From: Allotamlana fucoidanivorans | GTDB lineage: Bacteria > Bacteroidota > Bacteroidia > Flavobacteriales > Flavobacteriaceae | Reading direction: 5' to 3' | DNA: 64,000 nt | Assembly (NCBI RefSeq): GCF_006265225.1 | Contig: NZ_VDCS01000014.1 | Location: 1-64,000, forward strand | Shown here: piece after piece, positions 1-64,000 of the stretch | How the letters are laid out: each line of letters opens with the position of its first letter | Numbering within the stretch: position 1 is the stretch's first letter | The notes under the pieces: generated by a model | Databases searched by the model: none | Told to the model about the DNA's origin: nothing | What the model saw: only the letters and a program-made list of their open reading frames with translations | Program-made: the position numbers and the translations under genes

Positions 1-300
1 ACTCTTCCAAAGCGTATCAAAGTAGATAATGGAAGTGAATTTATTAGTAAAGTTTTGGATAAATGGGCCTATGAAAACCAGATAGAACTAGACTTCTCAA
101 GACCAGGAAAACCTACAGATAATCCCTTTATAGAGAGTTTCAATGGTTCTTTTAGGGATGAATGTTTAAACGTAAATTGGTTTCTGTCAATGGAAGATGC
201 GCAAGAAAAACTAGATATGTGGAGAGAAGAATATAACAACTTTAGACCTCACAGTTCCTTGGGAGATATCCCTCCCAATGAATACATCGAAATGAATTAA
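1..300 (+). CDS. IS3-family (IS407 group) transposase, C-terminal part only
   Basis: The reading frame is open from base 1 and encodes the C-terminal half of an IS3-type DDE transposase (rve integrase core). The second catalytic Asp is in DNGSEF (residues 10-15 of the visible part) and the catalytic Glu is in NPFIESFNG, followed by the typical RDECLN and RPHSSLG signatures. This wording is characteristic of the IS407 group. The N-terminal part and OrfA lie outside the window, so activity cannot be judged. The element sits about 200 bp from the 3' end of the PUL, so it may mark an insertion or transfer boundary; that part is inference. Confidence 0.9.
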   Translation, partial: TLPKRIKVDNGSEFISKVLDKWAYENQIELDFSRPGKPTDNPFIESFNGSFRDECLNVNWFLSMEDAQEKLDMWREEYNNFRPHSSLGDIPPNEYIEMN

Positions 301-351
301 AATAGCTCGGATCCTCTACTTTTAACTGGTTCTTAATTTGGGAGGAGATCA
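1..351 (+). mobile_element. Right end of an IS407-group insertion sequence
   Basis: The sequence after the transposase stop ends with AATTTGGGAGGAGATCA (about 335-351). This resembles the GGGGGAGGTCA-type right terminal repeat I recall for IS407-group elements. The left end and the target duplication are outside the window, so the exact border at 351 is an estimate. Confidence 0.55.
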
Positions 352-429
352 AAATTTTGAGGTGTCCTAAAAAAGGAATAGGCTACAATGGGATAGTTTA
401 CAGTTTAATATAGGTAGAATTATTTAAAA

Positions 430-473
430 AAACCTATTAACACAGAAGATTAAAACTTCACGTTAATAGGTTT
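430..473 (-). terminator. Terminator of the anhydrosugar catabolic operon
   Basis: AAACCTATTAAC (430-441) pairs with GTTAATAGGTTT (462-473). On the minus strand the stem is followed by a run of T. It lies just downstream of the aldolase stop at 506 and closes the last PUL operon. Confidence 0.75.
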
Positions 474-505
474 ACTATTTGTTAACTCAAAAAAACTATA
501 CCCTT

Positions 506-1270
506 TTAACTATGCAGCTCTTTTGTTATACTTTTAAAAGTATTCATTATTAATCCAACATCAACCGCATAAGAAATATATTGAACCCCTATTTCACGCC
601 ACATTTTAGCTTTTTCTACAGACTCAGTGAAGGTTCCTACTGCTTTATCATATTTTTTTGCGGTTTCAACGGCCAATTTCATGGCATCAACAACTTTTGG
701 GTTATCAACCTCTCCTGGTACGCCACAAGATTGTGATAAATCATATGGTCCTAAAAATATCACATCGATACCGTCAACCTTAACAATCTCTTCAAGGTTG
801 TTAATACCTTCCATGCCTTCTATATGAATAATAGTGATTACAGAATCATTAGCTTTTCCAAAATGATCAGCTGGTCCTATATTAGTATATTCAGCGGCTC
901 TAACATACCGACACATCCCTCTTTCTCCTTTTGGATAAAACTTGGTAGATTTTACTAACTTGTCGGCATCAGCTTTTGTACATATTTGTGGAACTTGAAT
1001 ACATTTAGCACCAATGTCTAAAGTTCTTAAAATTAAAGTCTCAGAATTTTCAGTTACTCTAACCACTGGCGTAATACCTCTTGCCTCTGCTGCTCTAATC
1101 ATATTTTGAACAGACTCAATACTATATGGGCCATGTTCCATGTCAATAATTACAAAATCAAAACCACTATACGCCGCAATTTCAACAATGGCAGGATCCT
1201 GCATTTTACAAAAAGGACCATATACTGTTTTTCCTTCTTTTAAACTTTGTTGTAATAAATTCTTTGTCAT
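506..1270 (-). CDS. HpcH/HpaI-family class II aldolase, probable 2-keto-3-deoxy-sugar-acid aldolase
   Basis: The 254-residue protein matches the HpcH/HpaI (GarL/YfaU-like) fold throughout, with no signal peptide, so it is cytoplasmic. Visible family marks are DMEHG (residues 43-47), the metal-ligand Glu in HIEG (E151) and the metal-ligand Asp in GPYD (D177). The family splits 2-keto-3-deoxy sugar acids into pyruvate and an aldehyde using a divalent metal. It is the last gene of a three-gene operon after the enolase-superfamily enzyme and the aldehyde dehydrogenase, 3 nt after the latter. In this context the likely substrate is unphosphorylated 2-keto-3-deoxy-galactonate derived from 3,6-anhydrogalactose. 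2-keto-3-deoxy-rhamnonate or -fuconate is an alternative. The family call is firm; the substrate is inferred. Confidence 0.9.
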   Translation of the reverse strand: MTKNLLQQSLKEGKTVYGPFCKMQDPAIVEIAAYSGFDFVIIDMEHGPYSIESVQNMIRAAEARGITPVVRVTENSETLILRTLDIGAKCIQVPQICTKADADKLVKSTKFYPKGERGMCRYVRAAEYTNIGPADHFGKANDSVITIIHIEGMEGINNLEEIVKVDGIDVIFLGPYDLSQSCGVPGEVDNPKVVDAMKLAVETAKKYDKAVGTFTESVEKAKMWREIGVQYISYAVDVGLIMNTFKSITKELHS

Positions 1271-1273
1271 AAT

Positions 1274-2728
1274 TTACAATGCTGTAGACACGCGTTTTTT
1301 AACTAAATAATCTTCAAGAGCCAAGTGTGAACAGTCATGCCCAATACCACTATTTTTAAATCCGCCGTGTGGTAAATAAATAGAATATTTCACACCATTA
1401 ATCTGAATTTCACCAAACTCTAATTCTTCTGTAAAACGCTCAATACGCTTATGATTATTTGTAAAAATGTAAGATGCTAAACCAAATTCGGTGTCGTTTG
1501 CTAATTCTAATACTTCATCATCAGTTTCAAAAGGCATAACACCTGCAACAGGACCAAATGTTTCTTCTCTAAAAAGCTTCATGTCTGTAGTTACCCCAGA
1601 TACAATGGTTGGTTCCATCCAATTACCGCCTTCTGGTAAGTCTGTTGGAATTTTACCACCATATTCTAGTTTACCACCTTTACCAACAGCATCCTCTATC
1701 AACTCAAACATTCTATCTCTGGCTCCTCTAGACGCCAAAGGCCCCATAAAAACATCTTCATTCTCTTTAATTCCGAAACCAACTTTAATATTTGAAGCTC
1801 TTTTAACGTACTCTGTTATGAATTTGTCATAAATATTTTTGTGAACAAAAATTCTATTTGCAGCTACACATATTTGCCCTGAATTTCCAAACTTTAATCC
1901 AATAGCCAAATTTAAAGCAATATCTAAATCTGCATCTTCAAATACAATAAATGGTGCATTTCCGCCAAGTTCCATGCCTAATTTCTTGATAGATGTGGTA
2001 CTATCTGCAATAACACGCTGACCTGTTTGTGTAGAACCAATCATAGTTAATACAGCTGGAATCTTACTAGTAGTCATCGGCGTGGCCACCTCGCTACTTG
2101 GACCTGCTAATATATTTACAACACCTGCAGGGAAATTAATACTATGCATAATTTCACCAACCATATACGTTGATAATGGTGATATTCCTGAAGGCTTAAT
2201 TATTAAAGAACAACCTGAAGCCAAAGCTGGTCCTATTTTATACCCTACATTTAGCAATGGGAAATTCCAAGCTAAATATGCTACCGCTACACCTGCTGGT
2301 TTTGAAATCATTTTATGCGTATGTGTATTCTCTACATCAGGAATAATCTCTTCCCTTAAATTTTGCATGGCACTTGGATACCATTCTAAAGCTTCGGTTA
2401 ATCTGTCAATATCTTCTTCTGATCCTGCATAGGTTTTTCCCATTTCATGAACCATAGCAGTTCTTAACTCATACTCCTTCTCCTTGATGGCATCTCTAAG
2501 CTTCAACATCCATTGGGTTCTTTCTCCCAAAGAAAGTTTTGACCAATACTTGAATCCTTTTTGAGAAGACTCTAATGCTTTTAAGGCATCTTCTTGTCCT
2601 GCACGTGCTACCTGAGCAATGACTTCACCGGTTGCAGGACAAATCACATCATCCTTTTCGCCACTTACAGAGTCTACTAATTCACCATCAATGTATAATT
2701 TTTTATAACCGAAATTTTGTGTTTTCAT
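1274..2728 (-). CDS. NAD(P)-dependent aldehyde dehydrogenase, candidate 3,6-anhydrogalactose dehydrogenase
   Basis: This is a full-length ALDH-superfamily enzyme of about 484 residues. The oxyanion Asn lies in AWNFP (N155), the general base Glu in MELGGN (E253) and the nucleophile Cys in SGQICVAANR (C287). The ATG at 2728 is preferred over the in-frame TTG at 2746. The closest recognisable types are succinate-semialdehyde and lactaldehyde dehydrogenases. In red-algal galactan degraders an ALDH oxidises 3,6-anhydrogalactose to anhydrogalactonate as the first catabolic step, and a partner cycloisomerase from the enolase superfamily, as encoded directly upstream, takes the product. The alternative is oxidation of the aldehyde produced by the downstream aldolase. 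No signal peptide is present. Confidence 0.88.
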   Translation of the reverse strand: MKTQNFGYKKLYIDGELVDSVSGEKDDVICPATGEVIAQVARAGQEDALKALESSQKGFKYWSKLSLGERTQWMLKLRDAIKEKEYELRTAMVHEMGKTYAGSEEDIDRLTEALEWYPSAMQNLREEIIPDVENTHTHKMISKPAGVAVAYLAWNFPLLNVGYKIGPALASGCSLIIKPSGISPLSTYMVGEIMHSINFPAGVVNILAGPSSEVATPMTTSKIPAVLTMIGSTQTGQRVIADSTTSIKKLGMELGGNAPFIVFEDADLDIALNLAIGLKFGNSGQICVAANRIFVHKNIYDKFITEYVKRASNIKVGFGIKENEDVFMGPLASRGARDRMFELIEDAVGKGGKLEYGGKIPTDLPEGGNWMEPTIVSGVTTDMKLFREETFGPVAGVMPFETDDEVLELANDTEFGLASYIFTNNHKRIERFTEELEFGEIQINGVKYSIYLPHGGFKNSGIGHDCSHLALEDYLVKKRVSTAL

Positions 2729-2778
2729 TTTTATTTTACTTTTCAAATTCAGAAGCGTTACTGATAAATTTTAACTTC

Positions 2779-3939
2779 TTAAACTATTTTTTCTTCTCGT
2801 TTTGTTTTGTCGCAAAAGGCATACTTTTCTAACACGTCTTGGTCTATATCAATTCCAAGTCCAGGACGATCAGGTACGGCAATCATACCATCTTCCATTT
2901 TAATGGATGGGAATGATAATTTGTCTCGTAAACCATTTTCTGTTTGATCATATTCCATAAAGAAATCAGGTTGATACATTCTACCTGGAACAGACTCTAT
3001 GTTTGATATAAAGTGAAGTGCCACATGTAACCCTATGGCGGTACCCCAAGTATGTGGAATTAAATCGATTCCATGAGTACTTGCCAATGTTGCGATGCGC
3101 TTTGCTTCTGTAAGCCCTCCACTGGCACAAATATCGGGTTGAATAATGTCTACCGATTTGTTTTCAATTAACTGTTTAAAACCAAACCTTAAATACTCAC
3201 ATTCACCTCCTGAGATTGGAATGGTCGTTTTTTGTCTCAATTCTCTGTATTGGTCATAAAATTCTGGAGATAAAGGCTCTTCAAACCAACCAATGTCATA
3301 CTTTTCAATTTTTCTGGACAATTCAACAGCTTCTCGCAATGTATATGCATGATTAGAATCTACCATCAATTGAATATCTGGCCCAATAATTTCACGCATT
3401 TTTCTTACGTTTTCAACATCTTCTTTAATACCCAATCCTACCTTCATTTTCATAGCCTTAAAGCCTTGTGATATGTATAATTTTGCTTCCTTTTCAAAAT
3501 CTTTTGAAGGGTTATTATAATCTGTAAAATATAACCCAGTAGCATACGGTTTTATCTTATCTCTATGGGCACCTCCTAAAAGTGTTGAAATAGGAAGTCC
3601 TAAAATTTTTCCTTTCAAATCCCAAACAGCAATATCAATAGCACTCATGGAGGCTACAAGGATACCTCTTCTCGCAAAATCGAGTGTTTTGCGGTACATT
3701 TTATTCCAAATCACCTCATTTTCTAAAGGGTTTTCTCCAACAACAAAAGGCTCTAACAACTTAATACCTGCCTCAAGCACTGTTGCCGGACCATAACCTT
3801 CTCCCCATCCATATTCGCCATTTGATGCCGTTACCTTAACCACACAGATGCATCGCTCTGAGTATTCCCATTGTGAAAAGAAGAAACTTTTAGACAACTT
3901 ATCTTTTAATATGAAGGTCTCTATTTTTTCTATTTTCAT
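2779..3939 (-). CDS. Enolase-superfamily enzyme (mandelate racemase group), candidate 3,6-anhydrogalactonate cycloisomerase or sugar-acid dehydratase
   Basis: This 386-residue cytoplasmic protein shows the complete mandelate-racemase-group catalytic set: KMK (K164/K166), metal-ligand Asp in VDSN (D194), Glu in FEEP (E220/E221), Glu in GGE (E246), and His in PHTWG (H296) with D269 nearby. It is the first gene of the catabolic operon. A 435-bp leader in front of it holds a pair of 21-nt-spaced half-sites (4040 and 4061). Members of this group include galactonate and rhamnonate dehydratases and the cycloisomerase that opens anhydrogalactonate to 2-keto-3-deoxy-galactonate. The neighbouring GH127 and GH16 genes favour the cycloisomerase role; this is inference. 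Confidence 0.88.
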   Translation of the reverse strand: MKIEKIETFILKDKLSKSFFFSQWEYSERCICVVKVTASNGEYGWGEGYGPATVLEAGIKLLEPFVVGENPLENEVIWNKMYRKTLDFARRGILVASMSAIDIAVWDLKGKILGLPISTLLGGAHRDKIKPYATGLYFTDYNNPSKDFEKEAKLYISQGFKAMKMKVGLGIKEDVENVRKMREIIGPDIQLMVDSNHAYTLREAVELSRKIEKYDIGWFEEPLSPEFYDQYRELRQKTTIPISGGECEYLRFGFKQLIENKSVDIIQPDICASGGLTEAKRIATLASTHGIDLIPHTWGTAIGLHVALHFISNIESVPGRMYQPDFFMEYDQTENGLRDKLSFPSIKMEDGMIAVPDRPGLGIDIDQDVLEKYAFCDKTKREEKIV

Positions 3940-4039
3940 AAGTATATTTATTAATAGTTGGTATTAATTAACAATCTAACCACAGGTTAACTTTCAAGGA
4001 ATAAAATTAGCTATAATGTGCCTTTAATGAAACTCCATT

Positions 4040-4068
4040 TTTATCTCAAACAAATCAAAAATTACCTT
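4040..4068 (-). promoter_or_regulatory. Candidate AraC-type operator: 21-nt-spaced direct half-sites (enolase-ALDH-aldolase operon)
   Basis: Plus-strand half-sites TTTATCTC (4040-4047) and ATTACCTT (4061-4068) lie exactly 21 nt apart in the same orientation. They are 101-129 nt upstream of the ATG at 3939. The same arrangement occurs in six other PUL leaders. Confidence 0.55.
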
Positions 4069-4322
4069 TAAAACTCAGGTTGTTTTTTGCTAAAACACTA
4101 ATTAACTCTTTTGTTGTAAACTGTTTATAGGTTTAAAAAAAATCATTAGTTAAATAAAATTTTATTTTACACCATTTATATGTATTAACAAAAGCTCTTT
4201 TTTTAAAGATTAATTTTCCATGTTCTTTTTCTTTCCTTGAAAAGTTTAAAGCTAATCAATAATTTTTAGTTTTTCACTTTTGTGATTCATTCTACTACGT
4301 TTTTAACCAAGACTTATATAAC

Positions 4323-4352
4323 AAAAAAAAGGACTAAAATTTAATTTAGCCC
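4323..4352 (-). terminator. Terminator of the SusC/SusD operon
   Basis: On the minus strand, GGGCTAAA pairs with TTTAGTCC around a six-base loop, followed by eight T (4323-4330). It lies 22 nt downstream of the last surface lipoprotein gene. Confidence 0.75.
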
Positions 4353-4374
4353 ATTTAAAACAACTTATCAATAA

Positions 4375-4860
4375 TTAATTGTAAACTTCCTCTTCACTAA
4401 TAGTAACATCATGTAAAACGGTTTCTTCTGGATCTTCTTTATATGTAGAAATGACCTCCATGGTACCAATACCATCTTCTTTTGAAGCGTTTGCTGTATA
4501 CTGTACAGTATAGGTTTCCATTATAACATTACCGTTTTCATCAACAACTTCTTGGCCATCTTCATCAAAAACTGGTCGTTCTCTTTCTACTGTCCATTCA
4601 AAGTTATAATCTGTTTCTGATGATGTATCGGTATAATCAGTAGGTGTTTCTCCAATTAAACTCTGCGAATTTAAATGAGTTACCACCAATTGTTTTTCCT
4701 TGTACACATTAATGCGCTCTGGACCACCTTTATTAATATCAGTAATGGCATAAATTGGCTTTAGTTTGATATCTGAAGCTGCAAATCTTTCATCTTCCTC
4801 ACAGGACATCGACACAACCACTAACAGGATTAGCCCTAGTATTTTATTTATAGTTTTCAT
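4375..4860 (-). CDS. PUL-encoded surface lipoprotein of unknown fold
   Basis: A 161-residue protein with a lipoprotein signal ending at Cys20. The Cys is followed by EEDE, the acidic lipoprotein export signature that sends lipoproteins to the cell surface in Flavobacteriia. I do not recognise the mature domain. It is acidic and looks beta-rich, with a stretch around residues 90-120 reading like an immunoglobulin-like fold. It is the last gene of the SusC-SusD operon, 21 nt after a larger surface lipoprotein, so it may help bind glycan or stabilise the SusCD complex. That role is inferred from position only. Confidence 0.7.
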   Translation of the reverse strand: MKTINKILGLILLVVVSMSCEEDERFAASDIKLKPIYAITDINKGGPERINVYKEKQLVVTHLNSQSLIGETPTDYTDTSSETDYNFEWTVERERPVFDEDGQEVVDENGNVIMETYTVQYTANASKEDGIGTMEVISTYKEDPEETVLHDVTISEEEVYN

Positions 4861-4881
4861 AAGATTTTAATAATATTTTAG

Positions 4882-6618
4882 TTATGGTCTAACTTCTATT
4901 TCAATGAATTGCAAATTATCTATGTATAAAAGTTGTGGCCCCGTTACACCAACATTTTCAAGTGCATGAGGTCTAAATGTAAACCTTAAATTATCAGCTG
5001 CTGTAATATCTGCATTTAATACCACCTGATTTTCAACTGTTACCCATTTCCCCCTTTCTACATTTTCAATATCCCAAATTTGTCTACTAAATTCAGGCTT
5101 ATTAAACTCCGTTCTGAATGTTTTTAAGGTTGTACCTGGTTCGATAAAAATATCATACGTCATTTTATAAGTACCAGCAGGGATGTCTTGTATTCTTGCA
5201 AGACCAAAACTCCATAAGTTCACATTAGGAATAGGATTTGAAGCCAAAGTACTGTATTTCATACTCGCATTACCATCAGACACTGGTACATTAGGTCCTT
5301 CTACACGTTCGTAAACATAAAGACCATTAGGACCATCAATAATATTACCATTACCAGTAAAATAATTTAGTGCAAACGCTCTGTTTGCCGCACCACTAGG
5401 CTCCTCAAAACTGGCGTGTGCTTTTTCTGGAATAACGTTTCCACCAAAGAACATAGCAACATTTTCAGGGCCAAAAGCCTGAAGCGTTCTATTATCTGCC
5501 GATTGTAATCCACCATTACCATCATAAGAAACTGTAATAATATCACTATTGTATATAGGTTGCGCTAAGCTAAGCTCGATAAAAATAGCATTGTCTTCTC
5601 TTACTTTGGCTAAGGCTACAGGAATATCTTGATTAAACGCACCATTTTGAACATTAACCGTGAAATGGCTCTCTGCTCCCGAAAAATCATTTACCTCACC
5701 ATTTACTCTAAAAGAAATAATCTCATTTTCATCCTCTTTCAAAACACCATCAAATTGAAATGGTTGTGATGATTGAATTACTTTTACTTTTAAAGGAATC
5801 AATTTTTCAGTGTTTGATGTAGGCAAAGGAGCCGCTCTCAAAGATCTAAATGTACCTGCATTAAAAGTTCCTAATTTGTAAAAATTAATATTGGCTGGTT
5901 GTGCAGCTCCTACCCGGCTTGGAACGCCATCTGGAATAAACCAAGTGCCTCCATTAGGGCGTCCTACCACAGAATTATCAACAAACGTCAATGAAGTAGC
6001 CGCTTCTATTTCAACAACTGGCCAATTAGCCTCATCTTCTAAACTTGGCATGTCATCTTCTGTTACATTTAAAATCTCAACATCATCCTTTAATACTGAA
6101 AATGCTGGGTTTAAAAGCGCATATACATCAAATAAGAAATCTACTTGATAGGTATACACTCCATTTTCTTCTGTAATACTTTCAATAACATGATCTTTAT
6201 AGGTATCACTCATATTAGAGGTAACAGGGGTGTCAAAGGTATTTATGAGCGTTACCTTGTTATCTCCCGCATTTCTAAATAACACATAGGCCTTACCATT
6301 GGTTGATGTTGTTCCTAAATTAGGATCAATAAACAATGGTAATGAATCATTTGTTTTAAATCCTTCCTTTAAAAATTTATTACCTTCCTCAATAATCCAT
6401 TTTGAACTGTTCGCACCTTGTGCAAGATTAAAAAATGAAATTTGAGTTTCTGCGTTGATGGAAAATTGAGTATCTGCACCAACGTTTGGATTCAATCCTA
6501 CCAACCAAGAAATATCTTCAAAGTTATCTTGCGGTGGATTATACTCTGCATACTCTTCTTCACAGCCCAAAACAGCTAAAAGACAAAAGAAAAGCGTTAA
6601 AAATTTTATATTTTTCAT
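4882..6618 (-). CDS. Surface glycan-binding lipoprotein candidate (SusE/SusF position)
   Basis: This 578-residue lipoprotein has Cys19 followed by EEE, a strong surface-export signal. It lies 12 nt after susD, where SusE/SusF-type or other surface glycan-binding proteins normally occur. The N-terminal part (about 40-130) reads like a PKD/Ig-type beta domain. The C-terminal about 180 residues (after about 395) read like a beta-sandwich carbohydrate-binding module. Its ending describes a long beta-rich domain with YIDNLQF, a wording common in CBM-like jelly rolls. No catalytic motif is seen. The proposed function is holding the sulfated galactan at the cell surface; domain limits are estimates. 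Confidence 0.75.
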   Translation of the reverse strand: MKNIKFLTLFFCLLAVLGCEEEYAEYNPPQDNFEDISWLVGLNPNVGADTQFSINAETQISFFNLAQGANSSKWIIEEGNKFLKEGFKTNDSLPLFIDPNLGTTSTNGKAYVLFRNAGDNKVTLINTFDTPVTSNMSDTYKDHVIESITEENGVYTYQVDFLFDVYALLNPAFSVLKDDVEILNVTEDDMPSLEDEANWPVVEIEAATSLTFVDNSVVGRPNGGTWFIPDGVPSRVGAAQPANINFYKLGTFNAGTFRSLRAAPLPTSNTEKLIPLKVKVIQSSQPFQFDGVLKEDENEIISFRVNGEVNDFSGAESHFTVNVQNGAFNQDIPVALAKVREDNAIFIELSLAQPIYNSDIITVSYDGNGGLQSADNRTLQAFGPENVAMFFGGNVIPEKAHASFEEPSGAANRAFALNYFTGNGNIIDGPNGLYVYERVEGPNVPVSDGNASMKYSTLASNPIPNVNLWSFGLARIQDIPAGTYKMTYDIFIEPGTTLKTFRTEFNKPEFSRQIWDIENVERGKWVTVENQVVLNADITAADNLRFTFRPHALENVGVTGPQLLYIDNLQFIEIEVRP

Positions 6619-6630
6619 TGTGCTTATTTT

Positions 6631-8403
6631 TTAATTAATATTTGGGTTGGACGTTGTTTCTGCAAATGGTATTGGATATGTTCCATTTTTATCTTCATTA
6701 TAATTCTGATTTGACAAATCATACTCATAATCAACTACAATATGGGCTTCTGAAGGTGGTGTATCGCTTCCTATTAAACTTGAATAGTTATTTCTATTAA
6801 TGGTTTGCCCTGTATCCCAATTGTAATAGGAAAAATGAACTCCGTAATAAACTTCATTTGCAAGTTCTTCCAATCTATCTTTGAAGCTATAATTATCGGA
6901 TTTTTTCCATCTTTGAAAATCTAAAAACCTAATATTATGACCTTCCGTTGAGAGTTCTAGAGGTTTTTCAACGCGCATTAAATGTTCCATAAGGGATTCA
7001 GCGGTGTATACTACATCATCATAAGTACGTCCTGGCTCAGATCCTGTTCCTAACAGTATAAGCCCCCATCGTTTTCTAATATCATTTATTAACTCTAAAG
7101 CGCCGTCAACATCACCCGTTTTAATTTTACACTCGGCTTGCATTAAATATACTTCTGAAAGTCTATTAAGTGTAATGTTTTTTGACGAATACGCTTGACC
7201 ACCTGGTAATTCATTTTCATTTCTAACAATATCATGATTTTGATATTTCTTCCACCATGCAAACCCCCAATTCTCTCCACCAAAACGATTGTATTGACTT
7301 GTGGTCCCTTCTAGGTAATAAGTAGTTTGATTATCATCAACCACAGCTATCATCGCCGAACATCTCAAAGGTACCGCACGAAGTGACAAATCACCGTTTT
7401 CATCTATATAATAATTTCTAGGGTCTAGCGGATCCATAGGCTCTGTTTTATAAGCATGTACAGCCCAAGCCGGCCCCACGGCAGATCTTGTTTGCGCTGT
7501 TCTTACATTAACCCAGTTGGTTCCTGAATCTCCATCCCATGGTTGTAAATCTAAACGCGCTTGTTCAGGTGCAAAATTGATTTCAAAGATAGACTCGCTG
7601 TTAAACTCCCCAGCAGTAGTAAACATCTTAGTTAAATCTTTCTCTAATTCATATCCATGGTTATTGATAACGTCATCAAAATACACCATAGCCTTATTAT
7701 AATCTAACTCATTTAAATAGGTTGTTCCCAAAATAGTAGCGGCGGCACCAGAGGTTACCCTACTTTCATCTCCATCAGGATATGCTCCTTTCATATATAA
7801 GTTACCATACGCATATTCCAAATCTTTTCTTATGAAGGCCAAAACTTCTTCCTTTGGAGATACTGCTTTTGCAAAATCCTCATTTTTAACTGGGTTTTTG
7901 TCTCTAATAATAATCTCTCCGTTATTATAGGAGGTATAAACATAGTAATGAAAAAGTCCTCTAAAGAAACGAGCTTGTGCCATTTGAGAAATCCATTCAG
8001 GTTGTAGATCCTCTGACACCTGTAAATTATTTAAAGCTTCAATAACTTGATTCGCTCTAAAAACACCTAAATAACAGGTTTGCCATTTATTCAACACCTG
8101 GTCTGAACTACCCGTATATAAGTGTAAATAGGCCTCTTCGGTATTTTGAGGAAACGGGCGTCCATATCCTGGATATCCCATATCAGACCTCAACATTTCT
8201 TCAAATTTATTAAGTAAACTATTTTTATGTAATACTTGATACACCGTATTTAGTGTTCCTCCCGTTTCAGCCAAATTTGTCCAATAAATCCCAGTTGATA
8301 TCAAGTTAGGATTATCTTCCGACAAAAAATCATTGTCTTGACAAGCGGCCATAAAACTAAGCACAATTGCAAGAACCGTATATTTTAAAATTAATTGTTT
8401 CAT
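6631..8403 (-). CDS. susD: SusD/RagB-family outer-membrane glycan-binding lipoprotein
   Basis: The protein has about 590 residues from the ATG at 8403. This start is chosen because it gives a clean 20-residue lipoprotein signal ending at the AAC lipobox; two ATGs at 8418/8415 would add five residues. SusD hallmarks include the N-terminal helical region with LNEL and YLMQAECKIKTGD (a TPR-like helix) and the C-terminal ending YPIPFAET-(S)NPN, typical of the family. The Cys is followed by QDND, again acidic. SusD forms the hinged lid on SusC and captures oligosaccharides. It starts 21 nt after the susC stop, so the two are co-transcribed. The substrate cannot be read from the sequence alone. Confidence 0.95.
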   Translation of the reverse strand: MKQLILKYTVLAIVLSFMAACQDNDFLSEDNPNLISTGIYWTNLAETGGTLNTVYQVLHKNSLLNKFEEMLRSDMGYPGYGRPFPQNTEEAYLHLYTGSSDQVLNKWQTCYLGVFRANQVIEALNNLQVSEDLQPEWISQMAQARFFRGLFHYYVYTSYNNGEIIIRDKNPVKNEDFAKAVSPKEEVLAFIRKDLEYAYGNLYMKGAYPDGDESRVTSGAAATILGTTYLNELDYNKAMVYFDDVINNHGYELEKDLTKMFTTAGEFNSESIFEINFAPEQARLDLQPWDGDSGTNWVNVRTAQTRSAVGPAWAVHAYKTEPMDPLDPRNYYIDENGDLSLRAVPLRCSAMIAVVDDNQTTYYLEGTTSQYNRFGGENWGFAWWKKYQNHDIVRNENELPGGQAYSSKNITLNRLSEVYLMQAECKIKTGDVDGALELINDIRKRWGLILLGTGSEPGRTYDDVVYTAESLMEHLMRVEKPLELSTEGHNIRFLDFQRWKKSDNYSFKDRLEELANEVYYGVHFSYYNWDTGQTINRNNYSSLIGSDTPPSEAHIVVDYEYDLSNQNYNEDKNGTYPIPFAETTSNPNIN

Positions 8404-8424
8404 AACACAATACATCATTTTTAA

Positions 8425-11400
8425 TTAAAAATCAAAGTTTAATCCTAACATCCATTGAGAGGAAATCGGACCTGTATTTTTATCAAGCCCTCTTGCAGCA
8501 ATACCCCCACCTACTTCTGGATTATATCCGGAATACTTGGTAAAAGTTAATGGGTTCTGTGCTCTTACATAAAAACGTAACCTGTTGAATCCCCATCTTT
8601 CTACGGTCTTTTTAGGAATACTGTACCCTAAAGAAACCTGTCTTAATCTTAAGTACGACCCATCTTCCAACCACAAATCACTATATCCCAAGTAGTTATC
8701 ATGTCTTCTTACATCATTTTGATAAGATGGTATTGTAGAGGTGGGATTCGTTTTCTGCCATTGATACAGTAAATCTTTATGCCTTCCAAACCCGTAGGCC
8801 CAAGCGTTAAAACCATTCATAATTTCAGCACCTATTGAAGCATACCAGTTCATTGAAAAATCAAAACTTTTCCAGTTAGCATTAAAAGTATAACCTATTT
8901 CATAGTCTGGTAAACCACTTCCACTGTAAACTCTATCTTCAATATCTAAAGAGCCATCGCCATTTTGATCAATGAATCGTGTATCACCCATTTTAGCACT
9001 TCCTACAATTTGTTGATACTCTGCTAATTTTTCCTCAGTATCAATTATACCATCCGTTCTCCATAAGAAAAATGAAGCAGCCTCATGACCAACGGCTAAG
9101 GCTGTAACTCTAGATTGTTGTGGTGCTCTACCTACCAAACCAAAATCATTAGTTAACAAAAATTCTGTATTGTTATTTATTTTTGTGATTTTATTTTCAT
9201 TGGTAGAAAATGTACCATTCATTCTAAAATTGACCTTACCTATTTTACCTCTGTAGCCAGCGGTTAGTTCAAGACCACTATTAGTCATATTACCAACATT
9301 TAAAACAACTTGCGCATTATTTCCGCCTCCAGTTGATGGTGGAATAAACACAGGAAAAAGCATGTCTTCTTTATCGGCATGGTAATATTCTGCTGAGAAC
9401 GTTATTTTATTCTTTAAGAACCCTAAATCAATACCTATATTACTTTGAGTGGTTGATTCCCAACTTACTACACTATTCACATAGTTTGTTTGAGCCGCTC
9501 CTAAACTCAGTCCACCACCAGAAGTATGGTAATTTAAATCTTGAGTAATCCCTGCTTGAAAGGCATATGACTGAAATCTATCAACCCCTACAGTACCTTG
9601 ACTTAACCTTAATCTAAAATTATTCACGGTTTTCTTATTCCACCACTCTTCTTCTGAGATATTCCATGCCAATGCCACTGATGGGAAGGTTCCCCAATGA
9701 TTAAAGCTTGGGAATTTTGAGGATCCATCACGACGCACACTTGAACTCAATAAATAGCGTCCCTTGTAACCGTATTGCACTCTTCCAAGAATCCCTATGC
9801 GCGTGTCTGTATAGTCAAAACCTGAACTAACACTTTGCGTTCCTGTTGCTCCATTAAGCACTTCTATATTTGGATTAGTGGCTCCATTTCTTCTTGCCGA
9901 AAAAGCCTCACTCGTATTACTCTCAGCAGTTCCAAAAACAGTAAACGTGAATTTGTGATCATCATTTATCTCCTTCTCATAAGTTGCTCCAATTTCAGTA
10001 AGAACATTAGTAGTGAATCTGGTTCGCATATCCACATAACTATCTTCTGGCTGACTTTGTAAACGTGGTGGGTTTTGATTATTATATATTTCTTGATAAG
10101 GTCTAACAATCTTCCCAATATTATTAACCGAAGTTAAACCAAAGTTTCCTGAAAGGCTCAATCCATCAATAATCTCATAGTTCAAATTCAAGGTAGCATT
10201 TGCTCTGGTTGTTTTAAGTACATTTGTGGTACGTAGGCTCTCAATAACCCAACCTAAACGGTTAACATCATCACCTCCTTGATTTAAATCATCAAAATTA
10301 TCAATATTTATACCATTTTGAGTCGGACGATATACGATGGATTGAGACAAGAGAAAGCCTTGAGGAATATCTCTTTTATCTGTATTTAAACCAACACTCG
10401 CCTGAATTCTTAACTTGTTTTTATGATAAACGGTATTTGCTCTTGTATTGAAACGTTTATATCCAGAATTAATTTGCAAACCTTCTTGATTGAAATAACC
10501 TAAATTAACACTATAGGTAATATCTTCTGTTCCTCCAGAAACATTTAGATCATAGTTTTGAACAGGGACATTCTGATTGAAAATCAGGTCATTTATATTA
10601 GTTTCATTTTGAAATTGAAGTGGCTGTTGTTTTATTTGCAAACTTGCTTGATCATCAAACCCGTTATTTACATTTCTGTTTTGAACAATATCAGCATACG
10701 TTTGTTCTAAAGAGTTCATTAAAGGAACAGCTGCATTTCTGTGCTGAATGGCATAACTTGCGTTCAATCTTACCTGTAGCGATCCTGGTTTACCTTGTTT
10801 GGTGGTAATTAATATAACCCCTGTAGCGCCTCTAACCCCATAAACAGCAGTAGAAGCAGCATCTTTTAAAATATTAATAGTTTCAATTTCTGTTGGTGGA
10901 ATTTGCGGATCTCCATTTTGAACCACACCGTCAACTACATATAACGGTGTATTATCTCCTGAAAGTGATGTAATTCCCCTAATTAATATCTGAGCTTCAC
11001 CACCAGGTTCTGAAGATGCTACAACGTTAACCCCTGAAGCTTGCCCTTGAAGAGCTGAAGCCAAATCGGCCGTTACTACCGAAGTAATATCTTCTGCCTT
11101 TACTTGAGTAACCGCACCAGTAACTTCCTGTTTCTTTACCGATCCATACCCAATAACTACTACTTCATCAAGTTCATCTATATCTTCATCAAGAACAACA
11201 TTTACAGTATTTCCTGTAATCTTTATAGATTGCGACTGCATACCAACATAGCTGAACACCAATGTGTTTCCTATGCTCGTACTAATAGAGTAATTACCAT
11301 CAAAGTCAGTAACCGCTCCAGTGCTAGTTCCTTCTACCAAAACCGTAACACCAGGAATTGGCATGCCATCAGTTGCTCCAGTAACGGTACCACTAACAGT

Positions 11401-11502
11401 GACCGACTGCGCAAATACATTTAGGTTACATAGTAATGCTAGCATCAAAGTAAGCCCGCTTTTAACTATGCTTTTTTTAAATAATGTTTGATTAATTTTC
11501 AT
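8425..11502 (-). CDS. susC: SusC/RagA-family TonB-dependent outer-membrane transporter
   Basis: A 1025-residue SusC. It has a signal peptide (about 1-31, ending VFA-QS), a carboxypeptidase-regulatory-like beta domain (about 36-110) and the TonB-box-like DELDEVVVIGYG segment. A plug domain (about 125-235, with VYGVRGATGVILITTK) and a 22-strand barrel with the C-terminal LGLNFDF end follow. It imports oligosaccharides using TonB energy, together with the SusD encoded next. It heads an operon of four genes and is preceded by a 463-bp leader that carries three half-site repeats at 11711-11739. The full length and intact C-terminus suggest it is functional. Confidence 0.97.
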   Translation of the reverse strand: MKINQTLFKKSIVKSGLTLMLALLCNLNVFAQSVTVSGTVTGATDGMPIPGVTVLVEGTSTGAVTDFDGNYSISTSIGNTLVFSYVGMQSQSIKITGNTVNVVLDEDIDELDEVVVIGYGSVKKQEVTGAVTQVKAEDITSVVTADLASALQGQASGVNVVASSEPGGEAQILIRGITSLSGDNTPLYVVDGVVQNGDPQIPPTEIETINILKDAASTAVYGVRGATGVILITTKQGKPGSLQVRLNASYAIQHRNAAVPLMNSLEQTYADIVQNRNVNNGFDDQASLQIKQQPLQFQNETNINDLIFNQNVPVQNYDLNVSGGTEDITYSVNLGYFNQEGLQINSGYKRFNTRANTVYHKNKLRIQASVGLNTDKRDIPQGFLLSQSIVYRPTQNGINIDNFDDLNQGGDDVNRLGWVIESLRTTNVLKTTRANATLNLNYEIIDGLSLSGNFGLTSVNNIGKIVRPYQEIYNNQNPPRLQSQPEDSYVDMRTRFTTNVLTEIGATYEKEINDDHKFTFTVFGTAESNTSEAFSARRNGATNPNIEVLNGATGTQSVSSGFDYTDTRIGILGRVQYGYKGRYLLSSSVRRDGSSKFPSFNHWGTFPSVALAWNISEEEWWNKKTVNNFRLRLSQGTVGVDRFQSYAFQAGITQDLNYHTSGGGLSLGAAQTNYVNSVVSWESTTQSNIGIDLGFLKNKITFSAEYYHADKEDMLFPVFIPPSTGGGNNAQVVLNVGNMTNSGLELTAGYRGKIGKVNFRMNGTFSTNENKITKINNNTEFLLTNDFGLVGRAPQQSRVTALAVGHEAASFFLWRTDGIIDTEEKLAEYQQIVGSAKMGDTRFIDQNGDGSLDIEDRVYSGSGLPDYEIGYTFNANWKSFDFSMNWYASIGAEIMNGFNAWAYGFGRHKDLLYQWQKTNPTSTIPSYQNDVRRHDNYLGYSDLWLEDGSYLRLRQVSLGYSIPKKTVERWGFNRLRFYVRAQNPLTFTKYSGYNPEVGGGIAARGLDKNTGPISSQWMLGLNFDF

Positions 11503-11710
11503 TTAGTTAATTTGTTTTACTTAAACTATTTAGTTCTTCCTTTTACATTGAATATCAAGAATTAGAAAAAGCTTCTAGCTTGTATTCAAAAAATTGGCTT
11601 TAACGTAGTTAAGCTTAGTTTTCATTTTATATTGTTGTAGTTAATTTTATCATATCTTATGACATGACTATACAAAGAGACAACAAAACAGAAGATTTCT
11701 TTTTATGGCA

Positions 11711-11739
11711 TTTATCCTGTTCTTACCCTATTTTATCCT
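11711..11739 (-). promoter_or_regulatory. Candidate AraC-type operator: triple half-site array upstream of susC
   Basis: Plus-strand half-sites TTTATCCT (11711-11718), CTTACCCT (11722-11729) and TTTATCCT (11732-11739). The outer two are identical and lie 21 nt apart. The middle one is about one helical turn from each. In the direction of transcription they read AGGATAAA, AGGGTAAG, AGGATAAA. This is the strongest version of the motif found in seven PUL leaders. Confidence 0.6.
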
Positions 11740-11848
11740 ATATCTTAACCAAATGTTAAATTTTGTGGTTTGACATAAATATGGCATGGCAAAATAGAGC
11801 AGTAACATTAAAATTTTATGGATAGAATTATGACACAAAAGATTATTT

Positions 11849-11879
11849 GTCTACTTATTTTTTTCAAAAAAAAGTAGAC
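11849..11879 (-). repeat. Hairpin-forming inverted repeat between sulfatase and susC
   Basis: GTCTACTT (11849-11856) pairs with AAGTAGAC (11872-11879). The interior T and A runs extend the stem past one A-A mismatch. It lies after the sulfatase terminator and before the operator array. It may be a second terminator or an RNA stem; nothing else supports a function. Confidence 0.5.
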
Positions 11880-11898
11880 TATTTAGTGTTGGGTTTAA

Positions 11899-11933
11899 AA
11901 CAAACAAGGCGCCTTAACCAATTAAGACACCTT
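11899..11933 (-). terminator. Terminator of the sulfatase gene upstream of susC
   Basis: On the minus strand, AAGGTGTCTTAA pairs with TTAAGGCGCCTT around a TTGG loop (12 pairs, two of them G-T). A T-rich stretch follows. It isolates susC transcription from the sulfatase. Confidence 0.8.
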
Positions 11934-11965
11934 ACAACTTTAAACTAAATAATTATGAATATAAA

Positions 11966-13621
11966 CTATATCTCTGCCAAGTTTCCTTTCCAGCCTTTAT
12001 TAAACTGGTTAATTAACTCTTTAACTACATCTGGATAATCTTCAGCAATATTTTTTGTTTCTTTTGGATCATTTTCATGGTCAAAAAGCTCAACAAACAC
12101 AGGTTCTTTTTCAGGGTTTATATAATCTTTCCAAATAACGGCTCTGTACTTGTCTGTTCTCATACCATATCCCATTAATCTCTTTTCAAACAAATCTCTA
12201 TTCCATTTATCACCTTGTTGTTTTTTAATTTTAGCCTCAACTTCTTCAATAAGTGGGCCAAAATAGGTTTCTCGCATTCCTTGAGATAGCGGATTTGCTG
12301 CCCATTCTCTTAAAGCTGGGTTTGGAAACTGACTAAACACCGCTTTTTTCCATTTTTTTTCAGGGTTATCAAGTAAGGGCATAAAACTTTGTCCTTCTAA
12401 ATGTGATGGCAGCTCAAGACCTGCAAGCTCACAAAGGGTTGGGTACATATCTACCAATTCAACTAAGGCTTCTGAGGTTTTTCCTCGACTTCCTTTTGGC
12501 ATATCGGGTGTCCAAATCATTAAGGGAACGCGTGTAGCTATTTCATAATTTGTAGCTTTTCCCCAAATACCCATATCACCAAGATGCCAACCATGATCAC
12601 TCCAAACCATAATAATAGTATTATCTCTCACTCCAGCTTCGTCAAGCGCATTAATCATTTTACCTATTTGAGCATCTACATAAGACACACAAGCTAAATA
12701 AGCATGTTTTAGAGTTCTAGCCATGTCATCATCAATAGGTCCTTTTTTCGGAATTCCGTATCTGGCACGTAATTCAAAGGATGGATGCAAGCCCATAGCA
12801 GCTCCATTCTCTGGTCCAGACGTTTGATCTGCCAACGTGATGTTTTCTGGATTATACAAATCCCAATATTTTTTAGGCGCTAACCAATCTAAATGTGGCT
12901 TTTTCATTCCCATTCCTAAAAAGAAAGGCTTATCAGGATTTTTCTCTAGCATATCCTTAAGTGTCGCAATAGCCAACGCAGCATTGTACCCATCTTCATA
13001 AAACGTATCTGGAACATCTGCCTTTTCATAAGCAGGTCCCTTTCCTAAACCATTACGTGGCGCATTCGGCCCATATTTAGCAATCATATCAGCCTGATTT
13101 TTTCTAAACATCTCTTGATTTTCCTTTAAAGCAAAACCACCTGGTGTTTTAGACATCTCTACAGTCATTTTATCCTCTGCTGGTGTTCTACTCCAAGAAA
13201 CATCTAAATCTGCAAAAGCAGGTTTATGGAAAATTTTACCTGTATGCACGGCTTCATATCCATTTTGGATAAAATGTTGAGACAAGGTTACTATATCTGG
13301 GTTAGCTTCTCTAAAATAAGTAAAGTTTTCAATGACATTTATGGTTTCTGGTCTTGCTCCTGTCATTAAACTAGCTCTTGACGGACTGCAAATGGCTTCT
13401 TGACAATAGGCTCTATTAAACTTTAGGCCATCACTTGCCAAAGCATCTAGGTTGGGCGTTATGGCAATTTCGGAACCATAAGCACCAATTTCTGGACGTA
13501 AATCATCAATGGCTATAAATAATATGTTTGGTTTTTTGGAAACTACCTCTGTTTGCTCTTGTTTTGATTTACAACCGCTCAAAACAATGAGTAATACTAC
13601 TATGATTTTAAAAAATTTCAT
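11966..13621 (-). CDS. Formylglycine-dependent sulfatase (S1, iduronate-2-sulfatase-like), lipoprotein
   Basis: A 551-residue type I sulfatase with a lipoprotein signal ending at Cys17. The metal-binding IDD lies at residues 38-40. The maturation motif CSPSR starts at C78, the Cys converted to formylglycine. The later WSDHGWHLGD region carries the conserved metal and catalytic residues. The layout resembles iduronate-2-sulfatase-type S1 members such as S1_7, a group known from carrageenan PULs. It is clearly paralogous to the sulfatase at 21913-23565 over its whole length. It is probably periplasmic or membrane-anchored and removes sulfate esters from galactan oligosaccharides; the position specificity is unknown. 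It has its own leader with a half-site pair (13701/13722) and its own terminator. Confidence 0.93.
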   Translation of the reverse strand: MKFFKIIVVLLIVLSGCKSKQEQTEVVSKKPNILFIAIDDLRPEIGAYGSEIAITPNLDALASDGLKFNRAYCQEAICSPSRASLMTGARPETINVIENFTYFREANPDIVTLSQHFIQNGYEAVHTGKIFHKPAFADLDVSWSRTPAEDKMTVEMSKTPGGFALKENQEMFRKNQADMIAKYGPNAPRNGLGKGPAYEKADVPDTFYEDGYNAALAIATLKDMLEKNPDKPFFLGMGMKKPHLDWLAPKKYWDLYNPENITLADQTSGPENGAAMGLHPSFELRARYGIPKKGPIDDDMARTLKHAYLACVSYVDAQIGKMINALDEAGVRDNTIIMVWSDHGWHLGDMGIWGKATNYEIATRVPLMIWTPDMPKGSRGKTSEALVELVDMYPTLCELAGLELPSHLEGQSFMPLLDNPEKKWKKAVFSQFPNPALREWAANPLSQGMRETYFGPLIEEVEAKIKKQQGDKWNRDLFEKRLMGYGMRTDKYRAVIWKDYINPEKEPVFVELFDHENDPKETKNIAEDYPDVVKELINQFNKGWKGNLAEI

Positions 13622-13700
13622 AAAATATGTGTTTTCTAATTTTATTCTATAATAACCTTACCGCAAATTATAAAAATAAGGACAATACAAATTACTTTAT

Positions 13701-13729
13701 TATACCTTAAACCTCCACTAATTTACCTT
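13701..13729 (-). promoter_or_regulatory. Candidate AraC-type operator upstream of sulfatase
   Basis: Plus-strand half-sites TATACCTT (13701-13708) and TTTACCTT (13722-13729) lie 21 nt apart, 80-108 nt upstream of the ATG at 13621. The first differs by one base from the second. A further TTTACTAA begins 10 nt on, similar to the triple array at susC. This is the weakest of the seven pairs. Confidence 0.4.
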
Positions 13730-13762
13730 GTTTTACTAACCTTGTAAGTAAACCTTAAAAAA

Positions 13763-15175
13763 CTAACTTTTATACTTAAAACGTAAAAACCATAACGATA
13801 AAACTAACGCAACCAATATACCCACTAAACACGACCATTTATAAGGAAGCCTAAAACCTTCAGGAGCAACCAAAATATAGGTAATCACAACTGCTGTCAT
13901 AAATGCTGAAGGCATTAAAATAAACCAAACTGTTTTTCCTTCTTGCTTTACATAAACTGCTATAGCCCAAAGTACAACAGTAGCAAGCATTTGATTAGAC
14001 CACCCAAAGTAACGCCAAATAATAGCAAAATCTATTTGAGTTAAGCCAAATGCTATTATAAAGATTGGAATGGTAACTAAGAAACGCTTCCATATTATAG
14101 ATTGGTTAAAACCAAAAGAATCTGCAATGGTTAATCGCGCACTTCTAAAGGCAGTATCTCCCGATGTAATAGGTGCGGCCACGACACCAAAAATTGCCAA
14201 TATACCACCTATTTTCCCCAGAGTAGTATTACATATTATATTGACTACCCAAGCTGCATTGTGACCTTCTTCGGCCATAGTTTTTCCTAGTGCTTCAACA
14301 CCTCCAAAAAATGACATAGCAATAGCCGCCCAAACTAAGGCTACAATGCCTTCTGTAATCATAGCACCAAAAAAAACCTTTTTTCCTTGCAACTCATTAG
14401 AAACACATCGTGCCATTAAAGGCGATTGTGTAGAATGAAATCCTGAAATAGCACCACAGGCTATTGTGATAAAAAGTAGTGGAAAAACAGGATAGGTTTC
14501 TGGATCTGCGTGTAGATTTCTTAAATTTTGAATTGTCAATTCTGGTATGGTATATTCCTGAAAAAGCAGCGCAAAAAACAACCCTAAAGCCATGATCAAA
14601 AGAGAGAAACCAAACAGCGGATATATTTTTCCTATAAGTTTATCAATTGGAATAAGAGTGGCTAATAAATAGTACACAAAAATAACTAGAACTAAAATTG
14701 TACCACTCACACCTGTTAGCTCCTGCAGTATAGTAGCTGGTCCTTTCACAAAAACAACCCCAACTAAAATTAATAACACTACAGAGAAGATACGCATGAA
14801 GTATTTTATTCCTTTTCCAAGGTACTGCCCTACAATTTCGGGTATACTTTCACCGCCATGTCTTATAGACAACATTCCTGAAAAATAATCATGGACGGCA
14901 CCAGCAAAAATAGATCCGAAGACAATCCATAAAAAAGCTACGGGTCCCCATAGGGCTCCTGCAATGGCTCCAAAAATAGGTCCAAGACCAGCAATATTTA
15001 AAAACTGAATCAAAAAAATTTTTCCTAACGGTAATGGTACAAAATCAACACCATCCTCCTTTGATATAGCTGGTGTAACTCTGTTTGGGTCCGCATTAAA
15101 TTTGCGCTCTATATAGTTGCCATATATAAAATAGCCTAATACTAAAACCAGTATACTTGTAATAAAACTAATCAT
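13763..15175 (-). CDS. CstA-family carbon-starvation / pyruvate-type transporter (short form)
   Basis: A 470-residue polytopic membrane protein with CstA-family marks: an N-terminal GYFIYG and the stretch NIAGLGPIFGAIAGALWGP. HDYFSGMLSIRHGGESIPE and CGAISGFHSTQSPLMARC follow. It is shorter than E. coli CstA (about 700 residues), as is usual for the Bacteroidota version. Characterised relatives move pyruvate or peptides. Its ATG overlaps the stop of the preceding sodium:solute symporter by 4 nt (ATGA), so the two are translationally coupled. In a pathway that makes pyruvate from anhydrogalactose, a pyruvate-handling transporter is plausible, but the substrate is unproven. Confidence 0.88.
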   Translation of the reverse strand: MISFITSILVLVLGYFIYGNYIERKFNADPNRVTPAISKEDGVDFVPLPLGKIFLIQFLNIAGLGPIFGAIAGALWGPVAFLWIVFGSIFAGAVHDYFSGMLSIRHGGESIPEIVGQYLGKGIKYFMRIFSVVLLILVGVVFVKGPATILQELTGVSGTILVLVIFVYYLLATLIPIDKLIGKIYPLFGFSLLIMALGLFFALLFQEYTIPELTIQNLRNLHADPETYPVFPLLFITIACGAISGFHSTQSPLMARCVSNELQGKKVFFGAMITEGIVALVWAAIAMSFFGGVEALGKTMAEEGHNAAWVVNIICNTTLGKIGGILAIFGVVAAPITSGDTAFRSARLTIADSFGFNQSIIWKRFLVTIPIFIIAFGLTQIDFAIIWRYFGWSNQMLATVVLWAIAVYVKQEGKTVWFILMPSAFMTAVVITYILVAPEGFRLPYKWSCLVGILVALVLSLWFLRFKYKS

Positions 15176-16896
15176 AATTTATCTTGCTTAAGTTTTCTTT
15201 TTAACAGAAAAAAAGTTGCTACCGATAACCCAAAAAGCAGGCATGAAAAAATGAGCAATACTTTCATTTCTGTGGTATTAATGAATGCTAAAATAAGCAT
15301 CATAAATCCTATGATTGCCAACGTATACATAACCATCTTGGTAGGCAAACTAGAAGACTCTACAACCTCTAAGGCTTGAAATTTATCTTTAGATTTTTGA
15401 ACACTTATGCTTTTTGGATTGGTCTCTTTTATTGTAAATTCTAAAATAATGAGAATAATTAACGGAACTAAAATTCCAACCGTTAAATCTGCTATTCTCA
15501 TGTTACTAACTACCCATTTAGAAATTGGTTGTAATATTTCAAAACTTGATAGAAAACCATCCTGAGTCAATCCAAACTTAACCACTGCGGCCGCTAAAAA
15601 ACCTATCATTGTGGTTCCCCACACAGCTTTTATTCCTATTTTCTTTGAAAATAATCCCCAAATAGTAGGTAACACTAATGGACCTGTGAGTAATGTGGTT
15701 AAATCAATTATAAATCGCGCATACCCATATCTAGGGATAAGCAAAGCTCCTGCAATAACAATACCCCCTAATAAAATGGTGAAAATTCGGCCAACAAAAA
15801 CCAGTTGTTTTTCACTGGCGTTTTTATTAAACATTCTTTGATACACCTCTGTGGTAAAGGCGCCCGCAAATACATTGAGTTGAGATGTAGCCGCACTGGC
15901 TGTAGCCGAGGCCATTGCAGCTATCATTAATCCCATCATACCAGCAGGAAGTACTAAGTTGCAAGCCAAAATATAGGCCTGCTCTACATCTTGCCCAGGT
16001 TGAATAGTTCTATACACCAATGCAGGAAGCATCCAAAAAATAGGACTGATTAAATACATAGCACCAAAAATGTAAGCTGCCTTTTTAGCATCCTTAGGAC
16101 TTGGTACACATGTATAACGCTGTACAAATGCCCACTCGCCTCCTATTTTAAAGAAGTGAATTATAACCCACCCTGCTAAAAACCACCATGTAAAATCGGA
16201 TGCTACAGGAGATAAAAAGCCTTCGGGAGCCTTATCAAGAAAAGCACTCCACCCACCTGCTTTAGATAAAATTAAAGGAACTACAAAAATGACCGAAATA
16301 ACAAGAATTACAAACTGTAGCACGTCTGTCACTAAAACGGCCCAAAGTCCACCAGAAAAGGTGATTACAATAACAATTAAACATAAAACCACCGATGTAA
16401 ATGGCACAGAAAGTAATCCCGTTTCAGGATCAACCAATAAATGGCCTTCAGGCAATGGCATCAAAGCGCAAACAATTTTTGAAAGTGCATATATAGCCCC
16501 TCCAACCGCAAATATACCAAAGGTACCTTGAAACCATGTGTAAAATTGCACAATAGAACCACCAAAGCGCAATTGTAAAAACTCGGAAGCTGAATTTACA
16601 CCAAGCTTACGCCAATAACCTGCTAAAAAGTACCCTACCAGAAGTGCGGCAATACCATAACACATATTTATGGCTACAGCAACAAAACCATATTGATACG
16701 CTATACCTCCCCAAACAACAAATGTACCTGCTGAAAAAATTGTCATAAAGCCAGATAATCCAGATACCCACCAAGGGGATTGCCCGCCTGCTGCGAACAT
16801 ATCTTTAGAGTTTTTCATTTTACTAGCAAGAATCATTCCTGCCGTTACTACTCCTAGCATATATAGAATAATGACTACATAGTCGGCCGTTTGCAT
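15172..16896 (-). CDS. Sodium:solute symporter (SSS family), candidate sugar transporter
   Basis: A 574-residue inner-membrane protein with about 13-14 hydrophobic segments. It has the SSS-family signature in the first half (GGQSPWWVSGLSGFMTIFSAG, here split as GGQSPWWVSG and LSGFMTIFSAG). The residues ASATASAATSQLNVFAG of helix 8 are also present. SSS members in PULs typically import monosaccharides or sugar acids with sodium. The start codon lies only 12 nt downstream of a long TTAG repeat tract. The gene is coupled to cstA by a 4-nt overlap. A transported monosaccharide such as galactose or anhydrogalactose is the inferred cargo. Confidence 0.9.
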   Translation of the reverse strand: MQTADYVVIILYMLGVVTAGMILASKMKNSKDMFAAGGQSPWWVSGLSGFMTIFSAGTFVVWGGIAYQYGFVAVAINMCYGIAALLVGYFLAGYWRKLGVNSASEFLQLRFGGSIVQFYTWFQGTFGIFAVGGAIYALSKIVCALMPLPEGHLLVDPETGLLSVPFTSVVLCLIVIVITFSGGLWAVLVTDVLQFVILVISVIFVVPLILSKAGGWSAFLDKAPEGFLSPVASDFTWWFLAGWVIIHFFKIGGEWAFVQRYTCVPSPKDAKKAAYIFGAMYLISPIFWMLPALVYRTIQPGQDVEQAYILACNLVLPAGMMGLMIAAMASATASAATSQLNVFAGAFTTEVYQRMFNKNASEKQLVFVGRIFTILLGGIVIAGALLIPRYGYARFIIDLTTLLTGPLVLPTIWGLFSKKIGIKAVWGTTMIGFLAAAVVKFGLTQDGFLSSFEILQPISKWVVSNMRIADLTVGILVPLIILIILEFTIKETNPKSISVQKSKDKFQALEVVESSSLPTKMVMYTLAIIGFMMLILAFINTTEMKVLLIFSCLLFGLSVATFFLLKRKLKQDKL

Positions 16897-16908
16897 TTTA
16901 GTTTAAGT

Positions 16909-16955
<47 letters not shown>

Positions 16956-16960
16956 GCCTA

Positions 16961-18805
16961 TTAATTATAACAACGCACTTCAAAAAGCTTTACGTTTTTA
17001 GCTCCATAGGTCTCATGACATGTAATTCTAAAGGCGGTTATTTCCACTTGTTCAAAATTGAATTTTATCAATCTTTTTTGATTGTTATCTTGAGTACCAT
17101 AATCCACCCATTCCCCATCTATTTTTAACTCTAGACTTACAGACTTTAAAAGTTCGGGAGGAATTATTGTAGTATAAGCTTGATTTTCTCTGGTGTTTTT
17201 TAGCATCATGATGTTCTTTTTAACATTTGTATCGCACTTAATCTCAACAGATTTTAAGGCAATAGGGTTATGCCACTCAAAAACCACTTCAGCGTTTAAA
17301 CCATTTGATTGCCAGTGATGTGTTTCTCCTAATTCATCTCGAGGTACGCCATCAACTAGCAAGTTTACATCTCCAGACGATATAGATGATGCATAAATTT
17401 TATCAGCCGTTTTGGCCAAATCTAAAGCATCATTAGCGGGTCTTTCGGGGATGTAGGCATCATCTCTTAATAGCTGTTCTTGTAACTCCACAATATGCTG
17501 ATTGGCAATAGTTCTTGGATTTACATTCTTTTTGATACAAAGCGCAGCAGCAGTACCAACCGCTTGCCCCATAACCGCGCAAGTTCCCATAACACGGGAT
17601 GAGGATAAAGCTACATGGGTTTGACTTACATTTCTACCAGCAAAAAGCAGGTTAGTAATATTTTTAGAGTACAAGGATTTAAATGGAATTTGATAAACTT
17701 TTTCAAAATGCTCATGCCAAAAACTTGGGGGCTCAGCCAAATTTTCTATACCTCCAGGATTATGTTCATCTAAAGGCCAACCACCAAAGGCTACCGCATC
17801 TTCATGTATTTTATGATTTATTTGATCTGGTTCAGAAAGTATATAATCGCCCATGAAGCGACGAGATTCTCGTCTTCCTGGTAAAGACCCAACCCAATCT
17901 AAAACAAAAGTATCAGCTTCAGGAAACTTTCCTGAGTTTTTAACATAATCCCAAACGCCATAAGCAAAGCCCATTAATCGATGCATATCAACTTCTGCAT
18001 CAGCAATTATATCGTCATTACTACCTACTTCTACCCACCAAAATCCTTCAACAAATGGAATTATTTTTCGGTCTGGATGTGTTTTATCAGCATCAAACTT
18101 AATAGAAAATGGCGGGGCTTTATAGGGCATAGGTTTTCCCATATCTTTTGAAGATAAAAGAATTGTAGCTCCCATTTGCCATCCGTCTGGTTCATCAGGC
18201 GCATATTTTTCGTTAAACTCTTCTTTTCCTTCTCTTCCTGTTCTATAAATTGCTCCAGCAGTTGCAGCCATTAGGCCATCACCAGAACAATCAATAACCT
18301 GTTCTCCTTGAATAGTTAACAACGTTTCTGTAGATAATTGCCAGCATAAAACGGATTCTATGGTAGAATCAACCGTTATGGCACGAACACATTGTGTATT
18401 TAAAATCAAGGTGATATTGGGCTCCCGTGTAACAAAATCATACAATACATGATCCCAAACAGTAAATGAATGTTGTTCGTTATAAAAACGGTTCAGTAAT
18501 AAAATTTCTTCTAAAATACCTGTTTCTCGTTCAGGCAAGCCGCTCTTAAGCTTGGTAACACCATGTACTATAACACGTATTTCACTAGAGGCGTTGCCGC
18601 CTAATACAGGACGGTCTTGAACTAAAACCACACGAGATCCATTTCTAGCCGCCGCAACAGCTGCACAAATTCCTGCCATTCCTCCTCCTATTACAACAAC
18701 CTGCGTGATTATTGCTTTATCTCTTTTGGGCGTGCGCTTTTCGTCACTTCCCATTTGTATCCAATTGTCAGAAGAACGATCGGTAAGATCAACTATGTGT
18801 TTCAT
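16961..18805 (-). CDS. FAD-dependent oxidoreductase, cytoplasmic paralog
   Basis: The 614-residue protein has an N-terminal dinucleotide-binding motif (VVVIGGGMAG, residues 37-45) followed by the FAD-family stretch with QDRPVLGGNASSEIRV. This places it in the FAD_oxidored group of PUL-associated flavoenzymes. The central part carries DCSGDG and GRNVSQTHVA, which contact FAD in this family. The last about 110 residues (after about 500) form a second, discoidin-like beta domain (IKCDTNVKKNIMM, ending KNVKLFEVRCY). There is no signal peptide. It is a close full-length paralog of the Tat-exported protein at 19967-21889, with one small gene between them. The substrate is unknown; sugar oxidation or oxidative deglycosylation are possibilities. 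Confidence 0.85.
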   Translation of the reverse strand: MKHIVDLTDRSSDNWIQMGSDEKRTPKRDKAIITQVVVIGGGMAGICAAVAAARNGSRVVLVQDRPVLGGNASSEIRVIVHGVTKLKSGLPERETGILEEILLLNRFYNEQHSFTVWDHVLYDFVTREPNITLILNTQCVRAITVDSTIESVLCWQLSTETLLTIQGEQVIDCSGDGLMAATAGAIYRTGREGKEEFNEKYAPDEPDGWQMGATILLSSKDMGKPMPYKAPPFSIKFDADKTHPDRKIIPFVEGFWWVEVGSNDDIIADAEVDMHRLMGFAYGVWDYVKNSGKFPEADTFVLDWVGSLPGRRESRRFMGDYILSEPDQINHKIHEDAVAFGGWPLDEHNPGGIENLAEPPSFWHEHFEKVYQIPFKSLYSKNITNLLFAGRNVSQTHVALSSSRVMGTCAVMGQAVGTAAALCIKKNVNPRTIANQHIVELQEQLLRDDAYIPERPANDALDLAKTADKIYASSISSGDVNLLVDGVPRDELGETHHWQSNGLNAEVVFEWHNPIALKSVEIKCDTNVKKNIMMLKNTRENQAYTTIIPPELLKSVSLELKIDGEWVDYGTQDNNQKRLIKFNFEQVEITAFRITCHETYGAKNVKLFEVRCYN

Positions 18806-18836
18806 ATAAATTAAGTTGTGTTAGTTTAAAAAAAGA

Positions 18837-19964
18837 TTACAAACGACTTTGATATTTCTCATAAAATTTATCTACCCTTGCTTGCTGTGTTGGGGTTAGT
18901 GATTTGGTTTTTAAAACCCAATACGCCTTTCTCGCTTTTAAAAAATCTTCATCTAAGAGTTGTATTGCTGTTTCAATAACAGACGCTGAATTTTTATTTT
19001 TAAGTTCCAATAAATCTAATAGTGCTGCCACTTCTTGATAAGAATCTACTTGTGTTAATTGCTTACCAAAATTATCTAAGTATGCTTTTTCAATACTATA
19101 GTCGGTATCTACTAAAGATTTTATTGCGGCTAACCTATGTATTTTACCCCCTTCAAAAAATAAACGATTTACAGCGTAGAAATAATTTTCTTGAAGAGCC
19201 TTATCTACATATTTGAATGCTGAATTTGTCAAAGAAGGGGTTTTTAAAACTTTTTTTATTACCGTATTTAGAACTTCTTTTGAATAGATGTTTCTATTGA
19301 TTAATTCTTTTAAAGCGATATGAAAATAGGTGTTATTCTCATTTAGAATAAACATTTTCAACTGTTCTAAAGAAACCGATTTCCCTGTCTGATTTTTTAT
19401 TATAGACACCACTTCTCCATTAGCCCAATGCCATAAAGTAAAACAGGTTAAGGCCGCACCACGTACCGTATCTTTGTCGTCAAGTTCTAACGCTGTTGCA
19501 CCAGAAAGGGCATCAACTCCTTCTTCACCATGTTCATCTGGAGCAGTTAAAATGTCATCATAGTAAACATCTTTAAAAGGCGAATTGTCATCGGCCAAAA
19601 TATAGTTTAGTTTTTCATAATCTTGAGGTTCAAATAGATCTGCTTCATACTTTTCTAAGGTTTTTCCAGCCTCCAGCTCATACCTTTCATATACTCCAAT
19701 ATTATTCCAAAACAGCTTAACGGGTATTATTTTACACACCTCTTCTAAACAAATAACCGAAAACACATTCATGCTATACCCAACAGGTAATCCCGCCTCA
19801 TTTTGCCTTTCAGTTAAAATAGCTCTAACAGAATCTTCTTCTCCTGGGTGTTTAATAACTACCTCATGATTAATAGTCTTAAATGTATTTTGATGACTCT
19901 TCATATTGCTTAACAATAAAAAAGAGAGTATTAACCACCCGTATGTTTTTAAAGATTTAAGCAT
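18837..19964 (-). CDS. Exported FMN-bind-like protein with DALSGAT motif, between two FAD oxidoreductases
   Basis: From the ATG at 19964 the protein has about 375 residues; a TTG at 19979 inside the upstream gene is less likely. It has a hydrophobic N-terminal segment (about 6-20), so it is exported or membrane-anchored. Residues about 45-190 resemble an FMN-bind domain. They end in DALSGAT (151-157), which matches the D-x-x-S-G-A-T pattern whose Thr receives FMN covalently from ApbE in NqrC/RnfG-type proteins. Residues 190-375 look like alpha-helical repeats. Two Cys lie at CLEEVC (about 72-77). It starts 2 nt after the upstream Tat FAD oxidoreductase stop and precedes the cytoplasmic paralog. 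An electron-transfer partner is inferred; the family call is tentative. Confidence 0.6.
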   Translation of the reverse strand: MLKSLKTYGWLILSFLLLSNMKSHQNTFKTINHEVVIKHPGEEDSVRAILTERQNEAGLPVGYSMNVFSVICLEEVCKIIPVKLFWNNIGVYERYELEAGKTLEKYEADLFEPQDYEKLNYILADDNSPFKDVYYDDILTAPDEHGEEGVDALSGATALELDDKDTVRGAALTCFTLWHWANGEVVSIIKNQTGKSVSLEQLKMFILNENNTYFHIALKELINRNIYSKEVLNTVIKKVLKTPSLTNSAFKYVDKALQENYFYAVNRLFFEGGKIHRLAAIKSLVDTDYSIEKAYLDNFGKQLTQVDSYQEVAALLDLLELKNKNSASVIETAIQLLDEDFLKARKAYWVLKTKSLTPTQQARVDKFYEKYQSRL

Positions 19965-19966
19965 AG

Positions 19967-21889
19967 TTAAGCATAACAACGTACTTCAAAAAGTTTTACG
20001 TTTTTTGCACCGTAAGTAGCAGTCATGTTTATTTTGATTGCAGATACTTTTGTAGAATTAAAACTAAACTTAATAAGCCGTGTTTTGTTTTCAGAAATTT
20101 CTCCAAGATTAACCCAAGCACCATCAACACGTCCTTGAAGTTGTAACGATTTTAACATCTCTTTTGGCACACTATTGCCATATAAATCGTCATTTTTACT
20201 ATCTTTTCGCATCATAATGTTTCGCTTCACATTAGTATCGCATTTTAATTCAACCTTTGTTAAATTAACAGGGGTTTCCCATTCTAATTGAACATGTGCC
20301 CCCAACCCTTCTGATTGCCAATGATTAATAGTACTATCAATATCTCTAGACATACCATTGGTTAAATTTTTAACATCACCTGTCGTGGTAGTTGACGCAA
20401 ATATGAGGCTCGCCTGTCTTGCTAAATCCAACGGGTCTTTCGCAGGTCTATTGGGTATAAAAGCATCGTCTCTTAGTAACTGCTCTTGTAATGCATTGAT
20501 ATGTTTCTGCGCTACTTCACGAGGTAAAATACGGTTCTTATTGCAAATACTTGCGGCAGTACCCACGGCTTGCCCTTGAAGCGCACAGGTTGCCATGATT
20601 CTTGATGATGATAATGCAATGTGCGTTTGACTCACATTTCTACCAGCAAACATTAAATTTGAAATGTTCTTAGAGTACAAACTTCTAAATGGGAACTCAT
20701 AAATCTTTTCAAAATGATAGTGAAAATAACTAGGAGGTTCTGAAATATTTTCAATACCTCCTGGATTGTGTTCATCTAAAGACCAACCTCCAAAAGCCAC
20801 GGCATCCTCAAAATGTTTATGCCCTGTCATATCTTTTTCAGACATGATATAATCTCCAATAAATCTGCGCGATTCACGACGTGCAGGCAATGAACCTACC
20901 CAATCTAATGCAAGATTTTCCGCTTCTGGAAAATGACCTGAATTTTTTATATAATCCCAAACACCATGCAAATATCCCATAAGCTTATGTCGATTTTTTT
21001 CTGCATCGGCAATGATATCATCATCACTTCCTATTTCAATCCACCAGATACCATCTTGAAATCCTGCAAATTTTCGTCGAGGGCTAGCGCCTTCATGCGA
21101 ATACTTAATGGCATATGATGGCGGAGAATATTTCATAGGTCTTCCCATATCTTTAGAGGACATTAACAAGGTAGCTCCCATTTGCCATCCATCGGGTTCA
21201 TCTGGCGCATAAGTTTCATTAAATTCAGCTTTCCCTTCACGACCTGTTCTGTATTCTGCACCAGCCGTAGCTGCCAACAAGCCATCCCCTGAACAATCAA
21301 TAAAAATGGGCGCATTAATAGTAATTAATTTTTCAGTTGTAGCCTGCCAGCATAATGCCGATTTAATAGTATTCCCCTCCATTACGGCCTCAATAGCTTG
21401 TGTATTGAGCATTAAAGTTAAGTTTGGTTCGCGTACCACAAAATCATACATAACATGATCAAATACAGGAAACGATTCTTGTTCATTTTCAAATCGATTA
21501 TGCAACAGTATTTCTTCTATTATACCTGTTTCACGTTCTGCTTTGCCCTTAATATTATTTACACCATTTAAATGCACCCGCATTTCACTAGACGCATTTC
21601 CACCCAAAACAGGTCTATCTTGTACTAAAACTGTTTTAGAGCCGTTTCTGGCTGCTGCTACAGCCGCACAAATTCCTGCTGCGCCTCCACCTATAACAGC
21701 CACATCAAATCCCACCGTTTCTTTTCTATTAGGCATGCCTGATTTTCCAGTTCCTAAGTGATACCATTTATCTTTATCCTTGTCATAAGCCATACTTTGT
21801 GAACTTCCACAAGATGTGGTTACCATTGGTATAACTCCAGCAGCAATTGCTGCTTTTGATCCTTTTTTAAAAAACTCTCTTCTTTTCAT
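19967..21889 (-). CDS. FAD-dependent oxidoreductase, Tat-exported lipoprotein paralog
   Basis: This 640-residue protein begins MKRREFFKKG, a twin-arginine signal, and continues to a lipobox-like TTSC (Cys27). It is therefore predicted to be folded with FAD in the cytoplasm and exported as a lipoprotein. The dinucleotide motif VAVIGGGAAG lies at residues 63-72, followed by the same PVLGGNASSE stretch, DCSGDG and GRNVSQTHIA as in its paralog at 16961-18805. A C-terminal discoidin-like domain (after about 525) ends KNVKLFEVRCYA. Gene order is sulfatase, this gene, FMN-bind-like gene, cytoplasmic paralog. It may oxidise sugar residues outside the cytoplasm and pass electrons to the neighbour. The reaction is unknown. 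Confidence 0.85.
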   Translation of the reverse strand: MKRREFFKKGSKAAIAAGVIPMVTTSCGSSQSMAYDKDKDKWYHLGTGKSGMPNRKETVGFDVAVIGGGAAGICAAVAAARNGSKTVLVQDRPVLGGNASSEMRVHLNGVNNIKGKAERETGIIEEILLHNRFENEQESFPVFDHVMYDFVVREPNLTLMLNTQAIEAVMEGNTIKSALCWQATTEKLITINAPIFIDCSGDGLLAATAGAEYRTGREGKAEFNETYAPDEPDGWQMGATLLMSSKDMGRPMKYSPPSYAIKYSHEGASPRRKFAGFQDGIWWIEIGSDDDIIADAEKNRHKLMGYLHGVWDYIKNSGHFPEAENLALDWVGSLPARRESRRFIGDYIMSEKDMTGHKHFEDAVAFGGWSLDEHNPGGIENISEPPSYFHYHFEKIYEFPFRSLYSKNISNLMFAGRNVSQTHIALSSSRIMATCALQGQAVGTAASICNKNRILPREVAQKHINALQEQLLRDDAFIPNRPAKDPLDLARQASLIFASTTTTGDVKNLTNGMSRDIDSTINHWQSEGLGAHVQLEWETPVNLTKVELKCDTNVKRNIMMRKDSKNDDLYGNSVPKEMLKSLQLQGRVDGAWVNLGEISENKTRLIKFSFNSTKVSAIKINMTATYGAKNVKLFEVRCYA

Positions 21890-21912
21890 GGTTCTTATTC
21901 GTTTAGTGGGTG

Positions 21913-23565
21913 TTATTGTACTATTTCAGGTGTGTGTCCTTTCCAGCCTTTGTTAAATTCAACCAGTAATTTATTTACTAATTCTGGTTCTTCATCGGCA
22001 ATATTTTTAGACTCGTGAGGGTCTTTCAAATGATTATACAGTTCTAAATAAACGGGAGCTTTATCTGGATGTATTCTATCTTTCCATACTATAAACCTAT
22101 AGTTCTCTGTACGCATGGCATAGCCCATTAAGTCATTTTCAAAAAGATTTCTATCCCATTTTTTGCCTTGCTGTGCTATAATGCGTTCTTCCACTTCCTC
22201 AAGTAATGGTCCGAAGTACGTTTCTCGCATTGCAGGTCTTATAGGAAAAGCTCCCCACTCCCTTAATGCCGGTGATGGAAATTGACTAAACACAGCATTT
22301 TTCCATGCTATTTCTGGATTTTCAATTAATGCTTTAAAGCTTGTTCCTTCCACATGATCTGGTATTTCTAAACCTGTTAAATCAGCAAGTGTTGGATACA
22401 TATCTATTAACTCTACTAAAGCATTTGTGGCTTTACCTTGCGTGTTTTTTGGCATATTGGGTATCCAGATCATCATAGGCACACGTGTAGCAATTTCATA
22501 ATTTGTGGCTTTACCCCAAATGCCCATATCGCCTAAATGCCAACCATGATCACTCCACAAAATAATGATAGTATTATCTCTTACACCTGCCTCATCCAAT
22601 GCTTCAATCATTTTACCTATTTGAGCATCAACATAGCTAACACAAGCCAAATAAGCATGCTTTAATGTAATAGCCAGTTCATGATCTATGGGGCCTTTTT
22701 TAGGAATACCACTCCGTACGCGCAACTCAAAAGAAGGATGTAAGCCCATTTGAGAACCATTTAATGGCATGGTATCTTGTGGTGTGATTTTTATATGAGA
22801 CCTATCATATAAATCCCAATACTTTTTTGGAGCTACCCAATTAAGGTGAGGCTTATTAAAACCCAACCCCAAAAAGAAAGGTTTATCATTTTTTGCCACT
22901 AACTCTTTCAAGGTTGCAATAGCCAGCTCGGTGTTATATCCATCACTATAGGTATTATCAGGAACGTCAGCACATTCATAAGCTTGCCCCATAGCTAATC
23001 CATATTTAGCCACATCACCATATTTTTTAATCATGGCTTTTCGCGTTTCATTCCGCTCCTTAATGTTTTTTTCTAAAGCAAACCCCACAGGTTCTTTAAT
23101 ACCTCTAAGGGTCATGCTATCAACAGCAGGTAATCGGCTCCAAGATTTTTCATCATCTAAATCACCGTGATGAAAAATTTTTCCCATATAAACCGTTTCA
23201 TATCCATTATTTTTAAAATGCTGTGGCAGTGTTATTACATCTGGGTTAACCTCTCTAAACTTTATATAGTTATGAAATACACCACTGGATTCTGGACGAA
23301 TTCCAGTTAACAAACTTGCTCTCGAAGGGCCACAAATAGCTTGTTGGCAGTAGGCACGATTAAACTGTAACCCCTGACTTGCCAATTTATCCATATTAGG
23401 AGACATTGCTATCTCTGAACCATAAGACCCCAATTCAGGGCGCAAATCATCTATGCCAATGAATAAAATATTTGGTTGCTTCGATTGTTGAATTATGGGC
23501 TCTTCAAAATTTTTACAGCTAAAACATAAGACAAAAACAATACATATAACTTGGGTAGTGCTCAT
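21913..23565 (-). CDS. Formylglycine-dependent sulfatase (S1, iduronate-2-sulfatase-like), lipoprotein
   Basis: Start chosen at the ATG 23565, because the frame upstream begins with a TTG (23604) and this ATG gives a normal lipoprotein signal ending in CFSC. It encodes about 550 residues with IDD near the N-terminus and the maturation motif CGPSR (Cys about 78 of the mature frame). WSDHGWHLGD and the C-terminal HPDKAPVYLELYNH region follow. It is paralogous to the sulfatase at 11966-13621 along its whole length, although the maturation motif differs (CGPSR against CSPSR). It heads the group sulfatase, Tat FAD oxidoreductase, FMN-bind-like protein and cytoplasmic FAD oxidoreductase. A half-site pair (23630/23651) lies 65-93 nt upstream. 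The sulfate position it removes is unknown. Confidence 0.93.
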   Translation of the reverse strand: MSTTQVICIVFVLCFSCKNFEEPIIQQSKQPNILFIGIDDLRPELGSYGSEIAMSPNMDKLASQGLQFNRAYCQQAICGPSRASLLTGIRPESSGVFHNYIKFREVNPDVITLPQHFKNNGYETVYMGKIFHHGDLDDEKSWSRLPAVDSMTLRGIKEPVGFALEKNIKERNETRKAMIKKYGDVAKYGLAMGQAYECADVPDNTYSDGYNTELAIATLKELVAKNDKPFFLGLGFNKPHLNWVAPKKYWDLYDRSHIKITPQDTMPLNGSQMGLHPSFELRVRSGIPKKGPIDHELAITLKHAYLACVSYVDAQIGKMIEALDEAGVRDNTIIILWSDHGWHLGDMGIWGKATNYEIATRVPMMIWIPNMPKNTQGKATNALVELIDMYPTLADLTGLEIPDHVEGTSFKALIENPEIAWKNAVFSQFPSPALREWGAFPIRPAMRETYFGPLLEEVEERIIAQQGKKWDRNLFENDLMGYAMRTENYRFIVWKDRIHPDKAPVYLELYNHLKDPHESKNIADEEPELVNKLLVEFNKGWKGHTPEIVQ

Positions 23566-23629
23566 TAGATAAATGGATTCAATATTGACTTTAAAATTCG
23601 TCAATAACCAGAAATTTCACATGCTCACA

Positions 23630-23658
23630 TTTATCTAACCTTTGTAATATATTACCTG
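23630..23658 (-). promoter_or_regulatory. Candidate AraC-type operator upstream of sulfatase and flavoprotein operon
   Basis: Plus-strand half-sites TTTATCTA (23630-23637) and ATTACCTG (23651-23658) lie 21 nt apart, 65-93 nt upstream of the ATG at 23565. The distance to the start codon is the same as in the leader of the T9SS sulfatase (38036-38064 to 37971). Confidence 0.55.
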
Positions 23659-23678
23659 TATTTAATAGAATTTGTTGA

Positions 23679-24590
23679 TTACTTTTTCTTCCAAACCCGA
23701 ATATAATCAACATACATGGTTGTAGGCATGCCTTTCAATTGTTTTTTGGCTTCTTCATCAACCAGAGGATTTACAGCCCTATTAGCATTATTAGAGAATT
23801 TCACAAAGGGTCTGCGTAAGCCCAAAGAAGCTGTAACATGCATTGGTCTATACCAATAAGTATTGGGTTTACTTCCTATTTTTTCGCCATCAACATACCA
23901 AATAATCTCTTTTTCATTGACTTCACAACCGTAAATATGATAGTTTTTACTAGGATCATCAGATAACCTAAACTTATTTAATTGGGCCTCTGGATACTTT
24001 TTGGGTCTATACCAAACGCCTTTTCCGTTTTCTTTCTTAACCAAATGAAGGTTGTGATCTGAATCCATAATGTCATCTTGATGTCCTTTATGCCAATCGA
24101 ATTGTTGTAATTCTACAACATCAATTTCGCAGTAAATCACTTCTCCATCAGCCACGTCTCTATCAAAATCACTGTAAAGCCAAAACGAAGGACAAACGCC
24201 ATAACCATTTTTAGGTCCAGAAACCGCTATTGCCGCCCCTTTTATTCTTGCTTCTACATAGCCCGTTGTGAAAGTGGCTTTCGATTTTAAAATTCCTGAT
24301 TTAAAATACGTGCCATCATCAGATTCATTATCCGCATTATGCTGCATTGTTAAAGCTGCTACACCATTCTCAATTTTAGCATTGGCATTATTATTCCATT
24401 TCCAACCTGTAGTATTAGGCAACTTATCCTCTTTGTACCATTTACCCCAATCTAACTTGGCTCCATCAAACTCATCAGACAAACTCTTAACCAATTGCCA
24501 TGAGTCACTAGGATTTGAAGTTTTAACAGGTACTTGCCCATGCACTGGAACAAATACCACTAAAACTAATAGGGCTATCAGTTTATTCAT
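23679..24590 (-). CDS. GH16 endo-hydrolase, kappa-carrageenase-like
   Basis: A 303-residue secreted GH16 enzyme with a signal peptide (about 1-19, ending VHG). The beta-bulge catalytic motif is EIDVVE, with nucleophile E155, D157 and acid/base E160. The YFKSGILKSKATFTTGYVEARIKG core and the C-terminal MYVDYIRVWKKK are typical of GH16. The EIDVVEL wording and the W-rich NNNANAKIENGVAALTMQHN region look like kappa-carrageenases (subfamily GH16_17), which cut the beta-1,4 bond of kappa-carrageenan. There is no lipobox and no T9SS domain, so it may be periplasmic or released. It lies 4 nt after the clan GH-A hydrolase, in one operon. The subfamily is my judgement. Confidence 0.82.
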   Translation of the reverse strand: MNKLIALLVLVVFVPVHGQVPVKTSNPSDSWQLVKSLSDEFDGAKLDWGKWYKEDKLPNTTGWKWNNNANAKIENGVAALTMQHNADNESDDGTYFKSGILKSKATFTTGYVEARIKGAAIAVSGPKNGYGVCPSFWLYSDFDRDVADGEVIYCEIDVVELQQFDWHKGHQDDIMDSDHNLHLVKKENGKGVWYRPKKYPEAQLNKFRLSDDPSKNYHIYGCEVNEKEIIWYVDGEKIGSKPNTYWYRPMHVTASLGLRRPFVKFSNNANRAVNPLVDEEAKKQLKGMPTTMYVDYIRVWKKK

Positions 24591-24594
24591 GGCA

Positions 24595-26976
24595 TTACTT
24601 AACTTTTAGCAATAGCACCTCTTCTGACGCTAAATCAAATTCAGCATCAACAGGGTTTTCCGTCATCAAATCATGAATAGTGACAGGGGTTCCAGACTTC
24701 AATGACAGCCTAATCTTTGCAGTGTCATGCCCTACATTAAGTAAATTTACTAGGTAGGTTCCATCTTCCTGTTTAACCACGCGTGAAATGGTTGTTTTAT
24801 AATCTTTTCCATTGTTTGATTCAATGATAACATCAGGCATATAATCAGCCACCTCTTCTAAAGCTACTTTTTTAATTTCTGCCATATCAACATTCTTCAT
24901 CTCCATTAGTTTGCCTTTGCCTGCCGTTAACTTATTGCTACGTTTTTTACCGTACTCGTTCATAGACAAACTTTCTTCTGAATCAATAATTACAGTGCCG
25001 CCATTATTTAAATACGATTGCAATGCATTAAATTCAGCATCCGTTATATATTTTGTTTTATAAACTACAACGGTATTCCATGTACTATTATCTTGTTTTT
25101 CAATAATATTTTTGGTTACAAAACCTAAGGATAACCCTTCAAAAAACAGAGATTTGTATAATTTACCAGTTTGTGTCATATAATCTGACGTATTGATAGC
25201 CGAGGTCTCCGAATAGAATAAACGTAACGGGCGTGGTTGTTTTCTTAAGGCTACAATTTCTTCTGAAAAACTATTTAAATCATACATTACTTGAGTCACT
25301 TCATTAGTTATATGTGGCTGCATATTGTTAGAACCTGCATAAGCACCTCCTAAACCAGGATCAAAGAAATCTAATTCACCTTCTAGACGGTCTTCTGGAG
25401 AACCATCTGGGTCACGCGCCCAAAACCAGCCCATGTTAGCATCCATGCCCATTAAAGTTGCCAACCAGTACACATTGCGAACATAACTTGTACGCGAATC
25501 TAAATCTCTCCACATACCTGAAGAAAGGAAATGAGATTCAGAGTTTACATTAATTTTATCAGGGCCTACCGACTCTAAAAAATCGTGTAGAATAGCCATA
25601 CCATCCCATTTATAAGCATAATTTTTATACCAATCTGAATTAATATGAGGCCTAATACTTGGGCTTCCTAAAGCTTTTGCATCATGACCAATCATTGTTG
25701 TCAATTCAGTTAAAGCTTCAAAGTCCATACCGTGTGAACGAGAATCTTCATAGAATGTTCTTGGAAATAGTTTAATATGAGTATTAGCATCAGGATTAAC
25801 AGCATGTAATTCATCTTGCATAAATTTAAACCAAGACGTACTTCTATCCATGTGGTAACGGTTCCAGTCATACCAAATAGGTTTACCTTGAAGCGCCGTA
25901 TCAATTGGAATTTCTATTTCTACACCATTGAAACTTTTAAATGACGAATCCCAGTTGGCATTTAGCTTTTGAATATTGTTATTGTATTTGTTTTTTAACC
26001 AATTTCTGAAATTGTTCAAAGTATATGATGAAATACCATTCATTTCTTTAAAACGATAGGTCCAATGATTCTTTTCAGAATACCAATGTGGTTCGTTAGC
26101 AAAAATATAGCCTAATTCTGTAACCTTTTTACCTTTTGTAAGCTCACCTGTACGGCGTATGATTTTACCCCATAAATCGCGTGCTACGGGGTTGTCAATA
26201 TCAAATCCCGTAAATAAAGAACGTCCTTTACGAATCTCAGGTTCTTTCTTTTCTACCCACTCTGGTATACCCATAGACCAATAGATTAAGAACCCAATAT
26301 TGGTGTCGGGAATGCCTGTTAGCTCTTTCATTAACTCTTCATCGAAAGTACCATCCTCTTTCAATAGAAATGAATTGATCGCGCGATCATGGTCAACAGG
26401 GTATAAATTCTCACCTCCGTGGTATAACGCCCCTAAGTGATCATTATAAATATCTTTATTGGTTAGTGGTTGCCCTACTGTTTTTGAAAAGTAATCATAG
26501 GGAAAAGATGGTTTACCATTGCTCACAAACATATTATTACCCGCTTTGGTATTTTGCCAATCTACCTTATTAACAGGACGACGCTTAATGTCTCCCGCCA
26601 GTTCTTGATTTAATGTTTCAATACCTTTATCTAAAATTTGAATCACCTTTTGTCGTTCAAAATCTGGTAACTTGGCTGCTAATGAGTCTTTATTGTCCGC
26701 ATAATATCTTTCGTAACCAAATGCCATGGCAATGGCTTCTGGATTTGCTTCATCCCAATTGGCAAACTTTAAAAATTGCTCTGAAAACCAAATTATGGTC
26801 TCTTCTCTAGTGACATCAATAGATTTAGACTGCGCATCTTCCATTAAGGATTTTAAGGTTTCTATCTTTTCTCTTGCTTCCTCTTCAAGAGATAATACTT
26901 TACTTTCCTGTTTACAAGCAGCCAATAAAAGGAAAACTGACAGGTATAAGAACGACTTTGCTAATACTGATTTCAT
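24595..26976 (-). CDS. Clan GH-A exo-glycosidase candidate (GH42/GH50/GH167-like), lipoprotein
   Basis: The 793-residue lipoprotein (lipobox LLLAAC, Cys21) has a (beta/alpha)8 catalytic region over about 145-560. The acid/base motif FANEPHW has N294 and E295, and a candidate nucleophile Glu lies in VNSES (E480), the spacing expected for clan GH-A. An about 100-residue helical segment precedes the barrel. The C-terminal part (about 590-790) includes a GH42-type trimerisation-like Rossmann domain and a final beta-sandwich. It resembles beta-galactosidase or beta-agarase families, and GH167 enzymes known from carrageenan loci. It probably releases disaccharides or galactose from oligosaccharide ends. 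The family number cannot be fixed without a search. Confidence 0.75.
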   Translation of the reverse strand: MKSVLAKSFLYLSVFLLLAACKQESKVLSLEEEAREKIETLKSLMEDAQSKSIDVTREETIIWFSEQFLKFANWDEANPEAIAMAFGYERYYADNKDSLAAKLPDFERQKVIQILDKGIETLNQELAGDIKRRPVNKVDWQNTKAGNNMFVSNGKPSFPYDYFSKTVGQPLTNKDIYNDHLGALYHGGENLYPVDHDRAINSFLLKEDGTFDEELMKELTGIPDTNIGFLIYWSMGIPEWVEKKEPEIRKGRSLFTGFDIDNPVARDLWGKIIRRTGELTKGKKVTELGYIFANEPHWYSEKNHWTYRFKEMNGISSYTLNNFRNWLKNKYNNNIQKLNANWDSSFKSFNGVEIEIPIDTALQGKPIWYDWNRYHMDRSTSWFKFMQDELHAVNPDANTHIKLFPRTFYEDSRSHGMDFEALTELTTMIGHDAKALGSPSIRPHINSDWYKNYAYKWDGMAILHDFLESVGPDKINVNSESHFLSSGMWRDLDSRTSYVRNVYWLATLMGMDANMGWFWARDPDGSPEDRLEGELDFFDPGLGGAYAGSNNMQPHITNEVTQVMYDLNSFSEEIVALRKQPRPLRLFYSETSAINTSDYMTQTGKLYKSLFFEGLSLGFVTKNIIEKQDNSTWNTVVVYKTKYITDAEFNALQSYLNNGGTVIIDSEESLSMNEYGKKRSNKLTAGKGKLMEMKNVDMAEIKKVALEEVADYMPDVIIESNNGKDYKTTISRVVKQEDGTYLVNLLNVGHDTAKIRLSLKSGTPVTIHDLMTENPVDAEFDLASEEVLLLKVK

Positions 26977-27004
26977 TTTTTATTAGTATTTAATTTACTA
27001 TAAT

Positions 27005-28882
27005 TTAATTAGACTTCCCTACGTTATAGGTGGTATTTAATTTTACGATATCTAATGATTGCTTTTCACCATTACTCCATAACACTTCGGCCTCGTCAAT
27101 TTTAGTAGATGTGCCAAGACCTATATGAAGATTGGTGTTTAAAGGATGTGAAAAATAGGACGATGTAGCACCAACCACACGTTTATAGATATTACCGCCC
27201 GCTTTTAACGTTAATATAGCACCAATAGGAGTTACTTTTCCTGAAGGCGAGTTGCCTACGTTTACCACCACATAATTATTATCTGATTTTAAATGGTTTG
27301 TAAACAAGTGCCAGCGGCCACGTTCGTTAGCATAAATAATATCTAAATCGCCATCCTTGTCGTAATCAAACGCATCAGCTCCCATACCCGTTGAACCGAC
27401 TTCTTCTCTAACAATACCATGACCTTCAATTCTTTTGAATTGCTTTCCTTCATCATTGAGATATAAGAATTGTTCAATTTGTGACGCAGAATGACCGTAA
27501 CGCACAATGTATAGATCAGACCAGCCATCATTATTAAAATCACCCACTGCAGAACTGGTGGTTTGCTCAGAAATATCAATACCCAGTTTTGCAGTTACAT
27601 CCACAAAAGTACCGTTTTGATTTTCCAATAATTTAGCGGGTAAATTCTTCAACTCAATTGTTTCTGGTTTTTCTACCACGTTATGTATCACTCCTGATGT
27701 TGGCGCATTTGTAAAACCTTCTATACGCCAATAATCATTTCCCAAATAACCTATATACAATCCTTTTTTAGAGGTATCTTCTGGCCAACCTTCGGCTTCT
27801 TTTTGAGTTAAAGTAAAATCTTGATGCCCATGCTTGTCTAATTTACGCTTAAACAATTTCTTTTTGGCTCCAATAAACACATCAAAATGAGGAAAGGCCA
27901 TTTGTAGGTTTTCAATTTTAAAATCACCCTTAATTTTTATACTATCGTGTTTAAACGGTTCACGACGTGCAAAGAAGTAAAATCTTTTGTTCTCGGTATC
28001 ATAATCACTTTCAGCATCAAAAGCATGTTTTGATCGTGTTAAAAACAAATCGAAATCAGCATCATTATCAAAATCGATTTCTGAAACACTCGTGGTCAAA
28101 TTAGTGTTTGTTAAATCGCCTAGTACTGTTTCGGTCACATCAGTAAATTTGTTATTAGCTTCTCCCTGAACAGCTATAACTTTACTCCCTCCATAGAAAA
28201 TCATATCGGTGATGTTATCGTTATTGAAATCAACATACGTCATACGGTCATTAAAACGATCAGCATAAGGCAAAAATTTAGAAAATTTAAATTCCTGCTC
28301 TTCATCTTTTAAATATAAAAAATGGGCTTTATCGTTTTGATTTTTGGGAGGAAACGCTGTTAGTAGCAATCCTAAATTACCATCATTATTGCCATCAATA
28401 AACTTAACCGCACGCCCTCGGCTTGCTTTAAAATGCTTGAATTCTTTCTCTTCTGAAACACTTCTATCTAAATTAACAGTATAGGCTCGTAGTTTTCTAG
28501 GGTTTTTACCATCACCGCCGCCTGGTTGAACCAAAACTTCTAACAGACCGTCGCCATTATAATCACCAATAGCTATACCATGGGTATCCCCAAAAATAAA
28601 CGGTTCTCCCCGCTCAAAAACACCTTTATTGTTCCAAAACAATTCAACACGTCTTGAATGTTCAGTTAGCAGCATATCCATATAACCATCTTGATCTAAA
28701 TCTGCAATAACAGCGTTATCAAATTTTCTTCGTGAACGCTCCTCGCCTGGAAAAATAGCCTTGTCTTCTGAAAAACTTAATTCAGGCATATTATTATCAT
28801 CATTTTGAGCACTTATAAAACTTGGTAGCATCAACATAGCCAAAAGTGCCAAGGTTAAATAACATATGTTATTCTTATTCAT
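27005..28882 (-). CDS. Secreted FG-GAP/VCBS-repeat protein with C-terminal ASPIC/UnbV domain
   Basis: A 625-residue protein with a signal peptide (about 1-25, ending SFISA). It has repeated Asp-rich calcium-binding loops of the FG-GAP/VCBS type (for example DLDQDGYMD, DYNGDGLLE, DFDNDADFD, DFNNDGWSD and DYDKDGDLD). These predict an integrin-like beta-propeller. The last about 80 residues form the ASPIC/UnbV domain (IGAILTLKAGG, then HIGLGTSTKIDEAEVLWSNG). It is paralogous to the protein at 30700-32598, and an MFS sugar porter gene lies between the two. No catalytic motif is seen. A role in polysaccharide binding or surface assembly is possible but unproven. Confidence 0.85.
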   Translation of the reverse strand: MNKNNICYLTLALLAMLMLPSFISAQNDDNNMPELSFSEDKAIFPGEERSRRKFDNAVIADLDQDGYMDMLLTEHSRRVELFWNNKGVFERGEPFIFGDTHGIAIGDYNGDGLLEVLVQPGGGDGKNPRKLRAYTVNLDRSVSEEKEFKHFKASRGRAVKFIDGNNDGNLGLLLTAFPPKNQNDKAHFLYLKDEEQEFKFSKFLPYADRFNDRMTYVDFNNDNITDMIFYGGSKVIAVQGEANNKFTDVTETVLGDLTNTNLTTSVSEIDFDNDADFDLFLTRSKHAFDAESDYDTENKRFYFFARREPFKHDSIKIKGDFKIENLQMAFPHFDVFIGAKKKLFKRKLDKHGHQDFTLTQKEAEGWPEDTSKKGLYIGYLGNDYWRIEGFTNAPTSGVIHNVVEKPETIELKNLPAKLLENQNGTFVDVTAKLGIDISEQTTSSAVGDFNNDGWSDLYIVRYGHSASQIEQFLYLNDEGKQFKRIEGHGIVREEVGSTGMGADAFDYDKDGDLDIIYANERGRWHLFTNHLKSDNNYVVVNVGNSPSGKVTPIGAILTLKAGGNIYKRVVGATSSYFSHPLNTNLHIGLGTSTKIDEAEVLWSNGEKQSLDIVKLNTTYNVGKSN

Positions 28883-29123
28883 TTTAATATTTAGCTTTTA
28901 GATTGAATGAAAAAGAAATGATTAATTTAAAAATCAGATCAACTTCTTCTCTTTCACAAATGTTGAAATTATATAACGGAAATAATCTTATGTCAACTCT
29001 TAATACAAGGATTAATATTAATCACATCCTAACACATGTACTTCAATACATTGATAGACTTAGATTCTTTATTCTTACCTACTGTAATATTACATAGGCT
29101 ACACCTAACTTCTCGAAGGCTAC

Positions 29124-30689
29124 TTATTTAGATTGCAACTTGTCTTGAATTTCTTCTATAGTTAACCCTTTAGTTTCTACTAGGTATTTAAATAATATTA
29201 TAAGACCTATGGCCACTACAATAGCATAAATCAACAACGTAGTACTTATACCGAATTGATCCAATTGCCATGGAAAAAACTGTTGTACTAACATACTAAC
29301 CAAACTAGTTATTAACGTAATAGCAGGAATGGCTATACCTCGAATAGATATGGGGAATATTTCTGAAAACAACACCCACATAACAGGCCCTACAGAGAAA
29401 TGAAAAGCCGCAATGAAACTCAAAATACCAAAGAAAATTAGCATGGCATTCATAGTGGCTGACTTTTGAATTAACAACCCAGAAAAATCACGAGCATCAG
29501 CTTCACCTAAAGTTTCTTTTAGTGCATTTTTAAACTCTGCATCACTTTTATATTCTACATCAACCATTTTTTTTAAACGCTCTGCATTTGGTATCTCTTT
29601 CATTTCAGAAACAGCATCGGCAGTAATGGTATATCTGGCTTGGTAAAAGCCGAATGAACACAATCCTAAACTTAAAACAATCCATATCATGCCATAAATA
29701 ATTAAGGGCCTTCTGCCTAATTTATCTACAAGAAGTAATCCTAAAATGGTAAATACTACACTAGTAAGACCAATCCAAATAGCTTGCAAGAATGAGGCAT
29801 CGCTTCCTATACCTAGTTGCTCAATAACTGTTTGGGCATAAAAAAGAATGGCGTTAATACCTGTTGCTTGTTGTGCAATAGCAATGGTTAGAGCAATAAT
29901 TAAAGTAACCCGCATAGGTTTACCCATAATTTCTTTAAACTGCGCTCTTAATGAATGATCGCTTGAACTTTTGCTCAAACTATCTTGCATATCGTCAATA
30001 TGTTGATCTACTTGATTTTCGGGAATAAGTTTTTTTAATGTTATTTTAGCTTCATCTATACGCCCTTGAAACATCAACCAAGACGGACTTCTAGGAACTA
30101 TAAACAATAATCCAAGCCATAGTATGGCAGGAATAATTTCAGTACCAAGCATCCAACGCCATGTATTAGTATCAATACCCCATTCCGAAACCCATGGCGC
30201 TCCTGAACTGACTAAATCAATAATTAAATAGTTTAAAAAATAAGCAGCTGAAAGCCCTATCACAATATTAATTTGAATCATGGAAACTAATTTTCCTCGG
30301 TATTCTTGAGGAGCAATCTCTCCTATATACATGGAGGCCATTGAAATTGATGTAAATGCCAAACCTCCTAAAAATCTGGCTATAACAAGCATCACATAAC
30401 TTGGTGCAAACGCCGAAGAAACGGCTGAAACAATATACAGAATGGCTATAATTTGAATAGCTCTTTTTCTTCCAAATCTATTACTTACCCATCCTGCAAA
30501 AAGTAAGGCTAACAATACACCCCATGCTGGAGCACTTACTACTGTGCCCAACTCTAAAGTTGATAACGCAAATTCTTTTGAAATGAATTTAGTTGTTCCA
30601 GAAATTAATGCTGCATCTAATCCAAACAGAAAGCCACCCATAGCTACAATGGTGGAATAGGTAAACGCATTTTTTTTATATGAACTCAT
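29124..30689 (-). CDS. MFS sugar porter (XylE/GalP type)
   Basis: A 521-residue inner-membrane protein with 12 predicted helices and sugar-porter signatures: GFLFGLDAALISG in helix 1, SNRFGRKR in loop 2-3, and RFLGGLAF with EIAPQEYRGK. PRSPSWLM, QQATGINAILFYAQ, DKLGRRP and the C-terminal VETKGLTIEEI follow. These bring monosaccharides in with protons. An about 70-residue hydrophilic insert lies between helices 9 and 10 (about residues 345-415), where E. coli XylE has only a short loop. It stands between two FG-GAP protein genes, 10 nt after the upstream one. The probable cargo is galactose or anhydrogalactose. Confidence 0.92.
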   Translation of the reverse strand: MSSYKKNAFTYSTIVAMGGFLFGLDAALISGTTKFISKEFALSTLELGTVVSAPAWGVLLALLFAGWVSNRFGRKRAIQIIAILYIVSAVSSAFAPSYVMLVIARFLGGLAFTSISMASMYIGEIAPQEYRGKLVSMIQINIVIGLSAAYFLNYLIIDLVSSGAPWVSEWGIDTNTWRWMLGTEIIPAILWLGLLFIVPRSPSWLMFQGRIDEAKITLKKLIPENQVDQHIDDMQDSLSKSSSDHSLRAQFKEIMGKPMRVTLIIALTIAIAQQATGINAILFYAQTVIEQLGIGSDASFLQAIWIGLTSVVFTILGLLLVDKLGRRPLIIYGMIWIVLSLGLCSFGFYQARYTITADAVSEMKEIPNAERLKKMVDVEYKSDAEFKNALKETLGEADARDFSGLLIQKSATMNAMLIFFGILSFIAAFHFSVGPVMWVLFSEIFPISIRGIAIPAITLITSLVSMLVQQFFPWQLDQFGISTTLLIYAIVVAIGLIILFKYLVETKGLTIEEIQDKLQSK

Positions 30690-30699
30690 AGGTTTTAGT

Positions 30700-32598
30700 T
30701 TAGTTAGTTCGTTTTTTTCCCACAGATATTTGGGTGTTAAATTTACTTATTTTATGTTCAACAGTTTCTCCGTTGGACCAAGTAACAATAATTTTTGCAG
30801 ATTTCACATCAGCACCTAAACCAAAATGGATTAAATTATTAAAACTCAATGAATATTGAGCTGCTGTAGAACCTACGCGTTTTTGTTGTTTTTGATTTCC
30901 ATATACTATGGTTACCATAGCTCCCAAAGCTGATACTTTTTTTGATGGCGCATATCCAATATTTACAATGGCATACTTATTATCTATGTCTGCTACTGAT
31001 AACACATTTTTGAATAAATGCCACTTACCGCGCTCATTACCCACAACAACATCAACGTTTCCATCATTGTTGTAATCTAATGTTTCTACAGCCATTCCTA
31101 TAGCTCCTAATTCTGGGGACATGATATTAGGATTCTCAAGCTTTTTAAATATTTCGCCATTTCTATTAGCAAAAATGATGGCTTTATTCTTATACACTAA
31201 ATTACCTCTTGGTACAACGAGAATATCTGAAAACCCATCATTATTAAAATCTGCAATAGCCACAGCACTCGAATTATCGTTAAAAAACACACCTGCCTTT
31301 TTTGTTACATCATGAAATTTACCTCCTTTGTTTTCTAATAACATATCAGGAAGTCCTTCTTTATGATTGTAGGCTGGATAATTTTTAACACCATGAACAA
31401 CACCTGTTGCAGGTGCCCAAAGAAACCCAGCAATGCGCCAACTATTATTTCCTACAAACCCAATATACCAACCTTTTTTGTCTTCATAATTAGTGTTGTC
31501 AGGAAAACCTAGTGCGTTACTATTCACTAATCGAATGTCTTTTCCTGAATGTGTTTCTCCTTCAAACTCATAATCATATGAAGCTTCGCCAATAAAATAG
31601 GTATCGTTGTTTGGCCACTGCGATTGAAAATTTTCAAGACTTAGAATATCTCCGGCTTCTAAATCTTCAAACTGAAATTTACCCCGTTTAGTAAAAAACC
31701 CAAAGTCTTTGGTCTCTGAATTAAAGAATGTTTCACCTATTTCAAAGTCATGCCCTCGGGTAAAATACAAATCAAAATCACCATCATTATCAAAATCAAT
31801 CTCGGCAACTCCTGTTACATTATCAATATCAAAAGGCAGTACTTTTTTGGTAACATCTTCAAAGGTAAAACCGTCACCTCCTTTATATATTTTAACCTTA
31901 CCATGACCGTACATAACAAGATCTAAAACTTGATCTCCGTTATAATCTGTCACTAAAACTTTTTGTCCATCTGCTTTACTTGGTGCCAAAGTATCTTGTA
32001 AAACGAGCTCGCCTTGGCCGTTATTCTTATAGATGTAATTTTCGCTTTTCCCTTTTTTTGAAGCATCAGGGAACGCAAAATTCAGGAGATCTAAGTTACC
32101 ATCATTATTAATATCAACAAATTGAACGGTTCTTCCTCTCATTAATGCTAAAGGTTCCTTAAAATCCTTCATAGGTACAAAATCTCTTCCTACAACACGA
32201 TACATCTTTGAATTTCTAGCATTACTACCAGAACCACCGCCACGAGACATAATAACTTCTATGTTACCGTCTAAATCAAAATCGCCTGCTGAAACACCAT
32301 GTAAATCTCCCATAATAATATCGAAGGGCTTAGCAAACTTACCTTTGTTATTCCAGCACACCTGAATACCATAACCATGATCATTAATTAACAGGTCTAA
32401 ATATCCATCTTGATCTAAGTCTGCCACCACAGGTGCATCCCACTTTCTAAGATTTTTTTCCTGTCTTGGAAAATCTTTCTTAGCCTCTACAAACCAACCT
32501 GTACTGGTTTGAGCAGTACACACGTTAAAAAAAAAGAAATAAGCAATTACCAATAAAGGTAATTGCTTTAAAACATCATATCTATTTCTTGATCTCAT
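30700..32598 (-). CDS. Secreted FG-GAP/VCBS-repeat protein with C-terminal ASPIC/UnbV domain (second copy)
   Basis: A 632-residue exported protein with a signal peptide ending near VCTAQ (about residue 30). It has many Asp-rich loops (DLDQDGYLD, DFDLDGNIE, DINNDGNLD, DFDNDGDFD, DFNNDGFSD and DYNNDGNVD). The C-terminal ASPIC/UnbV module contains LGAMVTIVYGN, HFGLGADVKSAKIIVTWSNGE. The architecture and length match the paralog at 27005-28882. The gene follows GH127 by 12 nt and precedes the MFS porter by 10 nt, so it is co-transcribed with them. The function is unknown; calcium-dependent beta-propeller folding is the only firm structural inference. Confidence 0.85.
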   Translation of the reverse strand: MRSRNRYDVLKQLPLLVIAYFFFFNVCTAQTSTGWFVEAKKDFPRQEKNLRKWDAPVVADLDQDGYLDLLINDHGYGIQVCWNNKGKFAKPFDIIMGDLHGVSAGDFDLDGNIEVIMSRGGGSGSNARNSKMYRVVGRDFVPMKDFKEPLALMRGRTVQFVDINNDGNLDLLNFAFPDASKKGKSENYIYKNNGQGELVLQDTLAPSKADGQKVLVTDYNGDQVLDLVMYGHGKVKIYKGGDGFTFEDVTKKVLPFDIDNVTGVAEIDFDNDGDFDLYFTRGHDFEIGETFFNSETKDFGFFTKRGKFQFEDLEAGDILSLENFQSQWPNNDTYFIGEASYDYEFEGETHSGKDIRLVNSNALGFPDNTNYEDKKGWYIGFVGNNSWRIAGFLWAPATGVVHGVKNYPAYNHKEGLPDMLLENKGGKFHDVTKKAGVFFNDNSSAVAIADFNNDGFSDILVVPRGNLVYKNKAIIFANRNGEIFKKLENPNIMSPELGAIGMAVETLDYNNDGNVDVVVGNERGKWHLFKNVLSVADIDNKYAIVNIGYAPSKKVSALGAMVTIVYGNQKQQKRVGSTAAQYSLSFNNLIHFGLGADVKSAKIIVTWSNGETVEHKISKFNTQISVGKKRTN

Positions 32599-32610
32599 AA
32601 GATATATTTA

Positions 32611-34551
32611 TTAATTCCAGACAATTGGCATAAAAACAGTCATTTCTGCCTGCCCCCTATTGCTCCAAGCAAAGTATGGCACCAACTGTGTTTGGTAAGC
32701 TTCCCATTGCGGCTTACTTACACTTCTATACATGCCTGCTTTATTGTCTTTTCTTAATAGCAATTCGCTTTCAATTACAGTTACACCACCTAAGAAATCT
32801 GATTTATGAACCGCCTTAAGTTTTGAATCTCCATTAAAATACACATCAAGTATCTCAGTGTTTTCAGGTAAATCAGGTGATTCTATACAATATACTATAG
32901 GTCCTCGTTTTACTGCAATTTGATTCCTTACTTCTTCTATTCTTGGATGCCCTTCAATAAGTTTTATAGGCATTGGAAGATTTAAAGTAATAACATCTCC
33001 CTTAGTCCAAACACGATTAATAGTTGAAAACTGACCAGATTGCACATCTTGATCCAACGTTTTGCCATTCACTTGAATGGAAGCGCCTTCAGTCCATCCT
33101 GGTATTCTCAGTTTAATATCAAACGCAGATGATTTGCACTCTTCAATTGTTATGGTTACTAAACCATCCCATGGGTAATTGGTTTCTTGAGTAAGTTTTA
33201 AATTTGAACCATCTTTTAACTGTGTCTCTAATTGGTTGCTTCCAAAAAGATTGACTGACAGACCATTTTCTGCAATACTATAAGACCAACCTGATACTTT
33301 TGCAATGGTTCGTACTAAGTTTGGCGGACAACAAAAACACTCTAAATAAGGCTGTCTGTTTGGTGTTTCAGTAACATCGGCATGCGCCTCATAATCTCTT
33401 GTATTATTAACCATTCTAAGTGGATTGGCATAGAAATAATCTTTTCCCTCAACGCTAATACCCGACAATCCACTATTATATAATACCAACTCGATAATAT
33501 CTGCGTATTTAGATTCGCCATGAATATTTAACATACGGTAGCTAAACATGGCATTACATAAATTGGCACAAGTTTCATTATAGGCAGTCATGTTAGGCAT
33601 CATGTACTCATCAATAAAACCTTCCTCTATCATATCAAGGTTGGTAGAAGCCCCATAATGTGCTTGCCCCACAGCTCCTGTTACGTACATTTTTTTATCG
33701 GTAACATTTTCCCATAATCTATCTAAAGCATCTATTAAGGCCTGTTCTCCAGTTTCAGAATACACATCGGCCGCACCAGCATAATAATACAACGCTAATA
33801 CAGCATGACCCACCGCTTCTTCTGAAATTCTTAGTGGCGTTCTTTCCTGAACCATATCGCCAATAGGATAACCTACTGTGGTAGAGTCGTGTTTTACTTC
33901 ATATTTACCCCTATTATTAATAAATTTTTCAGCTAAGCTTAAATAACGCTTATCTTTTGTTGTTCTGTACAGCTCAACCAAGCCCATGATTTGTGTTTGA
34001 TTAAACCCGAAACGACCATAATGTTTGGTCTCTGGCATAAAAATCACATACATCAAATCGGCATGTTTTATGGCAATATCTAAGAAGTTTCTTTGCCCTG
34101 TTACTTTATGATGTATACAAGCACTTATTAATAAGTGCCCACTGTTATACATTTCATGGTATTTACGGTTCTCATACCTATCTGCATCATTGCTTAATTG
34201 TATTTGAGTTTGTAAGTATCCATCATCTTCTTGTGCTTTCCCAATAATGCTAATATATTCATCAATCTCGCTAAGAAGTTTTTCATTCTTTGTATACGCA
34301 TATACACATGTTTTTGCTTCAACAAACTTGTAAAAATCACCATCATGCCAAAACATACCTTTGTGCTCTCCTTCTTTTTCTCCAGCTGCTATTTTAAAAT
34401 TATTTAACGCATGCCCCACATCGCCACACAAAACATTTCCCATATATGGCACCATAACCTCCTCACATTTTTTGAATTTATCAGCCCAAAAACCTCCAGT
34501 CCAATTACATGACCCGATGTTTATTTCCTTTAGTTTTTTATACGTACTCAT
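32611..34551 (-). CDS. GH127 (DUF1680) glycoside hydrolase, candidate alpha-1,3-(3,6-anhydro)-D-galactosidase
   Basis: A 646-residue protein with no signal peptide, so it acts in the cytoplasm on imported oligosaccharides. The (alpha/alpha)6 barrel carries the family marks NETCAN (acid/base-type E326) and ECFCCPPN (C405, C407, C408). GH127 contains beta-L-arabinofuranosidases, but carrageenan PULs encode members that release 3,6-anhydro-D-galactose. The neighbouring sulfatases, GH16 enzymes and the ALDH/cycloisomerase pair favour that role. Positions 16 and 18 after E326 are Asn and His, where the arabinofuranosidase HypBA1, as I recall it, has zinc ligands; this could mean different chemistry. 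A half-site pair (34733/34754) lies upstream. Confidence 0.85.
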   Translation of the reverse strand: MSTYKKLKEINIGSCNWTGGFWADKFKKCEEVMVPYMGNVLCGDVGHALNNFKIAAGEKEGEHKGMFWHDGDFYKFVEAKTCVYAYTKNEKLLSEIDEYISIIGKAQEDDGYLQTQIQLSNDADRYENRKYHEMYNSGHLLISACIHHKVTGQRNFLDIAIKHADLMYVIFMPETKHYGRFGFNQTQIMGLVELYRTTKDKRYLSLAEKFINNRGKYEVKHDSTTVGYPIGDMVQERTPLRISEEAVGHAVLALYYYAGAADVYSETGEQALIDALDRLWENVTDKKMYVTGAVGQAHYGASTNLDMIEEGFIDEYMMPNMTAYNETCANLCNAMFSYRMLNIHGESKYADIIELVLYNSGLSGISVEGKDYFYANPLRMVNNTRDYEAHADVTETPNRQPYLECFCCPPNLVRTIAKVSGWSYSIAENGLSVNLFGSNQLETQLKDGSNLKLTQETNYPWDGLVTITIEECKSSAFDIKLRIPGWTEGASIQVNGKTLDQDVQSGQFSTINRVWTKGDVITLNLPMPIKLIEGHPRIEEVRNQIAVKRGPIVYCIESPDLPENTEILDVYFNGDSKLKAVHKSDFLGGVTVIESELLLRKDNKAGMYRSVSKPQWEAYQTQLVPYFAWSNRGQAEMTVFMPIVWN

Positions 34552-34732
34552 TTTATTATTCTTTCGTTATTATGTAACTATTTTAATTAGTTTGTTTAAT
34601 TTAACTATGTTTATAAGTGATTTGCTGCTTTCCTTCTTGGCAAATCTTCTTTTAAACCCTTTCTATTGAGTTTTTTCATGAATTATTAGTAAACCAAAAT
34701 TAATTTAAATTCACTTCCATTTATTGATATAT

Positions 34733-34761
34733 TTTACCAAGTATCAACTCAATTTTATCTT
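34733..34761 (-). promoter_or_regulatory. Candidate AraC-type operator upstream of GH127 operon
   Basis: Plus-strand half-sites TTTACCAA (34733-34740) and TTTATCTT (34754-34761) lie 21 nt apart in the same orientation, 182-210 nt upstream of the GH127 ATG at 34551. Confidence 0.5.
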
Positions 34762-34794
34762 TGAATATACATCATTTTACTGCAATCAGAAAAA

Positions 34795-34826
34795 GAAAAC
34801 CCATTGCCAAAAAAACAACGGGTTTC
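34795..34826 (-). terminator. Terminator of the T9SS sulfatase gene
   Basis: GAAAACCCATTG (34795-34806) pairs with CAACGGGTTTC (34816-34826), with one G-T pair. On the minus strand the stem is followed by TTTTC. It lies about 70 nt after the sulfatase stop. Confidence 0.7.
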
Positions 34827-34896
34827 TATTTCTAAAAAAACGATTTATTAACTAAACTAACTTTTTATGACTGTTCTTTTAGAGGTAAGTTTGATA

Positions 34897-37800
34897 TTAT
34901 AATTTGACCACTTTTTCTATAATTAGAGTGCTATCTGCTTGTATTTTAAAAAAATACATGCCTGTTGGTAATGAAACTAAATTGATATTGGTTTCTGAAT
35001 CCTGAGAATTAAATTCATTAACTAACTGCCCTGTATTTGAAAGCACTTGCACACTTACTTTGGTATATTTTTCTGAAAACTTTAGTGTAATATAATCTCT
35101 TGTTGGATTTGGATAAATTTGTAATCCGATAGTACTTTTTTCAATAGGTTTTGAAGATAAGGTTACACCTCCTAAGATGATATCTCCATCAATTCCTCCT
35201 ACCGATTTTGAACTATTCCAAAGGGCATAAGCATTATCTTCATTTACATTCCAATTGATATGATTATAAACACTTGCTCTTACTTGATTTGGTGTGCCTG
35301 AAGTTCCACCTATATATACGCCGTAATTTTTATCCCATTTGTTAAGCGCTATATCTCCACCCGTTACGTCTATATTAAAACCAACCAAAGCTGTTGGCAA
35401 ATCACAAAAGGAATTACCGCCACCAATACCCCATCCAGCTACTTGAACGCTTCCGCCATTATCAATTCCATTAGTATTTAATCCTGTTAACCACAAATCG
35501 CTATTATCGGCAGGATGCATGGCTGAATCACCCGCATAGATTAATACAGTATCTCCAGCAGGTGATAAATCCCAATCACCATCTGTTCCAAAGGTTTGCG
35601 ATATATTACCTACCTGTGTTTCTATTCCCGCTATTACCGTAGTAACTACACCACTTCGTTGTAATTTAAAAATAGTCCCTGCTTCATGAGTATCTGTTGC
35701 TGTCCAACTAAATACATCATCAATGGAATAAGGACCACTATTACCTTCATTGAAACTACCATCGGTATTCCAACCTCTGTTTGAAAAACTCAAACTTGTT
35801 CCTGCGGTAATTTCTTTTAAAATAACAAAAGCTAGTTCACCCACATTTCCGCTTGCTGCCTTATATCCTACAATGGCAACATCACCGGCAGTTAACTGTG
35901 TAGGCAAAATCACATCAAAAATTAAAATACTTGCAGGGGTAGAATTCACAGAGCCGACTGTGGTAGATTGCAATGTTATGGTTACTGACTCACTTGCCTC
36001 TTCCATACTATCATCTCCCGCTACAATAGTAATTTCAGATGAATTGGTTCCTGATGCGATGGTTATATTTCCTGTAAGGGTGGTATAATCGTTACCAGCT
36101 GTGGCTTCACCACTTACGGTGTAGGTAACATCAATATCTTCTGATGCTAGAATCCCTTCTGGCAAGCTCACCTTAAACACACCATTCACATCGCCTTCAA
36201 TAGCATCCGTTTCACCTGTTATACTAATTTCACTAATTTCACTTTCTAAGAGCAATTCATTACTTTCAAACAACCTATTGTAACCTGGCAATGTACCGTC
36301 ATCCCATAAAAAGCTATGAGGGTGCCCTGCACCACCATCGTCATTATCAAACCATTGTGGCTTTACATCTTTAAACTCTTTTACTGTAGCCACCGCTTTA
36401 TCAAGAATATCTTGAATAATTTGCTCTGCATTAGGTTCAGAAGCTCTTAAATCGGTCGTTTCGCCAGGATCATTTTCTATATCATATAAACGCCAGCTCC
36501 CGTTACCGCCAGTCTTTACAATTTTCCATTGTCCGTTAGCAATACCACCATTATGAAAACCATTATATGGTCTCATAATTAAAATATTTTCACCTGCTCT
36601 TGGATCTGTGCCTGCTATTAAATCATCCATAAAATCTACTCCATCTAATACCTTTTCTTCTGGAATAGTTCCTCCTGCCATATTTACCAGTGTAGGATAA
36701 ATATCAAGAGCACTTAATTGATGGTTGTAATACGCTTTTGACGTAATTTGGTCTGGCCAATGCACAAACATAGGCACTTTATGCCCGCCTTCATTAACAC
36801 TACCCTTTAAAGCCGCTAAAGGATAATTAACAGCTCCTTTACTATAAGTATACCCCCCATTATCACTTAAAAATATAATGACCGTATTATTAAATTCATT
36901 CATATCCTTTTTTAACTCTGTGACAAGGCGACCAATATTTTTATCCATATTAGTGACCATAGTAGCATAAGTGATTCTAGCTTGAGTAAATTCTTCAATT
37001 TTAGCTTGTCTTGCGGCCTCTATAGCATCTTGTTGTTCTTGAGGTGTTAGGGCATTATAAGCAGCATCTCCCATAGATGCTCTTGCCTCATCTTCCATTT
37101 TATCATCACTTACCTGATTTGCTTCAGACATATAGGTACTATTTCTAACCAAGTCTTCAAAATCTGGGTTATCGGATTTAAACTGAGCTATTTCAGCATC
37201 GGGTGCTTCTAAAGGTGTATGCGGTGCATTGTAAGCCAAATACATAAAATATGGATCGCTAGAAGGTGCATAAGTGTTTATGTAAGAAATAGCTTGATCA
37301 GTTAAAACATCGGTTAAGTAATCTTCATTTGCAGCATCGCTAAACTCACTTTCAGCCACATAACCACGATCACGCCATAAAGGATCTTGATATTCATTCG
37401 TTACTGGGTTACTTCCACCCAATCGGTTATAAAAGTTATCCTCATAACGCTCTTCAAAATAGTATTTTCCACCACCTAAGAATCCGAAGAATTCATGAAA
37501 CCCTCTATCTAATGGTTGATACGAGCCTTCTTCAAAACCTAAATGCCATTTACCAACAGCAATTGTATTATAACCTGCATCTTGCAAAAGTTTAGGGAAA
37601 TAAGTTTCATTAACAGGCACACCTAAATCACTGGTTATATCGTTTGGAAGATTGTATTGTGCTCCAATTCTATGAGGCATCATTCCCGTTAATAGAGCAG
37701 CTCTACTGGGGCCACAAAATGGATGTGCCACGTGTGCATTTTTACAAATTACACTGTTATCTGCTAATGTGTTTAAATTTGGTGTTGGTATAATTCCCAA

Positions 37801-37971
37801 ATCTGCGGGAAACCCAGCTTCTCTATTAAAACCAACATCACCATAACCTAAATCATCTGCCAAAATAACAATTATATTAGGTTTCGTATTGGCAGTTTGG
37901 GCTTGAAGTTGCTTTGAAGAAATAATGGAAGTAATAAAAAGAAAAATAAATTTAAGTTTGTTAATACGCAT
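34897..37971 (-). CDS. Multidomain secreted sulfatase (S1) with Calx-beta and T9SS sorting domain
   Basis: The 1024-residue protein has a signal peptide (about 1-25, ending LQAQ) and an S1 sulfatase domain (about 30-560). ADDLGYGD carries the metal ligands, and the maturation motif CGPSR has its Cys at 86. A Calx-beta domain follows (about 575-675). Next comes an about 220-residue beta domain (about 680-910; GDVAIVGYKAASG) that I cannot name. The C-terminal type IX sorting domain (about 950-1024) contains YPNPTRDYI and ends LIIEKVVKL. It is therefore exported across the outer membrane and released or surface-attached. The S1 domain resembles its neighbour at 39096-40583 and S1_19-type carrageenan sulfatases. 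It is the only PUL enzyme here with a T9SS signal. Confidence 0.92.
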   Translation of the reverse strand: MRINKLKFIFLFITSIISSKQLQAQTANTKPNIIVILADDLGYGDVGFNREAGFPADLGIIPTPNLNTLADNSVICKNAHVAHPFCGPSRAALLTGMMPHRIGAQYNLPNDITSDLGVPVNETYFPKLLQDAGYNTIAVGKWHLGFEEGSYQPLDRGFHEFFGFLGGGKYYFEERYEDNFYNRLGGSNPVTNEYQDPLWRDRGYVAESEFSDAANEDYLTDVLTDQAISYINTYAPSSDPYFMYLAYNAPHTPLEAPDAEIAQFKSDNPDFEDLVRNSTYMSEANQVSDDKMEDEARASMGDAAYNALTPQEQQDAIEAARQAKIEEFTQARITYATMVTNMDKNIGRLVTELKKDMNEFNNTVIIFLSDNGGYTYSKGAVNYPLAALKGSVNEGGHKVPMFVHWPDQITSKAYYNHQLSALDIYPTLVNMAGGTIPEEKVLDGVDFMDDLIAGTDPRAGENILIMRPYNGFHNGGIANGQWKIVKTGGNGSWRLYDIENDPGETTDLRASEPNAEQIIQDILDKAVATVKEFKDVKPQWFDNDDGGAGHPHSFLWDDGTLPGYNRLFESNELLLESEISEISITGETDAIEGDVNGVFKVSLPEGILASEDIDVTYTVSGEATAGNDYTTLTGNITIASGTNSSEITIVAGDDSMEEASESVTITLQSTTVGSVNSTPASILIFDVILPTQLTAGDVAIVGYKAASGNVGELAFVILKEITAGTSLSFSNRGWNTDGSFNEGNSGPYSIDDVFSWTATDTHEAGTIFKLQRSGVVTTVIAGIETQVGNISQTFGTDGDWDLSPAGDTVLIYAGDSAMHPADNSDLWLTGLNTNGIDNGGSVQVAGWGIGGGNSFCDLPTALVGFNIDVTGGDIALNKWDKNYGVYIGGTSGTPNQVRASVYNHINWNVNEDNAYALWNSSKSVGGIDGDIILGGVTLSSKPIEKSTIGLQIYPNPTRDYITLKFSEKYTKVSVQVLSNTGQLVNEFNSQDSETNINLVSLPTGMYFFKIQADSTLIIEKVVKL

Positions 37972-38027
37972 TATAGCTATTATTTAGTTTAGACAAACAA
38001 AAATAATAGTCACAACTAAGTATCATT

Positions 38028-38042
38028 GGTTAAAAATTAACC
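38028..38042. repeat. Perfect inverted repeat in the leader of the T9SS sulfatase
   Basis: GGTTAAAAATTAACC is a 15-nt palindrome (six-base arms, three-base centre) about 57-71 nt upstream of the sulfatase start. Its right arm overlaps the first half-site of the 21-nt-spaced pair at 38036. Confidence 0.7.
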
Positions 38043-38064
38043 ATGATTAACACTGACTTAACCT
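38036..38064 (-). promoter_or_regulatory. Candidate AraC-type operator upstream of the T9SS sulfatase
   Basis: Plus-strand half-sites ATTAACCA (38036-38043) and CTTAACCT (38057-38064) lie 21 nt apart, 65-93 nt upstream of the ATG at 37971 and directly downstream of the araC-type gene stop. Confidence 0.5.
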
Positions 38065-38092
38065 ATTTTTCTAATTGGAATTTAAAATACTC

Positions 38093-38950
38093 TTATATGG
38101 CCTCCCTAAACCCTTTAGGCGTAACTCCCATAATTTGCTTAAATTGCTTATTGAAATTGGTAATACTATTAAAGCCAACTATATAACAAACTTCTGAAAC
38201 AGGGGAATTATCTTGAATCAATAATCTCGAAGCATTACGAATTCTAATTTCATTCAGAAACTGTGTAAAAGATTTATTTGTAGTCTTTTTAAAAAATCTA
38301 CAAAACGAATTGGTGGTCATACAAGCCACATTTGCAATATCATCTAAACTGATGTTTGATGCATAATTATCTGAAATGTATTTTAACACAGTATCTATAC
38401 GCTCAGAACTTTCGGTTGTAGATTGTCGCATGTCTGAAGACGAGAGTATTTTCTTTTCTTTTACTTTTGACAACTCATACAGAATATTTAACAACTTTAA
38501 TTGTTGTTCTATAGGCGGTAATTCCGGCAACTTTATAATGTCACTATGAAGACGTTCTCCCGCATTTTCACCAAAACAGATACCAAACTTAGCTTCTTCT
38601 AAAAGATTGTTAATTTCAGCAAATTCAGGAACTTTAAATAAATCATTTCCTAGAAAGTCTTTAGTAAATTTAGTAACAATTGTTTTCACCTTTTGAACAC
38701 TGCCTTCTTTGTAATACGAAGGATCGTTTCTCCATAAATGAGGTAAATAAGAACCTACTAATACTAAATCTCCTGGGTAGAATGGTTCTACACTATCTCC
38801 TACAAAACGAATACCATTACTTTGTGATATGTATAACAACTCAATTTCGGGATGATAATGCCAAGCCGCATCCAAACAAGGGACATCCCTTCTATGAATG
38901 TTTAACTTCTTAGTTATAGGGTTATCTGAATTTTTTAGTACTAGTTTCAT
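38093..38950 (-). CDS. AraC-family transcriptional regulator (cupin sensor plus HTH)
   Basis: The 285-residue cytoplasmic protein has an N-terminal cupin-like sensor (about 20-110; HYHPEIELLYI, YPGDLVLVGSYLPHLW). The C-terminal AraC double helix-turn-helix spans about 185-285, with NISLDDIANVACMTTNSFCRFFKK and the second helix pair ending GVTPKGFRE (here given in two parts). It has no membrane segment and is not a hybrid two-component sensor. It is encoded inside the PUL between two sulfatase genes, as in carrageenan loci that use an AraC-type activator. It is the natural candidate to bind the 21-nt-spaced half-sites in seven PUL leaders. The probable inducer is a small sugar such as anhydrogalactose or an oligosaccharide. 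The regulator call is firm; the target sites are inferred. Confidence 0.93.
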   Translation of the reverse strand: MKLVLKNSDNPITKKLNIHRRDVPCLDAAWHYHPEIELLYISQSNGIRFVGDSVEPFYPGDLVLVGSYLPHLWRNDPSYYKEGSVQKVKTIVTKFTKDFLGNDLFKVPEFAEINNLLEEAKFGICFGENAGERLHSDIIKLPELPPIEQQLKLLNILYELSKVKEKKILSSSDMRQSTTESSERIDTVLKYISDNYASNISLDDIANVACMTTNSFCRFFKKTTNKSFTQFLNEIRIRNASRLLIQDNSPVSEVCYIVGFNSITNFNKQFKQIMGVTPKGFREAI

Positions 38951-39043
38951 TTAATCAAATATAACATTTTTTTATCGCGCGTAAAACTTAATGAGTGTAA
39001 TTAACAAATCGTTACAAGCCAAATCATCACAGAATTTTATGAA

Positions 39044-39073
39044 AAAATCACCAATACAAGTACTGGTGATTTT
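39044..39073 (-). terminator. Terminator of the sulfatase gene preceding the regulator
   Basis: AAAATCACCA (39044-39053) pairs with TGGTGATTTT (39064-39073). On the minus strand the stem runs into six T. It lies 23 nt after the sulfatase stop. Confidence 0.75.
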
Positions 39074-39095
39074 ATCTTAAATTGTAATATGGTAA

Positions 39096-40583
39096 TTAGT
39101 TCAAACTAAAAGTTTTATCAAACTTAGGCATCCCATCAGCTTTCCACTCTTCTCCAGTTTTTACATCATGCCACCAAAGCGGTTGCACATGGAACCTGCT
39201 CCAAACTTCACCCTCACCTACTAGTTCTTTAACAACATCAGGATGCTTAGCACTTACATCTTTATTTTCACTAATATCGTTTTCAATGTTAAACAATTTC
39301 CATTTTTGATTATAGGCTTTAACCGCTTTCCATTCATTTCTTCTTACACTTACATCGCTAAAACCATTTCTATGCCTCATAATATAAATATTATCATCAG
39401 CATGTGCATTTTTTCCTGCTAAGAAATCTTCCCAAATATTTTTACCATCAAGTTGCTTTCCTTCTGGAACCTTAGCCCCAGCCAATCGCGTAAACGTTGG
39501 ATAAAAATCTAAAGCCGAAACTAAATGGTTATATTTTTTTCCCGACGGAACAACGTTGGGCCAGTGAAAAAACATAGGTACTCTATGACCGCCTTCATAA
39601 ACACTTCCTTTACCTTCTTTCAATGGAAAATTAGTTGCTCCTGCTGTAGTTTTACCGCCATTATCACTAAAAAATACAATAAGCGTATTATCTAGTTGAT
39701 TTGTTTCTTGTAAGGCTTTAGTAATTCTTTCAATGCCACGGTCAACAGCATATACCATCGCTGCATAAGTTCTACGCTTTTCATCTTTTATATGACTGAA
39801 TCTTTGCAAATCTTCTTCTTTTGCTTCTAATGGTGTATGTGGTGCATTATATGAAAGGTATAAAAAAAATGGCTCTTCTTTTTTTGAAGCCTCTGTAACA
39901 AAACGAACCGCTTCTCTTGAAAAAGCGTCTGTTAAATATTCTGTTTCATGTAACTTTTTACCATTGTGTTCTAAAGGAGATAAATAATCCCAAATTACTT
40001 TGTTGCCTTGTTTTTCTTGCTTGGCATACGCCTCACGGTATGCCTCTGGAAAATACTTATGCCCCCCTCCTAAAAAGCCATAAAAGTCATCAAAGCCTCT
40101 TTCATTTGGATGAAATTCAGGCGTAGCTCCTAAATGCCACTTCCCAATTAAACCTGTGTAATAATCTGATTCATCAAGCACTTTACTAATAAAAGTTTCT
40201 TTAGTAGAAATTCCTTGAGCTATAGTTTCACTATTAGGAGGTAAATTAAATTGAGCGCCTATTTTATGAGCATACAACCCTGTCATTAACCCCGCTCTAC
40301 TCGGACCACAAAAAGGATGCGATACGTAAGCCGAAGTAAGTATAGTACCGTTATGAGCCAATTTATCTAAGGCCGGTGTAGTAATATCTTTTGATCCGTT
40401 AAAACCAACATCTGAATACCCTAAATCATCACAAAGCACCATTAAAATATTTGGTCTTTCTGGCGTAACGATTTTTTGAACTTCAGCTTGTTGAGACGTA
40501 CTATTGTTTTTTGTTGAATGACAGCTAATCAAAGTAAACACAGCAAGACCAGATAACAGTTTTGAATATAATGAAGAATACAT
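39096..40583 (-). CDS. Formylglycine-dependent sulfatase (S1, S1_19-like), lipoprotein
   Basis: A 495-residue sulfatase with a lipoprotein signal ending at Cys21 (TLISC). It carries CDDLGYSD near residue 51 and the maturation motif CGPSR with its Cys at 92. GKWHLG and FFSDNGG follow. It aligns along its catalytic domain with the larger T9SS sulfatase at 34897-37971 but lacks the accessory domains. That type (S1_19) includes carrageenan galactose-sulfatases; the subfamily is my estimate. The enzyme is anchored in the periplasm or at the surface and removes a sulfate ester from the galactan or its oligomers. It ends the operon that starts with the two GH16 genes. Confidence 0.92.
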   Translation of the reverse strand: MYSSLYSKLLSGLAVFTLISCHSTKNNSTSQQAEVQKIVTPERPNILMVLCDDLGYSDVGFNGSKDITTPALDKLAHNGTILTSAYVSHPFCGPSRAGLMTGLYAHKIGAQFNLPPNSETIAQGISTKETFISKVLDESDYYTGLIGKWHLGATPEFHPNERGFDDFYGFLGGGHKYFPEAYREAYAKQEKQGNKVIWDYLSPLEHNGKKLHETEYLTDAFSREAVRFVTEASKKEEPFFLYLSYNAPHTPLEAKEEDLQRFSHIKDEKRRTYAAMVYAVDRGIERITKALQETNQLDNTLIVFFSDNGGKTTAGATNFPLKEGKGSVYEGGHRVPMFFHWPNVVPSGKKYNHLVSALDFYPTFTRLAGAKVPEGKQLDGKNIWEDFLAGKNAHADDNIYIMRHRNGFSDVSVRRNEWKAVKAYNQKWKLFNIENDISENKDVSAKHPDVVKELVGEGEVWSRFHVQPLWWHDVKTGEEWKADGMPKFDKTFSLN

Positions 40584-40617
40584 AGTTTCTTATTTAGTAG
40601 TCGTTTTAAATTAATCT

Positions 40618-40653
40618 AAAAATTCTCATGCATTGAACATACATGAGAATTTT
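40618..40653 (-). terminator. Terminator after the small exported protein
   Basis: AAAAATTCTCATG (40618-40630) pairs with CATGAGAATTTT (40642-40653). The stem continues into T on the minus strand. It lies between the small protein gene (stop at 40664) and the next sulfatase gene (start 40583), so expression of the latter may need read-through or its own promoter. Confidence 0.7.
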
Positions 40654-40663
40654 GATTTTTGTT

Positions 40664-41017
40664 CTATTTTTTATTCATTTTTTCTCGCATCTCGTCTAGC
40701 CAAGGCTTCATTTCTTTATAAGGTTTTCCTGTAATTTTTGCTAACTCCGTATGAAATGTTTCACTAGCCTCTTTGTTCTTAGCTCTCATTTCTTCCTTTG
40801 TAATATCACCAGCTTTCATAGCCTTATTAGAGTCCATATAAGCGGTTACCATATCAAGTCTAACATCATAAAGTTTTTCTTTTTGACTATCATCTAAACC
40901 ATATTCTTTTGCTGCAGCATCAACAAATATTTGGTTTTGTTGTTTATGCCATTTACTTTGCCCGTAACTTGAAGCAAAAGCTACTATCAATAATAATGTA
41001 AATACAATTTTCTTCAT
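40664..41017 (-). CDS. Small exported helical protein of unknown function
   Basis: From the ATG at 41017 (a TTG at 41026 is less likely) the protein has about 117 residues. A signal peptide ends near SYGQ (about residue 20). The mature part is charged and helical (KLYDVRLDMVTAYMDSNKAMK), resembling small periplasmic helical-bundle proteins of the Spy/DUF4890 sort. I cannot assign a function. It follows the second lipoprotein GH16 by about 40 nt and is followed by a terminator. It is probably part of the GH16 operon. Confidence 0.65.
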   Translation of the reverse strand: MKKIVFTLLLIVAFASSYGQSKWHKQQNQIFVDAAAKEYGLDDSQKEKLYDVRLDMVTAYMDSNKAMKAGDITKEEMRAKNKEASETFHTELAKITGKPYKEMKPWLDEMREKMNKK

Positions 41018-41058
41018 AATTCTCAATTTTTAAATTTAACTTAATTTATGTCTATTAA

Positions 41059-42090
41059 TTATTTTTTCTGCCAAACTCTCACATATTCTATTTCATAATC
41101 AACCACTCCTGCTTCTTTTTTTTCATCTGGACTTTTTGCCATAAGTTCTTCCTTTGATTTTGGTACATCATGCCAGGGAAATGTTTCTTGGTCTAGCCAT
41201 AAACTAATCGGTCTGTCGGCCACATACCCATTATAATCTTCTGGAAGATTTAAATTTTTCCTATTTTCTTTTGCCCATGCTGTAACTTGTTCTGCTGTAA
41301 CTTCAGAGAACAACTTACCGTCCACAAAATATTTCATACCGTCTTCATTCCACTCAATACCATAAACATGGAAATCATCCGCTACTCTAAAACCAAGATC
41401 TTTTCTTTCCGTATAAGTGGGTTTTCCTGTTACTGGTTTGCTCCAATCTCTAATAGACCACCATAACTCACTATCTAAATGTGATTTCTTTTCATTACCA
41501 GTACCGCCGTATAATTCAAAAAAATCAATTTCTAGTTGTTCTCCCATGGCCCAAAAAGCACTTGAAACAGGAGCATCTGCTGCTTTACTTTTTATTTCTA
41601 TATACCCGTATTTGAATTCTTTACGACCAATAAAACATGCTGTAGTAATATTTTCATATGGCATGGCTTCACCAAAAACAGGTTTTCTAATTTCATCGCT
41701 AAATGGAAAATTGGGTTCCCATCGTGTTTCAAGAATAAGTTTACCATCTACTAACCGGTAATTTCTTCCTGAAAATTGGGATGGCGCTCTACCTTTCCAA
41801 ACTTTTTTATTAGGTTTATCTGGATGCTTATAAAATGGTTTTCCATCTTCAAACTTTCCTACAATATACCATCTATCTTCATCAATGGTTTCTGCATCAA
41901 ACTCATCACTTACTGCAGTGTTCAGCACCCAATTACCTGTATTATTTGGATCAGAAAAAGGGACTACCTTAATGTTATTTACAGTTGCCTGACTACCTTT
42001 GCACCCTAGTGAGAGTGCTCCAATACCGCTCACCACAATAACCCCTAAAACTATTTTATTTACTAATTTTCTCATATTCTTATTTAGCAT
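41059..42090 (-). CDS. GH16 endo-hydrolase lipoprotein (second of a tandem pair)
   Basis: The ATG at 42090 lies one base after the stop of the upstream GH16; an in-frame GTG at 42102 would overlap it. The protein has about 343 residues with a lipobox (SLGC) and a GH16 jelly roll. Its catalytic motif is EIDFFE (E191, D193, E196 counted from the GTG). GRAPSQF, DAPVSSAFWAMG and LWLDQETFPWHD are shared with the neighbouring GH16 and differ from the kappa-carrageenase-like enzyme at 23679. It cuts a galactan internally at the cell surface or in the periplasm. It may be a beta/kappa-carrageenan (furcellaran) type GH16; this is inferred. Confidence 0.87.
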   Translation of the reverse strand: MLNKNMRKLVNKIVLGVIVVSGIGALSLGCKGSQATVNNIKVVPFSDPNNTGNWVLNTAVSDEFDAETIDEDRWYIVGKFEDGKPFYKHPDKPNKKVWKGRAPSQFSGRNYRLVDGKLILETRWEPNFPFSDEIRKPVFGEAMPYENITTACFIGRKEFKYGYIEIKSKAADAPVSSAFWAMGEQLEIDFFELYGGTGNEKKSHLDSELWWSIRDWSKPVTGKPTYTERKDLGFRVADDFHVYGIEWNEDGMKYFVDGKLFSEVTAEQVTAWAKENRKNLNLPEDYNGYVADRPISLWLDQETFPWHDVPKSKEELMAKSPDEKKEAGVVDYEIEYVRVWQKK

Positions 42091-42091
42091 A

Positions 42092-43084
42092 TTAATTTTC
42101 ACTTTGTTGCCATACTCTTAAATACTCTATTTGATATTCTGCTGGCAAATCTTCTTCAGTTGGAATACCTAACCAAGGAAATGTTTCAGAATCAAACCAA
42201 ATCCAATAAGGCACATCGGTAACCCATCGGTCAGGATCTGCACCATTATTGGTTAAAACCGATTTTAAAATAGTTCCTTCTGGGTGCAATTCACCATCAA
42301 CATAAATTTTTATGTATTCAGCAGTCCATTCATAACCATACACATGAAAATCATCAGCTGTATTATGGTCTACCTGAATGTTTCGAGTATGTACAGGCCC
42401 TCTGCCATCGGGTAAATAATAGTAGTTTTTAGGATCCCAACTAATAATATTAAATTTCAATCTTTTTCTCCAAGTACCACTAGTTTTGTGTCCTCCAAAC
42501 ATTTCAAACATGTCTAATTCTGAGGAACGTGTGCCCGTTGTCCAAAACGAACTGGTTACAGGTGCCTTGGCAGACTTACACTTTATTTCCATGTAGCCAT
42601 ACTGAAACTGATTTTTACTAATCACAGCGGCTGTAGTGATGTTTTCATATTTATAAACCGTACCCCCAACTGTTTGGGTTTTATCACTAAAATTAAAGTC
42701 AGGCTCCCATTTTGAGACAATTTTCAATTTTCCAGATTCAACAACAGCATTGTTTATAGAAAATTGAGACGGGGCTCTACCTATGAAATTTGATTTGTAA
42801 ATCCCATCTTTTCCTTGAATGTGCCACTTTGACTCATCTAATGTACCATCTTCAAACTCATCACTCATATCTTGGTTTAACACCCAATTCCCTGAGTTTG
42901 ATTGATCAGATAACGGATAGTCTGGATTGGGTTCAGAGTTTCCACCTTCATTTCCATTATCAGGATTCTCTGTTTCAGGATTTTCAGTTTCAACAATCTC
43001 TTGAGGTGTATCAGAACTTGAACAAGATGCCATTGTTAACGCAAGAACTACAAGCACACTATACAGGCAATATTTAATCTTCAT
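42092..43084 (-). CDS. GH16 endo-hydrolase lipoprotein (first of a tandem pair)
   Basis: Start taken at the ATG 43084, which gives a normal signal ending in MASC; an ATG at 43114 would add ten basic residues. The mature protein begins with an E/N/P-rich linker of about 30 residues, a usual spacer for surface lipoproteins. The GH16 domain follows, with catalytic ELDMFE (E199, D201, E204 from the longer start), GRAPSQF, KAPVTSSFWTTG and YWIWFDSETFPW. Similarity to the next gene is high over the catalytic domain, which indicates a tandem duplication. It is the first gene of the PUL, with a half-site pair (43191/43212) in its leader. Confidence 0.87.
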   Translation of the reverse strand: MKIKYCLYSVLVVLALTMASCSSSDTPQEIVETENPETENPDNGNEGGNSEPNPDYPLSDQSNSGNWVLNQDMSDEFEDGTLDESKWHIQGKDGIYKSNFIGRAPSQFSINNAVVESGKLKIVSKWEPDFNFSDKTQTVGGTVYKYENITTAAVISKNQFQYGYMEIKCKSAKAPVTSSFWTTGTRSSELDMFEMFGGHKTSGTWRKRLKFNIISWDPKNYYYLPDGRGPVHTRNIQVDHNTADDFHVYGYEWTAEYIKIYVDGELHPEGTILKSVLTNNGADPDRWVTDVPYWIWFDSETFPWLGIPTEEDLPAEYQIEYLRVWQQSEN

Positions 43085-43190
43085 TTCAACTTTTTTTTTG
43101 ACAATTTTAAACATGTAGGCTCTTCCTTATTAACAAGAACACCTCACGTACACAAAAGAAGAACAAAAGATTTAAGGATAAATGATAAAA

Positions 43191-43219
43191 TTTACCCTCT
43201 TATAACATGATTTTACCAG
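43191..43219 (-). promoter_or_regulatory. Candidate AraC-type operator upstream of the tandem GH16 operon
   Basis: Plus-strand half-sites TTTACCCT (43191-43198) and TTTACCAG (43212-43219) lie 21 nt apart in the same orientation, about 107-135 nt upstream of the ATG at 43084 (77-105 nt from 43114). Confidence 0.55.
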
Positions 43220-43331
43220 TTTACAGGATTCTATGTTATTATACTATCAAATACGTAACAATAAGCCTATTATATTACTTACTAACATGAACTATTATCG
43301 CTCAAACACATTTGATGGTTTTACACTATTT

Positions 43332-43754
43332 TTACTTACCAAAAACCGTAATCACCAAGCTTCTTGACCCTCCAAAATCACGATGCTCACATAAATAAAC
43401 CCCTTGCCAAATGCCAAGATTTGGTTTCCCGTTGGTAATTGGTATTTGTACCGATGCCCCAAGTAATGAAGCTTTAATATGTGCTGGCATATCATCAGAT
43501 CCTTCATAAGTATGTTCGTAATATGATGCATTTTCAGGAACCATCATATTAAAATGGCTTTCAAAATCGGTTCTTACCGTATAATCCACATTCTCATTAA
43601 TAGTTAAACTTGCCGAGGTATGCTTAATAAAAACTTGTAACTGCCCTATTTTAATTGTTTTAATTTCAGGAATAGCACTTAAAACTTCATTTGTTATGAG
43701 ATGAAACCCTCTGGGGTAAGATTTTAATTTTATTTCGTTCTGAAAAAATAGCAT
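43332..43754 (-). CDS. YjbQ/UPF0047 family protein
   Basis: A 140-residue cytoplasmic protein spanning the whole UPF0047 (YjbQ) family. It carries SASLTINEN, the metal-site region YEHTYEGSDDMPAHIK, LGASVQIPI, and the ending GIWQGVYLCEHRDFGGSR. Family members are small trimeric proteins described as having weak thiamine-phosphate-synthase-like activity; their cellular role is not settled. It lies just outside the PUL, on the same strand. It is part of the ordinary chromosomal background. Confidence 0.92.
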   Translation of the reverse strand: MLFFQNEIKLKSYPRGFHLITNEVLSAIPEIKTIKIGQLQVFIKHTSASLTINENVDYTVRTDFESHFNMMVPENASYYEHTYEGSDDMPAHIKASLLGASVQIPITNGKPNLGIWQGVYLCEHRDFGGSRSLVITVFGK

Positions 43755-43862
43755 TACTCTATATTTTTGTTGCTAGCTAATTTATCAATTATATTAAAAA
43801 TACCTTCTTCCCTTATTTCAAATATTTACTATATTCACCTCATAAAATAAAATTGACATTTC

Positions 43863-44342
43863 ATGAAAACCTATCTTGAAAACATAAAGACAAAATATTT
43901 TACTATAGTAATTATGTTTCTATTTTTCAGCAATTGTACTAATACAACGCCATTAGAGGGAGAAACGCAAAAACCAACTATTACACAATGGCACTTGGTA
44001 AATGTGTCTGGAGGTATTTCTGGGGTAAATATTGATTTTGAATTGGGAACTATTATTTGGATATTTGATATTAACCCAAATAACTATACAGATTTGCTAT
44101 ATGTTGAAAATAACAATGAAGATGACACGATTGAGGACGGTTTAGACCATGGGCCTTATCCTACATCAACAACCATAGCTGGAGACAAAATTTTCCTATT
44201 TGTTGATTCAGAAGAATATGGGGAGTTTATTTATTCTAACGACGATAAATTGGTTATCAATCAAAACAATAGAAGTAATGGAGAACAGGGTTCTGATGGA
44301 TATATATATACCTTTGAACGCATGGTTGTTCCATTAGAATAG
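43863..44342 (+). CDS. Hypothetical lipocalin-like lipoprotein
   Basis: A 159-residue protein with a hydrophobic N-terminus ending in a lipobox-like FFSNC (about residue 25). The mature part reads as a small beta-barrel: TQWHLVNVSGG, an Asp/Glu-rich middle, and a C-terminal YIYTFERM. This resembles lipocalin-like or META-type lipoproteins common in Flavobacteriia. It stands alone on the plus strand, convergent with the next gene and only 8 nt from its stop. The function is unknown. Confidence 0.7.
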   Translation: MKTYLENIKTKYFTIVIMFLFFSNCTNTTPLEGETQKPTITQWHLVNVSGGISGVNIDFELGTIIWIFDINPNNYTDLLYVENNNEDDTIEDGLDHGPYPTSTTIAGDKIFLFVDSEEYGEFIYSNDDKLVINQNNRSNGEQGSDGYIYTFERMVVPLE

Positions 44343-44350
44343 TAAAGAAA

Positions 44351-45607
44351 TCAGGTTTTCTGTTTTTTCTTTCGAGCTGCAGGAAACAAGACATTGTTAA
44401 GTATTAATCTATAACCTGGCGATGTAGGATGCAAATCTAATTCTGTTTTAGCATCACCCACTCTGTGTTGATAGTCTTCTGGGTCATGCCCACCGTAAAA
44501 TGTAAAGAATCCTTTTCCTTTAATACCGTGAATATACTTGGCTTCACCGTTAAACTTTGTTTCTCCTAAAATTAATACATTCGATTTTATTTCATCTCTG
44601 GTAAACGAAGTTGTTTGACCCATAAACCCTTTTACAAGTGCTGTATGATTTTGGCAGAGCATGGTGGGTATAGGATCCCATTTTGCAGAAAACTCCATTA
44701 ACGAAAAATAATCAATAGTTTTTGAAACCATCCGTTTATTCGTCATATCAATAGACGAAAATTCATATATTTTAGGATTTCTTTCCAATAAAAAATCAGT
44801 AAAAGCAAATGTTTTACTGTAATCAATTTTATTTTGATACCCAGGATCACTGCCATCTCCATCAAACATAGGTTCGCAAATATCAACCCCCTCAGCAGCT
44901 AAGGCAATATCAAAACTATCTGTAGCACTACACATAGCAAACATAAAACCTCCACCAATAACATAATCTCTAATTTTTAAAGCCACCGCCAACTTTTCTT
45001 GTGATACTTTATCATAACCCAATGAATGTGCTAAAATTTCGGCATCTTTCTTTTCTTGAATATACCAAGCACTGGCTCTATATTGTGCATAAAACTTACC
45101 ATATTGGCCTGTAAAATCTTCATGATGTAAATGCAACCAATCAAAAGCGAGCAACCCGTCATTTAAAACTTCTTGGTCATAAACAGTTTCATAAGGAATT
45201 TCGGCATATTGAAGCACCATGGTCACAGCATCGTCCCATGGTTGTTTGCTCTTAGGTGTATACACGGCAATCTTGGGCGCTTTCTCAAGAACTACTGCTT
45301 CCATATTTTTACTCGGGCTGCCTATTTCTTGAAGAATAGCTTCAGCTTTTGACGCCGAGACAACTTCAAATGACACCCCTCGTATCTGGCATTCTTTCTG
45401 AATAAAATCTGTATCTGGTAATAAAAATGAACCACCTCTGTAATTAAGCAACCATTTTATTTTCAGTTCTTTTTTTAGTGTCCAAAAAGCAATACCATAT
45501 GCCTTTAAATGATTTTTTTGACTATCAATATCCATAGGAATTAACACATAAGATGCAAAAGCCTGAGAGGATATAAAAAGTAACAGAATGAATAGGGCTT
45601 TCTTCAT
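44351..45607 (-). CDS. Exported protein with a class I glutamine-amidotransferase-like fold
   Basis: The 418-residue protein has a signal peptide ending ALFILLLFISSQAFA-S (residue 18). The C-terminal part contains GGGFMFAMCSATDSFD (about 215-230), which looks like the nucleophile-elbow region of the class I GATase or ThuA-like fold. It ends with a segment about heights of text such as FTFYGGHDPEDY. Homologs next to dnaB in Flavobacteriia are often labelled asparagine synthetase B. That name does not fit, because the protein is exported and lacks the N-terminal Cys of class II amidotransferases. The function is unknown. It is downstream of dnaB on the same strand, 67 nt away. Confidence 0.7.
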   Translation of the reverse strand: MKKALFILLLFISSQAFASYVLIPMDIDSQKNHLKAYGIAFWTLKKELKIKWLLNYRGGSFLLPDTDFIQKECQIRGVSFEVVSASKAEAILQEIGSPSKNMEAVVLEKAPKIAVYTPKSKQPWDDAVTMVLQYAEIPYETVYDQEVLNDGLLAFDWLHLHHEDFTGQYGKFYAQYRASAWYIQEKKDAEILAHSLGYDKVSQEKLAVALKIRDYVIGGGFMFAMCSATDSFDIALAAEGVDICEPMFDGDGSDPGYQNKIDYSKTFAFTDFLLERNPKIYEFSSIDMTNKRMVSKTIDYFSLMEFSAKWDPIPTMLCQNHTALVKGFMGQTTSFTRDEIKSNVLILGETKFNGEAKYIHGIKGKGFFTFYGGHDPEDYQHRVGDAKTELDLHPTSPGYRLILNNVLFPAARKKKQKT

Positions 45608-45674
45608 AATTGTGAATGATACTCAAAAATTAAAATCTGATTCCTTTTTAATAATTAAATTATGGTTTAAGTCT

Positions 45675-47213
45675 TTAAAAAGGAACTTCGTTATCATCAT
45701 CATTGAATGCACTTCCAAAAGCTTGATCTGGACTTGCCTTAAAATTATCTGCATTAAAAGAATCTTCTTGAACTGCACTATTCATCTTAGAATGAAATTC
45801 AAAAGGCGAATCAAAATCATCTAAATTATCAAACTTACCAAGATGTCCTAAGAATTTTAAACGGATATTCTCCAAACCACCATTACGATGTTTTGCCACA
45901 ATAAATTCTGCTTGTCCTTCAGTTGGTGAACGCTCTTCATCATCCCATTCATCAATCTTATAATATTCTGGCCTGTAAATAAAAGATACAATATCTGCAT
46001 CTTGCTCAATAGCACCAGATTCACGTAAATCAGATAATAACGGTCTTTTACTGCCTCCACGGGTTTCAACGGCACGAGACAATTGTGATAATGCAATGAC
46101 TGGAACCATCAACTCCTTTGCCAAAGCTTTTAAATTTCTAGAAATCATAGAAATTTCTTGTTCACGATTTCCTCCATGACTAGTACCTCCTGTCATTAAC
46201 TGCAAATAATCAATCATAATCATTTTAATGCCATGTTGAGATGCTAGACGCCTAGCCTTTGCTCTTAAATCGAAAATAGAAAGAGATGGTGTATCGTCAA
46301 TAAATAATGGTGCTCTTTCTAAATCTTTTACTTTAACATTAAGTTGTTCCCATTCATGTTTTTCAAGTTTACCTGTACGAAGTTTTTCTGAAGACAAGCC
46401 TGTTTCGCTAGAAATTAAACGTGTTATCAATTGCACAGATGCCATCTCTAACGAGAAGAAGGCAACGGGAATGTTTTGATCTACAGCAATATTTCGTGCC
46501 ATCGATAAGGTTAAAGCTGTTTTACCCATACCAGGACGTGCTGCAACAATAATTAAATCTGAAGGTTGCCAACCTGAGGTAAGTTTATCTAATTTATGAA
46601 ATCCTGTTGGAATACCACTAAGTCCTTCTTTATTTGAAATTTCTTCAATTTTCTTCTTTGCTTGAATTACTAATTCTTGAGCAGTTTCACTAGACTTTTT
46701 AATATTACCTTGGGTAACTTCGTATAATTTAGACTCAGCGTTGTCTAGTAAATCAAAAACATCTTTCGTTTCATCATACGCATCCTCTATAATTTCACTA
46801 GAAATTTTGATTAAACTTCTTTGAATATATTTTTGCAAAATGATACGCGCATGAAACTCAATATGAGCTGATGACGATACTTTTTGAGTTAAGGAAATCA
46901 GATAAAAATCACCACCTGACACGTCTAATTTTCCATTCTTCTTTAACTGGGTAGAAACGGTTAATAAGTCAATAGGCTCACTATTTTCAAACAATTGAAA
47001 AATAGCTTCAAAAATATGTTGATGCGCTTCTTTGTAAAAAGCCTCGGCGCTTAAAATATCAATAACTTCATCAACACCTTTTTTATCAATCATCATAGCC
47101 CCAAGAACAACCTCTTCTAAATCAAGGGCTTGAGGCGGTATTTTACCTTTTTCTAGGCTAATCAGGGTACTTTTATCTACTCTGTATCCTGCTACTTGGT
47201 TAGGTTGTTTCAT
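45675..47213 (-). CDS. dnaB: Replicative DNA helicase DnaB
   Basis: The 512-residue protein is full-length for DnaB, with the N-terminal helical domain (about 25-130, PPQALDLEEVVLGAMM) and the RecA-like C-terminal domain. The latter has Walker A ARPGMGKT (about 225-232), Walker B MIMIDYLQLM and the RESGAIEQDAD motif. The hexamer unwinds DNA ahead of the replisome. There is no intein. The acidic, disordered tail (about 465-512) ends DDDNEVPF. It is followed by the exported GATase-like gene and preceded by accA, a usual flavobacterial order. Confidence 0.97.
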   Translation of the reverse strand: MKQPNQVAGYRVDKSTLISLEKGKIPPQALDLEEVVLGAMMIDKKGVDEVIDILSAEAFYKEAHQHIFEAIFQLFENSEPIDLLTVSTQLKKNGKLDVSGGDFYLISLTQKVSSSAHIEFHARIILQKYIQRSLIKISSEIIEDAYDETKDVFDLLDNAESKLYEVTQGNIKKSSETAQELVIQAKKKIEEISNKEGLSGIPTGFHKLDKLTSGWQPSDLIIVAARPGMGKTALTLSMARNIAVDQNIPVAFFSLEMASVQLITRLISSETGLSSEKLRTGKLEKHEWEQLNVKVKDLERAPLFIDDTPSLSIFDLRAKARRLASQHGIKMIMIDYLQLMTGGTSHGGNREQEISMISRNLKALAKELMVPVIALSQLSRAVETRGGSKRPLLSDLRESGAIEQDADIVSFIYRPEYYKIDEWDDEERSPTEGQAEFIVAKHRNGGLENIRLKFLGHLGKFDNLDDFDSPFEFHSKMNSAVQEDSFNADNFKASPDQAFGSAFNDDDNEVPF

Positions 47214-47330
47214 AACTACGAATGTAATTAAAAAGAAAGGGTTTTAGCTATTAAAAGTAGTTATCATTGTCAACTACTAATTAACAATTTAACTGTTAAT
47301 AAGTTATAAAAATTGTGAATAAGTACAAAA

Positions 47331-47361
47331 AAAACTGAAACAAGTTGTTTCAGTTTTTTTA
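47331..47361 (-). terminator. Terminator of accA
   Basis: AAAACTGAAACA (47331-47342) pairs perfectly with TGTTTCAGTTTT (47346-47357) around a three-base loop. It has T runs on both sides and lies 25 nt after the accA stop. Confidence 0.85.
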
Positions 47362-47381
47362 CATACTAGTGTCTTAAAGAC

Positions 47382-48335
47382 TTAGCCTTTAAATACACCC
47401 ATATTTGCATATTTATCCATACGTTGAGAAACCAAATCTTCTGGTGATAAGTTTTTTAATTCTGCATATGATTTTTCAATAGCATCGCTTACCGCTTTAA
47501 AGGTCTTTTGTCTATCACGGTGCGCACCTCCAAGAGGCTCTTTAATAATACCATCAACAAGTTTTAATCGTTTCATATCAGAAGCTGTTAATTTTAAAGC
47601 TTCGGCCGCTTGTTCTTTGTATTCCCAACTACGCCATAAAATAGATGAGCATGATTCAGGTGAAATCACTGAATACCATGTATTCTCTAGCATCAATACC
47701 TTATCACCTACGCCAATACCTAAGGCACCACCAGAGGCTCCTTCCCCAATAACTACGGTTACAACCGGTACTTTTAGTCTGGTCATTTCTAAAATATTTC
47801 TGGCAATAGCTTCACCTTGTCCGCGTTCTTCTGCCTCTAAACCTGGGTAAGCACCTGGTGTATCTAAGAGTGTTACAACAGGAATACCAAACTTTTCAGC
47901 CGATTTCATTAATCGCAACGCCTTCCTATATCCTTCAGGATTTGCCATTCCAAAGTTTCTATATTGTCTAGTTTTAGTATTATAGCCTTTTTGCTGACCA
48001 ATAAACATAAAACTTTGGTCTCCTATTTTACCTAAACCGCCAATCATGGCTTTATCATCTTTAAAGCTTCGGTCACCATGTAATTCTAGAAAAGAATCAC
48101 CACAAATTGCTTTAATATAATCTAAAGTATATGGTCTATCAGGATGACGTGATAACTGAACGCGTTGCCACGGACTTAAATTTTTATAAATGTCTTTTTG
48201 AGTTTCCTTTAGCTTGGTTTCAATTTTACTACAAGTTTCAGAAACATCTACATCACTTTCTTTACCAATTATTTTACACTTCTGTAATTGGTCTTCAAGC
48301 TCTTTTATTGGGAGTTCAAATTCTAAATATTCCAT
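47382..48335 (-). CDS. accA: Acetyl-CoA carboxylase carboxyltransferase subunit alpha
   Basis: The 317-residue protein has the usual AccA length. It shows the N-terminal helical part, the [12 protein letters not shown] segment and the crotonase-like core, with [30 protein letters not shown] and [15 protein letters not shown]. It transfers the carboxyl group from biotin to acetyl-CoA to make malonyl-CoA for fatty acid synthesis, together with AccD encoded elsewhere. It ends at a clear terminator before dnaB. Confidence 0.97.
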
Positions 48336-48404
48336 TGAAATTTAGTGTTGCTATTTAAATCTTGGTTAGTATGCAAATATAAAAACTTTAATTATGTAAA
48401 CAGG

Positions 48405-49301
48405 TTAAGAATTCTTTCTTTTTAATTTTCTTCGATTTTTCAATACGGCATTTAATACAACAACGCCAATAATAATCAAGGCTCCATAATAAAATGTATG
48501 GGTCATGCGTTCTTTTTCGGGAAACAAAATTACAGCCATAATGATACCATAAACAGGCTCTAAATTGTACGATAATACCACGGTATACGGACTAATTACT
48601 TTCATAACATACACAGAAGCAATAAAAGCATATGCTGTACATACCGATGCCAAAATAAACAGGTACTTTAAATCTGAAAAGGAAATATGGAAGAATGTTT
48701 CTGAAAAACCTCCACTACAGCACAAGATATAGATAGAAATAAAGCCAACACCACTTAAAAATTCATAAAAAGAAATAACTGTAGCTGTATGCTGCCTTAA
48801 AAACCGACCATTTAAAACCGCAAACAACGAGGAAAAGAAAGCAGACGAAACCCCTAATATAATGCCCTTTAAATATTTTATTTCACTTTGCGTAATTACA
48901 AAAACGCCCAAAACCACAAATAGACCAAATAGAATCTCATACCAAATGATTTTTCGTTTGTAAATAATGGGCTCTATTAGTGAGGCAAAAAAAGCGCCAG
49001 TAGAGAACATAGCTAAAGTAATGGAAATATTAGATGCTTTTATGGCTCCAAAAAAAGTAATCCAGTGCAAAGCTATAATAACACCTGCAATAGAGAGCCT
49101 TATTACAGATGCTAACGTTATCTTGATATTAATCTTAGCTAATTTAATATAGACGAACATTAATATAGATGCCATGAGCATTCTGTACCAAACTAAATTT
49201 ACCGCATTTATTGATATTAATTCTCCCAGTATGGCCGTAAAACCAGCTATAAAAACTAATACGTGGAGGTGTAAATAATTTTTAAACTTAACGTTTGGCA
49301 T
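48405..49301 (-). CDS. EamA/DMT-family inner-membrane transporter
   Basis: A 298-residue protein with about ten hydrophobic helices arranged as two EamA repeats. The first repeat contains WYRMLMASILMF and LHWITFFGAIKASNISITLA. The second contains YNLEPVYGIIMAVILFPE. This is typical of drug/metabolite exporters. The C-terminus is short and basic (KNRRKLKRKNS). Its start overlaps the end of the preceding LptF/G-like gene by 14 nt, so both are in one operon. The cargo cannot be told from the sequence. Confidence 0.9.
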   Translation of the reverse strand: MPNVKFKNYLHLHVLVFIAGFTAILGELISINAVNLVWYRMLMASILMFVYIKLAKINIKITLASVIRLSIAGVIIALHWITFFGAIKASNISITLAMFSTGAFFASLIEPIIYKRKIIWYEILFGLFVVLGVFVITQSEIKYLKGIILGVSSAFFSSLFAVLNGRFLRQHTATVISFYEFLSGVGFISIYILCCSGGFSETFFHISFSDLKYLFILASVCTAYAFIASVYVMKVISPYTVVLSYNLEPVYGIIMAVILFPEKERMTHTFYYGALIIIGVVVLNAVLKNRRKLKRKNS

Positions 49302-50364
49302 TATACAAAAGATAAGCAGCTAAAATTCCGAAAATAACATTGGGAAACCATACGGCAACAAGCGGTGAGAAATCAGATTGCTCTGCCATAACACCAAATA
49401 CTTTATCAAAAAAAACAAAAACCATGGCTATACAAATACCAACAGCCAGATTTACACCCATACCACCTCTTCGTTTCATTGAGGACACTGCTACGGCTAT
49501 AATAGTAAGTATAAATACAGATACTGGCAGACTCCATTTTCTGTAAAGCACAAGTTTAAACCTTCCTACGTTTGAGGAGCCACGTTCTTCTTCTTTGGCA
49601 ATAAATTCTTTTAAATCGCCATACATTTTGGTCTCAGCTGCATAAATAACAGGAATTAAATCATCTACTTCAAAATCAAAAACAGTATCTTTTTCTTTAA
49701 TTATTTCAAGGGTATCTTCATTCTCCCCAATATCTCTTTTAAAATAATTAGTTAATTTATATGTGCTATCGGCTTCAATATATTTGATGTTTGATGCTGA
49801 AATTTTATAAGCCAGTTTATTATTTTCAAAATGTTCTAGTGTAAAATTATACCCCGTATTGTTTTTTACACTAAAGTTACTCACATAAATGATATCATTG
49901 TCATTAATCTGCCTAAATACGTTACTTGTTTCTACTGCAACTTTTCCTTTCTTAAAGTATTTATAACTAAAATCATTAAACCCTTCACTGGCCTTTGGCG
50001 CAAGAAATAATCCTAAAATAATCGCCAAAACAGCCACTATAAAAGAACCTATCATATAGGGTCTTAAAAACCGACTAAACGACACACCTGAACTTAGAAA
50101 AGCAATAACTTCTGTATTATTTGCCAACTTAGACGTAAACCAAATTACTGATAAAAAAAGAAATAATGGAAATAATAAATGAGCAAAGTAAATAGTGAAA
50201 TCTAATAAATAAAGAAGCACTTCATTTAAAGGCACCTCATTCTCGAGTATTTTTCCAATTTTTTCAGCAAGATGTACGGTGATCCCAATAGGGATAAACA
50301 ACAATAACATCATAAAAAATGTAAACAAATAGCGTTTGAGTATGTACCAGTCTAAGATTTTCAT
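49288..50364 (-). CDS. LptF/LptG-family lipopolysaccharide export permease
   Basis: A 358-residue protein of the YjgP/YjgQ family. It begins MKILDWYILKRYL, the usual opening of LptG-type proteins. It has three helices at each end and a periplasmic beta domain between (about 115-265), followed by RKWSLPVSVFILTIIAVAVSS. LptF and LptG form the membrane part of the ABC transporter that pulls lipopolysaccharide from the inner membrane to the Lpt bridge. The gene follows tgt by 5 nt, an order seen in many Flavobacteriia. It cannot be assigned to F or G with certainty. Confidence 0.92.
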   Translation of the reverse strand: MKILDWYILKRYLFTFFMMLLLFIPIGITVHLAEKIGKILENEVPLNEVLLYLLDFTIYFAHLLFPLFLFLSVIWFTSKLANNTEVIAFLSSGVSFSRFLRPYMIGSFIVAVLAIILGLFLAPKASEGFNDFSYKYFKKGKVAVETSNVFRQINDNDIIYVSNFSVKNNTGYNFTLEHFENNKLAYKISASNIKYIEADSTYKLTNYFKRDIGENEDTLEIIKEKDTVFDFEVDDLIPVIYAAETKMYGDLKEFIAKEEERGSSNVGRFKLVLYRKWSLPVSVFILTIIAVAVSSMKRRGGMGVNLAVGICIAMVFVFFDKVFGVMAEQSDFSPLVAVWFPNVIFGILAAYLLYNAKR

Positions 50365-50369
50365 ATTTA

Positions 50370-51500
50370 CTATAAACGATTATCCATCTGTTTAACCATT
50401 TTTTTTTTCCACATTCTAAAATCACCAGCTAATATATGTTTTCTTGCTTCACGAACCAACCATAAATAAAATCCTAAATTATGGATAGTAGCTATTTGTT
50501 TACCTAACAACTCATTAACAGTAAATAAATGTCTTAAATACGCCTTTGAATATTCGGTATCAACATAAGTAATGCCCATCTCGTCAATGGGTGAAAAATC
50601 GGCCTCCCATTTTTTATTCTTTATATTTATGGTACCATGAGCCGTAAATAACATACCGTTTCTGGCATTACGTGTTGGCATAACACAATCAAACATATCA
50701 ACACCTAATCCAATATTTTCCAAAATGTTAATAGGTGTGCCAACTCCCATTAAATATCTTGGTTTATCTTCGGGTAAAATAGAACAAACCACATCGGTCA
50801 TGGCATACATTTCTTCAGCTGGTTCACCAACCGATAAACCTCCTATAGCATTTCCTACCGCTCCAGAATTAGCAATATATTCTGCAGATTGCTGACGCAA
50901 ATCCTTATAAGTACTTCCTTGAACAATTGGAAAAAAAGCCTGACTATAACCATACTTTACTGGTATTTTTTCCAGATGATTTATGCATCTATCTAACCAC
51001 CTATGGGTCATATGCATAGAGCGTTTTGCATAATTATAGTCACACGGATACGGGGTACATTCATCAAATGCCATAATTATATCAGCTCCAATGGTACGTT
51101 GAATTTCCATTACATTTTCAGGTGTGAACACATGATAACTCCCATCAATATGCGACTTAAATTTTACACCTTCTTCTTTTATTTTTCTATTAGCCGATAA
51201 CGAGTAAACTTGATAGCCCCCAGAATCTGTTAAGATATTTCTATCCCAATTCATAAATTTATGCAAACCGCCAGCTTTTTCTAAAATATCTGTTGAAGGT
51301 CTTAAATAAAGATGATAGGTGTTTCCTAGAATAATATCCGGATTAATTTCTTCTTTCAGTTCTCTTTGATGCACGCCCTTTACCGTAGCCAATGTACCTA
51401 CAGGCATAAAAATTGGGGTTTCAATTACACCATGATCTGTAGTTATTTTTCCAGCTCTGGCTTTACTTTGGGTATCTTGTGACTTTAATTCAAATTTCAT
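50370..51500 (-). CDS. tgt: Queuine tRNA-ribosyltransferase
   Basis: About 376 residues from the ATG at 51500, chosen because the family begins MKFEL; an ATG at 51509 adds three residues. Marks are TPIFMPVGT, NTYHLYLRPS, the active-site region SGGYQVYSL, FDECTPYPC, GGLSVGEP and RYLMGVG(T)P. The second catalytic Asp lies in MFDCVMPTRNARNG. The usual zinc-binding Cys cluster near the C-terminus is not evident, as the segment reads KKWEADFSPID. It exchanges guanine 34 for the queuine precursor in GUN-anticodon tRNAs. It heads the operon with the LptG-type permease. Confidence 0.95.
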   Translation of the reverse strand: MKFELKSQDTQSKARAGKITTDHGVIETPIFMPVGTLATVKGVHQRELKEEINPDIILGNTYHLYLRPSTDILEKAGGLHKFMNWDRNILTDSGGYQVYSLSANRKIKEEGVKFKSHIDGSYHVFTPENVMEIQRTIGADIIMAFDECTPYPCDYNYAKRSMHMTHRWLDRCINHLEKIPVKYGYSQAFFPIVQGSTYKDLRQQSAEYIANSGAVGNAIGGLSVGEPAEEMYAMTDVVCSILPEDKPRYLMGVGTPINILENIGLGVDMFDCVMPTRNARNGMLFTAHGTINIKNKKWEADFSPIDEMGITYVDTEYSKAYLRHLFTVNELLGKQIATIHNLGFYLWLVREARKHILAGDFRMWKKKMVKQMDNRL

Positions 51501-51661
51501 TCCTACCATTTAAGTGGACAAAGATAAATAACTCAAATAGGATAATGATACCCTCTTTAGAAAATAATAACGCTTTGGCAACGTTTTTGATTATATATTG
51601 AAAACCTCAAAAAATTCTGAACATTATGAAACACGAAAAAACAGTTTACAATCGTCAAAAC

Positions 51662-52261
51662 ATGCAGAGACATTCCGTAAAACTATTATTTAGCTTTCTT
51701 TTACTTACAGCTTTTCCTAGTTTTTTAATAGCTCAAGAAGCCCAAGGGTTTGGCTTAAAAGGTGGTTTAAATTATAATGCTAATGGAAATTATTTTGAAT
51801 CTATTGAAAGTAGCGCCGAAAAGCCTAGCGCCAACGCAGGATTCCATTTGGGTATATTTGGAAAAGTAGGTTCTAAAGTTTTTTTAAAACCTGAATTAGT
51901 ATATACCAGCACCAAGAGTAGATATGATAGTGGTACGCTTAAGCTTCAAAAACTTGATGCTCCCGTACTTGTTGGTATAGATGTTATAGGCCCTTTAAGT
52001 GTTTTTGGCGGACCATCCTTTCAATATATTGTTGACTCTGATTTTAATGGTATCACCTTAGGAGATATAGAAAATGATTTTACAGTTGGACTCAATTTTG
52101 GGATTGGTTTTAACCTTAATAAAGTAGGTATAGATTTAAGATATGAACGCGGATTTAACGAAAATGAAGCTACTTTTATAAACAATAACATTATAAACAC
52201 CAAAAGCCGCATTGATACTAGGCCCAATCAATTAATTTTGAGTTTATCGCTTATTTTATAA
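51662..52261 (+). CDS. Outer-membrane beta-barrel protein (PorT-like)
   Basis: From the ATG at 51662 (51626 is the alternative) the protein has about 199 residues. It has a signal peptide ending PSFLIAQ and an eight-stranded outer-membrane barrel. The pattern FGLKGGLNYN, then GFHLGIFGKV, FLKPELVYT and DLRYERGFN is typical of the outer-membrane beta-barrel (OmpX/PorT) group in Bacteroidota. No enzymatic function is expected. It is divergent from tgt and ends at a bidirectional terminator. Confidence 0.85.
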   Translation: MQRHSVKLLFSFLLLTAFPSFLIAQEAQGFGLKGGLNYNANGNYFESIESSAEKPSANAGFHLGIFGKVGSKVFLKPELVYTSTKSRYDSGTLKLQKLDAPVLVGIDVIGPLSVFGGPSFQYIVDSDFNGITLGDIENDFTVGLNFGIGFNLNKVGIDLRYERGFNENEATFINNNIINTKSRIDTRPNQLILSLSLIL

Positions 52262-52269
52262 ACTTTAAA

Positions 52270-52295
52270 AAAAGCCTCCACATCGGGAGGCTTTT
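52270..52295. terminator. Bidirectional terminator
   Basis: AAAAGCCTCC (52270-52279) pairs with GGAGGCTTTT (52286-52295). It lies between the convergent barrel protein and PPIase genes and has T runs for both. Confidence 0.88.
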
Positions 52296-52300
52296 ATATT

Positions 52301-53242
52301 TTAGTTAAGATTAGACTCTGTTTCTTCTGGATCTAAATACTTAGGAATTCCATTTTTACCAATGTCGTTTGTAGGATCTCCATCCCCTTTTCCATCAGGT
52401 CCATCAAGATCTTCATTTATTGTATTTACACCATCACCGTCATCATCAGGATCGAAAAAATCAGGTATACGATCACCATCTGTATCATCATTTGTAAGTT
52501 CGCCATCACCATCAATATCTTCTTTATAAGACGGCACATTATCTTCATCATGATCATTTTCAGACATCTGATACAAATCAAACTTGAAAATAATAGGAGA
52601 ATACGCTGGAATCCCGGCTGTTCCACTTGAAAAATAGGCCAATCCAGAAGGTATAAACATAACACCTACCCCATGGTTTAAAAAGTCAACCGTTCCATCC
52701 TCATTTTCTACAAAATCTTCTGCCGTTCTAAACTCAGGTACTACTTTTCTCCATCCAGGTATTAATGAGGTTAAATCAAAAGTTACTGGTGTAGCAGCAC
52801 TATCAAAAACCTTATTATCTAAAGTAAACCCTTCATAATTCACCACCACATTATCAGCAAAAGTTGGTGATGGTGCCTCTGGGTTTACATTCGTATTTAA
52901 GTCTAAATAATAAACTTCATATTTGGTTTCCGCAAAAGTCACCAGCTTCATCAATGTATCATTTACTAACAATCTGCTTCCTTCAGGAACACTCTCTCCC
53001 TCTTCTAATTTAGTAATAATAAGGTCTGAAATACTAGGATTGGGATTAGGGTTAGTCCCATCAAAATCACTGGCATTATAATAATGGGTCTCTAAATAGT
53101 CTATTAACAACTGTTTATCCTCCTCTTGCTGTTCTGTTCTATCTCGTTCTGGAATTACAGGAATATCATTATCATCTTTTTTACATGATACAACACATAG
53201 GTTAAAACACAAGAAAACTAAACTTAATATCTTGAACTTCAT
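52301..53242 (-). CDS. FKBP-type peptidyl-prolyl isomerase lipoprotein with calcium-loop tail
   Basis: Start at the ATG 53242 (a TTG at 53251 is less likely). The protein has about 313 residues and a lipoprotein signal ending VVSC followed by KKDDND. An FKBP domain spans about 120-240, with VVNYEGFTLDNKVFDS, GWRKVVPEF and the ending PIIFKFDLYQM (given here in parts). The C-terminal about 75 residues are Asp-rich thrombospondin type 3-like loops (DIDGDGELTNDDTDGD, FFDPDDDGDG) that bind calcium. It assists protein folding in the cell envelope. The calcium tail is an addition to the usual FKBP layout. Confidence 0.9.
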   Translation of the reverse strand: MKFKILSLVFLCFNLCVVSCKKDDNDIPVIPERDRTEQQEEDKQLLIDYLETHYYNASDFDGTNPNPNPSISDLIITKLEEGESVPEGSRLLVNDTLMKLVTFAETKYEVYYLDLNTNVNPEAPSPTFADNVVVNYEGFTLDNKVFDSAATPVTFDLTSLIPGWRKVVPEFRTAEDFVENEDGTVDFLNHGVGVMFIPSGLAYFSSGTAGIPAYSPIIFKFDLYQMSENDHDEDNVPSYKEDIDGDGELTNDDTDGDRIPDFFDPDDDGDGVNTINEDLDGPDGKGDGDPTNDIGKNGIPKYLDPEETESNLN

Positions 53243-53410
53243 TCTTTTCAATATTTATTTTTGCCTAAAATTTATTGCTATTTTAGCCTGCAAATTTTGA
53301 ATTTAGATTTATAGGCAGGAATCTATATTATTCCTTATTTTTGAGGTCGCAAGATACAATATAATTGTAAAGTTGTGCAACAAGATTAACTAAGTTTTAT
53401 TAATAATTAC

Positions 53411-53782
53411 ATGCGGGTAGACAAGTACTTATGGTGCGTTAGATATTATAAAACCAGAACACAAGCAACTGCGGCTTGCAAAAAAGGACAAGTACGTGTA
53501 AATGAAGATGTTGCAAAACCTAGCAGAGAAGTTTATGCTACAGACGTTATTGAACTACGCAAAGACCAAATTAGGTATAAACTTAAGATTAATGACTTAC
53601 CGCCTAATCGTGTAGGAGCCAAACTGGTAGATATTTATAGAACCGATCAAACCCCTAAAGAAGCCTTTGAAGCCAAAGAATTATTAAAATATTCTAAAGA
53701 CTATTACAGAAAAAAAGGTACCGGACGACCTACAAAAAAAGATAGACGAGATATTGATGATTTTACGAATGAAAATGAGTAA
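53411..53782 (+). CDS. S4-domain RNA-binding protein (Hsp15-like)
   Basis: A 123-residue protein beginning MRVDKYLWCVRYYKTRTQATAACKKGQV (two parts: MRVDKYLWCVRYYKTRT and QATAACKKGQV). This is the S4 fold as in Hsp15, which binds stalled 50S subunits. The C-terminal basic tail (RKKGTGRPTKKDRRDID) is common in this group. It is cytoplasmic. It is followed 29 nt later by the phosphoribosyltransferase gene, so the two may be co-transcribed. Confidence 0.92.
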   Translation: MRVDKYLWCVRYYKTRTQATAACKKGQVRVNEDVAKPSREVYATDVIELRKDQIRYKLKINDLPPNRVGAKLVDIYRTDQTPKEAFEAKELLKYSKDYYRKKGTGRPTKKDRRDIDDFTNENE

Positions 53783-53811
53783 TTTTATCTTTTAATTTTA
53801 CAACGAACACT

Positions 53812-54315
53812 ATGGATGTTGAAAATAACGTCATACTAAATCACCAGCAGATTAATCATAAAATAAGACGTATTGCCTTTCAGATATATGAAAGTAATGT
53901 GGACGAAAAGGAAGTTATATTGGCAGGAATTAGTACCAATGGCTATATGTTAGCTAAAAAATTAAAGCAGGTGCTTCAAAAGATTTCAGATATAACGCCT
54001 ATTCTTTGTGAGGTTCATGTTGATAAAAAACAACCTTGGACAGAAATTACAACGTCTTTATCCTCTGAAGCGTATCAAAACAAATCATTAGTTCTCGTTG
54101 ATGACGTTTTAAATTCTGGGACTACCCTCATTTATGGTGTAAGACATTTTTTGGATGTACCTTTAAAACAATTCAAAACAGCCGTACTAGTAAATAGAAA
54201 TCATAAAAAATATCCAGTAAAAGCTGATTTCAAAGGAATATCGCTATCAACTTCTTTACATGAACACGTTAATGTCATCTTAGACGGAAAAATATTTGAG
54301 GCCGTATTAGAATAG
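53812..54315 (+). CDS. PyrR-like phosphoribosyltransferase
   Basis: A 167-residue type I phosphoribosyltransferase with the PRPP-binding motif LVLVDDVLNSGTTL (about 93-106). The N-terminal RRIAFQIYE and GISTNGYMLA resemble PyrR/hypoxanthine-type PRTases. PyrR regulates pyrimidine genes and has uracil PRTase activity, but this protein may be a distinct family member. Its 3' end overlaps the shikimate kinase gene by 9 nt, tail to tail. Confidence 0.88.
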   Translation: MDVENNVILNHQQINHKIRRIAFQIYESNVDEKEVILAGISTNGYMLAKKLKQVLQKISDITPILCEVHVDKKQPWTEITTSLSSEAYQNKSLVLVDDVLNSGTTLIYGVRHFLDVPLKQFKTAVLVNRNHKKYPVKADFKGISLSTSLHEHVNVILDGKIFEAVLE

Positions 54316-54828
54316 CTCTAATAGAATGTCTTCAATAATATCATCTTTTTCCTTTCCATCAATTGAGACATGAATTTCGGCTTGATTGTAAAACGATATA
54401 CGCTCAAAAAGATGCTTACCTATAAACTCGGTCATCTCTTCTAAAGTTTTGATATGAGCAATTAAAGGACGTTTTGCTTTTTTTCTTAAAAGCTTTTCTG
54501 CAAGCGTTGGAATTGTGGCTTTTAAATAAATGCTTTTTACATGAGGGGCTTCTAAAATAGTATTCATATTGTTGCTATAACAAGGCGTTCCTCCTCCCAC
54601 TGACAAAATGATATCTTCTTTAGATTTTAAAACCTCTTTTAAATAATAAGCTTCCTGCTTTCTAAAATATACTTCACCTTTAGTTTTAAAAACATTGGTA
54701 ACAGACATATCTTCTTTTTCTTCAATTAAATCATCTAAATCAATAAAATTGTAATTTAATTTATCTTTTAGTTTTTTTCCAATTGATGTCTTTCCTGAGG
54801 CCATATAGCCTATTAATACAATGATCAT
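54307..54828 (-). CDS. aroK: Shikimate kinase
   Basis: A 173-residue protein with the usual AroK length. It has Walker A GYMASGKTS (about 7-15), the shikimate-binding FIDLDDLIEEKE, the SVGGGTPCY segment and the RRPLI-like lid region KRPLIAH. It phosphorylates shikimate at O3 in the pathway to chorismate. It overlaps the convergent phosphoribosyltransferase gene by 9 nt and faces the tRNA-Lys promoters. Confidence 0.95.
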   Translation of the reverse strand: MIIVLIGYMASGKTSIGKKLKDKLNYNFIDLDDLIEEKEDMSVTNVFKTKGEVYFRKQEAYYLKEVLKSKEDIILSVGGGTPCYSNNMNTILEAPHVKSIYLKATIPTLAEKLLRKKAKRPLIAHIKTLEEMTEFIGKHLFERISFYNQAEIHVSIDGKEKDDIIEDILLELF

Positions 54829-54904
54829 TATTACCTTACAAATTGATTATTAAAAACATAGATTAAAGCGGTGCAAAAAAACAAAAATTTCTTCAAAAAA
54901 AGCA

Positions 54905-54934
54905 TTGTTTTATTAATTAAAGATTATATATTTG
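54905..54934 (+). promoter_or_regulatory. Flavobacterial promoter of the first tRNA-Lys
   Basis: TTG (54905-54907) is followed after 19 nt by TATATTTG (54927-54934), a match to the Bacteroidota -33/-7 elements TTG and TAnnTTTG. It lies 37 nt before the tRNA. Confidence 0.85.
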
Positions 54935-54970
54935 CACCCGCTAACCGCACTAGGATAGTGAAAAAATATT

Positions 54971-55046
54971 GACCTGGTAGCTCAGTTGGTAGAGCATCTC
55001 CCTTTTAAGGAGAGGGTCCTGGGTTCGAGCCCCAGCCCGGTCACCA
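54971..55046 (+). tRNA. tRNA-Lys (anticodon TTT), copy 1
   Basis: A 76-nt cloverleaf with CCA encoded. The D-arm is GCTC-AGTTGGTA-GAGC, the anticodon loop CTTTTAA in stem TCTCC/GGAGA, and the T-arm CTGGG-TTCGAGC-CCCAG. The acceptor GACCTGG pairs with CCCGGTC except at U5, opposite C68. The second copy is identical, including this mismatch. It has its own promoter and terminator. Confidence 0.95.
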
Positions 55047-55047
55047 A

Positions 55048-55077
55048 AAGCCTGAAACTCTAGTTTCGGGCTTTTTT
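55048..55077 (+). terminator. Terminator of tRNA-Lys copy 1
   Basis: AAGCCTGAAACT pairs with AGTTTCGGGCTT around a short loop, followed by six T. It directly follows the CCA end. Confidence 0.85.
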
Positions 55078-55164
55078 ATTCTACAAACAACCCAAACAAA
55101 ACACTAATTATCAACACGTTAACCTCAACTTTTAAAATGGGTTAAAATTTCGATTATCAAAGCC

Positions 55165-55194
55165 TTGTTTTATTGATTAAAGGTTTTATATTTG
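55165..55194 (+). promoter_or_regulatory. Flavobacterial promoter of the second tRNA-Lys
   Basis: TTG (55165-55167) and TATATTTG (55187-55194), with the same 19-nt spacing and the same 37-nt distance to the tRNA as in copy 1. It is exactly 260 nt from the first promoter. Confidence 0.85.
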
Positions 55195-55230
55195 CACCCG
55201 CTAACCGCAATAGGATAGCGAAAAAATATT

Positions 55231-55306
55231 GACCTGGTAGCTCAGTTGGTAGAGCATCTCCCTTTTAAGGAGAGGGTCCTGGGTTCGAGCCCCAGCCCGG
55301 TCACCA
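55231..55306 (+). tRNA. tRNA-Lys (anticodon TTT), copy 2
   Basis: Identical in all 76 nt to the copy at 54971-55046, with encoded CCA and the same U5/C68 acceptor mismatch. Confidence 0.95.
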
Positions 55307-55307
55307 A

Positions 55308-55337
55308 AAGCCTAAAACGTTAGTTTTGGGCTTTTTT
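55308..55337 (+). terminator. Terminator of tRNA-Lys copy 2
   Basis: AAGCCTAAAACG with TAGTTTTGGGCTT forms a stem followed by six T. It overlaps the 3' end region of the convergent glycosidase-like gene (stop at 55336). Confidence 0.8.
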
Positions 55338-57783
55338 ATTTTGATTTAGTTTTTAATTTAACATACCCAATTATAAGCTCTCCCGATGTAGTTTTACCTA
55401 GCAATTTTCCTGCAAAATTAGCGTTCGTAATACCATTTCCTTGTCCATTAAATTCAATTATTAAGTCGTTACCTTGTTTTCTCACTTTTTTTACAGAAGC
55501 TCCTTTTCCAAAATCTACAACTTCTGGTGCTCCAAATTTTAAGGAGGCTAAATTTATATCATTTTGAGCATCAAATCCGTCTTCAGAAATTACAAGAATT
55601 TTTATGGTCTTTGTAGTATTCGTTATCAAGTCTTTATTTAATAATTTTAATCGCTTATGTTTAGTTAAGGGTACTATTATATTCTTTGAATTATGGTTGT
55701 CTCTCGCCAAATCATCAGCCTTTGGAACATCAATAACTGCCAGTGATAAATGGGTTGCTCTACCAAATTCATCTTGAAGTATATGAGGTCTTTCTAATTT
55801 ATACCAATATGTTTTTGTACCGTCTTCATACATTGTGCTATTAGCAGTGTAGGCCGTACCTGGATTAAATTTCCAATTTACTCCATCTGGAGATCTTAAA
55901 TAAATAGCCCTATAATCCCAAAACGCATTTATAATCATATGAAATTGCACATCATCCTTCCACAAAACAGGATCTTCATAATTTGAATTTCTATATTTCT
56001 CGGGTATTATTATATTGCCTTGTATTGGCTTGGTAATAACTTTATAAGGCCCCAATGGGTTGCTTCCCTTACTCTTCATAATGGCTCCTCCTTTGGTTAC
56101 AAATAAAAAAGTATCATCTAACAATTGCACTCCAGACAAGTTTCTATAAAAGCGATAAAAAAGTTCTGGTTTTTCAGGAGCCCCCTCAGTATCTACTTCC
56201 ATAATACCTAAATGTTTCCATGGTCCGTTCATAGTGTTTGATTTAAACAAATGTGCTTCCCAATCGATTAAAGAATACAGCAAATAAGACCCATCATTTA
56301 AAAGAACAATATCTGGATTATGACCAAAACCGTCAGCAAATTGATAAGCGATACTATCTTTAACTTTGTATGGACCAGTAGGTTCGTTAGACTCGACATG
56401 GGCAACTGTTGAGTTTGGCCACTCCCAATGTCCTTTTGTAGCATTTGCTGGCCATCTGGTAACACACATATGGTATTTGCCGTCTTTATCTTTAACAGGT
56501 CTTCCTCCCCAATAGCTCCAGTTTGGATCTTCAATACCATTGTCTATATCTCTTGGTACAACACCTGGTGCTCCCCAAGTATTAGCGCTCAACTTTTTAA
56601 ATATGGGCATGGGTTTAATTAAATCACTAAATGAAGCGCCTTTTACCATTTTCACTTTGGCTTTACTTAATTTAGAAGCCTCACTTCTATTTCCGCTGTA
56701 ATCATGTGCATAAATCCAATATGTATTTTCAACACCTTTGGATGGTGTAAAATCTAAATAACTCGTTGCATTCAAATGATAGGCAATGGGTTCCTTATTT
56801 TGTCCATGTGCATCACCTCGATATACCGAATAATAGGAGACATCTTTACTGAGACTTTTATCCCAAGAAACTTTTACTTCTGCATCAAAACTTTCAGTAG
56901 CTACATTTAATGGAGGGAGCGGTTGACTACCATCTTTAAGCCTAATTGTCAATTTATTAGAACCAACAGACTCTTCTTTATTAAGCCGCGTTACCACATA
57001 AGTATATTCTACTCCTGGTATAAAACTACTATCAATAAGCGAGTTATTGGGTGTTTCTCCAATTACATGGTAGACCATATTTCCTTTTAAACTGGCCTGG
57101 CCTCTATAAACTTTAAATATAGAACTACTATCTGCATTAACATCAGTCCAACTTAAAGCAATAGTTTCCTGCTTTTGTTTTCCGTTAAGTTTTGGCCCCG
57201 CAAACTCTGGTGCTTGAACCGCTATATTGACATAGTTTAAATAAACCTTTATATCTTTTTGAGAATAAAACCTTACTCTAACAAAAGGAAGTCCTTGTGA
57301 GGCATCCTGATTATTAATCCTATAAATACCTTGAAAATGTTCTGTGATCTTATCTGATCCTTTTAATTTTACTTTTTTTGCCAATACCCGCTCATAATCA
57401 CCAAAAACTAAACTTAATGATAACGTACCTTCACTAATATATTCTAAATCGGCACCAAAGCTCCAATTAATAATATCACCAACTTTTGGCTCTTGATATT
57501 TTGGATTAGAATTTAAAACCTTAGATTCCGCAATGGACTCTTCACACATTGAAAACAAGCTACCTTGATGAAGCCCAATAGCTTTTTCATCTTCTCCTTT
57601 GATGATGGAAGTTTTCCAATATGGCGATTGCTCTGCTCGTCTCCAATATCCCCAAACCATTGAAAAATCACCGTCATAAACATTATCAAAAGGTGCGTTA
57701 TCTCCTAACAATACTATTTGAGCCATTGATAGTGAATGTATAAAACATATAAAAAGTATACCTAAGAGGTTTTTAACTGCCAT
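55336..57783 (-). CDS. Secreted FN3-containing glycosidase-like protein with GH43/GH117-type beta-propeller
   Basis: The 815-residue protein has a signal peptide ending LSMA-QI (about residue 21). An N-terminal beta-sandwich (about 25-190) is followed by two FN3-like domains (about 200-285 and 290-375). The C-terminal region (about 400-715) has repeated blade motifs (YWGGRPVKDKDGKYHM, NPDIVLLNDGSYLLY, NSNYEDPVLWKDDVQFHMI, LERPHILQDEFGRATH). This reads like a five-bladed propeller of the GH43/GH117 sort. Asp and Glu occur at blade starts as in those families, but I cannot assign catalytic residues with confidence. It is not linked to the PUL by position. Polysaccharide processing is likely. 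Confidence 0.7.
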   Translation of the reverse strand: MAVKNLLGILFICFIHSLSMAQIVLLGDNAPFDNVYDGDFSMVWGYWRRAEQSPYWKTSIIKGEDEKAIGLHQGSLFSMCEESIAESKVLNSNPKYQEPKVGDIINWSFGADLEYISEGTLSLSLVFGDYERVLAKKVKLKGSDKITEHFQGIYRINNQDASQGLPFVRVRFYSQKDIKVYLNYVNIAVQAPEFAGPKLNGKQKQETIALSWTDVNADSSSIFKVYRGQASLKGNMVYHVIGETPNNSLIDSSFIPGVEYTYVVTRLNKEESVGSNKLTIRLKDGSQPLPPLNVATESFDAEVKVSWDKSLSKDVSYYSVYRGDAHGQNKEPIAYHLNATSYLDFTPSKGVENTYWIYAHDYSGNRSEASKLSKAKVKMVKGASFSDLIKPMPIFKKLSANTWGAPGVVPRDIDNGIEDPNWSYWGGRPVKDKDGKYHMCVTRWPANATKGHWEWPNSTVAHVESNEPTGPYKVKDSIAYQFADGFGHNPDIVLLNDGSYLLYSLIDWEAHLFKSNTMNGPWKHLGIMEVDTEGAPEKPELFYRFYRNLSGVQLLDDTFLFVTKGGAIMKSKGSNPLGPYKVITKPIQGNIIIPEKYRNSNYEDPVLWKDDVQFHMIINAFWDYRAIYLRSPDGVNWKFNPGTAYTANSTMYEDGTKTYWYKLERPHILQDEFGRATHLSLAVIDVPKADDLARDNHNSKNIIVPLTKHKRLKLLNKDLITNTTKTIKILVISEDGFDAQNDINLASLKFGAPEVVDFGKGASVKKVRKQGNDLIIEFNGQGNGITNANFAGKLLGKTTSGELIIGYVKLKTKSK

Positions 57784-57950
57784 ATTTTACGTTTAGTTTA
57801 ATTAGTCTAGTTTAAACTTAACCTCCTACATGAATAGTCATGCATGATTAAGCATTTATATTTTTCCCGAAAATAATGTTTATAAAGAAAATAGACAATT
57901 ATGAACTTGCACTAAGTTTCCATAAAACAAGGAGAGTCTAAAAACAAAAA

Positions 57951-57978
57951 AAGCCCTTCAATAAAAATTGAAAGGCTT
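57951..57978 (-). terminator. Terminator of tRNA-His
   Basis: AAGCCCTTCAAT pairs with ATTGAAAGGCTT (one mismatch). On the minus strand a T run follows at about 57944-57950. It lies about 10 nt beyond the tRNA. Confidence 0.75.
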
Positions 57979-57988
57979 GGTATTTTTG

Positions 57989-58062
57989 GGTGGAAGATCG
58001 GTCTCGAACCGACGACCTCCTGAACCACAATCAGGCGCTCTAACCAACTGAGCTACAACCAC
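57989..58062 (-). tRNA. tRNA-His (anticodon GTG)
   Basis: The minus strand folds into a cloverleaf with anticodon loop TTGTGGT in stem CCTGA/TCAGG. The D-arm is GCTC-AGTTGGTTA-GAGC and the T-arm GTCGG-TTCGAGA-CCGAT. The acceptor GTGGTTG faces CTTCCAC, leaving two U-U oppositions (positions 5-68 and 6-67). The base before position 1 is G, as expected for tRNA-His. A complete CCA after C73 is not encoded. Confidence 0.9.
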
Positions 58063-58176
58063 CATTTTGGCATTTTTGCAATGCGTGTGCAAATGTAAAC
58101 GATTTCAACGTTATCTACAAAGACTTTTTTCAATATTTTATTTAAAAAAGTAAATTTAAAATTCTAGTGTTCATAA

Positions 58177-58893
58177 CTACTTCAAATCAAATAAACTATC
58201 AACAGCCACATAACGTTCAGCCGAAAAACCTTCAGCATATTCCACACCTATTAATCTACCCAAATCTCTAGCTCGATAGATAACACTATCGGTAAAATTT
58301 TTACTTGAAATTGGGGTTTCAGGTTCCTTACTATTGGCATCGTAAAACTGTGTTTTATAAGCCAGGACGGCCTTCATTTTAATATCCATAAATCCAGAAA
58401 CATCAACCACAAAATCGGGCTCTATATTCTTCCATTGCATATAATGATATACTTGTTTTGGCCGCCAAGATTGCTGTAATTTATCTTCTAAATAGGTTTC
58501 TATTTTTATTAATCCGCTTAAGAAACAAGCATCACTAGCTAGCCTACTTCCTTTAGGGTGATCAATATGCCTGTCATCAATAGCATTACACAATACAATG
58601 TCTGGTTGGTATTTTCTTAAAACTTTTATAACTTCTAATTGATGCGATTTATCATTAATAAAAAACCCATCAGCAAAGCCTAAATTTTCTCTAACACATA
58701 CACCCAATATATCAGCTGCTTCCTTAGCTTCTTTTTTTCTGGTTTCGGCAGTACCTCTAGTACCTAACTCTCCCTGTGTTAAATCTAAAATACCTACTTT
58801 TTTTCCCTTGGTCACTTCTTTGGCTATTATGGCCGCACAGCCTAATTCAACATCATCAGGATGAGCCCCTATTGCCAGAATATCTAATTTCAT
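58177..58893 (-). CDS. bshB1: Bacillithiol biosynthesis deacetylase BshB1
   Basis: A 238-residue PIG-L/LmbE-family protein with the zinc motif AHPDDVELG (about 10-18). LTQGELGTRGTAETRKKEA and DDRHIDHPKG are characteristic of the bacillithiol branch. It removes the acetyl group from N-acetylglucosaminyl-malate to give glucosaminyl-malate, a step toward bacillithiol. It is cytoplasmic. It is divergent from the SLC13 permease gene, with 297 nt between them in which I see no further gene. Confidence 0.93.
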   Translation of the reverse strand: MKLDILAIGAHPDDVELGCAAIIAKEVTKGKKVGILDLTQGELGTRGTAETRKKEAKEAADILGVCVRENLGFADGFFINDKSHQLEVIKVLRKYQPDIVLCNAIDDRHIDHPKGSRLASDACFLSGLIKIETYLEDKLQQSWRPKQVYHYMQWKNIEPDFVVDVSGFMDIKMKAVLAYKTQFYDANSKEPETPISSKNFTDSVIYRARDLGRLIGVEYAEGFSAERYVAVDSLFDLK

Positions 58894-59190
58894 ATTTCTA
58901 CAATTTCGTATGTTTTTTTAATAAAATTTAGATGAATTACGTTAATTACAAAAATCTAAATCATAAAAATGTGTGCTTTTTTATGAATATCTAAATAAGC
59001 AAAATTACTATCACGTTTTCGCTTATGTCATTTATAAATAAAATTGTAAAAATATCACAATTATTAAAAAATGAGCGCTTCGCAAAAATAATGACTAATA
59101 TCATAATAATTGGAGATTATCGCATGTAGTTTTACACCGTAAACAATCAAGCACTCTTAGGGAGTGTATTAGCTAAAAGAATTATATATT

Positions 59191-61032
59191 ATGATCTATT
59201 TAATGCTCACTATTTTAGTCATTACAATTGGGCTTTTTATTTGGGGAAAATTCACCCCAGATATTGTTGCACTCATGTCTATGCTAGCCCTATTCTTAAC
59301 AGGTATTTTAACTCCTACAGAAACCTTAAGTGGTTTTAGCAACCCCACAGTTATTATGATTGCTGCCTTATTTATTGTAGGAGAGGGCATTGCCCAAACT
59401 GGCTGGACCGCTATGGCTGGTAAAAAGTTTGTAGAATGGGCAGGCAAAAGTGTCCCTAAACTTCTGGTTATTGTATCACTTGGAGCTGGTGTTTTATCTG
59501 GATTTGTAAGTAATACAGGTACTGTTGCAACCTTGATGCCTTTAACCATATCATCTGCATGGAGCATAGGTACTTTGCCTTCAAAAATGCTTATGCCGGT
59601 GGCCTTTGGATCTAATACTGGTGGACTTTTAACCTTAACAGGAACACCACCAAATATTATTGCTAGTAATGCTTTGGTTGAAGCTGGATTTGAGGGCTTT
59701 TCATTCTTTGAATTCTCATTAATTGGTGTGCCTTTATTAATTGTTGCCCTACTCTATTTTAGATATGTTGGTTACAAACTATTACCTAGTAACAGAACAA
59801 ATAATAAACCTGTAAATATTGAATCTACACTTCACAATTGGATTGGAGCTTATAAAGTTGATGACGGGTATTACCGCCTAAGAATAAGAAGTCTTTCACC
59901 GCTTATCAATACAAAACTTGAAGATTGGCATTTTGAAAGAGATTATGATGTTATCATCATTCGATTAAAAAGAAGACATCCAAATATTCTAAAAGGTATT
60001 CCAGCTTATGAAGAGTTTCCTAGCATGGGAACAGAGTTACGCTATCACGATATCATAACTGTAAAAGGTGAAACTGAAGCAATTAATAAATTGATGATTA
60101 AATTCAGATTGGGGCTGCTACCGTTAGAACCCATTACAGATGAACTTAAAAACAATCTCATTAACCAAGAGGTAGGAATGACAGAAGTTATTGTAAACCC
60201 TAATTCTATCTTGGTAGGGAGAAAATATAAACTTGGAGACTATTTCCGTAGATTTGGAATCCAGTTACTTGCTGCTTCAAGAAATAATACCCCTTTACAA
60301 GACAAAGAAATTACAGTTAAAGCTGGGGATGCATTTCTATTAAGAGGTACCTGGGAAAACATTGATGACCTGAAAAAACAACATGAAAACCTTGTAATAA
60401 TAGGTAGTCCTGAGGGGATGGCTAAAAATGTAGACAGCTTGAATTCAAAGTCTTATATTGCAATGGGCGCCTTATTACTTATGATTTTGCTCATGGTATT
60501 CAAGATTGTACCAGGTTCAATTGCCGCATTAATTTCAGCAGGTGTTGTTTTGCTTACTGGTTGTGTGCCTATTTCAAAAGCATATAAAGGTATTAGCTGG
60601 ACAAGTGTTGTTATGATTGCCGCTATGATTCCTATGGGTGTGGCTCTACAAAAAACAGGAACGGCGCAATTAATTGCCAACACACTAGTTGAGCACCTAG
60701 GTGCTATTCACCCTGTTTTATTACTTGGAGGCGTATTTTTATTAACCACGACCTTTAGTCAGGTTATTAGTAATTCTGCAACAGCTGTTTTGATGGCACC
60801 AATTGCTATTTTGGCTGCCGAATCATTAAACCTCTCTCCTGCTCCATTCATGATTGTTGTTGCTATTAGTGCTTCAACAGCATTTTTAACACCAATTGGT
60901 ACCACAACAAATGCTATGGTGATGACAGCTGGTGGCTATAAATTTATGGATTACTTAAAAGTTGGTGCACCACTACTATTTGTATTCTTCTTAATTTCAT
61001 TACTCATTGTACCACTTATATGGCCATTTTAA
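59191..61032 (+). CDS. SLC13-family permease with two TrkA-C domains
   Basis: A 613-residue inner-membrane protein with two hydrophobic halves. The first half has GFSNPTVIMIAALFIVGEG and SNTGTVATLMPL. The second half has NSATAVLMAPIAI and FLTPIGTTTNAMV. Two cytoplasmic TrkA-C (RCK_C) domains (about 215-305 and 320-400) lie between, each with the RLRIRSLSP or EVIVNPNSILVG type start. This is the usual layout of CitMHS/SLC13 carriers for di- or tricarboxylates or sulfate. The ion or acid transported is not evident. In a sulfatase-rich genome sulfate is a possible cargo; that is speculation. Confidence 0.92.
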   Translation: MIYLMLTILVITIGLFIWGKFTPDIVALMSMLALFLTGILTPTETLSGFSNPTVIMIAALFIVGEGIAQTGWTAMAGKKFVEWAGKSVPKLLVIVSLGAGVLSGFVSNTGTVATLMPLTISSAWSIGTLPSKMLMPVAFGSNTGGLLTLTGTPPNIIASNALVEAGFEGFSFFEFSLIGVPLLIVALLYFRYVGYKLLPSNRTNNKPVNIESTLHNWIGAYKVDDGYYRLRIRSLSPLINTKLEDWHFERDYDVIIIRLKRRHPNILKGIPAYEEFPSMGTELRYHDIITVKGETEAINKLMIKFRLGLLPLEPITDELKNNLINQEVGMTEVIVNPNSILVGRKYKLGDYFRRFGIQLLAASRNNTPLQDKEITVKAGDAFLLRGTWENIDDLKKQHENLVIIGSPEGMAKNVDSLNSKSYIAMGALLLMILLMVFKIVPGSIAALISAGVVLLTGCVPISKAYKGISWTSVVMIAAMIPMGVALQKTGTAQLIANTLVEHLGAIHPVLLLGGVFLLTTTFSQVISNSATAVLMAPIAILAAESLNLSPAPFMIVVAISASTAFLTPIGTTTNAMVMTAGGYKFMDYLKVGAPLLFVFFLISLLIVPLIWPF

Positions 61033-61091
61033 CAGTAATTTATCATAAATAAAGAAAATCATTTATATATACTTAGCAGAAATTCAATCTG

Positions 61092-61121
61092 AAAAAGGGA
61101 CTCTTTAATGGGTTCCTTTTT
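61092..61121. terminator. Bidirectional terminator between SLC13 permease and rlmF
   Basis: AAAAAGGGAC (61092-61101) pairs with GTTCCTTTTT (61112-61121), with T runs for both convergent genes. Confidence 0.8.
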
Positions 61122-61138
61122 CTTTAAGTATAAACCCT

Positions 61139-62005
61139 TTAGTTAAACGTCCAAGCCACAAATCTAGACACCTTATTCCCTTGCCCCATATTTATAACGT
61201 TTACTTCTGTTGCTCCTAATTTTTTTAGTGATACCCTAATACCTCTCACCAAGTCTTTTTTAGACACTAAAGTAGTAAACCATTTAAACTGCTTAGAATG
61301 CAGCATACTCTCAAACAAATAGTTATGTATAAAAGCTTTTTCTCCTCCCTTATACCACAATTCATTATGTTTCCCTGAAAAATTTCTAGTGAATTCTTCT
61401 GAATTTTTTCCTAAACCTTTTAGTTTTCTTTGCGTGGCCTCTAAAGCTTCTTGTTCAGATTTATAAAATGGCGGATTACACATAGATGAAGTAAATAACT
61501 CATTTGTATTTACAATATGTTTTAAAATACAATCAACTTCGGGTTGATGTCTCAACTCAATAGTATCCTTCAAATGATTTTTAGCAACAATACGTTGTGC
61601 CCATTTCAATGACATGTTGTCCACATCTGTAGCTACAAAAGTCCATTGATATTCCGCTTGACCTAGCAACGGATAAATACAACTTGCTCCAGTACCAACA
61701 TCTAAAACCCTTATACCTTTTGTTATGCCTTTTGTTTTTAAAAAATCGGCTAAATGATGGATATAATCAGCTCTTCCTGGAATTGGCGGACACAAATTAT
61801 CATCAGGAAAATCCCAATACCTAATATTATAATCTTTAAATAATAAAGCGGTATTAAGAGCCTTCACAGCTTTAGGATTTGAAAAATCAATACTCAAATT
61901 TCCATAAGCATTCTCAAAAACAAATGGTTTTAATGGCAGATATTCACTACTTAAAGCCTTTAAATTATATCCGTTTTTATGCTTATTGTTTCTATGGAGA
62001 TTTAT
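61139..62005 (-). CDS. rlmF: 23S rRNA (adenine-1618-N6)-methyltransferase RlmF, unusual start
   Basis: The frame encodes the RlmF core: IDFSNPKAVKALNTALL, VLDVGTGASCIYPLLG (SAM motif I), the catalytic CNPPFYKS and FTTLVSKKDL. The first standard start is a TTG at 61897. Clear family sequence continues upstream of it in frame (NKHKNGYNLKAL, KPFVFENAYGN). No ATG, GTG or TTG occurs before the stop codon at 62026-62024. The expected start region falls near the ATA at 62005-62003. Either a rare start codon is used, or the gene has lost its start, or there is a sequence error. The coordinate given uses the ATA. The enzyme methylates A1618 of 23S rRNA. Confidence 0.85.
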   Translation of the reverse strand: MNLHRNNKHKNGYNLKALSSEYLPLKPFVFENAYGNLSIDFSNPKAVKALNTALLFKDYNIRYWDFPDDNLCPPIPGRADYIHHLADFLKTKGITKGIRVLDVGTGASCIYPLLGQAEYQWTFVATDVDNMSLKWAQRIVAKNHLKDTIELRHQPEVDCILKHIVNTNELFTSSMCNPPFYKSEQEALEATQRKLKGLGKNSEEFTRNFSGKHNELWYKGGEKAFIHNYLFESMLHSKQFKWFTTLVSKKDLVRGIRVSLKKLGATEVNVINMGQGNKVSRFVAWTFN

Positions 62006-62083
62006 ATGTTGTTTGATAACAGCCTAATGTATTTTTAAAATTATCATTTGTAAAAGTACAAAATTACTATTCATAATACCGAT

Positions 62084-62113
62084 TGGGTAGTTGCCTTGAA
62101 ATCTATATCTTCG
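62084..62113 (+). promoter_or_regulatory. Promoter of the HAD phosphatase gene
   Basis: TTG (62084-62086), 19 nt, then TATCTTCG (62106-62113), close to TAnnTTTG and with the same spacing as the tRNA-Lys promoters. It places the transcript start just before the ATG at 62129 and argues against the in-frame TTG at 62096. Confidence 0.65.
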
Positions 62114-62128
62114 CAAAAAAAATATAAA

Positions 62129-62785
62129 ATGCTAAAGGCTGTTATTTTTGATATGGATGGGGTAATTATTGATAGTGAACCCATGCATAATAAAGCTTAC
62201 CACGATATGTTTGATGAGGTTGGCATTGAAGTATCTCCAGAACTTTATGAGTCTTTTACAGGGCAATCAACTATAAATATATGTAAGCGACTTTGCGATC
62301 ATTTTAATTTAGAAGAAAACCCTGAAACATTAGTAGAGATCAAGCGTAAGCATTACAAACATTTTTTTGATCATAATTCGGATTTGGGGTTAATTGATGG
62401 TGTTTTAGATTTAATAAAAGATTATCACAATAACGGACTTACATTAGTCTTAGCCTCATCGGCCGCGATGATTAGTATTAATCAAATTTTTGATCGGTTT
62501 GATTTAAATCAATATTTTGTTGCAAAACTTAGTGGTGGTGATTTAAAGGACTCAAAACCTCATCCTGAAATTTTTATCAAAGCTGCAGAAGCCTCTGGTT
62601 TTTCACAAAATGAATGCATGGTTATTGAAGACTCTACAAATGGCATTGAAGCTGCAAAAGGGGCGGGTATTTACTGTGTGGGATATGACAGTTTTCATTC
62701 TAAAAATCAAGATTACAGCAAAGCTGATTTAGTTATAAAAGATTTTAATGAAATACGCTATCAAAATCTAGTAAACATATTATAA
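62129..62785 (+). CDS. HAD-superfamily phosphatase (beta-phosphoglucomutase-like)
   Basis: About 218 residues from the ATG at 62129. The upstream TTG at 62096 lies inside the promoter. HAD motifs are DMDGVIID (nucleophile Asp8), LASSA, the Lys in KPHPEIF and EDSTNGIEAA. The helical cap lies after motif I, as in beta-phosphoglucomutase and related sugar phosphatases. The substrate is a small phosphate ester, perhaps a sugar phosphate. It ends at a strong terminator. Confidence 0.9.
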   Translation: MLKAVIFDMDGVIIDSEPMHNKAYHDMFDEVGIEVSPELYESFTGQSTINICKRLCDHFNLEENPETLVEIKRKHYKHFFDHNSDLGLIDGVLDLIKDYHNNGLTLVLASSAAMISINQIFDRFDLNQYFVAKLSGGDLKDSKPHPEIFIKAAEASGFSQNECMVIEDSTNGIEAAKGAGIYCVGYDSFHSKNQDYSKADLVIKDFNEIRYQNLVNIL

Positions 62786-62790
62786 ATAAA

Positions 62791-62820
62791 AAAGAGTCGC
62801 TTAAAAAACGACTCTTTTTT
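62791..62820. terminator. Terminator after the HAD phosphatase
   Basis: AAAGAGTCG (62791-62799) pairs with CGACTCTTT (62809-62817), followed by T. It probably serves the convergent DUF2167 gene too. Confidence 0.85.
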
Positions 62821-62828
62821 ATTTAGGT

Positions 62829-63713
62829 TCAGCTCTTTTTTCCAAAAAGTTTCTTTCTAAAACCGCTGAATAAAGCAACAGCTCCAATGGCTATAAATTT
62901 CCAAAACTTTAAGAGCAATGCAAAAAAGCCCGCTTTTGCTAAAATTTTTCCAGCTATTAACCCTCCTATTCCATAGGCTGCCACTTGGTCAATATCAGGA
63001 TTGAAATCAGAATACCTATTTCCCGGAGAAAACTCGACACTTTGAATAATTTCATCTCTATCCTGATTAAAAGTCTCAAGCATATTAATATCTCCAATGG
63101 CATTAAGATTTAAATAGCCTTTACGCCCAAGCACTCTAATATTATAATTTAGTGTATTCACCTCTGCATCTTCAAACTTCAATTCTTTAGCCCAATGTAA
63201 TTTTTTGTTTTCTTGATCGTAATATGGTGCAGATGCCCACCTTATTAACTCCATAGTAGGGTAACCTTGCTCGATACGCTGTGGATTAGCCGAAATGATA
63301 TCGGCCTGCATCTCTTCAAGTAAATCATCATAGTCAAGATCTTCAGCATCTTCATCATCAATATAGCCTTCCTCTGCATATTCAATCTCTACGGCATAAG
63401 TAAAAGCATCATGCATAGGTGTCATATTATCAGGGAATAAAAGACCTAAGGTTTCTCCTGGCGGATTTCCCCATAAATCTGTTAACACATACTTGCTCTG
63501 TTTGCTATCTAAGAACTTAAACCCTTTTGGAACATTTATTGTTGCTAGCCCATCCTTCAGCTCTACGGTTCCTGTTTGATACGTAAACGAATTATTGATA
63601 CTATCTATAATTTTTTGATACTGGTTAGTATCAAAACTAATGGAGTCTAAGTCATTTTGAGCATAAGTTTGCGTTGCAAAAAACAACACCAAAGTAATAA
63701 TAAGTCGGTTCAT
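62829..63713 (-). CDS. DUF2167-family membrane protein
   Basis: A 294-residue protein with a signal peptide ending TQTYAQ. The DUF2167 core includes VELKDGLATINVPKGFKFLD, LWGNPPGETLGLLFP and the acidic YIDDEDAEDLDYDDLL. One or two C-terminal helices (about 250-285, GLIAGKILAKAGFFALLLKF) and a basic end (KKLFGKKS) follow. Members are conserved envelope proteins of unknown function. It is preceded on the same strand by a very small basic protein gene. Confidence 0.88.
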   Translation of the reverse strand: MNRLIITLVLFFATQTYAQNDLDSISFDTNQYQKIIDSINNSFTYQTGTVELKDGLATINVPKGFKFLDSKQSKYVLTDLWGNPPGETLGLLFPDNMTPMHDAFTYAVEIEYAEEGYIDDEDAEDLDYDDLLEEMQADIISANPQRIEQGYPTMELIRWASAPYYDQENKKLHWAKELKFEDAEVNTLNYNIRVLGRKGYLNLNAIGDINMLETFNQDRDEIIQSVEFSPGNRYSDFNPDIDQVAAYGIGGLIAGKILAKAGFFALLLKFWKFIAIGAVALFSGFRKKLFGKKS

Positions 63714-63753
63714 AGTTTTAGGTTTAGTAGGTTATAAAACCTAAAAATACCCT

Positions 63754-63915
63754 TTATTTTGAATTAGATGAATTTTCTTTCGACTTTTTAATAATATTTC
63801 TAAGCCTTTCTTTTCTGGAATGCACTTCATCGCGCTTTTTATTTTTCTTCTGCGCTACTAGTCTGGCATGTTTAGCCTTATTCTTTGTGTTCTTTTCTTT
63901 GCCCGTTTTAGCCAT
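63754..63915 (-). CDS. Small highly basic protein (53 residues)
   Basis: A 53-residue reading frame beginning MAKTGKEKNTKNKAKHARLV and ending KSKENSSNSK. It is very rich in Lys and Arg with no hydrophobic segment. It starts 4 nt after the stop of the preceding gene and ends about 40 nt before the DUF2167 gene start, so it fits a gene cluster. Composition suggests RNA or ribosome binding; I know no named family for it. Confidence 0.65.
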   Translation of the reverse strand: MAKTGKEKNTKNKAKHARLVAQKKNKKRDEVHSRKERLRNIIKKSKENSSNSK

Positions 63916-63919
63916 TATT

Positions 63920-64000
63920 TCATGTGTTATTTGACTTTAATAGTTGATTTTGCTCCTCCATTAAATCATTAAGCTTAGTAAGTAATTCTATGTCTTTAGG
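63920..64000 (-). CDS. C-terminal end of an unidentified protein (cut by window)
   Basis: The last 26 residues of a reading frame that enters from beyond the right edge: a leucine-rich, coiled-coil-like helix (ELLTKLNDLMEEQNQLLKS) before a TGA stop. The spacing to the next gene (4 nt) suggests an operon. The product cannot be identified from this piece. Confidence 0.6.
   Translation of the reverse strand, partial: PKDIELLTKLNDLMEEQNQLLKSNNT

Follow-up and report, generated by a model that had tools for sequence, protein, structure and literature searches.

The stretch of DNA analyzed here (the window, 64,000 nucleotides of Allotamlana fucoidanivorans contig NZ_VDCS01000014.1) is, judged from its gene content, a carrageenan-type polysaccharide utilization locus (PUL), with genes for GH16 and GH127 enzymes, several sulfatases, a sugar permease (MFS), SusC/SusD, an aldehyde dehydrogenase, and an MR_MLE cycloisomerase. 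The GH16 enzyme is related to kappa-carrageenase, with a score (241 bits) under the NCBIfam cut-off of 350. The genes considered here lie on the minus strand and follow each other, in order of transcription, as a sulfatase (PF00884, E 4e-48; 21913..23604), an exported FAD-dependent oxidoreductase of 640 amino acids (19967..21889), a middle protein (18837..19979), a signal-less FAD oxidoreductase of 614 amino acids (16961..18805), an SSS sodium/solute symporter (PF00474; 15172..16896), and a short CstA-like transporter (PF02554; 13763..15175), the last two being Pfam assignments. The open reading frames of the two oxidoreductases and the middle protein were confirmed at these coordinates. A scan for promoters and terminators gave results close to those for shuffled sequences.

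The initial annotation had taken the first and third of these three proteins for related FAD oxidoreductases, and this was borne out. Both match PF12831 (FAD_oxidored) over its full length (profile positions 1 to 416 of 416; E 1.9e-89 for the 640-aa protein and 9.6e-84 to 1e-84 for the 614-aa protein), and they are 63% identical to each other. In an alignment of PF12831 enzymes the GxGxxG Rossmann motif is invariant, as are many other columns. PF00890 matches the window enzymes over its first 38 positions only and not over its full length. The search for solved structures gave no full-length PF12831 relative, so known active sites offer no guide to the chemistry of these enzymes; by profile, flavocytochrome c fumarate reductases come nearest, over the FAD-binding fold only. 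Both enzymes carry an extra C-terminal domain, which had been called discoidin-like. That label was not confirmed: Pfam returned no PF00754 match for this domain, and in one of the two proteins a DUF7402 match (E 0.0023) stayed below the cut-off.

The N-terminus of the 640-aa enzyme (MKRREFFKKGSKAAIAAGVIPMVTTSC) is of the Tat type, with the residues MKRREFFKKG followed by a hydrophobic stretch. The RR pair is kept in orthologues (85% and 81%), and TatC is encoded in the genome. The twin-arginine half of the lipoprotein signal proposed for this enzyme is consistent with these features, whereas the lipobox of the window protein is weak, and the enzyme is best described as a possible lipoprotein. 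For the 614-aa enzyme, the open frame reaches only about 5 codons further upstream (619 codons), so there is no room for a hidden signal, and its reading as a signal-less, cytoplasmic paralogue is upheld.

The middle protein has 380 amino acids if translation begins at a TTG codon and 375 if it begins at the ATG at 19964, 3 bases past the stop of the upstream gene; the ATG is the likelier true start. Its N-terminus is hydrophobic and forms a helix (residues 2 to 24) in the structural model, consistent with a signal or anchor, and relatives have clear signal peptides. The protein itself gave no significant Pfam or NCBIfam match, including to FMN_bind, and a PDB sequence search with it returned nothing. 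Its family was detected in 21 of 201 Flavobacteriaceae genomes, and a scan of a wider collection, with a search pattern that left out the SGAT motif, yielded 80 kept loci from Bacteroidota, Planctomycetes, Kiritimatiellae, Lentisphaerae, and Verrucomicrobia.

The DALSGAT sequence (19494..19514; D156 to T162 in the 380-aa numbering, with the threonine becoming Thr157 when counted from the ATG) is the predicted site of covalent FMN attachment. Among 105 family members, the aspartate is kept in 104, the glycine in 103, and the threonine in all 105, and the serine varies among Ser, Thr, and Ala. By this alignment the motif is not a chance occurrence. The same DA[IL][SA]GAT form, with the same alternation, is found in the NqrC proteins of Flavobacteriaceae, and NqrC proteins are textbook targets of ApbE. 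The ETPGLG motif of NqrC is missing from the middle protein. A C-x4-C pair (Cys77 and Cys82; 19734..19751) is nearly invariant, its two cysteines being kept in 103 and 104 of the 105 relatives. In the model, strands 65 to 78 and 81 to 92 flank the hairpin turn that holds the pair, and a Cys77-Cys82 disulfide is possible.

The full-length model (pLDDT 89.7) consists of a beta-rich N-terminal domain and a C-terminal array of helices, with the motif in a low-confidence loop that is predicted to be flexible. Because fold searches with the full-length model were swamped by armadillo/HEAT proteins, which match the C-terminal part, the N-terminal domain was modeled alone from 67 relatives. A search of 350,542 chains with this domain placed NqrC (twice) and RnfG in the top three positions, each as a weak match (E 0.5-0.8, TM about 0.4), and further RnfG chains appeared lower in the list. 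At the sequence level, PF04205 (FMN_bind) gave a weak, sub-cut-off match in the N-terminal domains of 19 of the 67 relatives (best E 0.00065), compared with 6 for the next family. Alignment of the carrier family with an NqrC alignment in hhalign scored 80% (E 1.4e-5, over 38 columns around the motif), versus 0.2% in a control with an unrelated profile. Profile and model comparisons together indicate that the middle protein is likely a divergent FMN_bind protein, with a C-terminal domain of HEAT-like helical repeats.

Gene neighborhoods connect this protein to the FAD enzymes. A PF12831 gene is the direct neighbor of the carrier gene in 91 of 103 carrier loci, and for several of the carriers that have no such neighbor, the contig is cut or the adjacent FAD gene is broken. 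The order of the two genes is FAD enzyme-carrier in marine genomes and carrier-FAD enzyme in soil genomes, and enzymes of three architectures are paired with the carrier (Tat signal with the extra C-terminal domain, Sec signal with an N-terminal domain, and a short Tat form). The upstream sulfatase is the same neighbor of the exported FAD gene in many relatives, and in 22 of 103 loci a CstA-like gene lies no more than three genes away from the carrier.

In 10 soil Bacteroidota loci (L112, L114, L115, L116, L118, L121, L123, L127, L128, and L129), from Runella/Spirosoma-type and Chitinophaga genomes, apbE directly follows the FAD gene on the same strand, two genes downstream of the carrier; these loci are related and may go back to as few as one or two independent events. 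With 1 to 6 apbE genes per genome of 5 to 9 Mb, a chance placement beside the pair is very unlikely. There is no apbE gene in the window cluster, and a search of the genome for apbE and NQR genes, as the initial annotation had proposed, located the only apbE at a distance of about 5 kb from nqrC. An apbE gene was present in each of the 40 carrier genomes tested, which is weak evidence because the gene is common in the order (108 of 148 genomes), and the presence of ApbE was dropped as proof of flavinylation for the same reason. These comparisons of sequence and gene order make the middle protein a probable ApbE-flavinylated carrier. Three observations lend strong support to the core proposal of an exported FAD enzyme with a dedicated flavinylated carrier: the motif is conserved, the genes are coupled across phyla, and apbE adjoins the pair in relatives.

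The cytoplasmic paralogue does not share in this association. Among carrier loci, exported PF12831 enzymes adjoined the carrier in 89 cases and did not in 2, compared with 2 and 8 for signal-less enzymes, in a sample chosen by the carrier and with export called by a simple rule based on hydropathy and the RR motif. In a separate sample of 30 loci chosen by the FAD enzyme, an SSS symporter gene lay beside 10 of 10 signal-less PF12831 genes versus 0 of 20 exported ones, and the carrier lay beside 15 of 20 exported genes versus 1 of 10 signal-less ones, that one being the window. Orthologues of the 614-aa enzyme in two other loci also adjoin an SSS gene. Among the 201 Flavobacteriaceae genomes, five have signal-less FAD enzymes only and no carrier, and in the Flavobacteriaceae sample four exported PF12831 genes lack a carrier at the adjacent position or one gene away. 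By parsimony, enzyme location changes at least four times on the tree, one of these changes being a possible start-codon error. The carrier thus goes with the exported enzyme, which fits a role in taking away or delivering electrons outside the cytoplasm.

Thus, the initial view of the three genes as one unit is not sustained, since the cytoplasmic gene goes with the SSS symporter and is rare beside the pair; the triad as a fixed unit was ruled out, and of the proposed co-occurrence only the part that concerns the exported pair holds. From the neighborhoods, the natural unit is a two-gene exported module of FAD enzyme and probable ApbE-flavinylated carrier. The cytoplasmic FAD enzyme and its symporter form a separate pair, and the triad combines both units locally.

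We consider it fairly probable that the exported pair is an extracytoplasmic redox module in which the PF12831 enzyme oxidizes a PUL sugar and passes the electrons to the FMN of the carrier. This reading draws on what the sequences show: the protein families, the conserved motif, the coupled genes, the link to apbE in relatives, and segregation by location. The Tat system would export the FAD enzyme folded, with FAD already bound, and ApbE would attach FMN to Thr162 of the middle protein. Outside the cytoplasm, we infer, the enzyme most likely oxidizes a hydroxyl of a PUL-derived sugar or oligosaccharide; electrons would move from its FAD to the FMN of the carrier, whose helical repeats probably dock the enzyme, and onward to the respiratory chain via a partner encoded elsewhere. 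No membrane electron partner was found. The oxidized product may enter the cell through the CstA-like or the SSS transporter. The signal-less paralogue and its symporter would represent a second, cytoplasmic edition of the system that would need no carrier.

Electrons might also flow the other way, from the quinone pool to the flavinylated protein and on to an exported FAD enzyme that reduces a C=C or keto group of a glycan-derived compound. Most of the FAD enzymes known to contain an FMN_bind domain act as reductases outside the cytosol (PMC8238504), and the flavocytochrome c fumarate reductases are the closest structures by profile, if only over the FAD-binding fold. However, this direction seems unlikely: the window enzymes belong to PF12831 rather than to PF00890 over their full length, and the carrageenan loci considered here show no lyase to generate unsaturated sugars. 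Moreover, the genes lie in glycan catabolic operons with sulfatases and glycosidases, in largely aerobic hosts, where one would expect a need for an electron donor. Still less probable is a flavinylated carrier that serves several cell envelope enzymes, with the PF12831 enzyme as one client. Two genomes do have exported PF12831 genes without an adjoining carrier and a carrier elsewhere, and a few carriers have no FAD neighbor, but the FAD gene lies next to the carrier in 91 of 103 loci, and the exceptions include the cut contigs and broken genes noted above. A non-redox role for the middle protein, as an accessory or scaffold (a chaperone or substrate-binding protein) with a structural DALSGAT motif, is very improbable: the lack of a significant FMN_bind match for the window protein and its large helical-repeat domain could be read in this way, but the threonine is invariant across phyla within a loop predicted to be flexible, apbE adjoins the pair in ten loci, and FMN_bind is the top weak match.

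The loci that hold the pair do not support a pathway restricted to carrageenan or agar. The pair was found near lambda-carrageenase (10 loci), GH110 (14 loci), a GH42-like gene (22 loci), GH16 (7 loci), and GH127 (5 loci), and in soil loci it lies beside SusCD with GH2 and GH88-like genes. Lambda-carrageenan has no anhydrogalactose, so this sugar cannot be the common denominator, and it was ruled out as a general substrate by the lambda-carrageenan and soil loci. Our guess is a galactose-type or more general sugar hydroxyl.

The carrier resembles ApbE-flavinylated FMN_bind proteins (PF04205, such as NqrC and RnfG) in being exported, in having D-x-x-[STA]-G-A-T before a helix, in the linkage to apbE in some genomes, and in its remote profile and fold similarity. 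Unlike NqrC and RnfG, it falls below the Pfam cut-off, lacks ETPGLG, has the C-x4-C pair and the additional HEAT-like domain, and is partnered by a PF12831 enzyme rather than by an NQR or RNF subunit. Flavinylated fumarate and urocanate reductases (FrdA and UrdA; PF00890 with FMN_bind), which work as reductases, likewise are extracytosolic FAD enzymes served by covalent FMN, as is predicted here, but the window enzyme belongs to PF12831, has its carrier encoded by a separate gene, stands in a glycan utilization context, and is probably oxidative. Flavinylated carriers have been proposed for extracytosolic oxidases as well as reductases, and in NapH-like systems with the alcohol oxidase ExaA a flavin carrier takes electrons from an extracytosolic oxidase (PMC8238504). 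In contrast to those systems, the carrier described here is not NapH-like, and its partner enzyme is a flavoprotein from another class.

The window also has the sulfatases, GH127, MFS permease, aldehyde dehydrogenase, and cycloisomerase expected from the Zobellia carrageenan pathway (DagA, DauA-D; PMC5698469). The FAD enzyme/carrier pair is no part of that pathway but an addition to it, because there anhydrogalactose is oxidized in the cytoplasm with NAD (PMC5698469). An uncharacterized "fumarate reductase/succinate dehydrogenase" listed in some PULs in the same study may be a FAD enzyme of the PF12831 kind. A literature search of incomplete coverage turned up no paper that deals with PF12831 or with flavinylation in the context of polysaccharide loci. 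Electron transfer by flavins outside the cytosol is in itself known, and the pair is apparently a widespread variant undescribed in the literature searched.

A more general formulation, to which we give somewhat less than even credence, is a cross-phylum extracytoplasmic pathway, not named before, in which PF12831 enzymes oxidize glycan sugars outside the cytoplasm, a new family of ApbE substrates that joins a divergent FMN_bind domain to HEAT repeats carries the electrons, and the sugars, having been oxidized outside, would enter the cell already in that form; signal-less enzymes with SSS symporters would perform the same chemistry inside. If correct, this would connect polysaccharide use with flavin-based extracytosolic electron transfer, add a family of ApbE substrates that current profiles miss, and provide a testable function for PF12831 enzymes in polysaccharide loci. 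Runella, Spirosoma, and Chitinophaga, in which carrier, enzyme, and apbE lie side by side, offer a ready experimental system. The results suggest that in many bacteria glycan fragments undergo oxidation, with reduction as the less likely option, outside the cytoplasm, and that flavin carries the electrons onward.

Among 30 loci that were selected by the PF12831 FAD enzyme rather than by the carrier, the probable flavinylated protein with the DALSGAT motif, a gene for an SSS symporter adjoined the signal-less PF12831 gene in all 10 cases and was found beside none of the 20 exported PF12831 genes. The signal-less enzyme, which is either 614 or about 760 amino acids long, and the SSS symporter are thus a second conserved pair, located at 15172-18805 in the window and also present in loci L209-L216, L227, and L228.

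A gene for a short CstA-like protein (about 470 amino acids; window 13763-15175) was no more than three genes from the carrier gene, and often immediately 3' of it, in 22 of the 103 carrier loci surveyed (e.g., L026, L032, L036, L038-L042, L050, and L057). This protein might import the product or act as a membrane partner. The carrier itself has a near-invariant C-x4-C (window 19734-19751) at a beta-hairpin turn, and a third cysteine is frequent in the helix after the DALSGAT motif. Two FG-GAP/UnbV-ASPIC repeat proteins are also encoded inside the PUL (window 27005-28882 and 30700-32598).

Flavivirga L025 has two exported PF12831 paralogues in tandem (10508-12454 and 12690-14612), with a single carrier gene downstream of both. 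The carrier-adjacent PF12831 gene L074:8136-10016 apparently lacks a signal; its start may have been called wrongly, or the gene may be a genuine exception. In L038, a DUF7133 plus cytochrome c plus HEAT protein (15390-17651) is encoded upstream of the FAD and carrier genes, at a distance of two genes, and might serve this genome as an electron acceptor.

Flavobacteriaceae loci with lambda-carrageenase/GH110 genes (L027, L028, L081, L086, L093, and L101) contain the carrier-FAD pair; for these loci, an annotation as lambda-carrageenan PULs that include a redox module would be possible.
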